DNA of 44,245 nt from Chloroflexota bacterium (GTDB lineage Bacteria; Chloroflexota; Dehalococcoidia; Bin125). The notes beneath the pieces were generated by a model. It was given only the letters and a program-made list of their open reading frames with translations. It had not been told where the DNA came from and searched no databases. This document shows, piece by piece, positions 1-44,245 of this stretch; positions within the stretch are counted from its first letter, which is position 1; every line of letters begins with the position of its first letter. Position numbers and translations under genes: made by a program. Location of the stretch: assembly GCA_009838915.1 (NCBI GenBank), contig VXQT01000014.1, forward strand, positions 1-44,245, in the 5' to 3' direction.

Positions 1-1306
<1,306 letters not shown>

Positions 1307-1333
1307 CACCCTGCGTAGGGCGTGCCCCCCTCA

Positions 1334-1372
1334 GTCGCTCCGCGACATCTCCCCCCGCTTCGCGGGGGGAGA
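1334..1372. repeat. Double-hairpin palindromic element between convergent genes
   Basis: Two perfect hairpins stand side by side. The first is GTCGC-TCC-GCGAC at 1334-1346. The second has an 11-bp stem, TCTCCCCCCGC and its complement, around a TTC loop at 1348-1372. The same 11-bp stem recurs exactly at 6374-6398 with a TGT loop, so this is a dispersed element and not just a local terminator. Because it sits between two convergent stop codons it may also end transcription from both sides, although no T tract follows. Confidence 0.75.
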
Positions 1373-1375
1373 GTT

Positions 1376-2533
1376 CTACCGCAGCGAGCGGAAGAAGTCG
1401 CGGATGTCCTGGACCAGCAGGTCCGGCTCTTCAAGCGCGGCGAAGTGGCCGCCCCGATCGTGTACCGACCAGTGGGTGATGTTGTAGGTCTGCTCGCACC
1501 AGCTTCGCGGCGCGGTGATGATCTCGCCTGGGAAGACCGAGACGCCGACCGGCGACTCGACACGGCCGGGCACGAAGTTTTCGGCCTGGTTCTGGCGCAT
1601 CTCGTAGTAGTAGCGGGTCGACGAGTTGATCGTCTGGCCGAACCAGTAGATCGAGATATTGGTCAGGATCTCGTCCTTGCTGAAGCGCTTCTCGATGTCG
1701 CCGTCGCAGTCCGACCAGGAACGCCACTTCTCCGTGATCCACGCGGCGAGGCCCGCCGGCGAGTCGGTCAGGCCGTAGGCCAGCGTCTGCGGCTTGGTGC
1801 CCTGGATCGCCTGGTAGCCGGTCTCCTGCGCCTGCCATTCGGCCGACTTGGCGGCGACGGCCCGCTCGTCTTCCGTGTAGTCCTCGGGTGACCTGTCCGC
1901 CGGCGGACGGCCGATTGGCATGTTGACGTGCGAGCCGATGCAGTTTTCCGGGTGCTGGTATGCGACCTGCGAGGTCACGATCGAGCCCCAGTCGCCGCCC
2001 TGCGCGCCGTACTGCTCGTAGCCGAGCTGCGCCATCAGCGCGCCCCAGAGCAGCGCCGTGCGCTTCTGACCGAACCCGCCCGAGGTCGGAATCTGCGAGA
2101 AGCCGTAACCGGGCAGCGACGGCGCGACCACCGTGAACGCATCCGCCGGGTCGCCGCCGTGAGCGGCGGGATCGGTCAGGGGGCCGAGAATCTTGACCAC
2201 CTCGAAGAACGTGCCCGGCCAACCGTGGGTGAAGACCAGCGGCATCGGGTTCGGTCCGTTGCCCTCCTGGTGGACGTAGTGGACCGTGTAGTCCTCGACC
2301 CCGTCGGCCGAGACCTGCGTGGTGAACTGCGGAATCCGGTTCAGGTAGGTCTCCTGCACGCGCCAGTCGTACTCCGTCCGCCAGTAGTCGCAGAGTTCCT
2401 GCATGTAGGCCAGGTTGGAGCCGTATTGCCAACCGGAGTCGGATACCTCGGACGGCCATCGGGTCTGCGCCAGGCGGCGCTTGAGGTCGCGAATCTCGGT
2501 GTCGGGCACGTCAATCTTGAAGGGCTCGGGCAT
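1376..2533 (-). CDS. Epoxide hydrolase, EHN-domain alpha/beta hydrolase (copy 1)
   Basis: This 385-residue protein has the layout of microsomal-type epoxide hydrolases. The N-terminal EHN region (about 1-110) begins MPEPFKIDV. The oxyanion-hole motif is HGWPG at 103-107, the nucleophile motif is GGDWGS with Asp181, a lid tyrosine cluster reads RYYYEM, and the C-terminal catalytic histidine lies in RGGHFAALEEP. The expected reaction is opening an epoxide to a vicinal diol in the cytoplasm through an Asp-ester intermediate. The start at 2533 was chosen because GAGAGGA lies seven bases upstream; a TTG ten codons earlier is possible. It follows a close paralogue on the same strand with a 66-bp gap, at the end of a probable thrC operon. 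The natural substrate cannot be read from sequence. Confidence 0.9.
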   Translation of the reverse strand: MPEPFKIDVPDTEIRDLKRRLAQTRWPSEVSDSGWQYGSNLAYMQELCDYWRTEYDWRVQETYLNRIPQFTTQVSADGVEDYTVHYVHQEGNGPNPMPLVFTHGWPGTFFEVVKILGPLTDPAAHGGDPADAFTVVAPSLPGYGFSQIPTSGGFGQKRTALLWGALMAQLGYEQYGAQGGDWGSIVTSQVAYQHPENCIGSHVNMPIGRPPADRSPEDYTEDERAVAAKSAEWQAQETGYQAIQGTKPQTLAYGLTDSPAGLAAWITEKWRSWSDCDGDIEKRFSKDEILTNISIYWFGQTINSSTRYYYEMRQNQAENFVPGRVESPVGVSVFPGEIITAPRSWCEQTYNITHWSVHDRGGHFAALEEPDLLVQDIRDFFRSLR

Positions 2534-2599
2534 CTGGATGTCCTCTCGCTGCAGGCGAGTCAATGCGTGAAATGGTCCGCGCGCAGTATCGCACGTGCC

Positions 2600-3757
2600 C
2601 TAGCGAAGCGGGCGGAAGAACTCGCGGATATCGCCGACCAGCAGCTCCGGCTCTTCCAGCGCGGCGAAGTGGCCACCGCGGTCGTGCACCGACCACTGCC
2701 GCACGTTGTACTCGGCCTCGACCCAGCTTCGGTGCGGACCGAAGATCTCCTTTGGGAACACCGAGAATCCCGCCGGTGTCTCCAGCCGACCGCTGAACGC
2801 GTTGCGCTCGGGGTGCTGGCGGCGCTCGTAGTAGAAGCGCGTGGCCGAGTTCATCGTCCTGGTAAACCAGTAGATCGAGATGTTGGTCAGGATTTCGTCC
2901 TTGCTGAAGCGGGATTCGATATCGCCGCTGCAGTCCGACCAGGAGCGCCACTTCTCGACAATCCAGGCGGCCAGGCCGGCGGGCGAGTCGGTCAGGCCGT
3001 ACGAGAGCGTCTGCGGTCGGGTGCCCTGGATCCACTGGTAGGCGGCCTCGTCCGCCATCCACCTGGTCACCCGCGCGATGATCGCGCGCTCGTCGTCGCT
3101 CCATGATTCCTGGGGACGATCCGTCGGCGGGCGGTTGTTGGGCATGTTGCTCTGCAGGCCGATGCAGTGTTCCCGGTCCTCATGGGCCGTTAGCGCCGAG
3201 ACGCCGGCGCCGATATCGCCGCCCTGCACGCCGTAGCGCTCGTATCCGAGTTCCGCCATCAGCGCCGCCCACAGACGAGCCGTGCGCATATGGCCGAACC
3301 CGCCCGTCCCGGGAATCTCCGAGAACCCGTAACCGGGAAGCGATGGCGCAACGATCGTGAAGGCGTCCCGTGGATCGCCGCCGTGTGCGGCCGGATCGGT
3401 CAGCGGACCGATAATCTTCGACACCTCATAGAACGAACCGGGCCATCCGTGCGTAAACAGCAGCGGCAACGGATCGGGACCCACACCCTCCTGCAGCACG
3501 AAGTGAACGGTGTAGTCCTCGACCCCGTCCGCCGACACCCTAGTCGTGAACTGCGGCATCTCGTTTAGCCGTGCCTGCTGAGCCGGCCAGTCGAACTCGT
3601 GCTGCCAGTACTCGCACAGCTCGCGGATGTACCCCAGGTTCGATCCGTACTGCCAGCCGGAGCCCTCGACCTCCGAAGGCCAGCGCGTCCGCGCCAGCCG
3701 TCGCTTGAGGTCGCGTATCTCGGATTCGGCGATGTCGATCGTGAACGGCTCGGGCAT
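2600..3757 (-). CDS. Epoxide hydrolase, EHN-domain alpha/beta hydrolase (copy 2)
   Basis: This is a tandem paralogue of the downstream hydrolase, also 385 residues, sharing long identical stretches such as DGVEDYTVH and GLTDSPAGLAAWI. Key elements are conserved: HGWPGS in place of HGWPGT, the nucleophile motif GGDIGAG (Asp181), a lid RFYYER pair, and RGGHFAALEEPELL at the C terminus. Next to the nucleophile it has Ile where copy 1 has Trp, and its lid and C-terminal region differ, so substrate preference has probably diverged. The ATG at 3757 is preceded by GGGGAG at six bases; the open frame extends further upstream but over the NIL-domain gene. It lies 49 bp after that gene on the same strand, consistent with one transcript. 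Confidence 0.9.
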   Translation of the reverse strand: MPEPFTIDIAESEIRDLKRRLARTRWPSEVEGSGWQYGSNLGYIRELCEYWQHEFDWPAQQARLNEMPQFTTRVSADGVEDYTVHFVLQEGVGPDPLPLLFTHGWPGSFYEVSKIIGPLTDPAAHGGDPRDAFTIVAPSLPGYGFSEIPGTGGFGHMRTARLWAALMAELGYERYGVQGGDIGAGVSALTAHEDREHCIGLQSNMPNNRPPTDRPQESWSDDERAIIARVTRWMADEAAYQWIQGTRPQTLSYGLTDSPAGLAAWIVEKWRSWSDCSGDIESRFSKDEILTNISIYWFTRTMNSATRFYYERRQHPERNAFSGRLETPAGFSVFPKEIFGPHRSWVEAEYNVRQWSVHDRGGHFAALEEPELLVGDIREFFRPLR

Positions 3758-3806
3758 GGCGATCTCCCCGGCGGTCGTCCCGCGCGCAAACAAGAGGGAC
3801 AATGAT

Positions 3807-4049
3807 CTAGCTCTCGACCACGTCTCCGGCGACCGGATCGATGCGCACGCCCTTGGCCTCGACCCAGGCCAATGCTCGGTCGATCTCGTCGTGGTCGCCG
3901 TCCAGCTCCAGCACGACCCAGCCGAAGTCGTGCTCAACGTCGGCCATGCGGATGTTGGTGACCACCTCGAACTCGTGCCCGACGAGATAGATCACCGGTT
4001 CCTTGACCGCGTCGCCCTCGAACGTGAAGCGAACTCGTCGTGTCGACAT
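3807..4049 (-). CDS. Small NIL-domain protein paired with threonine synthase
   Basis: An 80-residue protein with the beta-alpha-beta-beta-alpha-beta rhythm of NIL/ACT-like domains: an RVRFTFEG first strand, a helix after a glycine-rich HEF segment, strands NIRMADVEHDFGWVVLELDG, then a helix DEIDRALAWVEAKGVRI. NIL domains normally bind amino acids, for example as regulatory tails of methionine ABC importers. Here the domain is free-standing. Its ATG begins two bases after the thrC stop, so translation is probably coupled. By inference it senses or binds an amino acid of the Thr/Met branch, either modulating threonine synthase or serving as a separate ligand-binding subunit. It has no transmembrane or DNA-binding segment. 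Confidence 0.8.
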   Translation of the reverse strand: MSTRRVRFTFEGDAVKEPVIYLVGHEFEVVTNIRMADVEHDFGWVVLELDGDHDEIDRALAWVEAKGVRIDPVAGDVVES

Positions 4050-4051
4050 CT

Positions 4052-5302
4052 TCAGCCTCCCACGCCGACGGCCTCGGGCGCCTCGGCGAACGCCGCCTCG
4101 AACGATTGCAGTGTGCCTTCGACCGGAATCGGCTGCGTAACGTGCTCGACCACGGCGTCGGACGTCTTCAGGCCGCCGCCGGTAATGAACGCCACGGTAG
4201 CCTCGTCCGGGTCAAGCTGGCCGGTCTCGATTGCCTGCCGCAACCCGGCGATCGTGACGCCGCCGGCGGTCTCGGCGAACACGCCCTCGCACTCGGCCAG
4301 CATCTGGATGCCCTCGACCACCTCAGGATCCGTCACCGCCGTCGAGCCGCCGTCGGTGCGCTTCATGGTCTTCAGCGCGTAGTAGCCGTCGGCCGGATTG
4401 CCGATCGCCAGCGACTTGGCGATCGTGTCCGGCTTGACCGGTCGGATGTTGGTCGTCTCGTTGCGCCAGGCGGTCGTGATCGGCGAGCAACCTTCAGCCT
4501 GCGCGCCAATCATGCGGACCGGCGTGTCTTCGATCAGTCCGTACCGCTGGAACTCCTGGAAGCCCTTGTGGATCTTGGTGAACAGTGAGCCCGAGGCCAT
4601 CGGTGCGACCACCTGCCGCGGCGCGCGCCAGCCCAGCTGCTCCGCCACCTCATAGGCCAGCGTGCGAGAGCCCTCGGCGTAGTAGGGGCGCACATTAATG
4701 TTGACGAACGCCCAGTGCCGATCGTCGGCCAGCTCCGAGCAGAGCCGGTTGACGTCGTCGTAGGAACCGTTGACCGACACGATGGTCGGGTTGTAGACGG
4801 CAGATCCGAGCACTTTGCCCGCCTCGAGATCATGCGGGATGAAGACAATCGCATCCATGCCCGCTCGAGCCGCATGGGCCGAGACCGAGTTGGCCAGGTT
4901 GCCGGTCGAGGCGCAGGCCAACGTCGTGAATCCAAGCTGACGGGCCCGTGACGACGCCACCGCGACCACCCGGTCCTTGAACGACCAGGACGGATTGCAG
5001 GTGTCGTTCTTGATCCACAGCTCACGCATGCCCAGCCGATCGGCCAGTCGGTCGGCCTTGAGCAACGGCGTCCAGCCGACATTCAGGTCGACGATGAAGT
5101 CCTCGTCGACCGGCAACAGGTCGATGTAGCGCCAGATCGAGCGCGGGCCGGACTCGATGCGTTCGCGGGTGATCTTCGATTGGATGCCGTCGTGGTCGTA
5201 TGCGACTTCGAGCGGGCCGAAGCAGAAGTCGCAGACGTGCAGCGGTTCAAGCGGGAACTCGCGGCCACACTCACGACAGGCGAGGCAGGTGGCATAGGTC
5301 AT
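4052..5302 (-). CDS. thrC: Threonine synthase
   Basis: A 416-residue PLP-dependent lyase that converts O-phospho-L-homoserine to L-threonine in the cytoplasm. The N terminus carries a rubredoxin-like zinc-ribbon pattern (C6, C9, C12 and C24, C27), seen in one subclass of threonine synthases. The PLP lysine is K109 in NPSWSFKDR, and the phosphate-binding and serine/glycine loops appear as CASTGNLANS and ITGGGLKTSD. Length fits the family. It heads a minus-strand cluster with the NIL protein two bases downstream, then two epoxide hydrolases. The ATG at 5302 has only a weak purine stretch (GAAAGA) upstream. Confidence 0.93.
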   Translation of the reverse strand: MTYATCLACRECGREFPLEPLHVCDFCFGPLEVAYDHDGIQSKITRERIESGPRSIWRYIDLLPVDEDFIVDLNVGWTPLLKADRLADRLGMRELWIKNDTCNPSWSFKDRVVAVASSRARQLGFTTLACASTGNLANSVSAHAARAGMDAIVFIPHDLEAGKVLGSAVYNPTIVSVNGSYDDVNRLCSELADDRHWAFVNINVRPYYAEGSRTLAYEVAEQLGWRAPRQVVAPMASGSLFTKIHKGFQEFQRYGLIEDTPVRMIGAQAEGCSPITTAWRNETTNIRPVKPDTIAKSLAIGNPADGYYALKTMKRTDGGSTAVTDPEVVEGIQMLAECEGVFAETAGGVTIAGLRQAIETGQLDPDEATVAFITGGGLKTSDAVVEHVTQPIPVEGTLQSFEAAFAEAPEAVGVGG

Positions 5303-5538
5303 GGTCGGATGGATCTTTCGCTGGCAGGAGACAGGCGGGGGAGCGGGAACGTATGGGTCCTCCCTCGCCGCGCCGTACGCTAGCGAGACAGGACCGCGGG
5401 CATCGCCATGCGGCCCAGCATCATCACGTCAACAGTCACGCGCGTCGTCATCAGTGAAATCGTACTACAGCCAACTGGCCCGGTCCCAGCCTCGCGACAT
5501 ATCGAATACACGCTCGCTACAGACTTGCCGGCTCGCCG

Positions 5539-6159
5539 CTACCCGTAGCGCTCCTCGCGCCAGGGATCGCCGTGCATGTGGTAGCCGTACATCTCCCAAA
5601 AGCCCGGGGCGTCCCGATTCATGAACTCCAGGCCGCCGACCCACTTGGCGGACTTCCAGAAGTAGAGCGAGGGAATCACACCTCGCACCGGTCCGCCGTG
5701 CATCGCGTCCAACGGCTTGCCGTCGTGGGCGATAGCCAACATCGAATGATCGTCAGCGCGCAGATCGGCCATCGGCACGTTCGCCGTGTAGCCGCCGTAG
5801 CAGTGGAACATCATGTGCGTCGCCGAGTCCTTCACGCCCAGCGCCTCGAACAGCGTCGAGAGCAACACGCCCTGCCAGGTGTTGTCGTAGCGCGACCAGT
5901 GCGTGACGCAGTGGATGTCGTTGTGCTTCTCCGAGACGCCGATCTCCAGGAACTGCTCGTAGGAGAGAATCCGCTCCTGCTCGACTTCCCCCCAGACCTG
6001 TAGGTTCCAGTCCTTCGTCTCGACTCGCGGTGTGCCGCCGTAGGTCAATACCGGCCACTCGCGAATCAGCCGCTGGCCCGGCGGCAGTCGGTCGTGCCCC
6101 GTTTCCTTGCGCCGACGCTGCAGCTCCGAAAACGGCACCCCGGTCAGAATCTCACTCAC
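5539..6159 (-). CDS. Sulfite oxidase-like molybdopterin oxidoreductase
   Basis: About 206 residues with the core of the oxidoreductase molybdopterin-binding family (YedY/sulfite oxidase catalytic domain). The Mo-coordinating cysteine is C84 in DIHCVTHWSRYDNTW, followed by the cofactor-binding regions MMFHCYGGYTANV and HGGPVRGVIPSLYFWKSAKW. There is no recognisable Tat or Sec signal and no heme or dimerisation domain, so it is a minimal, probably cytoplasmic member. The GTG at 6159 was chosen because GGGGAG lies seven bases upstream; a longer frame starts at 6192. Substrate unknown: related proteins act on sulfite, methionine sulfoxide or other oxo compounds. Confidence 0.85.
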   Translation of the reverse strand: MSEILTGVPFSELQRRRKETGHDRLPPGQRLIREWPVLTYGGTPRVETKDWNLQVWGEVEQERILSYEQFLEIGVSEKHNDIHCVTHWSRYDNTWQGVLLSTLFEALGVKDSATHMMFHCYGGYTANVPMADLRADDHSMLAIAHDGKPLDAMHGGPVRGVIPSLYFWKSAKWVGGLEFMNRDAPGFWEMYGYHMHGDPWREERYG

Positions 6160-6270
6160 AAGCCTGCTCCCCTGAACACCATCTTGCAGCACGCAACTCT
6201 CTCAGATTATCCGAACGTCGAACTCCCGCGTGTAATCTCGACATATGGCGGATTGGAACCCCAGCTCCGC

Positions 6271-6411
6271 AGACTCCCCTCTCCCCCCCTCTGGGGAGGA
6301 GCTGCCAAATGCGGACACTCTCCCCTCTCCCCCCGCCGTGCGGGAAGAGACGCCGCATGCAAGCACTCTCCCCTCTCCCCCCGCTGTGCGGGGGGAGATG
6401 CCGAAGGCAGA
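6271..6411. repeat. Three-unit 48-bp palindromic tandem repeat before lspA
   Basis: Three similar units run head to tail. The second starts at 6316 and the third at 6364, a period of 48 bases. Each begins with CACTCTCCCCTCTCCCCCC or a variant and contains an inverted repeat. The third unit contains the same 11-bp stem found at 1348-1372 (here 6374-6398, loop TGT); the stem in unit two (6326-6350) is imperfect, and unit one is the most diverged. The period is a multiple of three and the plus frame stays open, giving the 16-residue peptide repeat TLPSPPAVRxExPxAx. No spacers of variable sequence are present, so this is not a CRISPR array. Confidence 0.85.
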
Positions 6412-6916
6412 GGGGAACAGCGCTCGTCCGTCAACACCGGCTAAACCCCGCCGATTCCACCGCCGCTTTCTCGCGCTTGCCGCGTTCATCATCGTCTTCG
6501 ACCAGATCACCAAGGTCATTCTGCGCGAGACCCTGGCTCTCGGCGACCGCGAGTGGCTGGCCGAGTTCTTCGCTTTCTCGCATATCGCCAACGACGGCGG
6601 CGCGTTCGGATTCTTCGGCGGTCAGAACACGGTGCTCGCCGTCTCGGCCGTCGTGGCCATCGCCGTCGTCGCGATCTACTACTTCTTTCCGCCTATGGAC
6701 CATTGGCTGGTCCGCAGCGGACTGGCGCTGATCCTCGGCGGCGCGGTCGGCAATCTCCTCGACCGCCTCTACCAGGGCCACGTGACCGACTTCATCGACT
6801 TCATTCACTTCCCCGCCTTCAATGTCGCCGACGCCGCGATCAATGTCGGGGTCGCGGCAATCGTCATTGCCCTGCTCTTCAGCGACCTGCTCAAACGCAA
6901 CCCGAGATCGCCATGA
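6398..6916 (+). CDS. lspA: Lipoprotein signal peptidase (signal peptidase II)
   Basis: Cleaves prolipoprotein signal peptides at the lipidated cysteine in the membrane. From the ATG at 6398 the protein has 172 residues, the usual family length. Four hydrophobic helices are visible, with family motifs NDGGAFGFF, the catalytic aspartate region GNLLDRLYQGHVTDFIDF, and FNVADAAINVG carrying the second catalytic aspartate. The start is uncertain. The frame is open back to an ATG at 6245, which would add 51 residues translated from the 48-bp repeats; no ribosome site supports that start, and the 6398 ATG lies right behind a G-rich run. The stop overlaps the next gene by ATGA. The window holds several lipobox proteins that would be its substrates. 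Confidence 0.9.
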   Translation: MPKAEGNSARPSTPAKPRRFHRRFLALAAFIIVFDQITKVILRETLALGDREWLAEFFAFSHIANDGGAFGFFGGQNTVLAVSAVVAIAVVAIYYFFPPMDHWLVRSGLALILGGAVGNLLDRLYQGHVTDFIDFIHFPAFNVADAAINVGVAAIVIALLFSDLLKRNPRSP

Positions 6917-7959
6917 CCGATCAACCCTCGCCGGCGCTGGAGTTGATGGCTGACCAGGCTGGCGAGCGGCTCGATCAGTTTCTCGCTCGTCGACTCGACG
7001 GCGCCTCGCGCAGCCAGGCCCGACACCTGATTGTTGACGGCCTTGTGCAGGTCGACAGCAGGTTGGAGCGTCCCGCGTACAAGCTCAACACCGGCGAACT
7101 TGTCACGGTTCATCCTCGACAGTCCGGACCGGTCGAGGACCCGGTAGAGATAGAACTGAGCGTGGTCTACGAAGACGACCATCTCGCCGTGATTGACAAG
7201 CAAGCGAGTCTCACGGTCCATCCCGCGCCGGGAGAGACTCAACCCACGCTGATCGCAGCGATCATCAATCGTTGGCCGGAGATCGCATCTATCGCTGCCG
7301 ACGATCCTGAGGCCGATCCGCTGCGGCCGGGGCTCGTCCATCGGCTTGACCGCGACACGACCGGCTTGCTGATGATCGCCAAGACCGCCGACGCGCTGCG
7401 CTCCATGCGCGACCAGCTTCGCGATCGCACCGTCGACAAGCGCTATCTCGCCGTGGTCGTCGGCGCGCCCGATCCGCCCGCGGGATTGATCGATGCCGCA
7501 ATCGGCCGCGACCCCGCCGATCCGCGCCGCATGGCGATCCTCGACCGCGGCCGCCCGTCACAGACCGGGTATGAAACCACGGAGCGCTTCACCGACGCCG
7601 CGCTCGTGACATGCAAGCTGATCACCGGGCGCACCCACCAGATCCGCGTCCACCTGAGCGCCATTGGACATCCGATCGCCGGCGACTCGATGTACGGCAT
7701 GGCGACGCCGCTGATCGATCGGCAGGCGCTGCACGCGAGCCACCTCACTGTCCGCCATCCGGCCACCGACGATCCGCTCACCGTTACCGCGGATCCGCCC
7801 GCCGACTTCCGCAGCCTGCTTGGACACCTTCGCGAGGGTGAACTGCTGCTCGGAGATCAGCCGGTCAAGCGCTCTCGCAACGAACCGGCTGATAGCGTGA
7901 AACGACAGGCGCGCTCGGCTCGCCGCCAGCGACGCCGGCGCAGTCAACGAATCCGCTAG
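6913..7959 (+). CDS. RluD-family 23S rRNA pseudouridine synthase
   Basis: A 348-residue enzyme isomerising uridine to pseudouridine in large-subunit rRNA. An N-terminal S4 RNA-binding domain (DQFLARRLDGASRSQARHLI) is followed by the catalytic domain, with the RluA/RluD signature HRLDRDTTGLLMIAKT containing the catalytic aspartate and the later motif GRTHQIRVHLSAIGHPI. The C terminus ends in an arginine-rich tail (RRQRRRRSQRIR), probably aiding RNA contact. The ATG overlaps the lspA stop as ATGA, so the two genes are translationally coupled, an arrangement common for lspA-rluD. The target position (for example 1911/1915/1917) is inferred from the family. Confidence 0.92.
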   Translation: MTDQPSPALELMADQAGERLDQFLARRLDGASRSQARHLIVDGLVQVDSRLERPAYKLNTGELVTVHPRQSGPVEDPVEIELSVVYEDDHLAVIDKQASLTVHPAPGETQPTLIAAIINRWPEIASIAADDPEADPLRPGLVHRLDRDTTGLLMIAKTADALRSMRDQLRDRTVDKRYLAVVVGAPDPPAGLIDAAIGRDPADPRRMAILDRGRPSQTGYETTERFTDAALVTCKLITGRTHQIRVHLSAIGHPIAGDSMYGMATPLIDRQALHASHLTVRHPATDDPLTVTADPPADFRSLLGHLREGELLLGDQPVKRSRNEPADSVKRQARSARRQRRRRSQRIR

Positions 7960-7983
7960 CCCAGCTCCCCGGAGAACCCGCAC

Positions 7984-9444
7984 ATGAGCGTCCGCGTTCG
8001 CTACGGACCCTCCCCAACCGGCGAGCCGCACGTCGGCAACATCCGCACCGCGCTCTTCGACTGGTTCCTCGCCCGGCGCTTGGGCGGACAGTTCATCGTC
8101 CGCATCGAGGACACCGACCGCTCCCGCGCCGTCGAGGGCACCGAGCAGCTCATCCTCGACGCCCTCACCTGGCTCGGCGTCGACTGGGACGAGGGACCGG
8201 ACATCGGCGGCCAGTTCGGCCCGTACCGACAGTCGGAGCGGCTGCCGCTCTATCGAGACGCCGCCGACCGGCTGCTCGCCGACGGCAAGGCTTACCGCTG
8301 CGTCTGCTCCTCGGAGCGACTCGACGCACTGCGCAAGTCCCAGCAGCAGGCCAAGCAGCCGCCCGGCTACGACCGACGCTGCCGCGAGCTCGGACTCGGC
8401 CCCGACGAGCCGCACGTCGTCCGACTCGCCATGCCGCGCGAGGGCGACACGATCGTCAACGACGCGCTGCGCGGCGGCGTCTCGTTCCAGAACGCGCTGC
8501 TCGACGACCACATCCTGCTCAAGCGCGACGGCTTCCCCACCTACCATCTCGCCTCGGTCGTCGACGACCACCACATGCAGATCACCCATGTGATCCGCGG
8601 CGACGAATGGCTCTCCTCCGCGCCTCGACACGTCCAGACATACACCGCGCTGGGCTGGGACGAGCCCGCCTGGGTCCACTTGCCGATCATTCGCGGACCC
8701 GACGGCGCCAAGCTCTCCAAGCGACACGGCGCGACCTCCGTGCGCGAGTACGCCGACCAGGGCTTCCTGCCCGAGGCGCTGCTCAACTTCCTCGCCTTGC
8801 TCGGCTGGTCCAAAGACGAGACCACCACGATCATGTCGCGCGACGAAATCGTCGAGGCCTTCGGACTCGACGGACTCGGGCTCGCCTCCGCCATGTTCGA
8901 CCTCGAGCGCCTGCAGGAGATGAACGCCCGCTACATCCGCGACCTCGACCCGGCCGACTTCCTCCGACGCGGACGCCCGCACCTCGAAGCGCGGCTGGGA
9001 CGACCCGTCGACGACGACCAGCTCGACGCCCTGCTCGGCATCGCGCCCGCCATCCAGGAGCGGGTCAAGCTGATGCCCGAGTTCGCCGACTACACCGACT
9101 TCTTCGTCGTCGAGGGTCCGCTCAACTACGCCAACACCGACCTCATGGGCCGCGCCTACAAGAACAAGCCCTGGGCCGCGCTCGAGTCCGTCGAAGCCTC
9201 GCTCCAGACCCTGCGCGCGCTGGACGAGTCCGACTGGACCGCCGAGCCGCTGGAGGCCGCCCTGCGCGAGCTCGCCGAGACGCGCGGCGAGAAGCCCGGC
9301 GCCCTCTTCACGCCGATCCGCGTCGCGACGACGGGCAAGCGCATCGCGCCGCCGCTCTTTGAGACCCTGGAGACACTGGGCCAGCCGAAGACCATCGAGC
9401 GCCTCAACGCCGCCGCCGAGCGCCTCGCCCGCCCCGACGACTAG
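7984..9444 (+). CDS. gltX: Glutamyl-tRNA synthetase
   Basis: A 486-residue class I aminoacyl-tRNA synthetase charging tRNA-Glu. The HIGH-type motif is GEPHVGNIRTA near residue 13-23 and the KMSKS-type motif is KLSKRHG starting at K243. A CVC...YDRRC zinc-type motif sits in the connective region, and the C-terminal helical domain contacts the anticodon. The ATG has GGAG nine bases upstream. It is followed directly by tRNA-Gln and tRNA-Glu genes. If the organism lacks GlnRS and uses GatCAB, this enzyme would also mischarge tRNA-Gln with Glu; the window alone cannot decide. Confidence 0.96.
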   Translation: MSVRVRYGPSPTGEPHVGNIRTALFDWFLARRLGGQFIVRIEDTDRSRAVEGTEQLILDALTWLGVDWDEGPDIGGQFGPYRQSERLPLYRDAADRLLADGKAYRCVCSSERLDALRKSQQQAKQPPGYDRRCRELGLGPDEPHVVRLAMPREGDTIVNDALRGGVSFQNALLDDHILLKRDGFPTYHLASVVDDHHMQITHVIRGDEWLSSAPRHVQTYTALGWDEPAWVHLPIIRGPDGAKLSKRHGATSVREYADQGFLPEALLNFLALLGWSKDETTTIMSRDEIVEAFGLDGLGLASAMFDLERLQEMNARYIRDLDPADFLRRGRPHLEARLGRPVDDDQLDALLGIAPAIQERVKLMPEFADYTDFFVVEGPLNYANTDLMGRAYKNKPWAALESVEASLQTLRALDESDWTAEPLEAALRELAETRGEKPGALFTPIRVATTGKRIAPPLFETLETLGQPKTIERLNAAAERLARPDD

Positions 9445-9465
9445 AGTGATACGCTGAGGCTCCGT

Positions 9466-9539
9466 TGGGGATTGGTCTAGTGGTAGGACGACTGACTCTG
9501 GATCAGTTAGCGGGGGTTCGAATCCTCCATCCCCAGCCA
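9466..9539 (+). tRNA. tRNA-Gln (anticodon CUG)
   Basis: Full cloverleaf: acceptor TGGGGAT pairs with ATCCCCA, anticodon stem ACTGA/TCAGT closes the loop CTCTGGA with anticodon CTG, and T arm GGGGG-TTCGAAT-CCTCC includes one G-T pair. Discriminator is G and the CCA end is encoded. It lies 21 bp after gltX. Confidence 0.95.
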
Positions 9540-9557
9540 ACAAGTCGTCCACAACGT

Positions 9558-9634
9558 GGGGCATTCGTCTAGCGGCCAAGGACACCGCCCTCTCAAGGCG
9601 GAGATCAGGGGTTCGAATCCCCTATGCCCTACCA
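9558..9634 (+). tRNA. tRNA-Glu (anticodon CUC)
   Basis: Acceptor GGGGCAT pairs with ATGCCCT (first pair G-U). Anticodon stem CCGCC/GGCGG surrounds loop CTCTCAA with anticodon CTC, and T arm AGGGG-TTCGAAT-CCCCT is perfect. Discriminator is A and CCA is encoded. It lies 18 bp after tRNA-Gln, so both may be processed from the gltX transcript or share a promoter. Confidence 0.95.
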
Positions 9635-9766
9635 CTCTTATGTCAAGGTAGCCCCTGTGCACGTCCTGGGCTGCCCTTGGTGGCTGGAATCCAGGCGTGG
9701 GTGTTTCTGCTTGCATCGGACGGCAGCAAATGAGCTGGTAATCCGACTGGCTGTGCCGGTGCTCTA

Positions 9767-9801
9767 CTGTCAGACGGGCGATTGCAATGCTCCGCTGACA
9801 G
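9767..9801 (+). promoter_or_regulatory. Inverted repeat in the cbiB leader
   Basis: CTGTCAG at 9767-9773 and CTGACAG at 9795-9801 form a perfect 7-bp inverted repeat with a 21-base spacer, ending 24 bp before the cbiB start. It could be an operator or a leader hairpin. The leader (9635-9825) lacks the cobalamin-riboswitch B12 box. Confidence 0.3.
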
Positions 9802-9825
9802 CGGATACGGGACACAGTTGCCGCC

Positions 9826-10800
9826 ATGACGATGCTGCCGGCGATCTACTCCGAATGGTGGGCCAATCTGGCGCTCGATGTCGGCGTCATTGTGCTGGCG
9901 ATGGCGCTGGATCAGTTGCTGCCCGAGCCGCCGGCTCGCCTGCATCCCGTGGTCTGGATGGGTCGGATGATTGGCGGTCTCGAACGCCTGGCCCCGTGGC
10001 GACCGGCGGCAGCGCTGGCGTTCGGCGCGCTCGGCGTGGCGCTCGTGGTTACAGCCTGGGGCGCGCTGGCATGGCTGGCGATGCTCGGTTTAGCCGAGCT
10101 CGGGGTGGTCGCATACTTGCTCGGCGGCGCGACCCTGCTGCGCACCAGCTTCACCGTACGCGGACTGCTCGCGGCGGGGGAATCCACCTGCCGAGCGCTC
10201 GAATCGGACGACATCGGCGAGGCGCGCGCGCGGCTGCAGAGCCTGGTCAGCCGCGATCGCGCCGGGCTGAGCGCGCCGCTGGTCGCGGCATCGGCGATTG
10301 AGTCGGTGGCGGAGAACACGACCGACAGCTACATCGCACCCTGGCTTGCGTTCGCGGTGCTTGGCCCGCCGCTTGCGGTCGCGTACCGGGCGACCAATAC
10401 GCTGGACAGCATGTGGGGTAAACGCGGTCGCTACGAGTACCTGGGCAAGTGCGCGGCGCGCTTTGACGATCTGGTCAACTACGTTCCGGCGAGGCTGAGC
10501 GCAGGACTGATGCTGCTCAGCGGCGCGCTGATCGGACTTCCCGTGCGTCAGGGCTGGCGCGTGATGCGGCGCGACCGAGGGACGACCGAGAGTCCCAACG
10601 CCGGCTGGACGATGTCGGCGATGGCGGGACTGCTCGGTCGGTGGCTGGAGAAGCCTGACCACTACGATCTCGGCGCGGAGTTCCCTCTGCCTGAGGCCGA
10701 GGACATCGCGCGCGGCAATCGCGTAGCGAAGCTGACGGCGGCGCTCGGCGTTATCGCGGCGCTGGGCATCCTGGCGCTGCGGCATTGGATCGCGGCATGA
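9826..10800 (+). CDS. cbiB: Adenosylcobinamide-phosphate synthase CbiB
   Basis: A 324-residue membrane protein that joins (R)-1-amino-2-propanol phosphate to adenosylcobyric acid in cobalamin synthesis. Typical CbiB motifs are visible: LDQLLPEPPARLHPVVWMG, ESVAENTTDSYIAP, YRATNTLDSMWG, and a late PNAGWTMSAMAG segment. Several hydrophobic helices span the protein. The start is either the ATG at 9826 or the one two codons later; no strong ribosome site separates them. The stop overlaps the next start as ATGA, placing cbiB at the head of a three-gene coupled unit with cobD and cobyric acid synthase. Confidence 0.95.
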   Translation: MTMLPAIYSEWWANLALDVGVIVLAMALDQLLPEPPARLHPVVWMGRMIGGLERLAPWRPAAALAFGALGVALVVTAWGALAWLAMLGLAELGVVAYLLGGATLLRTSFTVRGLLAAGESTCRALESDDIGEARARLQSLVSRDRAGLSAPLVAASAIESVAENTTDSYIAPWLAFAVLGPPLAVAYRATNTLDSMWGKRGRYEYLGKCAARFDDLVNYVPARLSAGLMLLSGALIGLPVRQGWRVMRRDRGTTESPNAGWTMSAMAGLLGRWLEKPDHYDLGAEFPLPEAEDIARGNRVAKLTAALGVIAALGILALRHWIAA

Positions 10801-11852
10801 AGACGGTACACGGCGGGCTCGACGTGGCCGAGCTAGGCGAACTGGGCCTTCGGCCCGAGCAAGTGATCGATTTCAGTTCGAACATCAACCCGCTGGGTAC
10901 CTCGGAACGGGTGCGCCAGGCTGCGGCCCATGCCGACCTGTCGGCCTATCCCGATCGCGATTGCTTGGCGCTGCGCGAAGCGCTGTCGGAGCGACTCGGC
11001 GTCGGAATCGACCATCTGTTGGTCGGCAACGGCTCGACCGAGTTGATTCACCTGCTCGCTCGAGCTCTGCTCCGGGAGGGAACCACGGTTCTGATCTTGG
11101 GGCCGACATTCGGCGAGTATGAGGCCGCCGGCCGCCTGGTCAGCGCGGACCTTCAGCGCATCACTGCACGCGAATCCGACGGCTTCTCTTGGCGGCTCGA
11201 GTCGGCAGAACGAGTCATCAAGCAGGTGCGCCCCAAGCTGGTCTTCCTCTGCAATCCCAACAATCCGACCGGCCTCTATCTCAATGGCGAGCAAGTGGAA
11301 CAGATACATGCTGCGATCGGACCGGAAGGCGTGCTCGTGCTCGACGATGCTTACGTGTCGTTCTCGGACGAGCCATGGGATTCCATACGGTTGCTCCAGG
11401 CCGACAACGTCGCCATTCTTCGCTCGATGACCAAGGACCACGCGCTCGCAGGCATCAGGCTGGGATATCTGGCGGCGAATCCGACGTTGATTGTGGATGT
11501 CAGCCGTTTCCAACCCGCCTGGAGCGTCAATAGCATTGCCCTCGCCGCCGGGCTGGCCGCGCTCGAGGATCAGGCGCACATCGACGCGGCGCGAGTGGTC
11601 GTCCAGACTTCAAAGGCGTATCTCTACGAGCAGCTCAGCGACATGGGTCTGGGGTTCACGCGCTCAGCCGCGAACTTCCTGATCGTCAAAGTGGGCGATG
11701 CACGAGAGGTCCGAGGAGGCCTGCTTCGCCGCGGCGTCGTGGTCCGGGATTGCAGCTCGTTCGGGATGCCCGAGCACATCCGCGTGGCCGTGCGACGCCG
11801 GGAGGAATGCGAGCAGTTGATCGGCGCCCTGCGACAAGTGCTCGAGCGATGA
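10797..11852 (+). CDS. cobD: Threonine-phosphate decarboxylase CobD (HisC-like fold)
   Basis: A 351-residue fold-type I PLP enzyme. It reads like histidinol-phosphate aminotransferase: FSSNINPLG near the start, CNPNNPTGLYL at mid-length, VLDDAYVSF, and the PLP lysine K213 in SMTKDHALAGIRLGY. Its position between cbiB and cobyric acid synthase, with ATGA overlaps on both sides, argues for CobD, which decarboxylates L-threonine O-3-phosphate to the aminopropanol phosphate used by CbiB. The PduX-like kinase nearby supplies that substrate. The ATG at 10797 was preferred over an upstream TTG because of the ATGA overlap. A HisC activity cannot be excluded from sequence alone. Confidence 0.88.
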   Translation: MKTVHGGLDVAELGELGLRPEQVIDFSSNINPLGTSERVRQAAAHADLSAYPDRDCLALREALSERLGVGIDHLLVGNGSTELIHLLARALLREGTTVLILGPTFGEYEAAGRLVSADLQRITARESDGFSWRLESAERVIKQVRPKLVFLCNPNNPTGLYLNGEQVEQIHAAIGPEGVLVLDDAYVSFSDEPWDSIRLLQADNVAILRSMTKDHALAGIRLGYLAANPTLIVDVSRFQPAWSVNSIALAAGLAALEDQAHIDAARVVVQTSKAYLYEQLSDMGLGFTRSAANFLIVKVGDAREVRGGLLRRGVVVRDCSSFGMPEHIRVAVRRREECEQLIGALRQVLER

Positions 11853-13372
11853 ACCAACCAGCCAAGGCCATCATGGTCCAGGGGACTTCGTCGCACGCGG
11901 GCAAGTCGATCCTGGCGGCGGCGCTGTGCCGCATCTTCGCTCAAGACGGCTACCAGGTCGCACCGTTCAAGGCGCAGAACATGTCGCTCAACTCCTTCGT
12001 CACGCCCGACGGCGGTGAAATCGGCCGCTCGCAGGCGGTCCAGGCCGCAGCGGCAATGGTCGAACCGCGCGTCGAGATGAACCCGGTTCTGCTCAAGCCG
12101 GAGGCCGAGGCGCGCTCGCAGGTCGTGGTCATGGGCCGGCCGCAGGCGAGGAAGTCGGCCCGCGAGTATTACGAACTGAAGCAACAACTCTGGCCGACGA
12201 TTACATCGGCGCTGGACACGCTGCGCCGCGAGTTCGACATCGTCGTGATCGAAGGCGCCGGCAGTCCGGCCGAGATCAACCTGAAACAGCACGACATCGT
12301 CAACATGCGCGTCGCCCGCTACGCGGACTCGCCCGTGCTGTTGGTCGGCGACATCGATCGCGGCGGCGTCTTCGCCCAGATCGTCGGCACAATGGTCCTG
12401 CTGGAAGCGGAAGAGCAAGCGCTGGTCACCGGACACGTGATCAACAAGTTCCGCGGCGACCCGTCGCTGCTCACTTCGGGTCTGCATTTGCTCGAAGAAC
12501 ACACCGGCGCGCCCGCGCTTGGTGTGCTGCCCTACTACTTCGACATCCATGTTCCCGAAGAGGACTCGCTGGGCCTCCAGCCTGACAGCCTGAGCGACGA
12601 AGACACGCTCGTCGACGTCGCCGTGATGCGGCTGCCCCACATCGCCAACTTTGATGACTTCGATCCGCTGCGCCATGAGCGCGGCGTACGGCTCCGCTAT
12701 GTACGCGGGCTCGATGAATTCGGCCAACCGGACCTGATCGTGATCCCGGGCAGCAAGACGACCGTGGACGACCTCGACTGGCTTCGGTCGCAAGGGCTCG
12801 CAGACAAGATCACCGCCCTTCGTGAGACAGGCACGCCGGTGATCGGCATCTGCGCCGGCTTTCAGATGCTCGGACGCGAGCTTCACGATCCCAGCGGCGT
12901 CGAATCCAGCCGGTCAGTGACGTCCGGTCTGGGCCTGCTACCCACATCGACGACGTTTCAGGAGGAGAAGGTCACGCACCAGGTCTCGGCGCGCGTCGCG
13001 GAAGGTCGCGGACTGCTCGGCGGATGCTACGGGGCAGCGTTGAGCGGTTACGAGATTCACATGGGCGTGACGGCCGAGGGATCGCTATCCAGTCCGTTCC
13101 TGGTCGAGTCGCGCTCAGGTGATAGCGCCAGTGCGCCCGACGGCGCGCTGGACGCCGACGGCCTGACGCTGGGCACCTACATGCACGGCCTGTTCCACAA
13201 TCGCAAGCTGAGGCGATCAGTGCTCGACTTCGCTGCCGAGCGCAGGGGCGTCGCACTGCCGCAGGCCGACGAAGATGTCGACCTCAATGAGGAGTACGAC
13301 AAGCTCGCCGCGCTCGTGCGCGAGCACCTGGACATGGACCACATCCGGCGCGCTATGGGACTACCCGATTGA
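11849..13372 (+). CDS. cobQ: Cobyric acid synthase (CobQ/CbiP)
   Basis: A 507-residue glutamine-dependent amidotransferase that amidates the peripheral carboxylates of adenosylcobyrinic a,c-diamide using ATP. The N-terminal dethiobiotin-synthetase-like ATPase has the P-loop GTSSHAGKS (12-20) and FKAQNMSLNSF. The C-terminal class I glutaminase-like domain has nucleophile C335 in GICAGFQMLG and a catalytic histidine in YMHGLFHN. Length fits the family. The ATG overlaps the cobD stop as ATGA. The gene ends 27 bp before the stop of the convergent BtuF-like gene, with no clear terminator between them. Confidence 0.95.
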   Translation: MNQPAKAIMVQGTSSHAGKSILAAALCRIFAQDGYQVAPFKAQNMSLNSFVTPDGGEIGRSQAVQAAAAMVEPRVEMNPVLLKPEAEARSQVVVMGRPQARKSAREYYELKQQLWPTITSALDTLRREFDIVVIEGAGSPAEINLKQHDIVNMRVARYADSPVLLVGDIDRGGVFAQIVGTMVLLEAEEQALVTGHVINKFRGDPSLLTSGLHLLEEHTGAPALGVLPYYFDIHVPEEDSLGLQPDSLSDEDTLVDVAVMRLPHIANFDDFDPLRHERGVRLRYVRGLDEFGQPDLIVIPGSKTTVDDLDWLRSQGLADKITALRETGTPVIGICAGFQMLGRELHDPSGVESSRSVTSGLGLLPTSTTFQEEKVTHQVSARVAEGRGLLGGCYGAALSGYEIHMGVTAEGSLSSPFLVESRSGDSASAPDGALDADGLTLGTYMHGLFHNRKLRRSVLDFAAERRGVALPQADEDVDLNEEYDKLAALVREHLDMDHIRRAMGLPD

Positions 13373-13399
13373 TCAGCCACCGCGCGCTGCGAGCGCCTC

Positions 13400-14554
13400 C
13401 TACTCCGCCAGGCTGAAGGACTCGGCCGGCGGGTCGGGGAAGTCCTCGGGCCAGAGCAGGCGAGCGAGGTCCTCCGCGCCGCGGATGTTCCAGTAGGACA
13501 ACGTCGTGAAGTGCTTGCTCTCGACCACGTGCACGGCGCCGTCGCGGATCGCCGGGACTTCTGCCAGCGCCTCGTTGTCGAGCAGACTCTGGCGGAACTC
13601 CGCGGCGCCGAACTCGATCGGTTGGGCGATGACGATGATGTCCGGGGCCATCGCAATCACGCCTTCCAGGCTGGTCGTCTGGTTGCCGGTGATCCCCGCG
13701 ACTTCAGCTGCATTGACGCCGCCCGCCGCAACGATTACGCCACCCTCGGTCGAGTTGCCGCCCGCGACCCAAAGCGTGTCCGAGTACTGCGTCAGCGCCA
13801 GCACATTCGGCTGCGGAGACTTTGCGCCGGTGACGGAGATCAACGACTCATACCGCCCCTGAACTTCATCGGCGAACTCGAAGGCGCGTTCCTCCTCGCC
13901 GAAGATGTAGCCCATCAGCAGGATGCTGTTGATCCGCGCCTCGGGACTCTGAATCAGCTCGGTCTGGACCACGACGATGCCGACCCGCTCCAGCGCGTCG
14001 ATCGCTTCGACCGGGAAGAACGGGCTGGTCACGACGACATCCGGCGACTGCGCGACGATCACTTCCGGATCGCGGGAGATCTCCGGCTTGTCCTGCACGA
14101 GCGCGGCGACATTCGAGTAGGTCGAGTTCTTGGTCGCCGAGCCGACCGCCACCAGACGCTCATTGGGCACCAGCGCCAGCGTCATCTCGTCGTGACCGAC
14201 GGACGCAGTGATGATCCGCAGCGGCTTGGCCGGGATGCTGACGACGCCGTTCAGCCCTTCGACCTCGCGCGGCCAGCCGCGGTTGCTCGGGTCGACAATG
14301 CCGCGCACCCCTTCGAGCGTTCTTGCACTGGCCGGCGAGGATTGCGTCTGCTGCGTTGCCGCTTGCTCTTCGGCCTGCGATTGAGCTTCAGCCTGCTGCT
14401 CCTGCGCGGCCGGTTGCGACGCCTGAGCATCGGCCTGTTGTTCCGCGGCTTGCTGCGCCTGCGGCGGCTCGTCCGATGCACAGGCGAGCAGGAACCAACC
14501 GATGGTCAGTAGCGCCAGCAAACCGGTCCAACGCAGAGAGAACGATCTCGACAT
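13400..14554 (-). CDS. BtuF-like ABC substrate-binding lipoprotein
   Basis: A 384-residue lipoprotein. The signal peptide ends in LLAC with Cys25 as the lipidation site, followed by a linker of about 50 residues rich in Gln, Ala and Glu (SDEPPQAQQAAEQQADAQ and onward). The rest is a helical-backbone periplasmic-binding fold of the BtuF/FhuD class (IITASVGHDEMTLALVP, SPDVVVTSPFF, PDIIVIAQPIEFG). A cobalamin riboswitch lies directly upstream, so the ligand is probably cobalamin or a corrinoid; BtuC and BtuD partners are not in the window. The ATG at 14554 has AAGGGA seven bases upstream. Confidence 0.88.
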   Translation of the reverse strand: MSRSFSLRWTGLLALLTIGWFLLACASDEPPQAQQAAEQQADAQASQPAAQEQQAEAQSQAEEQAATQQTQSSPASARTLEGVRGIVDPSNRGWPREVEGLNGVVSIPAKPLRIITASVGHDEMTLALVPNERLVAVGSATKNSTYSNVAALVQDKPEISRDPEVIVAQSPDVVVTSPFFPVEAIDALERVGIVVVQTELIQSPEARINSILLMGYIFGEEERAFEFADEVQGRYESLISVTGAKSPQPNVLALTQYSDTLWVAGGNSTEGGVIVAAGGVNAAEVAGITGNQTTSLEGVIAMAPDIIVIAQPIEFGAAEFRQSLLDNEALAEVPAIRDGAVHVVESKHFTTLSYWNIRGAEDLARLLWPEDFPDPPAESFSLAE

Positions 14555-14567
14555 GCCCAAATCCCTT

Positions 14568-14656
14568 CGGCTCCGCCGGAGGGTTGGGTTCGACCTGACC
14601 GGAGCATGCGCCCGGAGATCGAGGGACCTCTCTGAAGCGGAGAGTTGTCACCTCTC
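14568..14656 (-). promoter_or_regulatory. Candidate expression platform of the cobalamin riboswitch
   Basis: Between the aptamer and the BtuF-like start, GAGAG at 14640-14644 can pair with CTCTC on either side (14628-14632 or 14652-14656), giving two mutually exclusive hairpins. A further CTCC-GGC-GGAG hairpin ends just before the AAGGGA ribosome site. Such alternatives suit translational control, but folding was judged only by eye. Confidence 0.45.
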
Positions 14657-14658
14657 GT

Positions 14659-14841
14659 CCAGGCAGGTCTCCTGGCTTGCGGGTGGAGGTCCTGGCCGAG
14701 CCCTTCCCATCGACGCTTGGGCGGTCGACAGTGGGCGTCGGCTCTCCATGCTGCTCACTCAATCGAGCGAGCCCCGCTTACAGTGGCGCTACCGCGTCGG
14801 AATCTCACCGACTTCCCTATTCTCCCGGGACGGGCACCTGG
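14659..14841 (-). ncRNA. Cobalamin riboswitch aptamer
   Basis: Read on the minus strand, the element contains the conserved core GGGAAGTCGGTGAGATTCCG, then CGCGGTAGCGCCACTG, whose B12 box GCCACTG is at 14781-14787. It closes with AAGCCAGGAGACCTGCC. The P1 helix pairs CCAGG (14837-14841) with CCTGG (14659-14663). It precedes the BtuF-like lipoprotein gene and starts about 20 bp after the stop codon of the PduX-like gene on the same strand, so it can also be transcribed by read-through. Confidence 0.94.
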
Positions 14842-14863
14842 ACGAATGCTGCTGCGCTTGAGC

Positions 14864-15775
14864 CTAGCACCGAACTTCGTCGGGCAACAGCCGACACCGT
14901 ACTTCGCTGCCGCCGCCGATAAGCCGATGTCGATGAGTCGCGCGCAGACCCAGAAGCCGTGAGCGCGCCTGTGCCGCAGCCCACTCCAACCGCTCGGCAT
15001 CTTCGTTGAACAACATTCCGACGACCGTGCCGCTGTGCGCAACGTTGACGCCAGTTGCGCCGGCCGCATCGGCCAATGCGAAGACCTGCGGCAGCTCCGG
15101 CTTGGCCAGTACATCTTGGTAGGTCGTTGCGCTCAGGCTGGCTCCGCGGCCGATCAGTTCGGCGTCGGCGGACGTGATCCCGGCCTCAATCAACGACAAC
15201 GACTCGCGGAAGCTATCCGCCCGGCTGCGTAGCGCTGCCGTGCGGTCGATGGCATTGAAAGCGACCGTATCTAGCTCTGCCTCAAACTCCAGCACCAGGA
15301 CGTCAATCGGCGGAGGCTCCCCCAGGCACCGCCTCACCCGGCCCGAGACGTGGTCGAACAGTGCGATGCCGGGCAGCATCGTTCCGTCGCTCGGTTCAAC
15401 CAACAACGCGATATCGGCTTCCAGCTCTGCATCCGGCGGTCGGCCTAGCGCGGCGGCGGTCGCGGCGACCGAGGCAACCACATCGGCGGTGCTGCTGGCC
15501 ATGCCCTTGCCCCGCGGAATCGGACTCTCGAGACTCAGCGCCGCGTCCAGGGCGTCGACCCCGAAGCGCTCGAGCGTCAGGGCCACCGCCCGAACCGCCT
15601 TCGGGCAGTCGCGCGGACCCCTGACTAGGCCTGTTCCATCGCTGAGCACAACCGTCGCCGTGGCATAGAGATCGATCGGGCACGTCACCATGACGTGTGC
15701 GTCAGCCGACAAGCCCTGGGCCAACTCCCCGCAGGAGGCCGGAGCCCCAGCGACGCCTCGTATCTCTGCACCCAC
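14864..15775 (-). CDS. pduX: PduX-like L-threonine kinase (GHMP kinase)
   Basis: A 303-residue GHMP-family kinase. The ATP-binding loop is SPIPRGKGMASSTAD (84-98), the N terminus has APASCGELAQG, and a C-terminal glycine-rich GTVVGMLF segment matches motif 3. PduX-type enzymes phosphorylate L-threonine to L-threonine O-3-phosphate, the substrate of CobD; cbiB and cobD 3-5 kb away make that assignment likely. The start is GTG at 15775 without a strong ribosome site. It is divergent from the MFS gene and lies upstream of the riboswitch. Other GHMP kinases, such as homoserine kinase, are alternatives, but the short N terminus and context favour PduX. Confidence 0.85.
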   Translation of the reverse strand: MGAEIRGVAGAPASCGELAQGLSADAHVMVTCPIDLYATATVVLSDGTGLVRGPRDCPKAVRAVALTLERFGVDALDAALSLESPIPRGKGMASSTADVVASVAATAAALGRPPDAELEADIALLVEPSDGTMLPGIALFDHVSGRVRRCLGEPPPIDVLVLEFEAELDTVAFNAIDRTAALRSRADSFRESLSLIEAGITSADAELIGRGASLSATTYQDVLAKPELPQVFALADAAGATGVNVAHSGTVVGMLFNEDAERLEWAAAQARSRLLGLRATHRHRLIGGGSEVRCRLLPDEVRC

Positions 15776-16135
15776 GCCGGCAGCCTAACGGCGGCGGCCC
15801 GAGAGTGCGGAACCGCCGCCCGTCCGCGGCCGTCACTTCGTGCGTGACATCCACTCTGGTCACCGGCTCGACTGCGGTGTTGGGAGACAGTTCCGTCTGC
15901 CCTACAACCGCGAGCTCTTGCATTCGTTCGATCGCGAACGGCGAAAGGCTGGTGCTGAGAACAGAACTCTCACCTGCGCGACATCACTGGGTCATGGCGC
16001 TTCGGCGGATTGTAGTCCTCGCGCCTGGCCTGACCCGCGGCTGGATGAGCTAGGCACGTGGTTTTCGCAGCTGAATAACTTGCATAGTCTGACAAAAAGC
16101 ACGTAACGTGCGCGATGCAGCCCTAGATCGCAGCC
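15776..16135. other. Divergent intergenic region, no gene recognised
   Basis: These 360 bp separate the PduX-like gene (minus) from the MFS gene (plus) and must hold promoters for both directions. The right part is AT-richer than its surroundings (for example GCTGAATAACTTGCATAG near 16070). No RNA gene, riboswitch or convincing reading frame was found. Confidence 0.6.
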
Positions 16136-17482
16136 ATGCCTCGATTCACCGCACATCGAGCGTTCTTCGCCCTGGCAGGCGGTCAACTGGTCTCGACCCT
16201 CGGATCGGGGATGACCCGCTTCGGGCTGGGTCTCTGGGTGCTGAGCGATGAGGTCGGCGGCAGCGCGGCGGACTACACGACGATGCTGTTCGCGGCGATT
16301 CTGCCGCTCGGCGTCGCCTCGCTGTTCGTAGGGCCGTTGATCGACCGCTGGAACCGTCGCTGGACGATGATCTTCGCCAACGCCGGCGCCTCGGCGCCGA
16401 CGATCGTCGTGGCCGTCCTCTACTTCTCCGACGCCCTCGAGGTCTGGCACCTGTACATCGCGTTGGTCGCGAACGGCGTCGCCAGCGCCTTTATCCTGCC
16501 GGCACTCGACGCCAGCACGCCGATGCTGATGCCGCAGGACCAACTCGGCCGGGCGGCCGGCGTCACGCAGATGCTGCAGTCGTTCGAGATCATTCTCGCG
16601 CCGGTACTGGCCGTGCCGCTCTTCCTCGGACTTGGCCTGGGCGCAGTCTTCGTGGTCGACTTCGTCACCTTCGGGATCAGCATCATCATGCTCGGCCTGT
16701 CGCTGATCCCGCAACCGACGCGCGTGCTGCAGCAGGCAGGGGCATCCGTCCTGGACGAGTTCCGCTTCGGCGTGACCTACATCGTCGAGCGGCGGCCGTT
16801 CTTGTTGCTGATCTTGTTTGTCTCGGTCGCGATGCTGGTCATGCCCGGCATCGGCTACGCGCTGGCGACGCCGTTGTCGCTCGCGATCTCCGACGAGGCC
16901 GGGGCCGCGGCGGTGCTGACCTCCTTCGGCGTGGGTTCGCTGGTCGCGGGCGTGTTGCTCGCCGCCTGGGGCGGGCCGAAGCGCAGGATGAACGGGATTC
17001 TCGGTTCGATGATCCTGGCCGGCATCGGCGGCGTAGTCACCGGCGTGTCCGAGAGCCTGGTCGTGACGGCGGCGGGCGTGTTCATCATCGGCGCTTCGTT
17101 CGTCTTCGCGATCGGCCTCAATCGGGTGATCTGGCAGGTCAAGGCGGCGCCGGAAGTGCTGGGCCGCGTCTTCGCGCTGCGCGTGATGATCGGAGTGGTC
17201 GCGCAATCGACCGGGATCATCGTCGCCGGTCCCTTGGCCGACGGCGTGTTCGAGCCGCTGCTGGTCGAGGGAGCAGCGCTCGCGGGCAGCATCGGCGGAA
17301 TCATCGGCGTCGGCGAGGGCCGCGGTATGGGACTCATGTACATTCTCGCGGGGCTCACGCTAGTTGCGTTCGCCCTTGTCTCGTTCATCGTCCGGCCGAT
17401 CTGGCGGCTGGAAGACGCCTTGCCCGACCAACCGTCGCAAGTGGATTCCGAGTCGGAACTGGAAGCCGAACTGTCTCTGTAG
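16136..17482 (+). CDS. MFS transporter (EntS/MFS_3-like exporter)
   Basis: A 448-residue integral membrane protein with about 11-12 hydrophobic helices. The major-facilitator loop 2-3 motif appears as GPLIDRWNRRWTMI. The general layout, including the long segment LMPQDQLGRAAGVTQMLQ after helix 4, fits the MFS_3 group, which contains enterobactin exporter EntS and macrolide exporters. The cytoplasmic C-terminal tail is acidic (SESELEAELSL). Substrate is unknown. It is the first gene of a long same-strand cluster of importer, oxidoreductase and ABC exporter-fold genes, which suggests export of a small molecule that the rest of the cluster recovers. The start ATG has no clear ribosome site. Confidence 0.85.
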   Translation: MPRFTAHRAFFALAGGQLVSTLGSGMTRFGLGLWVLSDEVGGSAADYTTMLFAAILPLGVASLFVGPLIDRWNRRWTMIFANAGASAPTIVVAVLYFSDALEVWHLYIALVANGVASAFILPALDASTPMLMPQDQLGRAAGVTQMLQSFEIILAPVLAVPLFLGLGLGAVFVVDFVTFGISIIMLGLSLIPQPTRVLQQAGASVLDEFRFGVTYIVERRPFLLLILFVSVAMLVMPGIGYALATPLSLAISDEAGAAAVLTSFGVGSLVAGVLLAAWGGPKRRMNGILGSMILAGIGGVVTGVSESLVVTAAGVFIIGASFVFAIGLNRVIWQVKAAPEVLGRVFALRVMIGVVAQSTGIIVAGPLADGVFEPLLVEGAALAGSIGGIIGVGEGRGMGLMYILAGLTLVAFALVSFIVRPIWRLEDALPDQPSQVDSESELEAELSL

Positions 17483-17539
17483 CCTCTATTACTTTCAGTA
17501 GTTGCAGAAAACCTTATCTTCGTCACACAAGCCTCTGGA

Positions 17540-19282
17540 TTGGCCCACCCCTTGACCCCGTTCTCCAACATTCGCGTGTCGCGGCGCGTGTTTCTGCGTG
17601 CCGCTGCGTCTGCAGGTGTCGGCGCGACAGCACTCGCGCTCGTCGGCTGCGGCGACGATGACGACGACCAGGCCGCACCGGCTGCGGCGGATATCCAACA
17701 GGATCAACAACAGCAGACACAGGCGGCCGCTCAATCCCAGGTGCAGCAGCAAGCCCAACAGGCGCCTGCCGAGCAGGTTGCCCAGCAGGTTGAGCAGCAA
17801 GAGCAGGACGCCGCCGAGGAAGACGCTCAAGATCAGCAGGAGCAGCAGGCGATGGTTGCCGAGGCGTCCGGCGGCACGCTGCGCTTCTCCGCCCTGGGCG
17901 GCGGCAGCGCGATCGATCCGCGCAACATCTACTCGGTGCTGGCCTACCACTCGATGGCGTCAGCCTTTGACTTCCTCGCGCTGCACGGCGAGGACGGGCT
18001 CGAGCTGGGCGTCGCCAAGAGCATGACACCGAGCGAGGACGCTACCAAGTGGACGGTCCACCTGCGCGACGACGTGCGCTTCCACGACGGCCGCCCGCTG
18101 CACGCGGAGGACATCGCCTTCTCGATCCGATTCCTGGGAGACTGGGAGACCAGTCCGTACTTCGCGGCGGGGTGGGCGGATGTCGATTTCGAGAACATGG
18201 CCGCGGTCGACGACCACACGCTCGAGATACCGTTGTTCCGACCGCGCGCCGACTACCTGGACGCGGCTCTGGCCTTGTACACACCGGTGATTCCCCAGGG
18301 CATTGACGATCTCATCCTGCCCAACGGCTCGGGGCCCTTCCGGGTCGCGTCCAACGACCAGGCCGATGGCGTCGAGCTGATCCGCAACGAGGACTGGTGG
18401 GGGCCGGCGCCCTCGCTCGACGGCGCCGTCACGATTCCGATCAACGACTCCAACGCGCGAATCAACGCGCTCAAGTCCGGCGAGATCGACTTCGCCTACC
18501 AGCTCACTCCCGCGATCGGTCTGGCCGAGCAGGACAATCCCGACATCGTCGTCGAACGCTCGACGCTTGGCTCCACCGGCCTGGGCTTCTCGATGAACAC
18601 GTCATTCCCGCCCTTCGACGACCCGCGCCTGCGCGAGGCGATGAAGCTGGCGATCGACCGCCAGCAGATGGTCAACGGCGTGTTGCTCGGTCAGGGCGAG
18701 ATTGGCAACGACCTGATGGGACTCGGCATGGTCGGCTACAACGACCGACTGCCCCAACGCAGCCGCGACCTGGAGCAGGCAACCGCGCTCTTCGCCGCTG
18801 CCGGTATCTCCGAGCTCAGTCTGAGCGCATCGGAAGTCGCGCCCGGTCTATTGGCGGCCAGCGAGTTGCTGGTCAGCCAACTGGCCGATGCCGGCGTCAC
18901 GTTGTCCATCGAAGAAATCCCGCCCGACGCGTTCTTCAGCGACTTCGCCCGCATCCTCTCCACGCCCCTGCAAACCATGTACTTCGTCAACCGCCCGCCA
19001 ACAGTGCATCTGCCGTCATTCCTGGGCAGCACGGCCACCTTCAACCCGACCGCGTTCGCCACGCCCGAGTTCGACGAGGCGCTGACGGCCGCGCAATCGA
19101 CCGTTGACGAAGCCGCTCGCGACGAGCATCTGCTGCGCGCCCAGGAAATCGAATGGGCCGACGGTGGCTCAATCGTTTGGGGATACAGCCCGATGATCCT
19201 GGCCTACGCACCCCATGTGACCAACGTCAACCTGGTCAGCGACGGTCTCGTCAAGTTCCAGGACATCGTGCTCACGAGCTAG
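17540..19282 (+). CDS. Tat-exported lipoprotein, peptide/nickel-type substrate-binding protein (copy 1)
   Basis: About 580 residues. A twin-arginine signal (SRRVFLRAA, Arg15-16) runs into a lipobox LALVGC with Cys37, then an aspartate cluster and a glutamine-rich spacer of about 60 residues ending near QQQAMVAE. The remainder is an SBP_bac_5-type binding protein, with WTVHLRDDVRFHDGRPLHAED, LIRNEDWWG and AMKLAIDRQQMVNGV. Such receptors deliver oligopeptides, nickel chelates or similar ligands to DppBC-type permeases, which follow downstream. The Tat signal implies export in a folded state. The start is TTG at 17540; a TTG four codons later is equally possible, since no ribosome site is visible. 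Confidence 0.9.
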   Translation: MAHPLTPFSNIRVSRRVFLRAAASAGVGATALALVGCGDDDDDQAAPAAADIQQDQQQQTQAAAQSQVQQQAQQAPAEQVAQQVEQQEQDAAEEDAQDQQEQQAMVAEASGGTLRFSALGGGSAIDPRNIYSVLAYHSMASAFDFLALHGEDGLELGVAKSMTPSEDATKWTVHLRDDVRFHDGRPLHAEDIAFSIRFLGDWETSPYFAAGWADVDFENMAAVDDHTLEIPLFRPRADYLDAALALYTPVIPQGIDDLILPNGSGPFRVASNDQADGVELIRNEDWWGPAPSLDGAVTIPINDSNARINALKSGEIDFAYQLTPAIGLAEQDNPDIVVERSTLGSTGLGFSMNTSFPPFDDPRLREAMKLAIDRQQMVNGVLLGQGEIGNDLMGLGMVGYNDRLPQRSRDLEQATALFAAAGISELSLSASEVAPGLLAASELLVSQLADAGVTLSIEEIPPDAFFSDFARILSTPLQTMYFVNRPPTVHLPSFLGSTATFNPTAFATPEFDEALTAAQSTVDEAARDEHLLRAQEIEWADGGSIVWGYSPMILAYAPHVTNVNLVSDGLVKFQDIVLTS

Positions 19283-19314
19283 CCCCCCGGCCAGCTCCTA
19301 GATTCCGACTGACA

Positions 19315-21036
19315 ATGCGTTCCTTCTCACAGCTCCAACTGACGAGGCGCGGTTTCCTGCGTGCTGCTGCAACTGCCGGAGTCGGCGCGACGGCACTGGC
19401 ACTGGTCGGCTGCGGTGACGACGACGATGCTCAGCCCGAGCTGGCTGCGACTGACCTTCAGCAGGATCAACAGCAGCAAGCGCAGCCAGCCGCGCAGCCT
19501 CAGCAGCAACAGGCCGCCGAGCAGATCGCGCAACAGACCGATCAGCAAGGGCAGCAAGCCGCTGCTCAACAATCCGCCCAGCAGCAACAACAGCAGCAGG
19601 CAATGGTCGCCGAGACGACCGGAGGCACGCTGCGCTTCTCCGCGCTCGGCAGTGTGGGTGGCGCCATCGATCCGCGCAACATCTTTTCGATGATCGCCTA
19701 CCACTCCATGTCCGCCGCGTTCGACTTCCTGGCGATGCACGGGGAGAACGGCATCGTGCCGGGCGTCGCCGAGAGCATGACGCCGAACGAGGACGCCACG
19801 AAGTGGACGATCAGGCTGCGCCCCGGTGTGCAGTTCCACGACGGGCGGCCGCTCACAGCGCAGGATGTCGCCTTCTCGATTGCATTCATGGGCGACTGGG
19901 AGACCAGCCCCCGCCACGCCGCGCAGTGGGCCGACGTGGACTACGCGAATATGGCCGCCATCGACGACTTGACGCTTGAGTTGCCGATGCTGCGTCCTCG
20001 CGCCGACTTTGTCGACGCATCGCTGGCGCTCTACGCGCCAGTAGTGCCGGAAGGCAATGAAGACTGGACGCTGCCAAACGGCTCAGGCCCGTTCCGCGTC
20101 GCTGCAAACGACCTCGCTGACGGGGTCGAGCTAATCCGCAACGACGATTGGTGGCGCGAACCGGCTTCTCTCGATCGAGTCGTCACCGTTCCAATCACCG
20201 ATCCACAAGCGCGGATCAACGCCCTCAAGTCGGGCGAGCTCGACTTCGTCTACCAAATCCCTCCGGCGGTTGCCTTGACCGAGCAGGACAACCCTGAGAT
20301 CGTCATCAAGCGCTCGACGATCGGCTCGGCGGCGATGTGCTTCACCATGAACATCACGCTTGAACCGTTCAACGATCCACGCGTTCGCGAAGCGATGCGG
20401 CTGGCCATTGACCGACAGGCGATGGTCAACGGGGTGCTCCTCGGTCAGGGAGAAATCGGCAACGATTTGGTTGGGCTGGGTACAACGGGCTACCACGACG
20501 GGCTGCCCCAGCGTACGCGAGACGTCGCGCGGGCGGCTGAACTCTTCTCCGCCGCGGGCGTGAGCGAGATCGACCTCGTCGCTTCGGAAGTGGGTCCAGG
20601 CCTGGTCGCGTCGGCTGAACTGCTGGCCACGCAACTCGCGGAGGCCGGGGTCACGGTCACGATCGAGGAGCTTCCCGCTGATTCCTTCTTCAATGATGTG
20701 GCTGCGCGCCTTTCGACGCCTCTGCAGACCGTCTACTACATCAACCACCCGCCGGCCGTGCATCAGCCGCGCTACGTGGGCAGCGGGGCCGTCGTAAATC
20801 TGACCGCGTACACCGCAGCGGACTTCGACGAAGCGCTCGCCGCCTCACAGAGCGCGGTCGACGACGACGAGCGCGCCGAGCACCTGCTCCGCGCCCAGGA
20901 ACTCGAGTGGAATGACAGCGGCATGCTCGTCTGGGGCTACAGCCCGTTGATCATGGCGCACTCGCCCAAGGTGACGAACGTCCGTCTGGCCGGCGAGGGC
21001 CTGGTCCAATTCCAGGACATCATGCTCAGCAGCTAG
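19315..21036 (+). CDS. Tat-exported lipoprotein, peptide/nickel-type substrate-binding protein (copy 2)
   Basis: A 573-residue tandem paralogue of the preceding receptor. The signal has TRRGFLRAA (Arg11-12), lipobox LALVGC with Cys33, four aspartates, then a longer and purer glutamine spacer than copy 1. The binding domain aligns along its whole length (QFHDGRPLTAQDVAFSIAF, ELIRNDDWW, AMRLAIDRQAMVNGVLLGQ). The gap to copy 1 is 32 bp and to the permease 21 bp, so all are probably on one transcript. Two receptors for one permease pair suggest two related ligands. The ATG at 19315 is chosen because the open frame upstream overlaps copy 1. Confidence 0.92.
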   Translation: MRSFSQLQLTRRGFLRAAATAGVGATALALVGCGDDDDAQPELAATDLQQDQQQQAQPAAQPQQQQAAEQIAQQTDQQGQQAAAQQSAQQQQQQQAMVAETTGGTLRFSALGSVGGAIDPRNIFSMIAYHSMSAAFDFLAMHGENGIVPGVAESMTPNEDATKWTIRLRPGVQFHDGRPLTAQDVAFSIAFMGDWETSPRHAAQWADVDYANMAAIDDLTLELPMLRPRADFVDASLALYAPVVPEGNEDWTLPNGSGPFRVAANDLADGVELIRNDDWWREPASLDRVVTVPITDPQARINALKSGELDFVYQIPPAVALTEQDNPEIVIKRSTIGSAAMCFTMNITLEPFNDPRVREAMRLAIDRQAMVNGVLLGQGEIGNDLVGLGTTGYHDGLPQRTRDVARAAELFSAAGVSEIDLVASEVGPGLVASAELLATQLAEAGVTVTIEELPADSFFNDVAARLSTPLQTVYYINHPPAVHQPRYVGSGAVVNLTAYTAADFDEALAASQSAVDDDERAEHLLRAQELEWNDSGMLVWGYSPLIMAHSPKVTNVRLAGEGLVQFQDIMLSS

Positions 21037-21057
21037 AGCCTGGTTCGGAAGCGGCGA

Positions 21058-22026
21058 ATGACCGCCGGACTGCACAACGCCGCCCGCTACACGATCTGGC
21101 GGATGGCGTCGTTGGTTGCAACCTTGCTGGCGGTCAGCGCCATCCTGTTTGCCGCAGTTGAGTGGCTACCCGGCGATCCGGCGCAGCAAATCCTCGGCAT
21201 TCATGCGACGCCGGAACGTCTGGACATCCTGCGCGAGCAACTCAACCTCAATGATTCGGTGCCTGAGCGGTACGCTCGCTGGCTCTGGTCGACGCTGCAG
21301 GGCGACTTGGGCGAGTCGGTCCGTACCAATCAGCCAGTCGGAGCGATCATCAGTCGGCCGGCGCTCAACACAGCCATGCTCGCCGTGACCGCGTTCGCCG
21401 CAATCACAACGGTGGCGCTGTTGTTGGCGGCGTTTGGTGGGCGGCGTGACGGCTCACGCACCTCGACGGTCATCTCCGTGACCACCCTGAGCGCCGTCTC
21501 CGTGCCCGAGTTCATTATCGCCGGAATCCTGATATCGGTCGTTGGACTTGAGCTGGGCTGGCTGCCGGCCGTCTCGCTGGTGCCCAGCGACGGCACGCCG
21601 TTCTCGCGACCGGAAATCCTGGTGCTACCGGTGGTCTCGCTCAGCATCGTCGGCGGCGCGTACGGAGCGCGCCTGATCCGAGCTGCGGTCGCCGACGCGG
21701 CGCGGAGACCGCACGTTCAAGCCGCGCGTCTTGCCGGCTTGACCGAGTCACGCGTGCTGATCCGGCATCTGCTGCCTTCCGCAATCCCGACGACGGTCCA
21801 GGTGCTCGCATTCATGGTGCCCTTCCTGGTCGGCGGCGCGGTCGTGGTTGAGCGCATCTTCGCCTTTCCCGGCCTCGGTTCCCAGCTCGTCGATCGGGTC
21901 GCACTGCGCGACGCCCCGGTGATCGAGGCGATCGGGCTGATCCAGGCGGCGGCGGTAATCATCGGGTTCCAGGTCGCCGACGCAGTGGGATTCTTCGCGT
22001 CCCCGGAGCGGAGAACAGCCGAATGA
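21058..22026 (+). CDS. ABC transporter permease, DppB type
   Basis: A 322-residue inner-membrane permease. The N-terminal helix and long loop (EWLPGDPAQQILG, then RYARWLWSTLQGDLGESV) are characteristic of the DppB/NikB subunit, and the ATPase-contact EAA loop reads AARLAGLTESRVLIRHLLPS. Six hydrophobic segments are visible. It has GGAAG shortly before the ATG, and its stop overlaps the next gene as ATGA. With the DppC-type partner it forms the channel fed by the two upstream receptors. Confidence 0.92.
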   Translation: MTAGLHNAARYTIWRMASLVATLLAVSAILFAAVEWLPGDPAQQILGIHATPERLDILREQLNLNDSVPERYARWLWSTLQGDLGESVRTNQPVGAIISRPALNTAMLAVTAFAAITTVALLLAAFGGRRDGSRTSTVISVTTLSAVSVPEFIIAGILISVVGLELGWLPAVSLVPSDGTPFSRPEILVLPVVSLSIVGGAYGARLIRAAVADAARRPHVQAARLAGLTESRVLIRHLLPSAIPTTVQVLAFMVPFLVGGAVVVERIFAFPGLGSQLVDRVALRDAPVIEAIGLIQAAAVIIGFQVADAVGFFASPERRTAE

Positions 22027-22862
22027 CTTCCCTGGCCGGTCAAGAGGTTCTCGCAGTCGGCCGGCGGCGCGCGCGCATGGCTCGCGTCTCGCCGATGACG
22101 ATCGCCCTCTTGGCGGTGCTACTGGCCGTGCTGTTCATTGCCCTGTTCGGTCCGATGATCGCGCCGCATGGCAAGGGTGAGGTCACATCGTTGCCGTTCG
22201 ACCCGGAGGTCGGCGTGGTCGGCACGGACCATCTCGGACGCGATGTGCTCTCGCGCATCCTGCACGGCGGCAGGCCGATCGTCATCATTCCGGTCGTGGC
22301 GACCGCGCTGGCCACCCTGATTGGCGGAGTGTTGGGCATCGCCGCGGCAGCGTTGCGGCGCGACGACGTGATCATGCGGGCCATGGACGTGTTTGCCGTG
22401 ATTCCGTCGATCCTCGTCGCGCTAGTGCTCTTTCACCGTTTTGGCGCACAGCACTGGGTGCTGGCCCTGGCGGTGATCATCGCCTCGATTCCGTTCACCA
22501 CCCGCTACGCCCGTGCCGCCGCATTTCCGATCATCCATAGCGGCTACGTTGAGCAGGCGCGCATGATTGGCGAGATCGCGCCAACCATCGTGGTCCGCGA
22601 TGTGCTGCCCAATCTCGTTCGCCCACTGTTCGCCGACGCGGGATTGCGATTCATCGGCGCGATCTACCTCGTGGCGGCAGCTGGATTCCTGGGTTTCGGC
22701 CCGCCGCCGCCTTCGACCGATTGGGGCTCGATGATCTCTGAGAACATCGGCGGCGCTGGGCTCAATCCGTGGGCCACAATCGCACCGTCAGTCTTTGTGC
22801 TGTTGCTCACGATTCCGGTGAATCTGCTTGCCGATCGGTTTGCGAAGCAGGTTGCCCGATGA
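22023..22862 (+). CDS. ABC transporter permease, DppC type
   Basis: A 279-residue partner permease. A short cytoplasmic N terminus is followed by a first helix (IALLAVLLAVLFIALFGPMI), the DppC landmark GTDHLGRDVLSRILHGGR, and an EAA loop QARMIGEIAPTIVVRDVLPN. It overlaps the DppB-type gene before it and the ATPase gene after it by ATGA, so the three are translationally coupled and probably made in equal amounts. Confidence 0.92.
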   Translation: MTSLAGQEVLAVGRRRARMARVSPMTIALLAVLLAVLFIALFGPMIAPHGKGEVTSLPFDPEVGVVGTDHLGRDVLSRILHGGRPIVIIPVVATALATLIGGVLGIAAAALRRDDVIMRAMDVFAVIPSILVALVLFHRFGAQHWVLALAVIIASIPFTTRYARAAAFPIIHSGYVEQARMIGEIAPTIVVRDVLPNLVRPLFADAGLRFIGAIYLVAAAGFLGFGPPPPSTDWGSMISENIGGAGLNPWATIAPSVFVLLLTIPVNLLADRFAKQVAR

Positions 22863-24475
22863 TCGAAGTTCACGACCTCGATATCCGCGGCAGTCTGGAC
22901 GTGCAGATTCTCGGTGGCGTCAGCGTCAATCTGGAGACGGGCCAGACAGTTGCGGCCGTGGGCGGATCCGGCGCGGGCAAGACGACGCTTGGCCTGGCTC
23001 TATTGGGATTCGTTCGACCGGGCATGCGAAGAGTCGGCGGAGCGGTTCGCTTCGACGGTCAGGACATGTTCGGGTTGACGGATGCTGAACTGCGTCGCCT
23101 GCGCCGCGAGTCAATCGCCTATCTGCCGCAGAATCCCGCCTCGACACTGACGCCAACCATGCGGATCGAAGATTTGGTTGAGGAGCGTCGTCTGGCGCAT
23201 TCGAAGCCCACCGAGCATCTGCTGGAACTGGTCCACCTTCCCTGTGATCGCACCTTTCGTCGGCGCTATCCACATCAGCTCTCGATCGGCCAGCAGCAGC
23301 GGGTGGCGATGGCTCGCGCGATTGCCAATGAACCGCGCTTACTCATCCTCGACGAACCAACCAGCTCGATCGATCCCACAACTCAGCGGCTGATGCTCGC
23401 CCTGGTCGAAAGACTGCGTGACGAGCACGGCGCGGCAACCCTGTTAATCTCCCACGACCTCGCGTCGGTGGCTCGGATGGCGGACGAGGTGGTCGTGCTC
23501 CGGCATGGCGAGATCGTTGAACGAGGAGCGGCGCTTCGGGTGCTCCACTCGCCAGTGGACTCCTACTCGAAAGCACTGGTATCCGCATCACCCGACATCG
23601 CCGTTGACCAACCTCCGCTTCTGGAGGACACCGATGAGCCGGTGCCCGTGCTGAAAGTCCGAGGACTGTCCGCCGAATTCAACCTTGGGCGCGGACGCGG
23701 TCGCCGCACGATTCGCGCCGCCCGGGACGTTTCGTTCGTTCTGTCGGCAGGGGAGACGCTGGCGCTGATCGGACGATCCGGCAGCGGCAAGTCAACGATC
23801 GCGCGAGCTTTGGTCGGACTGCATCCACCTGAGGCCGGGGACGTGCTGCTCGATGGAGTCTCCGTTCCTTCGCTCCTGCGCCGGCGGAACCGCAGCAAAC
23901 GAGCGGCGATACAGCTCGTGCCGCAGAATCCCGAGGAGTCGTTCAATCCTCGCCGAACAGTCGGCGATGGCATCCTGCGGTCAATCCGCCAGACGCGCGG
24001 CCTCAGCGGCTCGGCAGCCACAGAACGACTTGCGCAACTCCTGGATCAGGTCCAACTCGATCCGGCGCTGGCGAGGCGTCGGCCTCACGAGTTGTCCGGC
24101 GGCGAACAACAACGCGCCGCGATTGCTCGCGCCCTCGCCGCCGAGCCAAAGGTCTTGATCTGCGACGAGATCACGACCGCGCTCGACACGATCGTGCAGG
24201 GTCAAGTCGTCGACCTGCTGCAGCAGATCCAACGCGATACGCGGATCAGCCTGCTGTTCATCACCCACGACCTCGCCCTGGCGCATGAGTTCGCCCACCG
24301 AGTCGGCGTGCTCAGCGAAGGCAAGCTGGTCGAGATTGCCTCAATGGCAGAGTTTGTGCGAGACCCGCAGTCGGCGGAATCGCGCGAATTGCTCGGCGCC
24401 GCCCCGTCATTGAGCCGCACGCTCGTTGCGCGCCAGCACGCAGCAGCCGGCGTGCCAGCCGAGGCGGCATCGTAG
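22859..24475 (+). CDS. Fused double ABC ATPase, DppD-DppF type
   Basis: A 538-residue protein holding both nucleotide-binding domains of the importer in one chain. The first has Walker A GGSGAGKTT, signature LSIGQQQRVAMARA and Walker B LLILDEPTSSID. The second has GRSGSGKST, LSGGEQQRAAIARA and VLICDEITTALD. The signature glycine of domain one follows Ile rather than Gly (LSIGQ), a mild deviation; Walker B aspartates are followed by Glu in both, so both sites look hydrolytic. The ATG overlaps the permease stop. The protein energises uptake of the ligand bound by the two upstream receptors. Confidence 0.93.
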   Translation: MIEVHDLDIRGSLDVQILGGVSVNLETGQTVAAVGGSGAGKTTLGLALLGFVRPGMRRVGGAVRFDGQDMFGLTDAELRRLRRESIAYLPQNPASTLTPTMRIEDLVEERRLAHSKPTEHLLELVHLPCDRTFRRRYPHQLSIGQQQRVAMARAIANEPRLLILDEPTSSIDPTTQRLMLALVERLRDEHGAATLLISHDLASVARMADEVVVLRHGEIVERGAALRVLHSPVDSYSKALVSASPDIAVDQPPLLEDTDEPVPVLKVRGLSAEFNLGRGRGRRTIRAARDVSFVLSAGETLALIGRSGSGKSTIARALVGLHPPEAGDVLLDGVSVPSLLRRRNRSKRAAIQLVPQNPEESFNPRRTVGDGILRSIRQTRGLSGSAATERLAQLLDQVQLDPALARRRPHELSGGEQQRAAIARALAAEPKVLICDEITTALDTIVQGQVVDLLQQIQRDTRISLLFITHDLALAHEFAHRVGVLSEGKLVEIASMAEFVRDPQSAESRELLGAAPSLSRTLVARQHAAAGVPAEAAS

Positions 24476-25546
24476 ATGGATTCGAGTCGCATGCAGTTTG
24501 GCTTGTTCCTGACAAACGGCGTCTCCGACGGCATCGACGACGCCGCAGCCTTGCAGCTTTCCCTCGACTCGGCCCAACTCGCTGAATCCCTCGGCTACGA
24601 ACACCTCTGGGTCGCCGAGCATCACTTCATGGATGCCAGCGTCTGCTCGTCGGCGTTGACGCTGGCCGGCTACCTGCTAGGACTGACTCAGCGCATCCGT
24701 GTCGGGACGGCTGTGGTGCTGGCGCCGCTCGTTCACCCGATCACGCTCGCCGAGCACGTTGCGATTCTCGACCAGGTGAGCGGCGGACGCCTCGATCTGG
24801 GGCTAGGCCGCGGAGCCTACGCTCTCGACTACGACGTGCTCTCGGTACCCACCGAGCGTTGGTCGGCCGGAATCGAAGCGATACTGCCGGCAGTGATCGA
24901 CGCCTTGTCCAAGACGGACGTGACGAGTGAACACGCGCTGGTTCCGTACGAGTCCGTGACCGTGCGACCTCGGCCTCGAACCCAACCACACCCGCCTGTG
25001 TACGTCGCGACCGGGACGCCGGAGGCAGTTGAGGTCGCCGCCCGTCTGCGATTGCCGCTGCAGTTCTACTTCTACGCCGACACCGAGAGCCGGGTTGAGA
25101 CGATCCAGCAATACCGCGGTTTCGCGCAAGACCATGGCTGGGACGGCGAGATTGGTCATCTCCATGTCATTCCCTGCCTGGTCGAAGATGACGAAGCGTC
25201 TGCCCGCGAGCGGATGTCGGCCGGAATGACCGATTGGCTCACCAGCGGCAACCATCGCACGCTGAACGATCCTGACATGGATCTGGCCGTCCGAGCCGCG
25301 CAATTCAGACAATTCGCGCCGCAAGTGATTGCGCAAAGCCCGATCGGTCCTCCGCGGCTGGTGGCCGATTGGTTGGAAGACTTCAGCGCCGTCACCGGCG
25401 CGCGAAACTACGCGCTCCACATGGAGCCGCTGGGCGAGCCGCAGGCCATCTTTGAATCGATTCGCCGGTTCGCTGCCAATGTCATGCCTCGGCTGAAGGA
25501 GAGAAGCGGCGTCCCTCAACGGCCTAGCGCGCCGCAGCCTGTCTAG
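24476..25546 (+). CDS. Luciferase-like FMN-dependent monooxygenase (copy 1)
   Basis: A 356-residue LLM-class flavin enzyme of the bacterial luciferase TIM-barrel fold. Motifs include LWVAEHHF near the N terminus, RIRVGTAVVLAPLVHP, and the glycine-rich SGGRLDLGLGRGAY. Family members use FMNH2 supplied by a reductase and O2 to oxidise small organic substrates. The ATG at 24476 follows the ATPase stop directly; the internal ATG at 24491 matches the paralogue's start (MQFGLFL) and may be the true one. Placement between an importer and an exporter-fold ABC pair suggests it modifies the transported molecule. From memory, a similar importer plus LLM neighbourhood exists in Klebsiella (KPN_01858-type); this was not checked. 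Confidence 0.9.
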   Translation: MDSSRMQFGLFLTNGVSDGIDDAAALQLSLDSAQLAESLGYEHLWVAEHHFMDASVCSSALTLAGYLLGLTQRIRVGTAVVLAPLVHPITLAEHVAILDQVSGGRLDLGLGRGAYALDYDVLSVPTERWSAGIEAILPAVIDALSKTDVTSEHALVPYESVTVRPRPRTQPHPPVYVATGTPEAVEVAARLRLPLQFYFYADTESRVETIQQYRGFAQDHGWDGEIGHLHVIPCLVEDDEASARERMSAGMTDWLTSGNHRTLNDPDMDLAVRAAQFRQFAPQVIAQSPIGPPRLVADWLEDFSAVTGARNYALHMEPLGEPQAIFESIRRFAANVMPRLKERSGVPQRPSAPQPV

Positions 25547-25558
25547 GAGAAGTGCCCC

Positions 25559-26629
25559 ATGCAGTTTGGCCTGTTTCTCAACAACGGCGTGTTCGAGGGC
25601 GTCGACGATGCCGCCGCGCTGCAACTCTCGGTCGATTCCACCAGACTGGCGGAGTCGCTTGGCTACGACCGGCTCTGGGTCACCGAGCACCACTTCATTG
25701 ACTTCGGCGTCTGCTCCCAGGCGCTGACGCTGGCCGGCTACCTGCTGGGAATGACTCAGCGTATCCGCGTCGGTACCGCTGTCGTCCTGGCGCCGCTGGT
25801 GCATCCAATCACCCTTGCGGAGCAAGCGGCCATCCTCGACCAGGTCAGCGGGGGGCGGCTCGACCTTGGCCTCGGACGCGGCGGCTACTCGCTCGACTAC
25901 GAAGTGCTCTCGGTTCTCACCGAGCGCTGGTCGGTCGGCATCGAAGCAATCGTGACGGCGGTGAACGACGCCCTCTCGAATCGCGCGGTCACCAGCGAGA
26001 ACGAACTTTTTCCGTACCAGTCGGTCGCCATACGGCCGCGGCCTCGAACACAGCCTCATCCTCCGATGTATGTCGCGACGGCCACGCCGGAAGCGGTCGA
26101 AGTCGCCGCGCGCCTGCGCCTGCCGCTGCAGTTCTACTTCGCCTCCGACGTGGAGAGTCGAGTCAAGACGATCGAGCAGTACCGCAGCTTCGCGCAGGAA
26201 CACGGCTGGGACGGTGAGATCGATCACCTGCACGCCATCCCTTGCCTGGTCGAGGACGACGAGTCGTCCGCCCGAGCGCGGATGTCGGCCGGGATGCTGG
26301 CGTCGTTCAACACCGGCAATCATCCCGGCCTGCAAGACCCCGACCTGGATCTTTCGGAGCGCGCCGCGATGACTCCCGCGCTCGTTGACAGCGTGATCGG
26401 GCAGAGCCCGATTGGACCCCCCGAGCGAGTGATCGAGTGGTTCGACGAGTTCATCGACGCCACCGGCGCGCGAAATTTCGCTCTGTACATGGAGCCCATA
26501 GGCGAACCGCAGGCGACGCTCGACTCGATTCGCTGCTTCGCCGCCGATGTCATGCCCCGGCTACGAGCCGGCGACGGAGCGCCTGATGCTTCCGACGCAT
26601 TGACCCCGGCATCGGCCGTAATCGACTGA
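25559..26629 (+). CDS. Luciferase-like FMN-dependent monooxygenase (copy 2)
   Basis: A tandem paralogue of the preceding enzyme, 356 residues and nearly colinear; blocks such as RIRVGTAVVLAPLVHPITLA and SGGRLDLGLGRG are identical. Differences cluster in the middle and C-terminal thirds, for example ASFNTGNHPGLQDPDLDL against DWLTSGNHRTLNDPDMDL, where the substrate pocket of LLM enzymes lies. AGGAGA lies shortly before the ATG. The two copies may act on two related ligands, matching the two receptors, or form a heterodimer as bacterial luciferase does. Confidence 0.9.
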   Translation: MQFGLFLNNGVFEGVDDAAALQLSVDSTRLAESLGYDRLWVTEHHFIDFGVCSQALTLAGYLLGMTQRIRVGTAVVLAPLVHPITLAEQAAILDQVSGGRLDLGLGRGGYSLDYEVLSVLTERWSVGIEAIVTAVNDALSNRAVTSENELFPYQSVAIRPRPRTQPHPPMYVATATPEAVEVAARLRLPLQFYFASDVESRVKTIEQYRSFAQEHGWDGEIDHLHAIPCLVEDDESSARARMSAGMLASFNTGNHPGLQDPDLDLSERAAMTPALVDSVIGQSPIGPPERVIEWFDEFIDATGARNFALYMEPIGEPQATLDSIRCFAADVMPRLRAGDGAPDASDALTPASAVID

Positions 26630-26639
26630 GGAGCCGCAA

Positions 26640-28427
26640 ATGAGCACCGCAGACGCAGCGAGCGCACGGCTAGCCGACAGTGAACAGGAGGCGAGGCCGG
26701 CCGGCTCTCAGGTGGGACGTCTGATTGCGCCGTTGAGACGGACGATGGTCGTCGCCTGTCTGTTGCAAGCGATCAGCTCGGTGTTCGGCATCATGCCCTT
26801 CATCGCCGTCGCAGAGATCGGCCGCGTGCTGCTGGCGGAGGGTGCGACCGACGAGCGCAAAGCCTGGCTAATCGCCGGGCTCGGCGCAGGCGCAATGCTG
26901 CTTCAGTTCATCTTCAAGATGGCCTCGGGCGCGATCACCCATTTGGCCGACGTCGACTTCCAGTTCTACCTTCGACGCAACATGGCCGCTCAGCTCAGCA
27001 CGGTGCCCCTGGGATGGTTCAACGACCGCAATGCCGGCGCGGTCAAGAAGGCGCTCGAGGACGACGTTTCGACCCTCCACCACATCGTGGGTCATTCCTA
27101 CACCAACATGGTCGGCGCGGTGGTGACGCCCGTCACCGCGCTGATCTACCTGTTCATCATCGACTGGCGGATGGCGCTCGCTGCGCTGATCCCGATTGTC
27201 GGCGGCGTCTTTCTCTACGCCTTCATGTATCGCGGCTTCAGTGAGAAGATGGTCGCCTACGACGAGGCGCTCGAGGACGTCAATGCTTCGTCGGTCGCCT
27301 TCGTCCAGGGCATCGCCGTGGTCAAGACGTTCGGCCAGGCCCGGCGCTCGTATCGTCAGTTCGTTGACCACGCAAACGGATTCGTCGACTACTTCTGGGA
27401 GTGGGTCAAGGGTCAGATTCCCTGGATCTCGGCCGGCAACACGGTGATGTCGCCGATCTTCGCCATGGTCGTCATCGTGGCGATCGGCCTGGGCATGACC
27501 GCCAGCGGCGCAATTGAAGCGATCGACCTGCTGCCCTTCATCATCCTCGGACCGAGCCTGGCCGCCGCCTTTCTGACGCTGTCCTTCGCCCAGAACGACC
27601 TGATGCTCGCCCATCGCGCCGCCGACCGGGTCGCCGACGTGCTCGATACGCCTTCGCTGCCCGAGGCAGAGCATCCACGCAAGCCGGTCGGTTCCCGTGT
27701 CACGTTCGAGAACGTCGGCTTCTCATACGACGGCGAAAACGAGGCGGTCCGCGGCATCGACCTCACCCTTGAACCCGGAACCGTCACCGCGCTCGTCGGC
27801 CCTTCCGGATCTGGCAAGAGCACGCTGGCCCGGTTGCTGCCACGATTCTGGGACACAACCGAAGGCCGCATCACGATCGGTGGCGTGCCGGTCGACGAGA
27901 TCAGCAGCGACGACCTCTACCGCCATGTCGGTCTGGTCTTCCAGGACGTGCAGTTGCTGCGCATGTCGATTCGCGACAACATCGCGCTGTCGCGGCCCGA
28001 TGCGCCGCTGGAAGAGGTCGTGGCGGCGGCCAAGACGGCGCAGATTCACGAGCGAATCCTCGAGCTGCCGCGCGGCTACGACTCCATCGCCGGCGAGGAT
28101 GCGCTGCTCTCCGGCGGCGAGGCGCAGCGGGTCTCCATCGCCCGCGCCGTCCTCGCCGACGCGCCAATCCTCGTGCTCGACGAGGCGACCGCCTTCGCCG
28201 ATCCAGAGGCCGAGGCATCGATCCAGGACGCAATCTCCGAACTAGTCGTCGGGCGCACGCTGCTGGTAATCGCGCACCGACTGCACACGATCGTCGGCGC
28301 CGACCAGATCTGCGTGCTGGACCGCGGGCAGATCATCGAACAGGGCACGCATGACCAGTTGCTGGCGCTCGAAGGAACGTACCGCCGTCTCTGGGAAGCG
28401 AGCCGGGTCGCGGAGGTAGTCGGATGA
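26640..28427 (+). CDS. ABC exporter-fold half-transporter, IrtA/YbtP-like
   Basis: A 595-residue protein with an N-terminal six-helix ABC exporter domain (about 30-320) and a C-terminal nucleotide-binding domain: Walker A GPSGSGKST, signature LLSGGEAQRVSIARA, Walker B ILVLDEATAFAD. Sequence around PLGWFNDRNAGAVKKALEDD resembles the half-transporters IrtA/IrtB and YbtP/YbtQ, which share the exporter fold yet import ferric siderophores. After the Walker B Asp-Glu the D-loop is FAD rather than LD. It has GAGGAG before the ATG and overlaps its partner by ATGA. Direction of transport and ligand are inferred from family resemblance only. Confidence 0.88.
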   Translation: MSTADAASARLADSEQEARPAGSQVGRLIAPLRRTMVVACLLQAISSVFGIMPFIAVAEIGRVLLAEGATDERKAWLIAGLGAGAMLLQFIFKMASGAITHLADVDFQFYLRRNMAAQLSTVPLGWFNDRNAGAVKKALEDDVSTLHHIVGHSYTNMVGAVVTPVTALIYLFIIDWRMALAALIPIVGGVFLYAFMYRGFSEKMVAYDEALEDVNASSVAFVQGIAVVKTFGQARRSYRQFVDHANGFVDYFWEWVKGQIPWISAGNTVMSPIFAMVVIVAIGLGMTASGAIEAIDLLPFIILGPSLAAAFLTLSFAQNDLMLAHRAADRVADVLDTPSLPEAEHPRKPVGSRVTFENVGFSYDGENEAVRGIDLTLEPGTVTALVGPSGSGKSTLARLLPRFWDTTEGRITIGGVPVDEISSDDLYRHVGLVFQDVQLLRMSIRDNIALSRPDAPLEEVVAAAKTAQIHERILELPRGYDSIAGEDALLSGGEAQRVSIARAVLADAPILVLDEATAFADPEAEASIQDAISELVVGRTLLVIAHRLHTIVGADQICVLDRGQIIEQGTHDQLLALEGTYRRLWEASRVAEVVG

Positions 28428-30193
28428 TCTTCAAACTGCTGCAACTTCTGCCCGCGTCCCTGCCGCACGGACGCACTCTGCGGGCAAACATCTTCGGCCT
28501 CGCGCTCGAAGGAATCCTGATGGGGGTCGGCTTCGCGTTGCTCGTGCCGTTGCTGCGCGCTACGTTCGACGGCGCATACGACACCGCCTGGGTCTGGCTC
28601 GGCGCGATGACCGGCGTGCTCGCCGCCTACGGCATCGTGCGCTGGGTCACCCAGATGCTCGGGTTCATCTCCGCCATCAACCTGGCCCGCAGCCTGTTCG
28701 AGCGCCTGGGCGACAAGATCGCGCAGCTTCCGCTGGGCTGGTTCGACGTCACGCGCGTCGGCAGCCTGGGACGGCTGACCAGCCAGGGCGTGATCGATGT
28801 GATGGGCGTCCCTGCCCACCTGTTGCGCCCGGTCGTCAACGCGTTTGTCACTCCAGTCACCGTGATCATCGTGATGTTCGCCTTCGACTGGCGGCTCGCC
28901 CTCGCCGCGGCGATCACGGCGCCGTTGGCCCTATTGGTCTATCGCTGGTCGACCGGACTCGTGGCTCGGACCGATCACCGTCACGACGACGCCAAGGTCG
29001 ACGCGTCCAATCGCGTGGTCGAGTTCTCGCAGGCGCAAGCCGTGCTGCGCGGGTTTGGCTACGCGACGCGCAGCTTCAAGCAGCTCGACGACGCCCTGCA
29101 AGAGCAACGCGACGCCGGCCGCGGCCAGCTGATGATCGCCGCGCCCGGACTCGCCGGATTCGTGCTCGTCGTGCAGATGGCGTTCACCGTCTTGATCCTG
29201 TTCGGACTCAACCTCGCGCTGGGCGGCGACATCGAAGTCGCCGAACTTCTGGCCATCCTCGTGCTCGCCGCCCGCTACGTCGATCCGATGATCGAAGCGG
29301 CCGACCTCGGCGGCGCGCTCAGGATCAGCCGCAACAGCCTGGACCGCATGGAAACGTTGTTCGCCACCGATCCGTTGCCGGAGGCCAACTCGTCGACCGA
29401 GCCGGCTGGCGCAGCCATCGAGTTCGACTCGGTCCGCTTCACCTACGAGGAACACACGGTCCTCGACGACATCAGCTTCACCGCGCCCGAGCGCACGATG
29501 ACCGCTGTCGTCGGCCCCTCCGGCGCCGGCAAGACCACGATCCTTCGCTTGATTGCACGCTTCTGGGATGCCGGAGCGGGCTCAGTACGGGTTGGCGGCG
29601 TCGACGTCCGCGACCTCTCGACCGAAGTCCTGATGCGGCAGATCTCCGTCGTCTTCCAGGACGTCTATCTGTTCGACGGCACGATCGAGGAGAACATCCG
29701 CCTCGGTCGGCCCGACGCGACCGACGCGGAGGTTCGGGCGGCAGCGTCGCTCGCGCGTGTCGACGAGATTGCCGAACGCCTGCCGGAGGGCTGGGAGGCG
29801 CGAGTCGGCGAGGGCGGCGCGCGGCTCTCCGGCGGCGAGCGCCAGCGCGTCTCCATCGCCCGGGCGATCCTCAAGAACTCGCCGATCGTGCTGCTCGACG
29901 AGGCCACCGCCGCGCTCGACCCGATCAACGAACGCGCCGTACAGCAGGCCCTGCAAGCCCTGACCCACGACAAGACCCTGGTCGTGGTCGCCCACCGTCT
30001 GCAGACCGTCCAGGCCGCCGACCAGATCCTCGTGCTCGACGAGGGACGGATCGTCGAGCGCGGCTCGCACGCGGATCTGCTGGAGTTGGACGGTCGCTAC
30101 GCCGCGTTCTGGCAAGAACGCCTCCGCGCCGCCGGCTGGCGAGTCACCGCCGACCAGCAACGACCCACCGCCGACAGAGTCCCGGCGGACTAA
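28424..30193 (+). CDS. ABC exporter-fold half-transporter, IrtB/YbtQ-like
   Basis: The 589-residue partner of the previous gene, with a membrane domain and an ATPase domain carrying Walker A GPSGAGKTT, signature LSGGERQRVSIARA and Walker B IVLLDEATAALD. The domain proper ends near FWQERLRAAGWR; the last 20 or so residues are polar and unconserved in appearance. The ATGA overlap implies an obligate heterodimer. It is the last gene of the plus-strand cluster. After its stop, the +1 frame stays open with coding-like GC-rich third positions up to a TAG at 30282 (reading TKPTGFTSYQKAIKRIRAG), so a frameshift in the tail is possible. Confidence 0.88.
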   Translation: MIFKLLQLLPASLPHGRTLRANIFGLALEGILMGVGFALLVPLLRATFDGAYDTAWVWLGAMTGVLAAYGIVRWVTQMLGFISAINLARSLFERLGDKIAQLPLGWFDVTRVGSLGRLTSQGVIDVMGVPAHLLRPVVNAFVTPVTVIIVMFAFDWRLALAAAITAPLALLVYRWSTGLVARTDHRHDDAKVDASNRVVEFSQAQAVLRGFGYATRSFKQLDDALQEQRDAGRGQLMIAAPGLAGFVLVVQMAFTVLILFGLNLALGGDIEVAELLAILVLAARYVDPMIEAADLGGALRISRNSLDRMETLFATDPLPEANSSTEPAGAAIEFDSVRFTYEEHTVLDDISFTAPERTMTAVVGPSGAGKTTILRLIARFWDAGAGSVRVGGVDVRDLSTEVLMRQISVVFQDVYLFDGTIEENIRLGRPDATDAEVRAAASLARVDEIAERLPEGWEARVGEGGARLSGGERQRVSIARAILKNSPIVLLDEATAALDPINERAVQQALQALTHDKTLVVVAHRLQTVQAADQILVLDEGRIVERGSHADLLELDGRYAAFWQERLRAAGWRVTADQQRPTADRVPAD

Positions 30194-31314
30194 GCCGGCC
30201 AAGGCCACCAAACCGACGGGCTTCACGTCGTACCAGAAGGCGATCAAGCGGATCCGTGCCGGCATCACTGCTCCGATTGCTTAGCTGACACTGCCGGCTC
30301 GGTCGTCGAGCACACTTACAGCGCCACCTCCCACATGAACGTTCGCAGTACAGTCCCTCTTGGCCTACCACCCATGACAAAATCGAGAACCTTCTCGTTG
30401 ACGTTCCTACTGAGCGCAGATTGCCCCGCTCCGAGCGTCCGAGCGCGCCCCGGACGACGAGGGTGAAGCACTTGCGGCGCGGGACCCATCGGCGGAATAC
30501 TGCGGCAACTCCCATGGCTGCGATGTGCGGTCAGACGCTGCCGCGAGGCTCGACCCTCGGCGGATCTATATCCGAATCCGCTACCAACTGTGGACGACTC
30601 GTGTAGACAGCAGCGCACTGGCAGTGAACCGCTCCAGATGAGCCGGCGGTCCGAGCAAGACGAACAACCCTAACGACCGCAAGGACGCAGGTATCTGCCG
30701 GCTAGGCCTCGCTCGCAAGGCTCCCTCGCCCCAGCTTCTCGGTGGCGGTGGGTCGCCACTGCCATCCTTTGTGTGAGAAGTAGCTTTGTAGGCGATACGG
30801 GGTGCAAAGCCCATAGGTGCTCCAGCGAGTGAGTTCGAGTCCGCTTGCCCGGGCTAGCGCTCGTCCCCAGTGCGGAGCGTGTCAGAGGTGATCGAATGGA
30901 CCGAGCTCAGCATGTCCTCGGAGCGGAAGTAGCGCGAGGCGCGCACTGGTGGGTCGAGCCGCAGTAGTTCCTAGCCGAGAGCGCGGGCCTGTGTGCCGGC
31001 AGGCAGCCGCCAGCCGTGAGATCGGACGCCGCTCGACGGCCTTCACGCGTCGCGCATGAACACTACCCAACAACACTGTCTAGGCACTCCGGCGCGTGGG
31101 CTATCCCTCCGCCGGAAAGGAGACGCACTATCCGTCAATCGAGTCAATGGTTCGTCGTCCACCACGTAGCTCTGCGCGATGCGAGAGTTTGGGCCTTCAG
31201 GGAGTGGGCTGTGCCCGTAATCAGCTACACCCTCATCGGCCCCAACTGTCGGCGTGCGCCAACTACTTCGAGCCGCTGAGTTAGGATTGTCCTCCCTACC
31301 CGAAACAAGAGCGA
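30194..31314. other. About 1.1 kb without a recognisable gene, at the border of the accessory region
   Basis: After a coding-like +1-frame tail to 30284, no frame on either strand gives a recognisable protein, and short open stretches have mixed, non-coding-like composition. No tRNA, transposase remnant, terminal inverted repeat or CRISPR is seen. The stretch marks the change from GC-rich, tightly packed genes to the lower-GC island. Degraded genes, an unrecognised RNA, or the regulatory region of the 1238-residue gene are possible contents. Confidence 0.6.
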
Positions 31315-34300
31315 GTGTTTTCTTCCGCCACCCTGGACCTCTCGCCTGCGGCTGCTCCTCTCAAGCAGTTTGACCTGCTCGACTTGAGTCAACGAGCAGG
31401 CGCCCTTCAACTGATGCCTGAAAACGGAGCCAACACCTTTCGGCTCGAGTTGGCGTGCAGCGCCCTGTTGACCCTTGTCGATGGGCCAGGACGAGACCAG
31501 ATCAGCGATTCACGGTGGCGGGCATGGTTGCGAAGCGGGCCGCTCGGGGACTCACGCATCCGGCTCTTGGAGGACCCTCCCAGTAATCCCTTTACCGAGA
31601 CCATCGCCTTCCACGGCGGTTCGTACACCGTGTTGCCGGGGACTGCTGAGCACGCGGTTTCTCACCTCCGAATCTTGCTGCAGTCCATTTACTTGGGCGA
31701 CTCAGGAGAATCACGGCTGTCTGACCAGTTCGTGGGCTCTGTCCGCGCCCTCACGCTCGCAATTCTCTCGCTTAGCCACAAATGCGCTCTCACAGCCGAA
31801 CTTGCGCGCGGTGAAGTCGGGGAGACTGTTCCATCGGAGGAAATGGTCCAACCAGGCAGCGATCGGCTTACGAGGCTCCGTGAAGCGGTGACGTTTCCTC
31901 TGGCGGAGCTCGAAGCACTCCTTTCGCGCGCGGGAGCCAATGTGGAAGACCTTGCGCCTCTAGTAGTAGACGCCGGCTCAAACCCACCCTCGACTGTCAA
32001 CACAGCGGACCTTCCCGTCTACTATCGCCCCATTCTGCGAGTCGAGGACAGCTTCGTGCTCTTGGCGCCAAGTTCACTGGTCGCGGCGCTGACGCATGCC
32101 ATCCTGAGCATGGCTCACGAGTCTGGCGACTTGCCTGTGCTTGCGGAGAGACTCCGCGGAACTTGGTTCGAGAGCGCCGATCGGGCACTCGAACTGCTTG
32201 GTTGCGATCTGGCCAGCGGACCGCAATCCTCCGAGGACCCGACACTCCCGGCAGTCCGAGCGCTGTATCACATTGACACCGACAAGGTGCTGGCACTGAT
32301 CCTGTTGACAGACCCTTTCGACTCTTTCGACCCGGCGTCAATCAATGGCGAGTGGTCTTCTGTGGATCTCAGCGAACGTGCTTGGGCGGAGATACTCAGG
32401 ATCGAAGAGATGTTGGCGGCGTTGACAACGCCGCCGAACGGCCTGCTTGCCTTGGTTGCAGTCGAGTCTCTCGGGCGAAGGTTCGCCGTCGGCCTGTCAG
32501 ACTTCCGGTACGCGAAGCCACTGCCTCTGTCTGTCAACGATCTTGAGGTGATTGCACACACCGAGGGCGGGAATCCGCTCCTGTTGTGGCAGTACGTAAA
32601 TGCCAGCGACCGAATGCGTGACGACGCCGCAGTGTTTTGTTCCGACCCCCTGGATGAGTTTGCGTTTTGGAGATCTAACGGTTTCACCTACTACGCGTCA
32701 GACGAAGCAAATCCGATCAGCGTTCTGATTGCTCCGGGCACGGCCACTGAACTGCGAAGCGAGGCGCGTGATGCTCTCGATCTGCACGCTCTGCCAGCGC
32801 CGACAGGCCCCGGCGTGGTGGAGGTCACACGACGGTTTCCCAATCAAGACATCCCAATCTACGTTCCGCGCGCCGAGGCGGTCCCGGTCCTCTCAATGGC
32901 GGTCGATGGTCTCCCACTAACGCTGTGGATCCAAGCTGCCCGAAGTCTGGAGGACCGACGCTTCGGGGGGCTGGTGCTGAGCCTCGTTGATTTCGTGGCC
33001 CATTGGATCTGGCAGTTTGAGGAGCACCTAGAGGAAACTCTCGAACGGCTAGCTACGCGCTTTGCCCGCCTGGTGATTCGAGTCGATCTCGTGGAATCAG
33101 ACGCCTGGTTTGGCGAAGGGCCGTCATCGGGGGAACCGCTGGCAGTCAAGCTCGACGAAAGTGGCTCACTAACCGTCACGTTCTTGGAGGGTGCAGCGGC
33201 GCATTTTGAGGGCAGCGACAACGCCGGCGAACGCGAGATTGTGCGCGCCATGTTGGAGTTGCTTCACGACTTCGGTCGAGATATCGCTATGGCGAACGGC
33301 CGTGTCTCTGACGAAGGGATCACTCAGGCACTCGAGAGCATCGCACCGCTCGGCCTCAAGAAGAAAGTCCTCTTCCTGGAGGGCGAGGCTGCCACCTATC
33401 TGGACGAGAGTGAGCTTCTCCCTTATCGGCCACTTCAACCGACAGCGACCGAAGAGTGGCGAGACAGCGAGCACGAACTGCTCGATCCTTTGGATTTGTC
33501 GCCGGGAGTGATTCCTAGCGATAGGCGTGTTGCGACACTCAATCAATTGGTCGCAAAGGGATACCAACGGTTCGAGCAGCTCATCGCTGCCCTGAGTCCA
33601 CGCGGACTGATGGAGAATCTCGTTGCAAACGGCGAGCGACTCATCTGGTTGGAGGAGCATCAACGTCGGCTGACGCCGACGCGGCTCGCCTGCTACAGCA
33701 CCGTCCCAAAGATGGTCGAGGAGTTGAAGCAAGACGGCTCGACCTTGGCGGCCACCGCAATCGCACACAGATTCGTGACCGAGTACGTAGCGGCTCAACC
33801 TCCAAATGGCATCCGGCCCTTCAGCCTCCAAGCCTACGATGAACTCATTGCCTTGGCTGTGCTCATAGTTCATTGGGGAAGGCAAAGCGATGCCCTTCAC
33901 TACGGCCTCGCCGATACCGAGCTCTCGGTGTTGGAATCTGGTCGACTTGGCAGTTTGGAGCCCGCATTTGTAGAGGCGCTCGACGACTACAGCGAACGTG
34001 CGTACACCGAGCAGATTGCACGGTCGTCATCGGCTTTCGCGTCAATGGTTCGAGACCCATCCGAACCTGTCCGCCAACCGCTGATTTCCATCGAGGAACT
34101 GGACCGGGCCACCGGAGCCGAATTTGGGCTCAGCACCACGGAGGTTGCCAGATTCATCCAGACGCTCATCGACATCGGGTCGGAACAGCGTGGGCCAGCC
34201 AAGCATTTGGCCGAGGCAGAAGTCCGTGAGCGCCTGTCCGTTGAGTTGGGTTGGACGCGAGACCAGATGGACACCGCATTTCGCCTTCTCAGCCTCGGTC

Positions 34301-35031
34301 CACGCGAGGCATATCTGCAGCCTCCGCCTGGATTCGAGCAACGCGATCTTTATCCGTGGGCCTTCAGTCGGCGCATGTCGCATCTCAGCCGCCCAATTCT
34401 GTTGAAGGAGGGAAACGATGGCTCGCGTGAAGCGTTGTGGGGCGCGAGGGCCTTGACTCGGACCAACGAGTACCTGTTCAGGCAGATTGTCGAGGGCAGG
34501 CTCGTAGCGACGAGCGACGAATTGCGCTCGCTCCAGGGACGTACTGCCAATCTCCTCGGTGAGATGTTCAATGACCGAGTCGCAGACCTGTACGAAACCG
34601 CCGAGGGATTAATTGTGCGTCGACGCGTTCGGCGCATTGGAGGCCGACGAATCCAACGAAAGCCCGGAGAGCCCCTAGGGGACATCGACGTACTGGTTGC
34701 CGACAGGCTGTCCAGAAGCCTCTCGTTGGTGGAAACAAAGAACTTCTCCACCGCAAGGACTCCCGCAGAGTTTGCAAGCGAAGAGAGGAAGCTGCGTGAG
34801 ACGCTGAAAATTCACTGTGAGCGTTGCGAATGGGTCGAAGAGAATCTCGGCGTCACCCTAGAAGGGCTCGGGATCAGCAATGGCGACGTGAAGGCCTGGC
34901 GGGTAGAACAGCTCGTGGTCGTGAGCAGTGAGGCTTTCACTCCCGGACTTCGCGATTTTCCGGTGCCGATAAAGAGTTTGTCGACGCTGAGGACCGAGGT
35001 TGGTGGAGCAGTTCACAACATGCGCCCATAG
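31315..35031 (+). CDS. Large protein of unknown function with C-terminal PD-(D/E)xK nuclease domain
   Basis: A 1238-residue protein I cannot assign to a named family. The first 1050 residues are mostly helical with beta segments and show no P-loop, helicase or transmembrane motifs. The C-terminal 180 residues carry a restriction-endonuclease-like core: a helix LQGRTANLLGEMFNDRV, strands after RRRVRRIGGRRIQ, then GDIDVLV with Asp1125, and LSLVETKNF with Glu1140 and Lys1142, spaced as in PD-(D/E)xK enzymes. This part probably cuts or binds nucleic acid. The start is GTG at 31315 with a weak purine stretch; ATG at 31414 is an alternative. Base composition is clearly lower in GC than the core genes. 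It faces an Avs2-like gene, so an anti-phage role is plausible but unproven. Confidence 0.7.
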   Translation: MFSSATLDLSPAAAPLKQFDLLDLSQRAGALQLMPENGANTFRLELACSALLTLVDGPGRDQISDSRWRAWLRSGPLGDSRIRLLEDPPSNPFTETIAFHGGSYTVLPGTAEHAVSHLRILLQSIYLGDSGESRLSDQFVGSVRALTLAILSLSHKCALTAELARGEVGETVPSEEMVQPGSDRLTRLREAVTFPLAELEALLSRAGANVEDLAPLVVDAGSNPPSTVNTADLPVYYRPILRVEDSFVLLAPSSLVAALTHAILSMAHESGDLPVLAERLRGTWFESADRALELLGCDLASGPQSSEDPTLPAVRALYHIDTDKVLALILLTDPFDSFDPASINGEWSSVDLSERAWAEILRIEEMLAALTTPPNGLLALVAVESLGRRFAVGLSDFRYAKPLPLSVNDLEVIAHTEGGNPLLLWQYVNASDRMRDDAAVFCSDPLDEFAFWRSNGFTYYASDEANPISVLIAPGTATELRSEARDALDLHALPAPTGPGVVEVTRRFPNQDIPIYVPRAEAVPVLSMAVDGLPLTLWIQAARSLEDRRFGGLVLSLVDFVAHWIWQFEEHLEETLERLATRFARLVIRVDLVESDAWFGEGPSSGEPLAVKLDESGSLTVTFLEGAAAHFEGSDNAGEREIVRAMLELLHDFGRDIAMANGRVSDEGITQALESIAPLGLKKKVLFLEGEAATYLDESELLPYRPLQPTATEEWRDSEHELLDPLDLSPGVIPSDRRVATLNQLVAKGYQRFEQLIAALSPRGLMENLVANGERLIWLEEHQRRLTPTRLACYSTVPKMVEELKQDGSTLAATAIAHRFVTEYVAAQPPNGIRPFSLQAYDELIALAVLIVHWGRQSDALHYGLADTELSVLESGRLGSLEPAFVEALDDYSERAYTEQIARSSSAFASMVRDPSEPVRQPLISIEELDRATGAEFGLSTTEVARFIQTLIDIGSEQRGPAKHLAEAEVRERLSVELGWTRDQMDTAFRLLSLGPREAYLQPPPGFEQRDLYPWAFSRRMSHLSRPILLKEGNDGSREALWGARALTRTNEYLFRQIVEGRLVATSDELRSLQGRTANLLGEMFNDRVADLYETAEGLIVRRRVRRIGGRRIQRKPGEPLGDIDVLVADRLSRSLSLVETKNFSTARTPAEFASEERKLRETLKIHCERCEWVEENLGVTLEGLGISNGDVKAWRVEQLVVVSSEAFTPGLRDFPVPIKSLSTLRTEVGGAVHNMRP

Positions 35032-35187
35032 GGCCGAACTCAATGGCCTGATTCATCGAACACGTTCGAGAATAGGATTGTCGCGTACTGAACTGCGAAT
35101 TCTCGCGTGGGAACTCGCCATCTGAACGCTCAGGTCTATCTCCCGCAACCCGGCGGACCCTGACTCGCCTTACCCCATATGTGGTCC

Positions 35188-38100
35188 TCAGTGGAGTTTG
35201 GTCCGCAGGCTCACTTCAACAGAGGAGTCTGCGTCCTCTAGCCCACCGACGCCGCTGATAGAGAGGATGGAATGCTCTCTTGGATTTTCAGCGCGGACGT
35301 TCCTGCCACCGAGCGCGGCCCAAACCAGAGAGAGGTCATGTCGGTCCAGGAACTCCCGCATCCCGCGCTCGCGAACGAGTAAGGCGCTTGGCCCAAGCTC
35401 AGAGCTAGAGGGGTCGCAGGCCAGTATGTCCTGATTGGGGTCAGTGAATGATGTCACTGGCGGGTGCCATCTGAGACCCGCCTGCGCCATCAACCAACTG
35501 CTAGGAAATGCCCTCGCAACAGTGCCTTCAAAGGCGCCGTCTCTCTCCCAGATGTACTCGGCCCATGTTGGCACGACGGGAGCCGGAGCAGTGCCGTTCT
35601 GGTCGTCTCTGGCTTCGACAACGATCGGGGAGGCGAGGGTCCCGGCCACCGCCGGATGCCACGGCCACTCCCCGTGGTAGACACCGAGGAGCGTAGGACC
35701 CTCTGGCATCCAGCGGCCGTTCCAATCTTGCTCCCGAGCCCACGTCAGAAACTCGATATAGGAAGCGCTTGGGACGAGGTAGCTACGAATCTGCAGCCAC
35801 TGGTCCCCCCTATCACTCAAGCTGGCCGCAGTCTGAGTGGAGGGTGATTCGGCCCAGCTGTACATACCGAAGAGGGTGAGCCACTTGCAGTCGTCCGAAT
35901 CCCACACGCTCAGCAGAGACTCAAGATCGGCAACACCAAAGGGATTTCGATCTCCTTGCAGCCACTGTGTCCGCTTGTCGTCATCGTCAAATGGCCCAAT
36001 CTCGCCTGTTGGTGGTCGCCACCAGGTGTGTCTCGCTGGGTCGTCTCCTTGACCGGAGGGTTCTATCAGCAGTGACGGATCGATATCCCGCAAGGAGATT
36101 TGCCATGGTCCGTCAAAGTGATCCGAGTCATCGTCGTACATCGGCCTGTATCTGCAATGGTCGGCGATCTTGCCTGCTAGTTCGTGGAGAGCGATCCACT
36201 GGTACTTCTTGCCAATCCGCTCCGTACGCCCAACCGGAGCGTACCTGTCGTAGGTTGCAACGCGGTCGTCGTACTCGCCAAAGCGTTTCGAGGTCCACCC
36301 GAGCTCCCGAACCCTACGGAGGATCCATCGTGAGGCTTCGTCGCTGTGCCACATGACCGGTCGGCTCGGTACCGGGTCCGTCCGGACACTCGTCGGTCCC
36401 CCGAGCTTCGCCAGCATCTCGTCGATTTTCGGAATGCCAGTGCTCCTGCCTTGGGCTGTGTTGGCTCTGGTCCTAACGCTCTCTCGGCGTTCGCGGAGCC
36501 TGCGACGCTGATTTGGGGCGACGAACTGTCGGACGGCAGGCGCGACTTCATACCTGTTGAAGTCACCCATTTCTCCCAACGAAAACCACAGAGGCCTGTG
36601 AGTTTCTCGTGGCGCACGGGCCTCCAAAGTCTCCTGCGAGGGAATCCGCACGGGCCATGCGCTGTTGTATGGAGGCCGGAACAACTTAGGGTCAAGGTTC
36701 GGCAAAGATGCACCGCGATGTATCGCACACTCGATGACACCGCGCGCGTAGTCCCGTAACATCACATGCTGGTGGGGCGCTCCGCTAGAGAAGACCTGGC
36801 TGTACACGCGCTGGGCGAGACCTGACAGTTCACGCACATCGGAACATCCGAGGGCACAGCCGTAGGCCACCGCGAAGAGCCGCTCCGAGACGTAGGGATC
36901 GTCGACCTCACGGAAATGATGGAGCAAGAGGATCAAGACCGGAATCCGCTGCCGGAGGAGCGACACAAGAGCCTTCGTCGCTTGGTCTCTGAGACCGCGA
37001 TTGGAAGCCGCCAAACACCAAGTGAGTGTCAGTGAGGCGAGCCAGACGACCTGGATTGAGGCCGTCTCGTGCTGAGGAGAGAGGCTCCAAGTGATGATCC
37101 TGTAGATCGCGCTGCTGCGAGCCTCGCAGCTATTGATATGAATCGTCCAATAGGCGTCTCTATCCGGGAGTTTCATATGACGCAGCTGTTCATCGAGTGT
37201 GCTGGCATTGAACGGGTGATCCTGATGGAACGCCAGTTGCAGCTTGGACTCAAGCACTTGATCGTGGAAGTCACCCGCGCTGCCGGAAATCGACTTCAGG
37301 TAACTGGACAGAGCATCGCCGGCACAGTCCTGAGGCCTTCGCCACGGGAGACTACTCAGCACCGCGCCCTGGATACCCAGAGTCTGCGGGTTGTCAACAA
37401 GCTCGAACAGCTCGCGCGAGCGACTCTCTGGAAGCTGAACCGCGAGCGCCTCTAGGAGGCCCGATGACTGCCGGAAGAACCAGGGCTTGTTGACCAAATC
37501 GACGACTCGCGATTCGAGATCGTTGTCATCCAAGTTGTCGAGCAACCACGCCGCCTGCAAGTGGTCTCCGAGTCGCTGGTAACTCAGCCGAACCACTTCT
37601 CCTTCCTTGCCGAGATCTGTGACAATCACCGACTCGTCAATGAGTCCCCTGGCCAAAGAGCTACTCCATTGACGGTTCGGCAGCAGTTCCTCGCAGAGTT
37701 CCTCGAACTCGCCTATTGGTACAAAGTCGACGTTCTCTCTGATCATCGCCTGTGCGATTCGATGCACAGCCTTCTCGACTAGATTCTTGTCCTCTCGGAA
37801 GTCGCAACGGGTCCGGTCTGCTAGCAAGCCGTTGACCGCCGAGATGTAACCGCTGAATAGATCCGAAACACCCGTGGAGCCTGGTGGTAGCGTCTTCTCA
37901 CCGCGAAGACTTAGGGTTTTACACAGGAGTTTGAGGAACAACGGATTGGAGTACTCCGGCAACAGGAGCGGAAAGTCTGGAATCTCGATTCTCCAATGAC
38001 TAAAGAATATGGATGCAGCTTCGAACTCCAGGCCTGCAAACCCGACGTGTTTGCTCTCTGTGAACCCAAAGTCCTCGGGGCTGGAACCGCCCGCGTTTCG

Positions 38101-39540
38101 CGGCAGCACTTCGCTGACGTAACTCGACCGGCAAGACACAGCAACAGCCAGATGCGAATACTCACTCACCTCGGCAGCGAGGCCTCCGAGGAAACTGCGT
38201 ATCTTCTGTCGGCTCGGAACGTCATTGACCGCGTCCAGCAGAAGTAGTGCCCTGCAACCTGCGACTCTGCCTGCCATATCCAATGTGGCCAGAAACTCGG
38301 GCATTGTCATCCCTGCAAGGTCAAGCTGTCCGAAGATTGCATTCCGGGGATTGCCATCGTCGAGTTCCTCGCCGAGTAGCAACACAGTGGGGCGGCCCTC
38401 CGCTAGTCGACGAGCAGCTACGTCGCAAAGAAGGTGGGTCTTGCCGGTTCCCCAATCTCCTGTCAAGAACAAGGCGGGGCGAGATGCCAGCCTGGCCGTA
38501 CGCGAATTGATGAACTCCTCCATCTGGTACACGGCCATGTAGATTTGGTGGGCCTTCCGGCGCAGCTCAGCAATGACATCAGGCGTCCCGCTAGCCTTCG
38601 ACCCCTGCGAAGGTTCATCTCGGTCATTGTCGTCATTCTCATTGTCGTAGAGCTTCTCCAACACTCGGTCCAGCAACTGTCGAAGGTCGGAGAGCTTCGC
38701 CATGAAGGGCTCCCAGTTCGGCGCAGCGCCGCCGAGAGTCTCAGCCCCTTTCCAGGTAGCGAGGTAGTCGGCAGCCGCTGCGGCCAGAGACTCTACATCT
38801 GACTGAGTGTCTGTTTCCAGCTCGGGCTCCTCAACCGAGCTCGGCCAGCGCAGGCTAGCTCTAGCGAAGTCCTCGACGAGCTTTGCGAGCTCCTCTTCGA
38901 AACGATCCGTCAAGCCCAATCCGTCGAAGGCAAATCGAATAGGCACGTCGACGTTAACTTCTTCGGTGTAGCGTGGACCCGCCTTGTTCCTTGCTTGTTC
39001 GTAGCGCCTCTGCAGCCACTCCTGACTGAACAAGATTCGCTTGTCGAACCAATAGAACACATGCCCAACATGTTCCTCTCGAAGCAAAGCGTCAATGAGC
39101 TGAGATTCGCCAGCGAATCGGAACTCGATCGTGCGTCCCTCGCTTGCGGCCAGCGATGTCCATGTCTCGAAGGCCCTTTCAAGCTTCCTCTTTGCGCTCT
39201 CTCCGTGCTGACCCGCCGGCGGATTCATCGGCAACACAAACGTGTATCGAGTCAGGCTGGGGCAGCTCGCAAGCGCGGTCTCAAACGACTCTCTCATTTG
39301 CTGCAGTTCAGCATTGTCAATCCTGAAAAAGTACTTCGCTTGCCAACCCCAGATCGCCCCGTCCTCCAACTCGATGTACGCCTCGATTCCGCTATCCGGA
39401 CTGCCGTGCCGACTCACCTTCCTGCCTCTGGCATCTTCATCCAACCACGGAATGAGTTCGACTACGAGTTCCTCAAAGCCTCGTTGGACGGAGCCTTCGT
39501 GCTCCCGGATTGAGCGAAAGTCGATGGTCGGCAGCGTCAT
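35188..39540 (-). CDS. Avs2-like STAND NTPase with N-terminal nuclease domain (putative anti-phage sensor)
   Basis: About 1450 residues in three parts. Residues 1-180 form a Cap4/DUF4297-like PD-(D/E)xK nuclease: GFEEL with Glu23/24, GSPDSGIEAY with Asp49 and Glu53, and GWQAKYF with Lys69. Residues 340-680 form a STAND-type NTPase with Walker A GDWGTGKT (361-368), Walker B ALLLLDAVND (Asp436) and sensor-like VAVSCRSSY (Arg471). The rest is a long helical and beta C-terminal region expected to recognise a phage protein. In known Avs2 proteins, binding of the terminase large subunit triggers tetramerisation and DNA cutting. The match is by motif order and spacing, not a search. ATG at 39540 is chosen because the nuclease domain starts there (MTLPTIDFRSI); no strong ribosome site is seen. 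Confidence 0.8.
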   Translation of the reverse strand: MTLPTIDFRSIREHEGSVQRGFEELVVELIPWLDEDARGRKVSRHGSPDSGIEAYIELEDGAIWGWQAKYFFRIDNAELQQMRESFETALASCPSLTRYTFVLPMNPPAGQHGESAKRKLERAFETWTSLAASEGRTIEFRFAGESQLIDALLREEHVGHVFYWFDKRILFSQEWLQRRYEQARNKAGPRYTEEVNVDVPIRFAFDGLGLTDRFEEELAKLVEDFARASLRWPSSVEEPELETDTQSDVESLAAAAADYLATWKGAETLGGAAPNWEPFMAKLSDLRQLLDRVLEKLYDNENDDNDRDEPSQGSKASGTPDVIAELRRKAHQIYMAVYQMEEFINSRTARLASRPALFLTGDWGTGKTHLLCDVAARRLAEGRPTVLLLGEELDDGNPRNAIFGQLDLAGMTMPEFLATLDMAGRVAGCRALLLLDAVNDVPSRQKIRSFLGGLAAEVSEYSHLAVAVSCRSSYVSEVLPRNAGGSSPEDFGFTESKHVGFAGLEFEAASIFFSHWRIEIPDFPLLLPEYSNPLFLKLLCKTLSLRGEKTLPPGSTGVSDLFSGYISAVNGLLADRTRCDFREDKNLVEKAVHRIAQAMIRENVDFVPIGEFEELCEELLPNRQWSSSLARGLIDESVIVTDLGKEGEVVRLSYQRLGDHLQAAWLLDNLDDNDLESRVVDLVNKPWFFRQSSGLLEALAVQLPESRSRELFELVDNPQTLGIQGAVLSSLPWRRPQDCAGDALSSYLKSISGSAGDFHDQVLESKLQLAFHQDHPFNASTLDEQLRHMKLPDRDAYWTIHINSCEARSSAIYRIITWSLSPQHETASIQVVWLASLTLTWCLAASNRGLRDQATKALVSLLRQRIPVLILLLHHFREVDDPYVSERLFAVAYGCALGCSDVRELSGLAQRVYSQVFSSGAPHQHVMLRDYARGVIECAIHRGASLPNLDPKLFRPPYNSAWPVRIPSQETLEARAPRETHRPLWFSLGEMGDFNRYEVAPAVRQFVAPNQRRRLRERRESVRTRANTAQGRSTGIPKIDEMLAKLGGPTSVRTDPVPSRPVMWHSDEASRWILRRVRELGWTSKRFGEYDDRVATYDRYAPVGRTERIGKKYQWIALHELAGKIADHCRYRPMYDDDSDHFDGPWQISLRDIDPSLLIEPSGQGDDPARHTWWRPPTGEIGPFDDDDKRTQWLQGDRNPFGVADLESLLSVWDSDDCKWLTLFGMYSWAESPSTQTAASLSDRGDQWLQIRSYLVPSASYIEFLTWAREQDWNGRWMPEGPTLLGVYHGEWPWHPAVAGTLASPIVVEARDDQNGTAPAPVVPTWAEYIWERDGAFEGTVARAFPSSWLMAQAGLRWHPPVTSFTDPNQDILACDPSSSELGPSALLVRERGMREFLDRHDLSLVWAALGGRNVRAENPREHSILSISGVGGLEDADSSVEVSLRTKLH

Positions 39541-39916
39541 GACGCAAATCTTACTGGGCGGATGCGACACAGAAAGTGAGAGCGCAAGATTCTGTGCCCT
39601 GGCGGAGGCCAAGGTCTGAGGTCGTAGGCCACTCGACATCGACAGGGCATGGAGGTGATTGACAACGAAGTTTGCACTCCGAAATCGCAGGGTTCGGGAC
39701 CATGCGCAACGCACTCCAAGCTGTGCACTTCGGTGTGCGCCCAATCGCGGTGAGCACGCTGATTGCCTGACGAGCAACCAGGCAGATGGCGTTCACTGGG
39801 CGCCGTCTCTGGACAGGCGCTGCGCACTGAGCCGTTGCTGACCGCCAACATCTCCTGCGTCGCAGCAGTCGTTTAGGGGGCTGCTCACGTTTCAGCCGAA
39901 ACAGGGCGAGCCTGCT
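39541..39916. other. Upstream region of the Avs2-like gene
   Basis: These 376 bp separate the Avs2-like start from the stop of the membrane protein on the same strand. The frame of the Avs2-like gene stays open for 79 codons upstream but lacks domain-like sequence. Two small hairpins are visible: GCCTG/CAGGC around 39760-39780, and GTTTC-AGCC-GAAAC near 39889, the latter just after the membrane-protein stop and possibly part of a terminator. No RNA gene was recognised. Confidence 0.5.
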
Positions 39917-41719
39917 CTATTCGGCGCCACCCGATTCCAGCCAATGCACAATCTGTTGGCGCGCTTCGTCCGCGACTTCGCCCTCCAAGTCGTCGACGCG
40001 CAGCAGCGAACTCTCTAGTCCACGCCACAGGATCTTCATCCGCTCTGACACGACAAGGTCGCCAATCGGAAGCTCTCGGATCTTGTCGCCAACTCCAGGC
40101 TGCATGGCAAGCCACAGATATCCGACGAGCACATATCCTCCGCCGCCGAAGAGATTTGCTGATGCTCCGTCGCTCCTGTCTCTCCGTTCGTCAGTCCAAG
40201 TTCCCCAGGTTTGCGAGAAGCCAGGGGGATGATCAATCAACAAGACGGTCGCAGCGAGCTCCACTGTGACCGATGCAAGGCCATGTCCGCCAGCCGATTG
40301 AGTGCGGATTCGGTCCAGCACCTGTCCTTGATTGAGTTCGATCGCGCGTCCAACCAACGCAACGATGCTGAGCAACGCTGCTTCCTGCACCGAGTACTTG
40401 CCCTCGTTCTGTGTCGAGAACTCGTGAAACTCGCTTCCGCTCAACTGCTGGTGTGGGACCGCGTAGCTCACCAGATCAGCGACCCATTTCGAAGCCTCGG
40501 CACCATCGTCGCTGCTCAACAGAAGGCCGCCATAGCGGTGCATTGCGCCAATCAGACTGATCGAGGCAACTCGCCTCATCTGCTGATTCAGTGGATAGCT
40601 TGTGTGGTACCGCACCTGCCTCGCGGAATAGAGCATGAGTGAGGTGGCCCTTCCGGCTACTTGACTCATGCCCTCCCTAGTTGTTTCTGACTCCGCCAAC
40701 TTGTATTCGCGAGTGAGGCTCGCCAATGCCGCATCCAAGGCGTCATCGTTGCCCCATCCAACCGCGTACCGCACCCACGTCTGCCTCAGATAGTGGAGAC
40801 GTTGAGAGTGGTCTGACAGGCGCTCGCGAAGACACAGCCGGTCCAATCGCTCTAGGCCGAACACAAGCTCTGTGCCTGTTGGCCATGGCATTGGAAACGC
40901 CGAGGCCGTGGCCTGATCGAGTTCGCCGAAGTCAAGCCGACCGTCAGCGATTCCGACCTTCAGGGCTTCCTCAAGCGTCACCATGCTGTCGGCGAAGTCT
41001 GTGAAACGCGCACTTCGGATCGCCATCTCGGCGTCGTCAATGATTCGACCTACTGCGCGGGCTGCCACCTGCGACAGCTCGACCTCTGCAGTTCCGTCAA
41101 TAGACTTCCCATCAGCGAATGCGCGACCGAGGCGAGCATAGGCCCGAGCTGCCGACCCGATGGCGTCGACCGTGACGTCTCTCTTGTAGGAGCGGTATCG
41201 GTTCGGACGAAGAACGCGCAGTCCCCACAGGGCGAATCCGATAATCACGAGCACGCCAGCGGTCATCGAGCCGCCCGCGAAGAGAATGATGTTTGGCGTC
41301 GCGCACTCGCCGCAAGTCCGAGCAAGGAAGTACGCAACCCCGGTCCCAAGGGTCAATGCCGCGGTGAGAGTGAAGACAGGCCGGACAAACGCCCTTCTCA
41401 AGAACCACTCGTACAGCGGGTCTTCTAACTCCTCGCGTCGCTGAACGCTCCCGACAATGAATGCAACCACTGCAAGCGAGATTGCCATCATCGCCGCCTG
41501 CGCCTGCAGAACCGTCTCGACAATGGCCCTTGTGGTTGTGGGGCTCTCTGGCAATACATCCAGGTCGCCGAGCGCCATTGTCAGTGTCAAGCCGCCTGCG
41601 ACCAAGAAGACTGCTATGACGAGTGAGGGAAGGGTTCCCGTCCAGAACGCCAACGAGGCAACTCTCCTCAGCTGGACTTTCGACTCGGACCGATTGGACA
41701 TCGCGTTCTCGACGAGCAC
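39917..41719 (-). CDS. Four-helix membrane protein with large cytoplasmic domain, unknown function
   Basis: A 600-residue protein. Four hydrophobic helices lie in the first 170 residues (about 28-50, 66-92, 112-133 and 143-168), the second containing [20 protein letters not shown]. Roughly 430 mostly helical residues follow without a recognised enzymatic motif; this part ends with segments such as [19 protein letters not shown]. The layout loosely recalls DUF2254-type membrane proteins, but I do not claim membership. It lies upstream of the Avs2-like gene on the same strand with a 376-bp gap. Some defence systems use membrane effectors, so it could be one; it could equally be unrelated cargo. 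The start may be GTG at 41719 or ATG at 41701. Confidence 0.65.
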
Positions 41720-41762
41720 CAGCTCAGAGTAAGGCGTGTTCTAGTCAACCCAAGCAGGCCCG

Positions 41763-41800
41763 GTGAGCGGCTGCGGTCGACGCGGCCGCTGGACCGCTCG
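41763..41800. repeat. GC-rich imperfect inverted repeat in the divergent region
   Basis: GAGCGG at 41765-41770 pairs with CCGCTC at 41794-41799, with further internal complementarity (GCGGC and GCCGC). It lies between the divergently transcribed membrane-protein and coiled-coil nuclease genes and may be an operator or a structural leftover. Its role is unknown. Confidence 0.35.
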
Positions 41801-41942
41801 CTGGGGCTAGCCCTCGCGCTTCGAATAGGCAAACCCGAACGCGAGGCTGCGATGGATTCGGATCTCGGTGACGCATCGCGCAAGGGGCGCCCCTACGCTC
41901 GCTGAGCGACCGGTTGGACCTGTAGAAGGGAAGAGGTTGGCG

Positions 41943-43463
41943 ATGGCGTTGAAGCGTTCTCGCACGTCGGGGAAGCGTCCGCGCGTCGCGGAGATCGGCT
42001 TGAGTGAATCCCAGCTGGCCGAGATCCGCCCGCACTGCGGAGACCTCAGGCCGGCCCAATCCGTAAGCGCATATCTCTCCCGTTTCAGCTGGACGGAGAC
42101 GGATATCGTCGTCGCCGGCGGCCTCAACCAGACCGAGATTGACGCCGGCGTCAACGTGCTAACCATTGGCCCGATGTCGCTTGGGCTCAGGCAGCGGAAA
42201 GGCAAGCACCCCGCGGAGCCGTTCCGAGAGCGCGTGAGGATGGACATGCAGAATCGGGAGCGAGGGGTGGGGGTCGTGTTCGGATGCCCGCCGATGTACA
42301 GCGGTCCGGCGGAGCTGCTGGCCAAACAGCTGCGCGCGTTGGATGAGCCGCCGCCGACCGTCACCGTGACCGATGCGGGCGAACGGCTGCGACAACCCAT
42401 CGTCGAGACCTCAGGCGGCTGCCCGGTCGCGTTGCGGCTGCATTGGGCGGGCCGTGTCTGGGGCGGCTCGCAAGCGGGTCCGACCGTTGATGTCGTGGCC
42501 CTGCACCTGCCGAGCCAAGCGGGCCTCTTGCCCTGGTTCAGAGCCTTCTTGACTGACATCGGCGAGTTCGATCCTGAGCGCGTGCCCGCGCCGCCATCCC
42601 TACTCAGCGAACCATCCCACTGGTACACGCCCAAGCAGGACCAACTCGCGAGGGAGATCGATGAGGTCGAGCGCGAACGAGGACGCTTGGAGAGTCAACA
42701 ACAACGCCTCGAAGAGGAGCTAGCAAGCGAGGGGCGACGGGCCGACGAGACCGTTCTGCGCACGATCTGTGAGGACGGCGATGAGCTGGTCGACGCGGTC
42801 GGCGAGATGCTGGAGGAGATCGGCTTCGCAGTCCAGCGGATGGACGACGCGAAGCCGCCGCACGAGGCGAAACACGAAGACCTCCGGCTGCGGCTCGCGA
42901 GCCGACTTGATTGGGAAGCCATCGTCGAGGTCAAGGGATACACCAAGGGCATCAGAGCCAAGGACGCCCAACAGGTCCGGATGCACAGGGAGCGCTACAA
43001 CCGAGATACAGGACGAGAACCGAGCCTGACGATCTGGCTGGTCAACCCGTGGCGCGAGATGGAGCCCTCAGACCGCCCCAGTCCCGACAAGCAGATTGAC
43101 GAGAGCGCCGAGATTGTCGGTGCCGTCTGCCTGCACACGACGGACCTCTACCTCCTGTGGAAGTCGCTCAAGACCGGCGACAGCTCCCTGGACGAGATTG
43201 TGCGGCGGTTGGTCGAGGCCGAGGCTGGACTGTGGCGGCCGTCCTTGAATCCCCGAAGCTCCGCTGCCATTCCGCCAGCGTCGTCTTTTCGATCATTCAT
43301 CGTTACGAAAATCCTCCTGCCTTCCAGACCACGATCGAGACATGTGCACTTCGTCCAAATTACACAGCAATTCGACGGTCGCCGCGTTACGCTGGAGTCC
43401 GGGAGGGAGCCTGTGATCGGCGCGGGCCTTGAGCCCCGGCGCAGTAGCGCACCGGTCCTGTGA
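41943..43463 (+). CDS. Coiled-coil protein with predicted PD-(D/E)xK nuclease domain
   Basis: A 506-residue protein of unrecognised family. Residues 1-230 form an unknown domain with a VFGCPP motif. A charged coiled coil (about 232-268, REIDEVERERGRLESQQQRL) connects to a domain with GFAVQRMDD, HEDLRLRLA, and AIVEVKGYTKG, in which Glu312/Asp313 with Glu329-x-Lys331 fit a PD-(D/E)xK active site; the strand SLTIWLVNPW follows. From about residue 437 the sequence loses coding character and overlaps a long inverted repeat, so the last 70 residues may be read-through after a lost stop. GGGAAGAGG precedes the ATG. It may be a nuclease effector or restriction-like enzyme; no methylase is near. Confidence 0.65.
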   Translation: MALKRSRTSGKRPRVAEIGLSESQLAEIRPHCGDLRPAQSVSAYLSRFSWTETDIVVAGGLNQTEIDAGVNVLTIGPMSLGLRQRKGKHPAEPFRERVRMDMQNRERGVGVVFGCPPMYSGPAELLAKQLRALDEPPPTVTVTDAGERLRQPIVETSGGCPVALRLHWAGRVWGGSQAGPTVDVVALHLPSQAGLLPWFRAFLTDIGEFDPERVPAPPSLLSEPSHWYTPKQDQLAREIDEVERERGRLESQQQRLEEELASEGRRADETVLRTICEDGDELVDAVGEMLEEIGFAVQRMDDAKPPHEAKHEDLRLRLASRLDWEAIVEVKGYTKGIRAKDAQQVRMHRERYNRDTGREPSLTIWLVNPWREMEPSDRPSPDKQIDESAEIVGAVCLHTTDLYLLWKSLKTGDSSLDEIVRRLVEAEAGLWRPSLNPRSSAAIPPASSFRSFIVTKILLPSRPRSRHVHFVQITQQFDGRRVTLESGREPVIGAGLEPRRSSAPVL

Positions 43464-43488
43464 GGGCCCTGAGCCCCGCTCCCTCCCG
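43400..43488. repeat. Perfect 11-bp inverted repeat enclosing a short direct repeat
   Basis: CGGGAGGGAGC at 43400-43410 is exactly complementary to GCTCCCTCCCG at 43478-43488. Inside lie two near-copies of GGGCCTTGAGCCCCG (the second GGGCCCTGAGCCCCG). The element covers the 3' end of the coiled-coil nuclease frame and the gap to the convergent edge gene. It may be a bidirectional terminator or a small palindromic mobile element. Confidence 0.7.
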
Positions 43489-43503
43489 CAACTCATCTAG
43501 CCG

Positions 43504-44245
43504 TCAGTGCTCACCCGTTCCTCCCCACCGCCCCAACGTGAGACCACGCAGCAGCCAGTGCAGGCACCAAGTCAGCGGAAGCTGCCAGCGCAGCCGTCTC
43601 AGCGCCCGTCGCCGCCAGTCCAGTTCACGTTCGCGCCTTCGCTCGCCCCAGGGCGCATCGGCCGGGGGCGGGGTCAGTCCGAACACGCCGATCAGCCGAA
43701 GCTCCAGCTCCAATCGCCGCCCCTCCCCCCGCAGCCAATCCAGGGTGTAACGCGCCTGCTTGCGGTCCGCCCAGGCCTCGCGCCACTGGACGACCTCCTC
43801 GGCCGCCGCCCCGTAGACCTGCTCCTCGCCCGGTTCGGGGTGTTCGGTAACCAGCTCGGGGAAGACGCGGCGTGGCACCGGCACAGACCGCTGTTGCTCC
43901 ACCGCGTGTCCGGCATCCACCTCGTGCGCATCGTCCACATCGCCCTCACCGCCACCGTCATCGGGCCCCCGTGAGACGCGGCCCTCAACCGCCTCCACTC
44001 GCTCGCGCAGCGACGCCAGTTCGACCCCGAGCTTGTCCACAGCTCGCCGCCACTCCTCCGCAGGTTCCTGTAGGAGGGCCTCCTCCCCACCCCCCTGTTC
44101 GTCCGGCACAGGAGCAGTCGCCTGGTCCTCCAGCTCCTCCTGTTCAGTCTGTTCGCGCAGGTACTTCTCCAGCGCCTGGCGCATCCGCCGGCTGACGTGC
44201 CGCTCTTCGAGACACTTGGCCGCCGTGCGGTAGTTGACGCCCAGC
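43504..44245 (-). CDS. HTH-like/coiled-coil protein, N terminus beyond the window
   Basis: The frame is open through the right edge of the window. Its first visible residues, LGVNYRTAAKCLEERHVSR, then RRMRQALEKYL, look like the recognition part of a helix-turn-helix followed by a basic helix. A glutamate-rich region and a coiled coil (DKLGVELASLRERVEAVEGR) follow. After a low-complexity Gly/Asp linker comes an alpha-helical part with ERRRERELDWRRRALRRLRW and a hydrophobic end (LPLTWCLHWLLRGLTLG) that could touch the membrane. It may be a DNA-binding regulator. At least 246 residues lie within the window; the start is not visible. Confidence 0.6.
   Translation of the reverse strand, partial: LGVNYRTAAKCLEERHVSRRMRQALEKYLREQTEQEELEDQATAPVPDEQGGGEEALLQEPAEEWRRAVDKLGVELASLRERVEAVEGRVSRGPDDGGGEGDVDDAHEVDAGHAVEQQRSVPVPRRVFPELVTEHPEPGEEQVYGAAAEEVVQWREAWADRKQARYTLDWLRGEGRRLELELRLIGVFGLTPPPADAPWGERRRERELDWRRRALRRLRWQLPLTWCLHWLLRGLTLGRWGGTGEH

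Follow-up and report, generated by a model that had tools for sequence, protein, structure and literature searches.

Organization of the locus

The window, by which we mean the whole 44,245-nucleotide stretch that was analysed, carries an accessory gene of 1238 codons in a low-GC island, read as a single intact frame without internal stop from 31315 to 35031 on the plus strand and followed by an Avs2 gene of opposite orientation (Table 1). The initial annotation had delimited the same open reading frame and placed its motif residues at Asp1125, Glu1140 and Lys1142, and both are borne out here, as is its remark that the gene is poorer in GC than the core genes (0.58-0.61 over 31-35 kb versus 0.63-0.69 over 1-31 kb). 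On the left, the island begins around the end of an ABC transporter gene (28424-30193) with 85-95% identity in four same-genus genomes, in all four of which DNA similarity ends at the same edge; the contig itself ends at 44245, placing the right end of the island outside view.

Table 1. Coordinates of features at the Upx-like locus (window positions)
Feature	Position	Strand	Evidence
Left edge of accessory region	30144..30201	.	Alignment to the orthologous ABC transporter ends in 4 same-genus genomes
Leader, no assigned gene	30317..31314	.	978/998 positions the same in near-identical copy L002
Upx-like gene, 1238 aa	31315..35031	+	GTG start; Upx profile, structure and alignment matches
PD-(D/E)xK nuclease domain (predicted), C-terminal, about residues 1070-1228	34522..34998	+	AlphaFold2 secondary-structure order; VIA-align Z about 10
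GDIDVLV, residues 1122-1128, catalytic Asp1125 (codon 34687-34689)	34678..34698	+	D1125 invariant in alignments
VETKN, residues 1139-1143, catalytic Glu1140 (34732-34734) and Lys1142 (34738-34740)	34729..34743	+	Both invariant
Avs2, STAND NTPase with N-terminal PD-(D/E)xK effector	35188..39777	-	PADLOC, NCBIfam; likely start codon 39540

A search of genome contigs returned one locus, L002, which is 97% identical to the window over 30317-31711 and diverges to the left, where a ubiquitin-like operon (Multi_ubiq, Prok-E2_E and a JAB-ThiF protein) and an RmrA-like regulator are found. The contig of L002 is titled Holophagales and is putatively binned in genome G446. Over 130 comparable codons L002 differs from the window by six silent and seven changing substitutions, one of the latter being a TAG at residue 112, and because the coverage given in the contig title is low (2.9), neither decay nor selection is readable from the stop codon or the codon differences.

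Further to the right, the window encodes a 600-residue protein (39917-41719, minus strand) with no family match and, by eye, hydrophobic N-terminal stretches, and a 531-residue protein (41868-43463, plus strand) with a PD-(D/E)xK-looking stretch (VEVKG). Both recur at about 80% DNA identity elsewhere in this genome, on contig C11, where the cargo they flank is different: a type III methyltransferase together with a weak match to a type III restriction gene, and a UvrD/GajB-like helicase. The two proteins may belong to the island backbone or form an undescribed defence pair. The interval 43504-44184 (minus strand) belongs to a dispersed repeat, with many occurrences of related DNA among same-genus genomes; contigs C34 and C11 both end inside or beside this repeat.

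Homology to Upx

The defence libraries assign the window protein to the surroundings of Upx: it is matched by the PADLOC Upx model PDLC02221 (3.1e-39) and by the NCBIfam model Upx_antiphage NF042954 (7.9e-46, 155.8 bits), the latter with an equivalog cut-off of 1900 bits, on account of which we place the protein on a branch of its own, homologous to Upx but distinct from it. Among solved structures, HMMER gave a sole good match, chain A of PDB entry 9wuf (1.6e-27, residues 30-281 and 544-1197), released on 2026-02-11 under the title "Cryo-EM structure of Upx" with the molecule named "Restriction endonuclease". The entry and the Upx family are tied together by L058, a Upx protein from a viral contig that passes the family cut-off (2117.7 bits) and matches 9wuf end to end. 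Profile-profile comparison (hhalign; six proteins of the window branch versus three Upx-side proteins, two of these from partial genes) aligned residues 9-1230 collinearly with Upx at a probability of 100 and an E-value of 8.2e-58. By these comparisons of sequence, the window protein and Upx, a known anti-phage protein, are distant homologues along their full length.

Like Upx (1240-1272 residues), the window protein is the product of a single gene, is collinear along the whole chain and ends in the same C-terminal PD-(D/E)xK motifs (GDID...ExK). It differs from Upx in being only 22-25% identical, in lying beyond a phylogenetic split with 100/100 support, and in belonging to a branch that includes one relative organised as a tandem pair. 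A function in common with Upx would thus have to hold across 22-25% identity.

A Pfam scan of the protein gave nothing above chance, and with this library no DNA-binding, SRA, PUA, HNH, CARF or NTPase domain was found; a STAND or helicase body is ruled out, since Pfam detects no NTPase family. The initial annotation had seen no known motif in the more than 1000 residues upstream of the nuclease, which holds for Pfam and fails for the defence libraries and the PDB, where Upx matches residues 30-281 and 544-1197; Pfam is without a model for such a protein, which explains the earlier impression. The suggestion made there of an uncharacterised defence protein survives in its second part, the protein being very probably a defence nuclease, and not in its first, as the protein has a known relative matching it along its whole length. 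An undescribed system is ruled out by the Upx profile matches and by PDB 9wuf.

Nuclease domain and fold comparison

Asp1125, Glu1140 and Lys1142 are invariant in all nine rows of one alignment and all eleven of another, the window protein included in each, from which it follows that the GDIDVLV/VETKN motif is not a chance resemblance. Outside the nuclease, R481, E823, S858, D859, G938, R1019 and P1027 are invariant in 9/9 rows of the smaller alignment, which includes two partial genes lacking the N-terminal third.

An AlphaFold2 model of residues 530-1238, built from three sequences, is weak overall (mean pLDDT 53.9), with ten-residue means mostly of 65-86 over the final 160 residues. In this C-terminal part, the predicted order of elements is alpha-beta-beta-beta-alpha-beta, with D1125 on one strand (model residues 595-601, D596 = D1125) and E1140 and K1142 on the neighbouring strand (606-613, E611 = E1140, K613 = K1142), both strands being flanked by helices at model residues 539-565 and 621-647. 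The model of the N-terminal part (mean pLDDT 42.4) was unusable for a fold search. Foldseek returned 9wuf as its sole match below 0.001 (9.1e-17), with poor global superposition (TM 0.29, rmsd 32.8). VIA-align likewise ranked 9wuf first (Z 15.9, rmsd 18.2 over 377 residues of the same low-pLDDT model); next came CRISPR ancillary nucleases and XisH, with Z about 10 and rmsd 2.6-2.9 on the C-terminal domain. As modelled, the C-terminal domain is thus of the PD-(D/E)xK fold, complete in its core, in agreement with the nuclease originally proposed from the motifs. The likeness to Can2/Card1/Cdn1 and to XisH (Z 8-10) extends over about 115 residues of the PD-(D/E)xK core; in contrast to the CRISPR ancillary nucleases, no CARF domain is found in the window protein by Pfam, and the resemblance is restricted to the catalytic domain.

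These fold matches also bear on whether the protein might be a type IV-like restriction enzyme, with a body that binds modified or foreign DNA directly and a C-terminal domain that cuts it, without a separate phage trigger. FokI, BstEII, Nt.BspD6I and McrBC chains are among those that VIA-align matched to the nuclease domain, and the name given to the 9wuf molecule points the same way. However, the resemblance to restriction enzymes covers the PD-(D/E)xK core only, CRISPR ancillary nucleases score equally high or higher, and the Pfam search detects neither the DNA-recognition domains listed above nor an NTPase, and we consider this possibility unlikely.

Distribution and phylogeny of relatives

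Within the genus of the window and its kin, the gene is present in one of 61 genomes and absent from 14 genomes of the same genus; across the phylum it is found in one of 400. Short matches in two of these 400 (L004 and L005) were unconfirmed by alignment A1. In the class of the window genome, two of 197 genomes matched, the second through a 39-bit partial match. In the phylum of G446, four of 297 genomes matched: G643 with two full-length genes, G446 with the L002 fragment, and two weakly. In the class of G643, matches came from 3/162 genomes, one of which (G852) holds a decayed copy beside a transposase. No claim of ours rests on the weak or partial loci L027 (G551), L028 (G676) and L094 (G098) or on L093 (G852), which is decayed and flanked by a transposase, with the exception that L027 is present as a row in both the 9-row and the 11-row alignments.

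We take G643 to be acidobacterial, Holophagales (the title of the L002 contig, from G446 of the same phylum) belonging to Acidobacteriota. Its two genes lie head to tail with a gap of five bases (L025:15291-18947 and 11569-15285), both retain the catalytic trio, and thyA and DHFR genes are found nearby. Immediately beyond thyA and this gene pair, a dTDP-4-dehydrorhamnose 3,5-epimerase is fused to a C-terminal TIR domain (L025:9687-10703, minus strand).

By tblastn, 6 of 72,556 plasmid records matched. Two Deinococcus plasmid proteins are 29.7% and 28.0% identical over 97-98% of the query, and shorter matches came from two Salmonella records, Sinorhizobium and Bosea. The Upx gene on the plasmid of Sinorhizobium meliloti (L010:6694-13476) is broken into pieces with IS66 genes in between. 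A search of phage records with the window protein found no relative, and first scans of viral contigs were empty; one locus from IMG/VR, L056, came with alignment A3 and is 30% identical over residues 8-1225, recovering only itself when used as query. This full-length relative (L056:5027-8779, plus strand) has genes for a phage-type exonuclease and a GroES-like protein in its neighbourhood, a context that suggests carriage by a phage or prophage. A comparison of Salmonella Upx DNA with E. coli gave no match.

In a tree of 11 proteins, with every row kept and the L027 row on a very long branch, a group formed by the window protein, the two Deinococcus proteins, the acidobacterial pair and L056 is separated from Upx, Salmonella, Sinorhizobium and Bosea by a split with 100/100 support; the branching order inside this first group is largely unresolved.

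The initial annotation had proposed a survey of the neighbourhoods of homologues for enrichment beside known defence genes, and such a link is found in part: the gene is accessory and several relatives adjoin defence genes, the Bosea relative for instance having in its vicinity a caspase-helicase gene as well as genes with TIR and caspase annotations. Not all relatives conform, as seen at the D. aetherius and acidobacterial loci. At the D. aetherius plasmid locus, metal-transport and other genes are present, with no recognised defence gene among the annotated neighbours, two of which were scanned. This locus, together with the occurrence of relatives on plasmids and one viral contig, might favour a PD-(D/E)xK nuclease that serves housekeeping or a mobile element, for instance in repair or plasmid maintenance, instead of defence. 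The rarity and accessory status of the gene (1/61; 1/400), homology throughout its length to an anti-phage protein and repeated proximity to defence genes argue against such a role, which we judge quite improbable.

Relationship to the neighbouring Avs2

The facing gene, originally described as Avs2-like, is recovered as Avs2 by PADLOC (PDLC02164, 1214 bits) and by NCBIfam (982 bits, just below the cut-off of 1000); it has a solved relative, 9o4e, and carries the effector motif PDSGIE...WQAKY. Avs2 resembles the Upx-like protein as a defence gene product that also bears a PD-(D/E)xK nuclease, and differs from it in that this nuclease is N-terminal on a STAND NTPase, the two proteins matching different families. 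In the window, 156 bases separate the stop codons of the convergent genes. In Deinococcus QL22 the arrangement is tandem, an Avs2 (NCBIfam 228 bits) preceding the Upx-like relative with a gap of 405 bases. The QL22 Avs2 (L007:10351-14577, plus strand) is annotated from 10732 with a frame extending to about 10351, and probably starts earlier than annotated. Its effector motif reads QPGVE...WQCRW versus PD[AGS]G[IV]E...[WH]Q[AV]K in the other Avs2 proteins aligned (nine-row alignment, one row without this stretch), with loss of the conserved Asp and Lys.

Adjacency of the two genes in two phyla exceeds what a typical genome would give, and could indicate that Avs2 and the Upx-like protein operate together in a single system to which the latter contributes its nuclease as an extra effector. 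The deviating effector motif of the QL22 Avs2 fits this proposal, as does the scarcity of strong Avs2 in the phylum: at an E-value of 0.001 the model matches 100 of 400 genomes, with more than 200 bits in seven among the matches listed. However, six of these seven genomes have no Upx-like gene, and among eight genomes or records of relatives searched, Avs2 is present in two, the window's genome and QL22 (of the eight, G446 has just the L002 fragment and G551 just the distant relative); it was not found in G643 or in three other relatives' plasmid records. Moreover, the gene order differs between the window and QL22, and the window Avs2 retains PDSGIE...QAK. Fixed co-occurrence and co-orientation are thus contradicted by the window, QL22, the phylum sample and the gene pair of G643, and we hold a single two-gene system to be highly improbable. 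A common operon is ruled out in the window by the convergent orientation and is not general elsewhere. Genes of defence islands tend to lie together in any case, the two occur in differing orientations, and each can do without the other; we read them as island neighbours. Very little credence is given to a related proposal, drawn from the Avs2 adjacency in two phyla, the QL22 Avs2 with conserved catalytic-site residues lost from its nuclease and the acidobacterial tandem self-pair, in which the window branch would be a lineage of separate function and would lend its nuclease to neighbouring sensors as an effector common to several defence systems instead of a closed single-gene system.

Proposed function and significance

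Gao and colleagues reportedly introduced Upx as an anti-phage gene in 2020. Our literature search found no mechanistic paper on Upx, though a structure has been deposited. In PMC10855318 Upx is listed among nucleic-acid-degrading systems, and according to PMC12629846 its occurrence in Pseudomonas is confined almost wholly to one island hotspot.

We consider it very likely that the window protein belongs to the Upx family as an anti-phage nuclease acting on its own, on a branch apart from the described Upx; a function in defence, taken by itself, appears highly probable, and a triggered DNase activity is anticipated with moderate confidence. Most likely, the protein would act as an autonomous phage sensor with a large body restraining a C-terminal DNase. 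Beside the homology, the intact catalytic site and the accessory context described above, we infer nuclease activity, DNA as its target and triggering by phage. The body, of about 1000 residues and with no known Pfam motif, would hold the nuclease in check, and an encounter with a component of the phage or a structure in its DNA would release the C-terminal domain to cut DNA; infection would be stopped through destruction of phage DNA or death of the infected cell. That the body lacks an NTPase or signal-domain family points to direct recognition of the trigger by the body, through contact with a phage protein or a DNA structure.

The gene, probably functional, is thus a divergent relative of a defence system already described as consisting of a single gene, constituting a new branch and not a new system, by which the Upx family is now extended to the window's phylum, Acidobacteriota and Deinococcota. 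Should it serve as an accessory effector of Avs2, the Upx-like protein would matter more. A deeply diverged branch with few residues kept outside the nuclease narrows where sensing or autoinhibition may lie.

Follow-up and report, generated by a model that had tools for sequence, protein, structure and literature searches.

An intact and rather divergent Avs2 (AVAST type 2) protein in an apparently acquired defence island of a Chloroflexota bacterium

The avs2 locus and its genomic setting

The window analysed here is the whole 44,245-nt stretch at positions 1 to 44,245 (forward strand) of contig VXQT01000014.1, from the Chloroflexota bacterium assembly GCA_009838915.1. On its minus strand lies avs2 (35188..39540), a gene encoding a protein of 1450 aa, whose reading frame runs from an ATG at 39540 to a stop codon at 35188-35190 with no internal stops. 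The frame could be extended upstream to a TTG at 39777, but because the Avs2 relatives begin either at this ATG or only a few residues away from it, the longer reading is unlikely and the ATG is the probable start. The motifs quoted for this protein by the initial annotation, which did not give the strand, all occur where it placed them. That annotation had also regarded the genome as one of the Chloroflexota, and the RpoB tree agrees: the query and eight Chloroflexota rows group together (support 100/99) against six other phyla.

Between about 31 and 41 kb of the window, GC content falls from about 0.65 to 0.58-0.60, and the low-GC segment (0.585 vs. 0.65) spans avs2 flanked by a Upx-like gene and by a gene whose product has hydrophobic segments at its N terminus. 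To the left of this island is an ABC transporter gene (28424-30193) that is present in four sibling genomes (G009, G003, G004 and G001), and the DNA matching these siblings ends at 30144-30201. In none of the four was the island segment found beside the transporter, in sibling stretches reaching roughly 16-18 kb past it in three genomes and under 5 kb in G003. The avs2 gene thus apparently resides in an acquired defence island, at a site that we infer to resemble an exchangeable defence site.

The Upx-like gene (31315..35031, plus strand) adjoins avs2 in convergent orientation, and its 1238-aa product carries a nuclease-like motif, ID...ETK, close to the C terminus (IDVLVADRLSRSLSLVETKNF). This product matches the Upx models of PADLOC (3.1e-39) and NCBIfam (7.9e-46) mainly through its C-terminal part, and since its 156 bits fall below the NCBIfam cut-off of 1900, it is a distant relative at best. 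This gene shares the island and is not part of Avs2; it was not found in any other genome of the genus. In G003 (L066, G003:C386, 801-4538), the position next to the ABC transporter is taken by a methyltransferase-like gene and a gene matching a PADLOC candidate family (PDC-S45) rather than by the Upx/Avs2 island.

On the other side of avs2, the 600-aa protein with hydrophobic N-terminal segments (39917-41719, minus strand) has no family match, and a second, 78% identical copy occurs in the same genome (G000:C11:94523-96316). The following gene (41868-43463, plus strand) encodes a 531-aa coiled-coil protein, also without a family match, with a possible PD-(D/E)XK motif (EDLRLRL...WEAIVEVKGY) near its C-terminal part. 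About 2.3 kb of the window (41971-44245) is 80% identical to L096:14757-17032 at the end of contig C11, and this repeated stretch, which ends both contigs, probably broke the assembly; copies related to the protein encoded at 43504-44184 occur in 14 of the genus's 15 genomes. A UvrD-type helicase with a weak C-terminal zinc-ribbon match is encoded close to the repeat on C11 (L096:9390-12305); it resembles GajB among others and is equally likely to be a generic helicase.

Family membership and domain architecture

The product of avs2 is matched, far beyond chance, by each of the six PADLOC Avs2 models (the best, PDLC02164, scores 1214 bits, its E-value printed as 0, across residues 4-1019 and a second stretch), and the protein had no match at E<=1 to the PADLOC models of Avs1, Avs3, Avs4 or Avs5. 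Each part of the protein is recognised by itself: the nuclease and linker (residues 1-345) at 8.6e-65, the NTPase region at 9.8e-103, and the last 750 residues at 3.9e-188, with all six Avs2 models matching the C-terminal region. The profile search across Avs1-Avs5 that the initial annotation had proposed therefore returns Avs2 over nuclease, NTPase and sensor alike, with the NTPase falling in Avs2 rather than outside the STAND/Avs clades.

Against the NCBIfam Avs2 equivalog model NF041813, the protein scores 982.4 bits (E 4.4e-295), less than 2% short of the curated cut-off of 1000, which is a threshold for naming in annotation rather than a biological property that defines Avs2. The automatic Avs2 name was missed because the protein is divergent, and we read the score as a mark of that divergence. 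A Pfam search yielded no domain that passed the thresholds. Among solved structures, the only relative recovered by single-sequence search is Avs2 itself (PDB 9o4e, E 1.4e-161), aligned in three stretches within residues 165-1415, and the profile built on residues 318-1450 aligned with it from end to end (1074 bits). Neither the single-sequence search nor an N-terminal profile aligned the first 164 residues to 9o4e, and the nuclease domains of the two proteins cannot be matched by sequence; their nuclease subtypes thus differ. Four of the six PADLOC Avs2 models include the query's N-terminal nuclease type, so this type already lies within the described family. The agreement with Avs2 (PDLC02164, NF041813, 9o4e) extends to the order of the domains and to the alignment of the NTPase, the repeats and the C-terminal sensor module, and the length of 1450 aa compares with about 1375-1576 for the PADLOC Avs2 models. 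The protein is, in short, an intact, rather divergent Avs2 (AVAST type 2), and the earlier description of it as an Avs2-like STAND nuclease is borne out by PADLOC, the NCBIfam E-value and 9o4e, although the bit score under the NCBIfam cut-off and the unaligned first 164 residues weigh against it.

The claimed three-part layout of nuclease motif, STAND NTPase and long C-terminal region also holds, with 760 residues (rather than about 770) after the NTPase/winged-helix part, which ends near residue 690. The N-terminal PD-(D/E)XK nuclease domain (residues 1-166; 39043..39540, minus strand, as are all features of the gene) matches PDLC02164 at 3.8e-39 on residues 1-170 alone. In an alignment of 20 full or nearly full sequences from many phyla, the residues D49, G51, E53, W64 and W66-Q-A-K69 of the nuclease are invariant, those of the motif GSPDSGIEAY...WGWQAKYF (residues 46-71; 39328..39405) including D49, E53, Q67, A68 and K69. 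The STAND NTPase and winged-helix region (residues 336-690; 37471..38535), supported by conservation, PADLOC match and fold match, holds a Walker A motif, GDWGTGKT (residues 361-368; 38437..38460), and a Walker B motif, LLLLDAVND (residues 432-440; 38221..38247), both evident from sequence and alignment, followed by SCRSSY (residues 469-474; 38119..38136). Invariant in the same 20 sequences are G361, G364, G366 and K367 of the P-loop, as well as D436, N439 and R471, the last of which is the probable sensor 1 arginine. Both Walker motifs are thus intact, and the catalytic residues of the nuclease are present. A helical-repeat region (residues 691-1000; 36541..37470), seen as helices in the structural model, is the best conserved between query and relatives. 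It precedes the C-terminal sensor module (residues 1067-1450; 35191..36342), supported by alignment and by the match of residues 1000-1450 alone to PDLC02164 (9.8e-90). The module carries the conserved motifs RIGKKYQW and RDIDP, the former (1108-1115) kept in all sequences long enough, with one position not counted as conserved.

Because the N-terminal profile found no nuclease among solved structures (besides 9o4e, only chance coiled-coil matches), placing this domain required a comparison of folds. In the AlphaFold2 model of residues 1-345 (mean pLDDT 83), the best solved match of the N-terminal domain is the Avs4 nuclease (8dgf, Z 13.2, 3.0 A over 144 residues), with further matches to LlaBIII, MspJI, AspBHI and FokI, and the domain is accordingly modelled as a PD-(D/E)XK restriction-endonuclease fold; the lack of a nuclease fold, which would have counted against the initial annotation, was looked for and not seen. 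The model of residues 318-1450 (mean pLDDT 74, with low confidence at residues ~975-1215) is closest to terminase-bound Avs3 (8dgc, Z 14.0), although this agreement is only piecewise because the rmsd is 40 A over the whole; the next matches are NLRP, NLRC4 and other STAND/NLR proteins. Comparison with the known Avs structures, as had been suggested, thus relates the nuclease to Avs4 and the STAND core to Avs3, neither of which has a sequence model that matches the query.

Divergence, relationships and distribution

The query shares about 30-35% identity with its relatives. An annotated Avs2 from a Rhodothermus marinus plasmid (WP_144295528.1) aligns over residues 1-1430 at 33.6% identity, and sits on a different, well-supported branch of the family tree. 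In that tree of 22 sequences, the query lies on a long branch (2.11) paired (98/95) with L027, from a host in another family of the same class, and the two fall outside the strongly supported group that holds the Rhodothermus protein. The pairing may be an artefact, since it joins two long branches. Two genomes of the query's genus (G007 and G008) carry Avs2 from the Rhodothermus group, so plain inheritance within the genus probably does not account for the copy in the window. The long branch, together with the score below the NF041813 cut-off, upholds the earlier view of the protein as a divergent member.

At least eight phyla contain relatives of this Avs2 (Chloroflexota, Planctomycetota, Bacillota, Acidobacteriota, Armatimonadota, Bacteroidota, Fidelibacterota and Pseudomonadota). 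Partial relatives were seen beyond these, and 75 plasmid records also carry relatives. Within the same class, only 5 of 393 genomes, the query's included, have a match below 1e-100; such a rare and patchy occurrence is as expected for defence genes. No relative was found on viral contigs, and phage records yielded weak, partial relatives in two cases only.

To locate the divergence within the protein, the query was compared with 14 relatives and the result set against the identity of those relatives to each other. Mean identities for query-relatives vs. among relatives were 35% vs. 54% in the nuclease, 34% vs. 46% in the NTPase, 39% vs. 48% in the helical-repeat region, and 31% vs. 41% in the C-terminal module. 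Expressed as a share of the relatives' mutual identity, the C-terminal part (0.75) stands beside the NTPase (0.73) and the nuclease (0.65). Set against these 14 relatives, the sensor shows no particular alteration, and by this measure it appears no more diverged than the other domains.

Sensing, activation and alternative readings

The initial annotation stated that Avs2 recognises the terminase. According to PMC12724215 and PMC12931631, Avs1-3 recognise the large terminase subunit and Avs4 the portal, but a Klebsiella Avs2 has a second trigger, Ksap1, so that the statement was too narrow. The same papers describe the nuclease activity of Avs1-4 as cutting phage and host DNA, leading to cell death; in Avs3, ligand binding leads to tetramerisation, which brings the nuclease domains together (PMC11291478). 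By homology, the C-terminal helical-repeat and sensor part of the query would bind a conserved protein that the phage makes during infection, either the large terminase subunit or a different trigger, as Ksap1 is for a studied relative. The ATP-bound STAND NTPase would then oligomerise and unite the N-terminal PD-(D/E)XK nuclease domains, which would cut DNA and stop phage growth at the probable cost of the host cell. Family membership, domain order, intact motifs and genomic setting are observed directly; binding, oligomerisation, cutting and the trigger are expected from homology.

A possible objection is that the fold matches point to Avs4 for the nuclease and to Avs3 for the NTPase, as if the protein were of type Avs1, 3, 4 or 5, or even a STAND protein with no relation to Avs. 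The solved Avs2 (9o4e) is, however, absent among the fold matches of both model parts; this is no argument against membership, and it means that the fold ranking cannot decide between Avs types. With six Avs2 models matched and those of the other types unmatched, such an assignment is extremely improbable. Nearly as hard to credit is a decayed, inactive copy: the long branch speaks for it, but the gene is full length, free of stops and frameshifts, and intact in its catalytic and P-loop residues.

The alternative with the most weight, though still an unlikely one, is that a protein of Avs2 architecture has switched its sensor to a phage protein other than the known Avs2 triggers, as the initial annotation had suggested might be so. 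Its position on a long branch outside the clade of the annotated Rhodothermus Avs2 is in keeping with this, as are the segment at residues 1001-1066, which aligns poorly and ranges from 20 to 157 residues in relatives, and the report of more than one trigger for other Avs2 proteins (PMC12931631). Yet the divergence of the sensor is proportional to that of the rest, its core residues are kept, and its C-terminal region matches every PADLOC Avs2 model. Because the sensor is not unusually changed, the idea of a different trigger lacks a specific basis, and nothing that we can read in the sequence favours a new one. That the query and G061/L027 form a deep, separate Avs2 lineage, in which the same chassis recognises some phage protein outside the present list of Avs2 triggers, is similarly doubtful.

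The protein is thus very probably an antiviral STAND protein of the Avs2 family (AVAST type 2), a single-gene system which by homology would proceed from sensing through oligomerisation to DNA cutting. Its architecture does not depart from that of known Avs2; it is divergent but otherwise ordinary. As an intact and divergent Avs2 from a phylum that has been little studied, it is useful for probing how far the recognition of triggers is conserved across the family.
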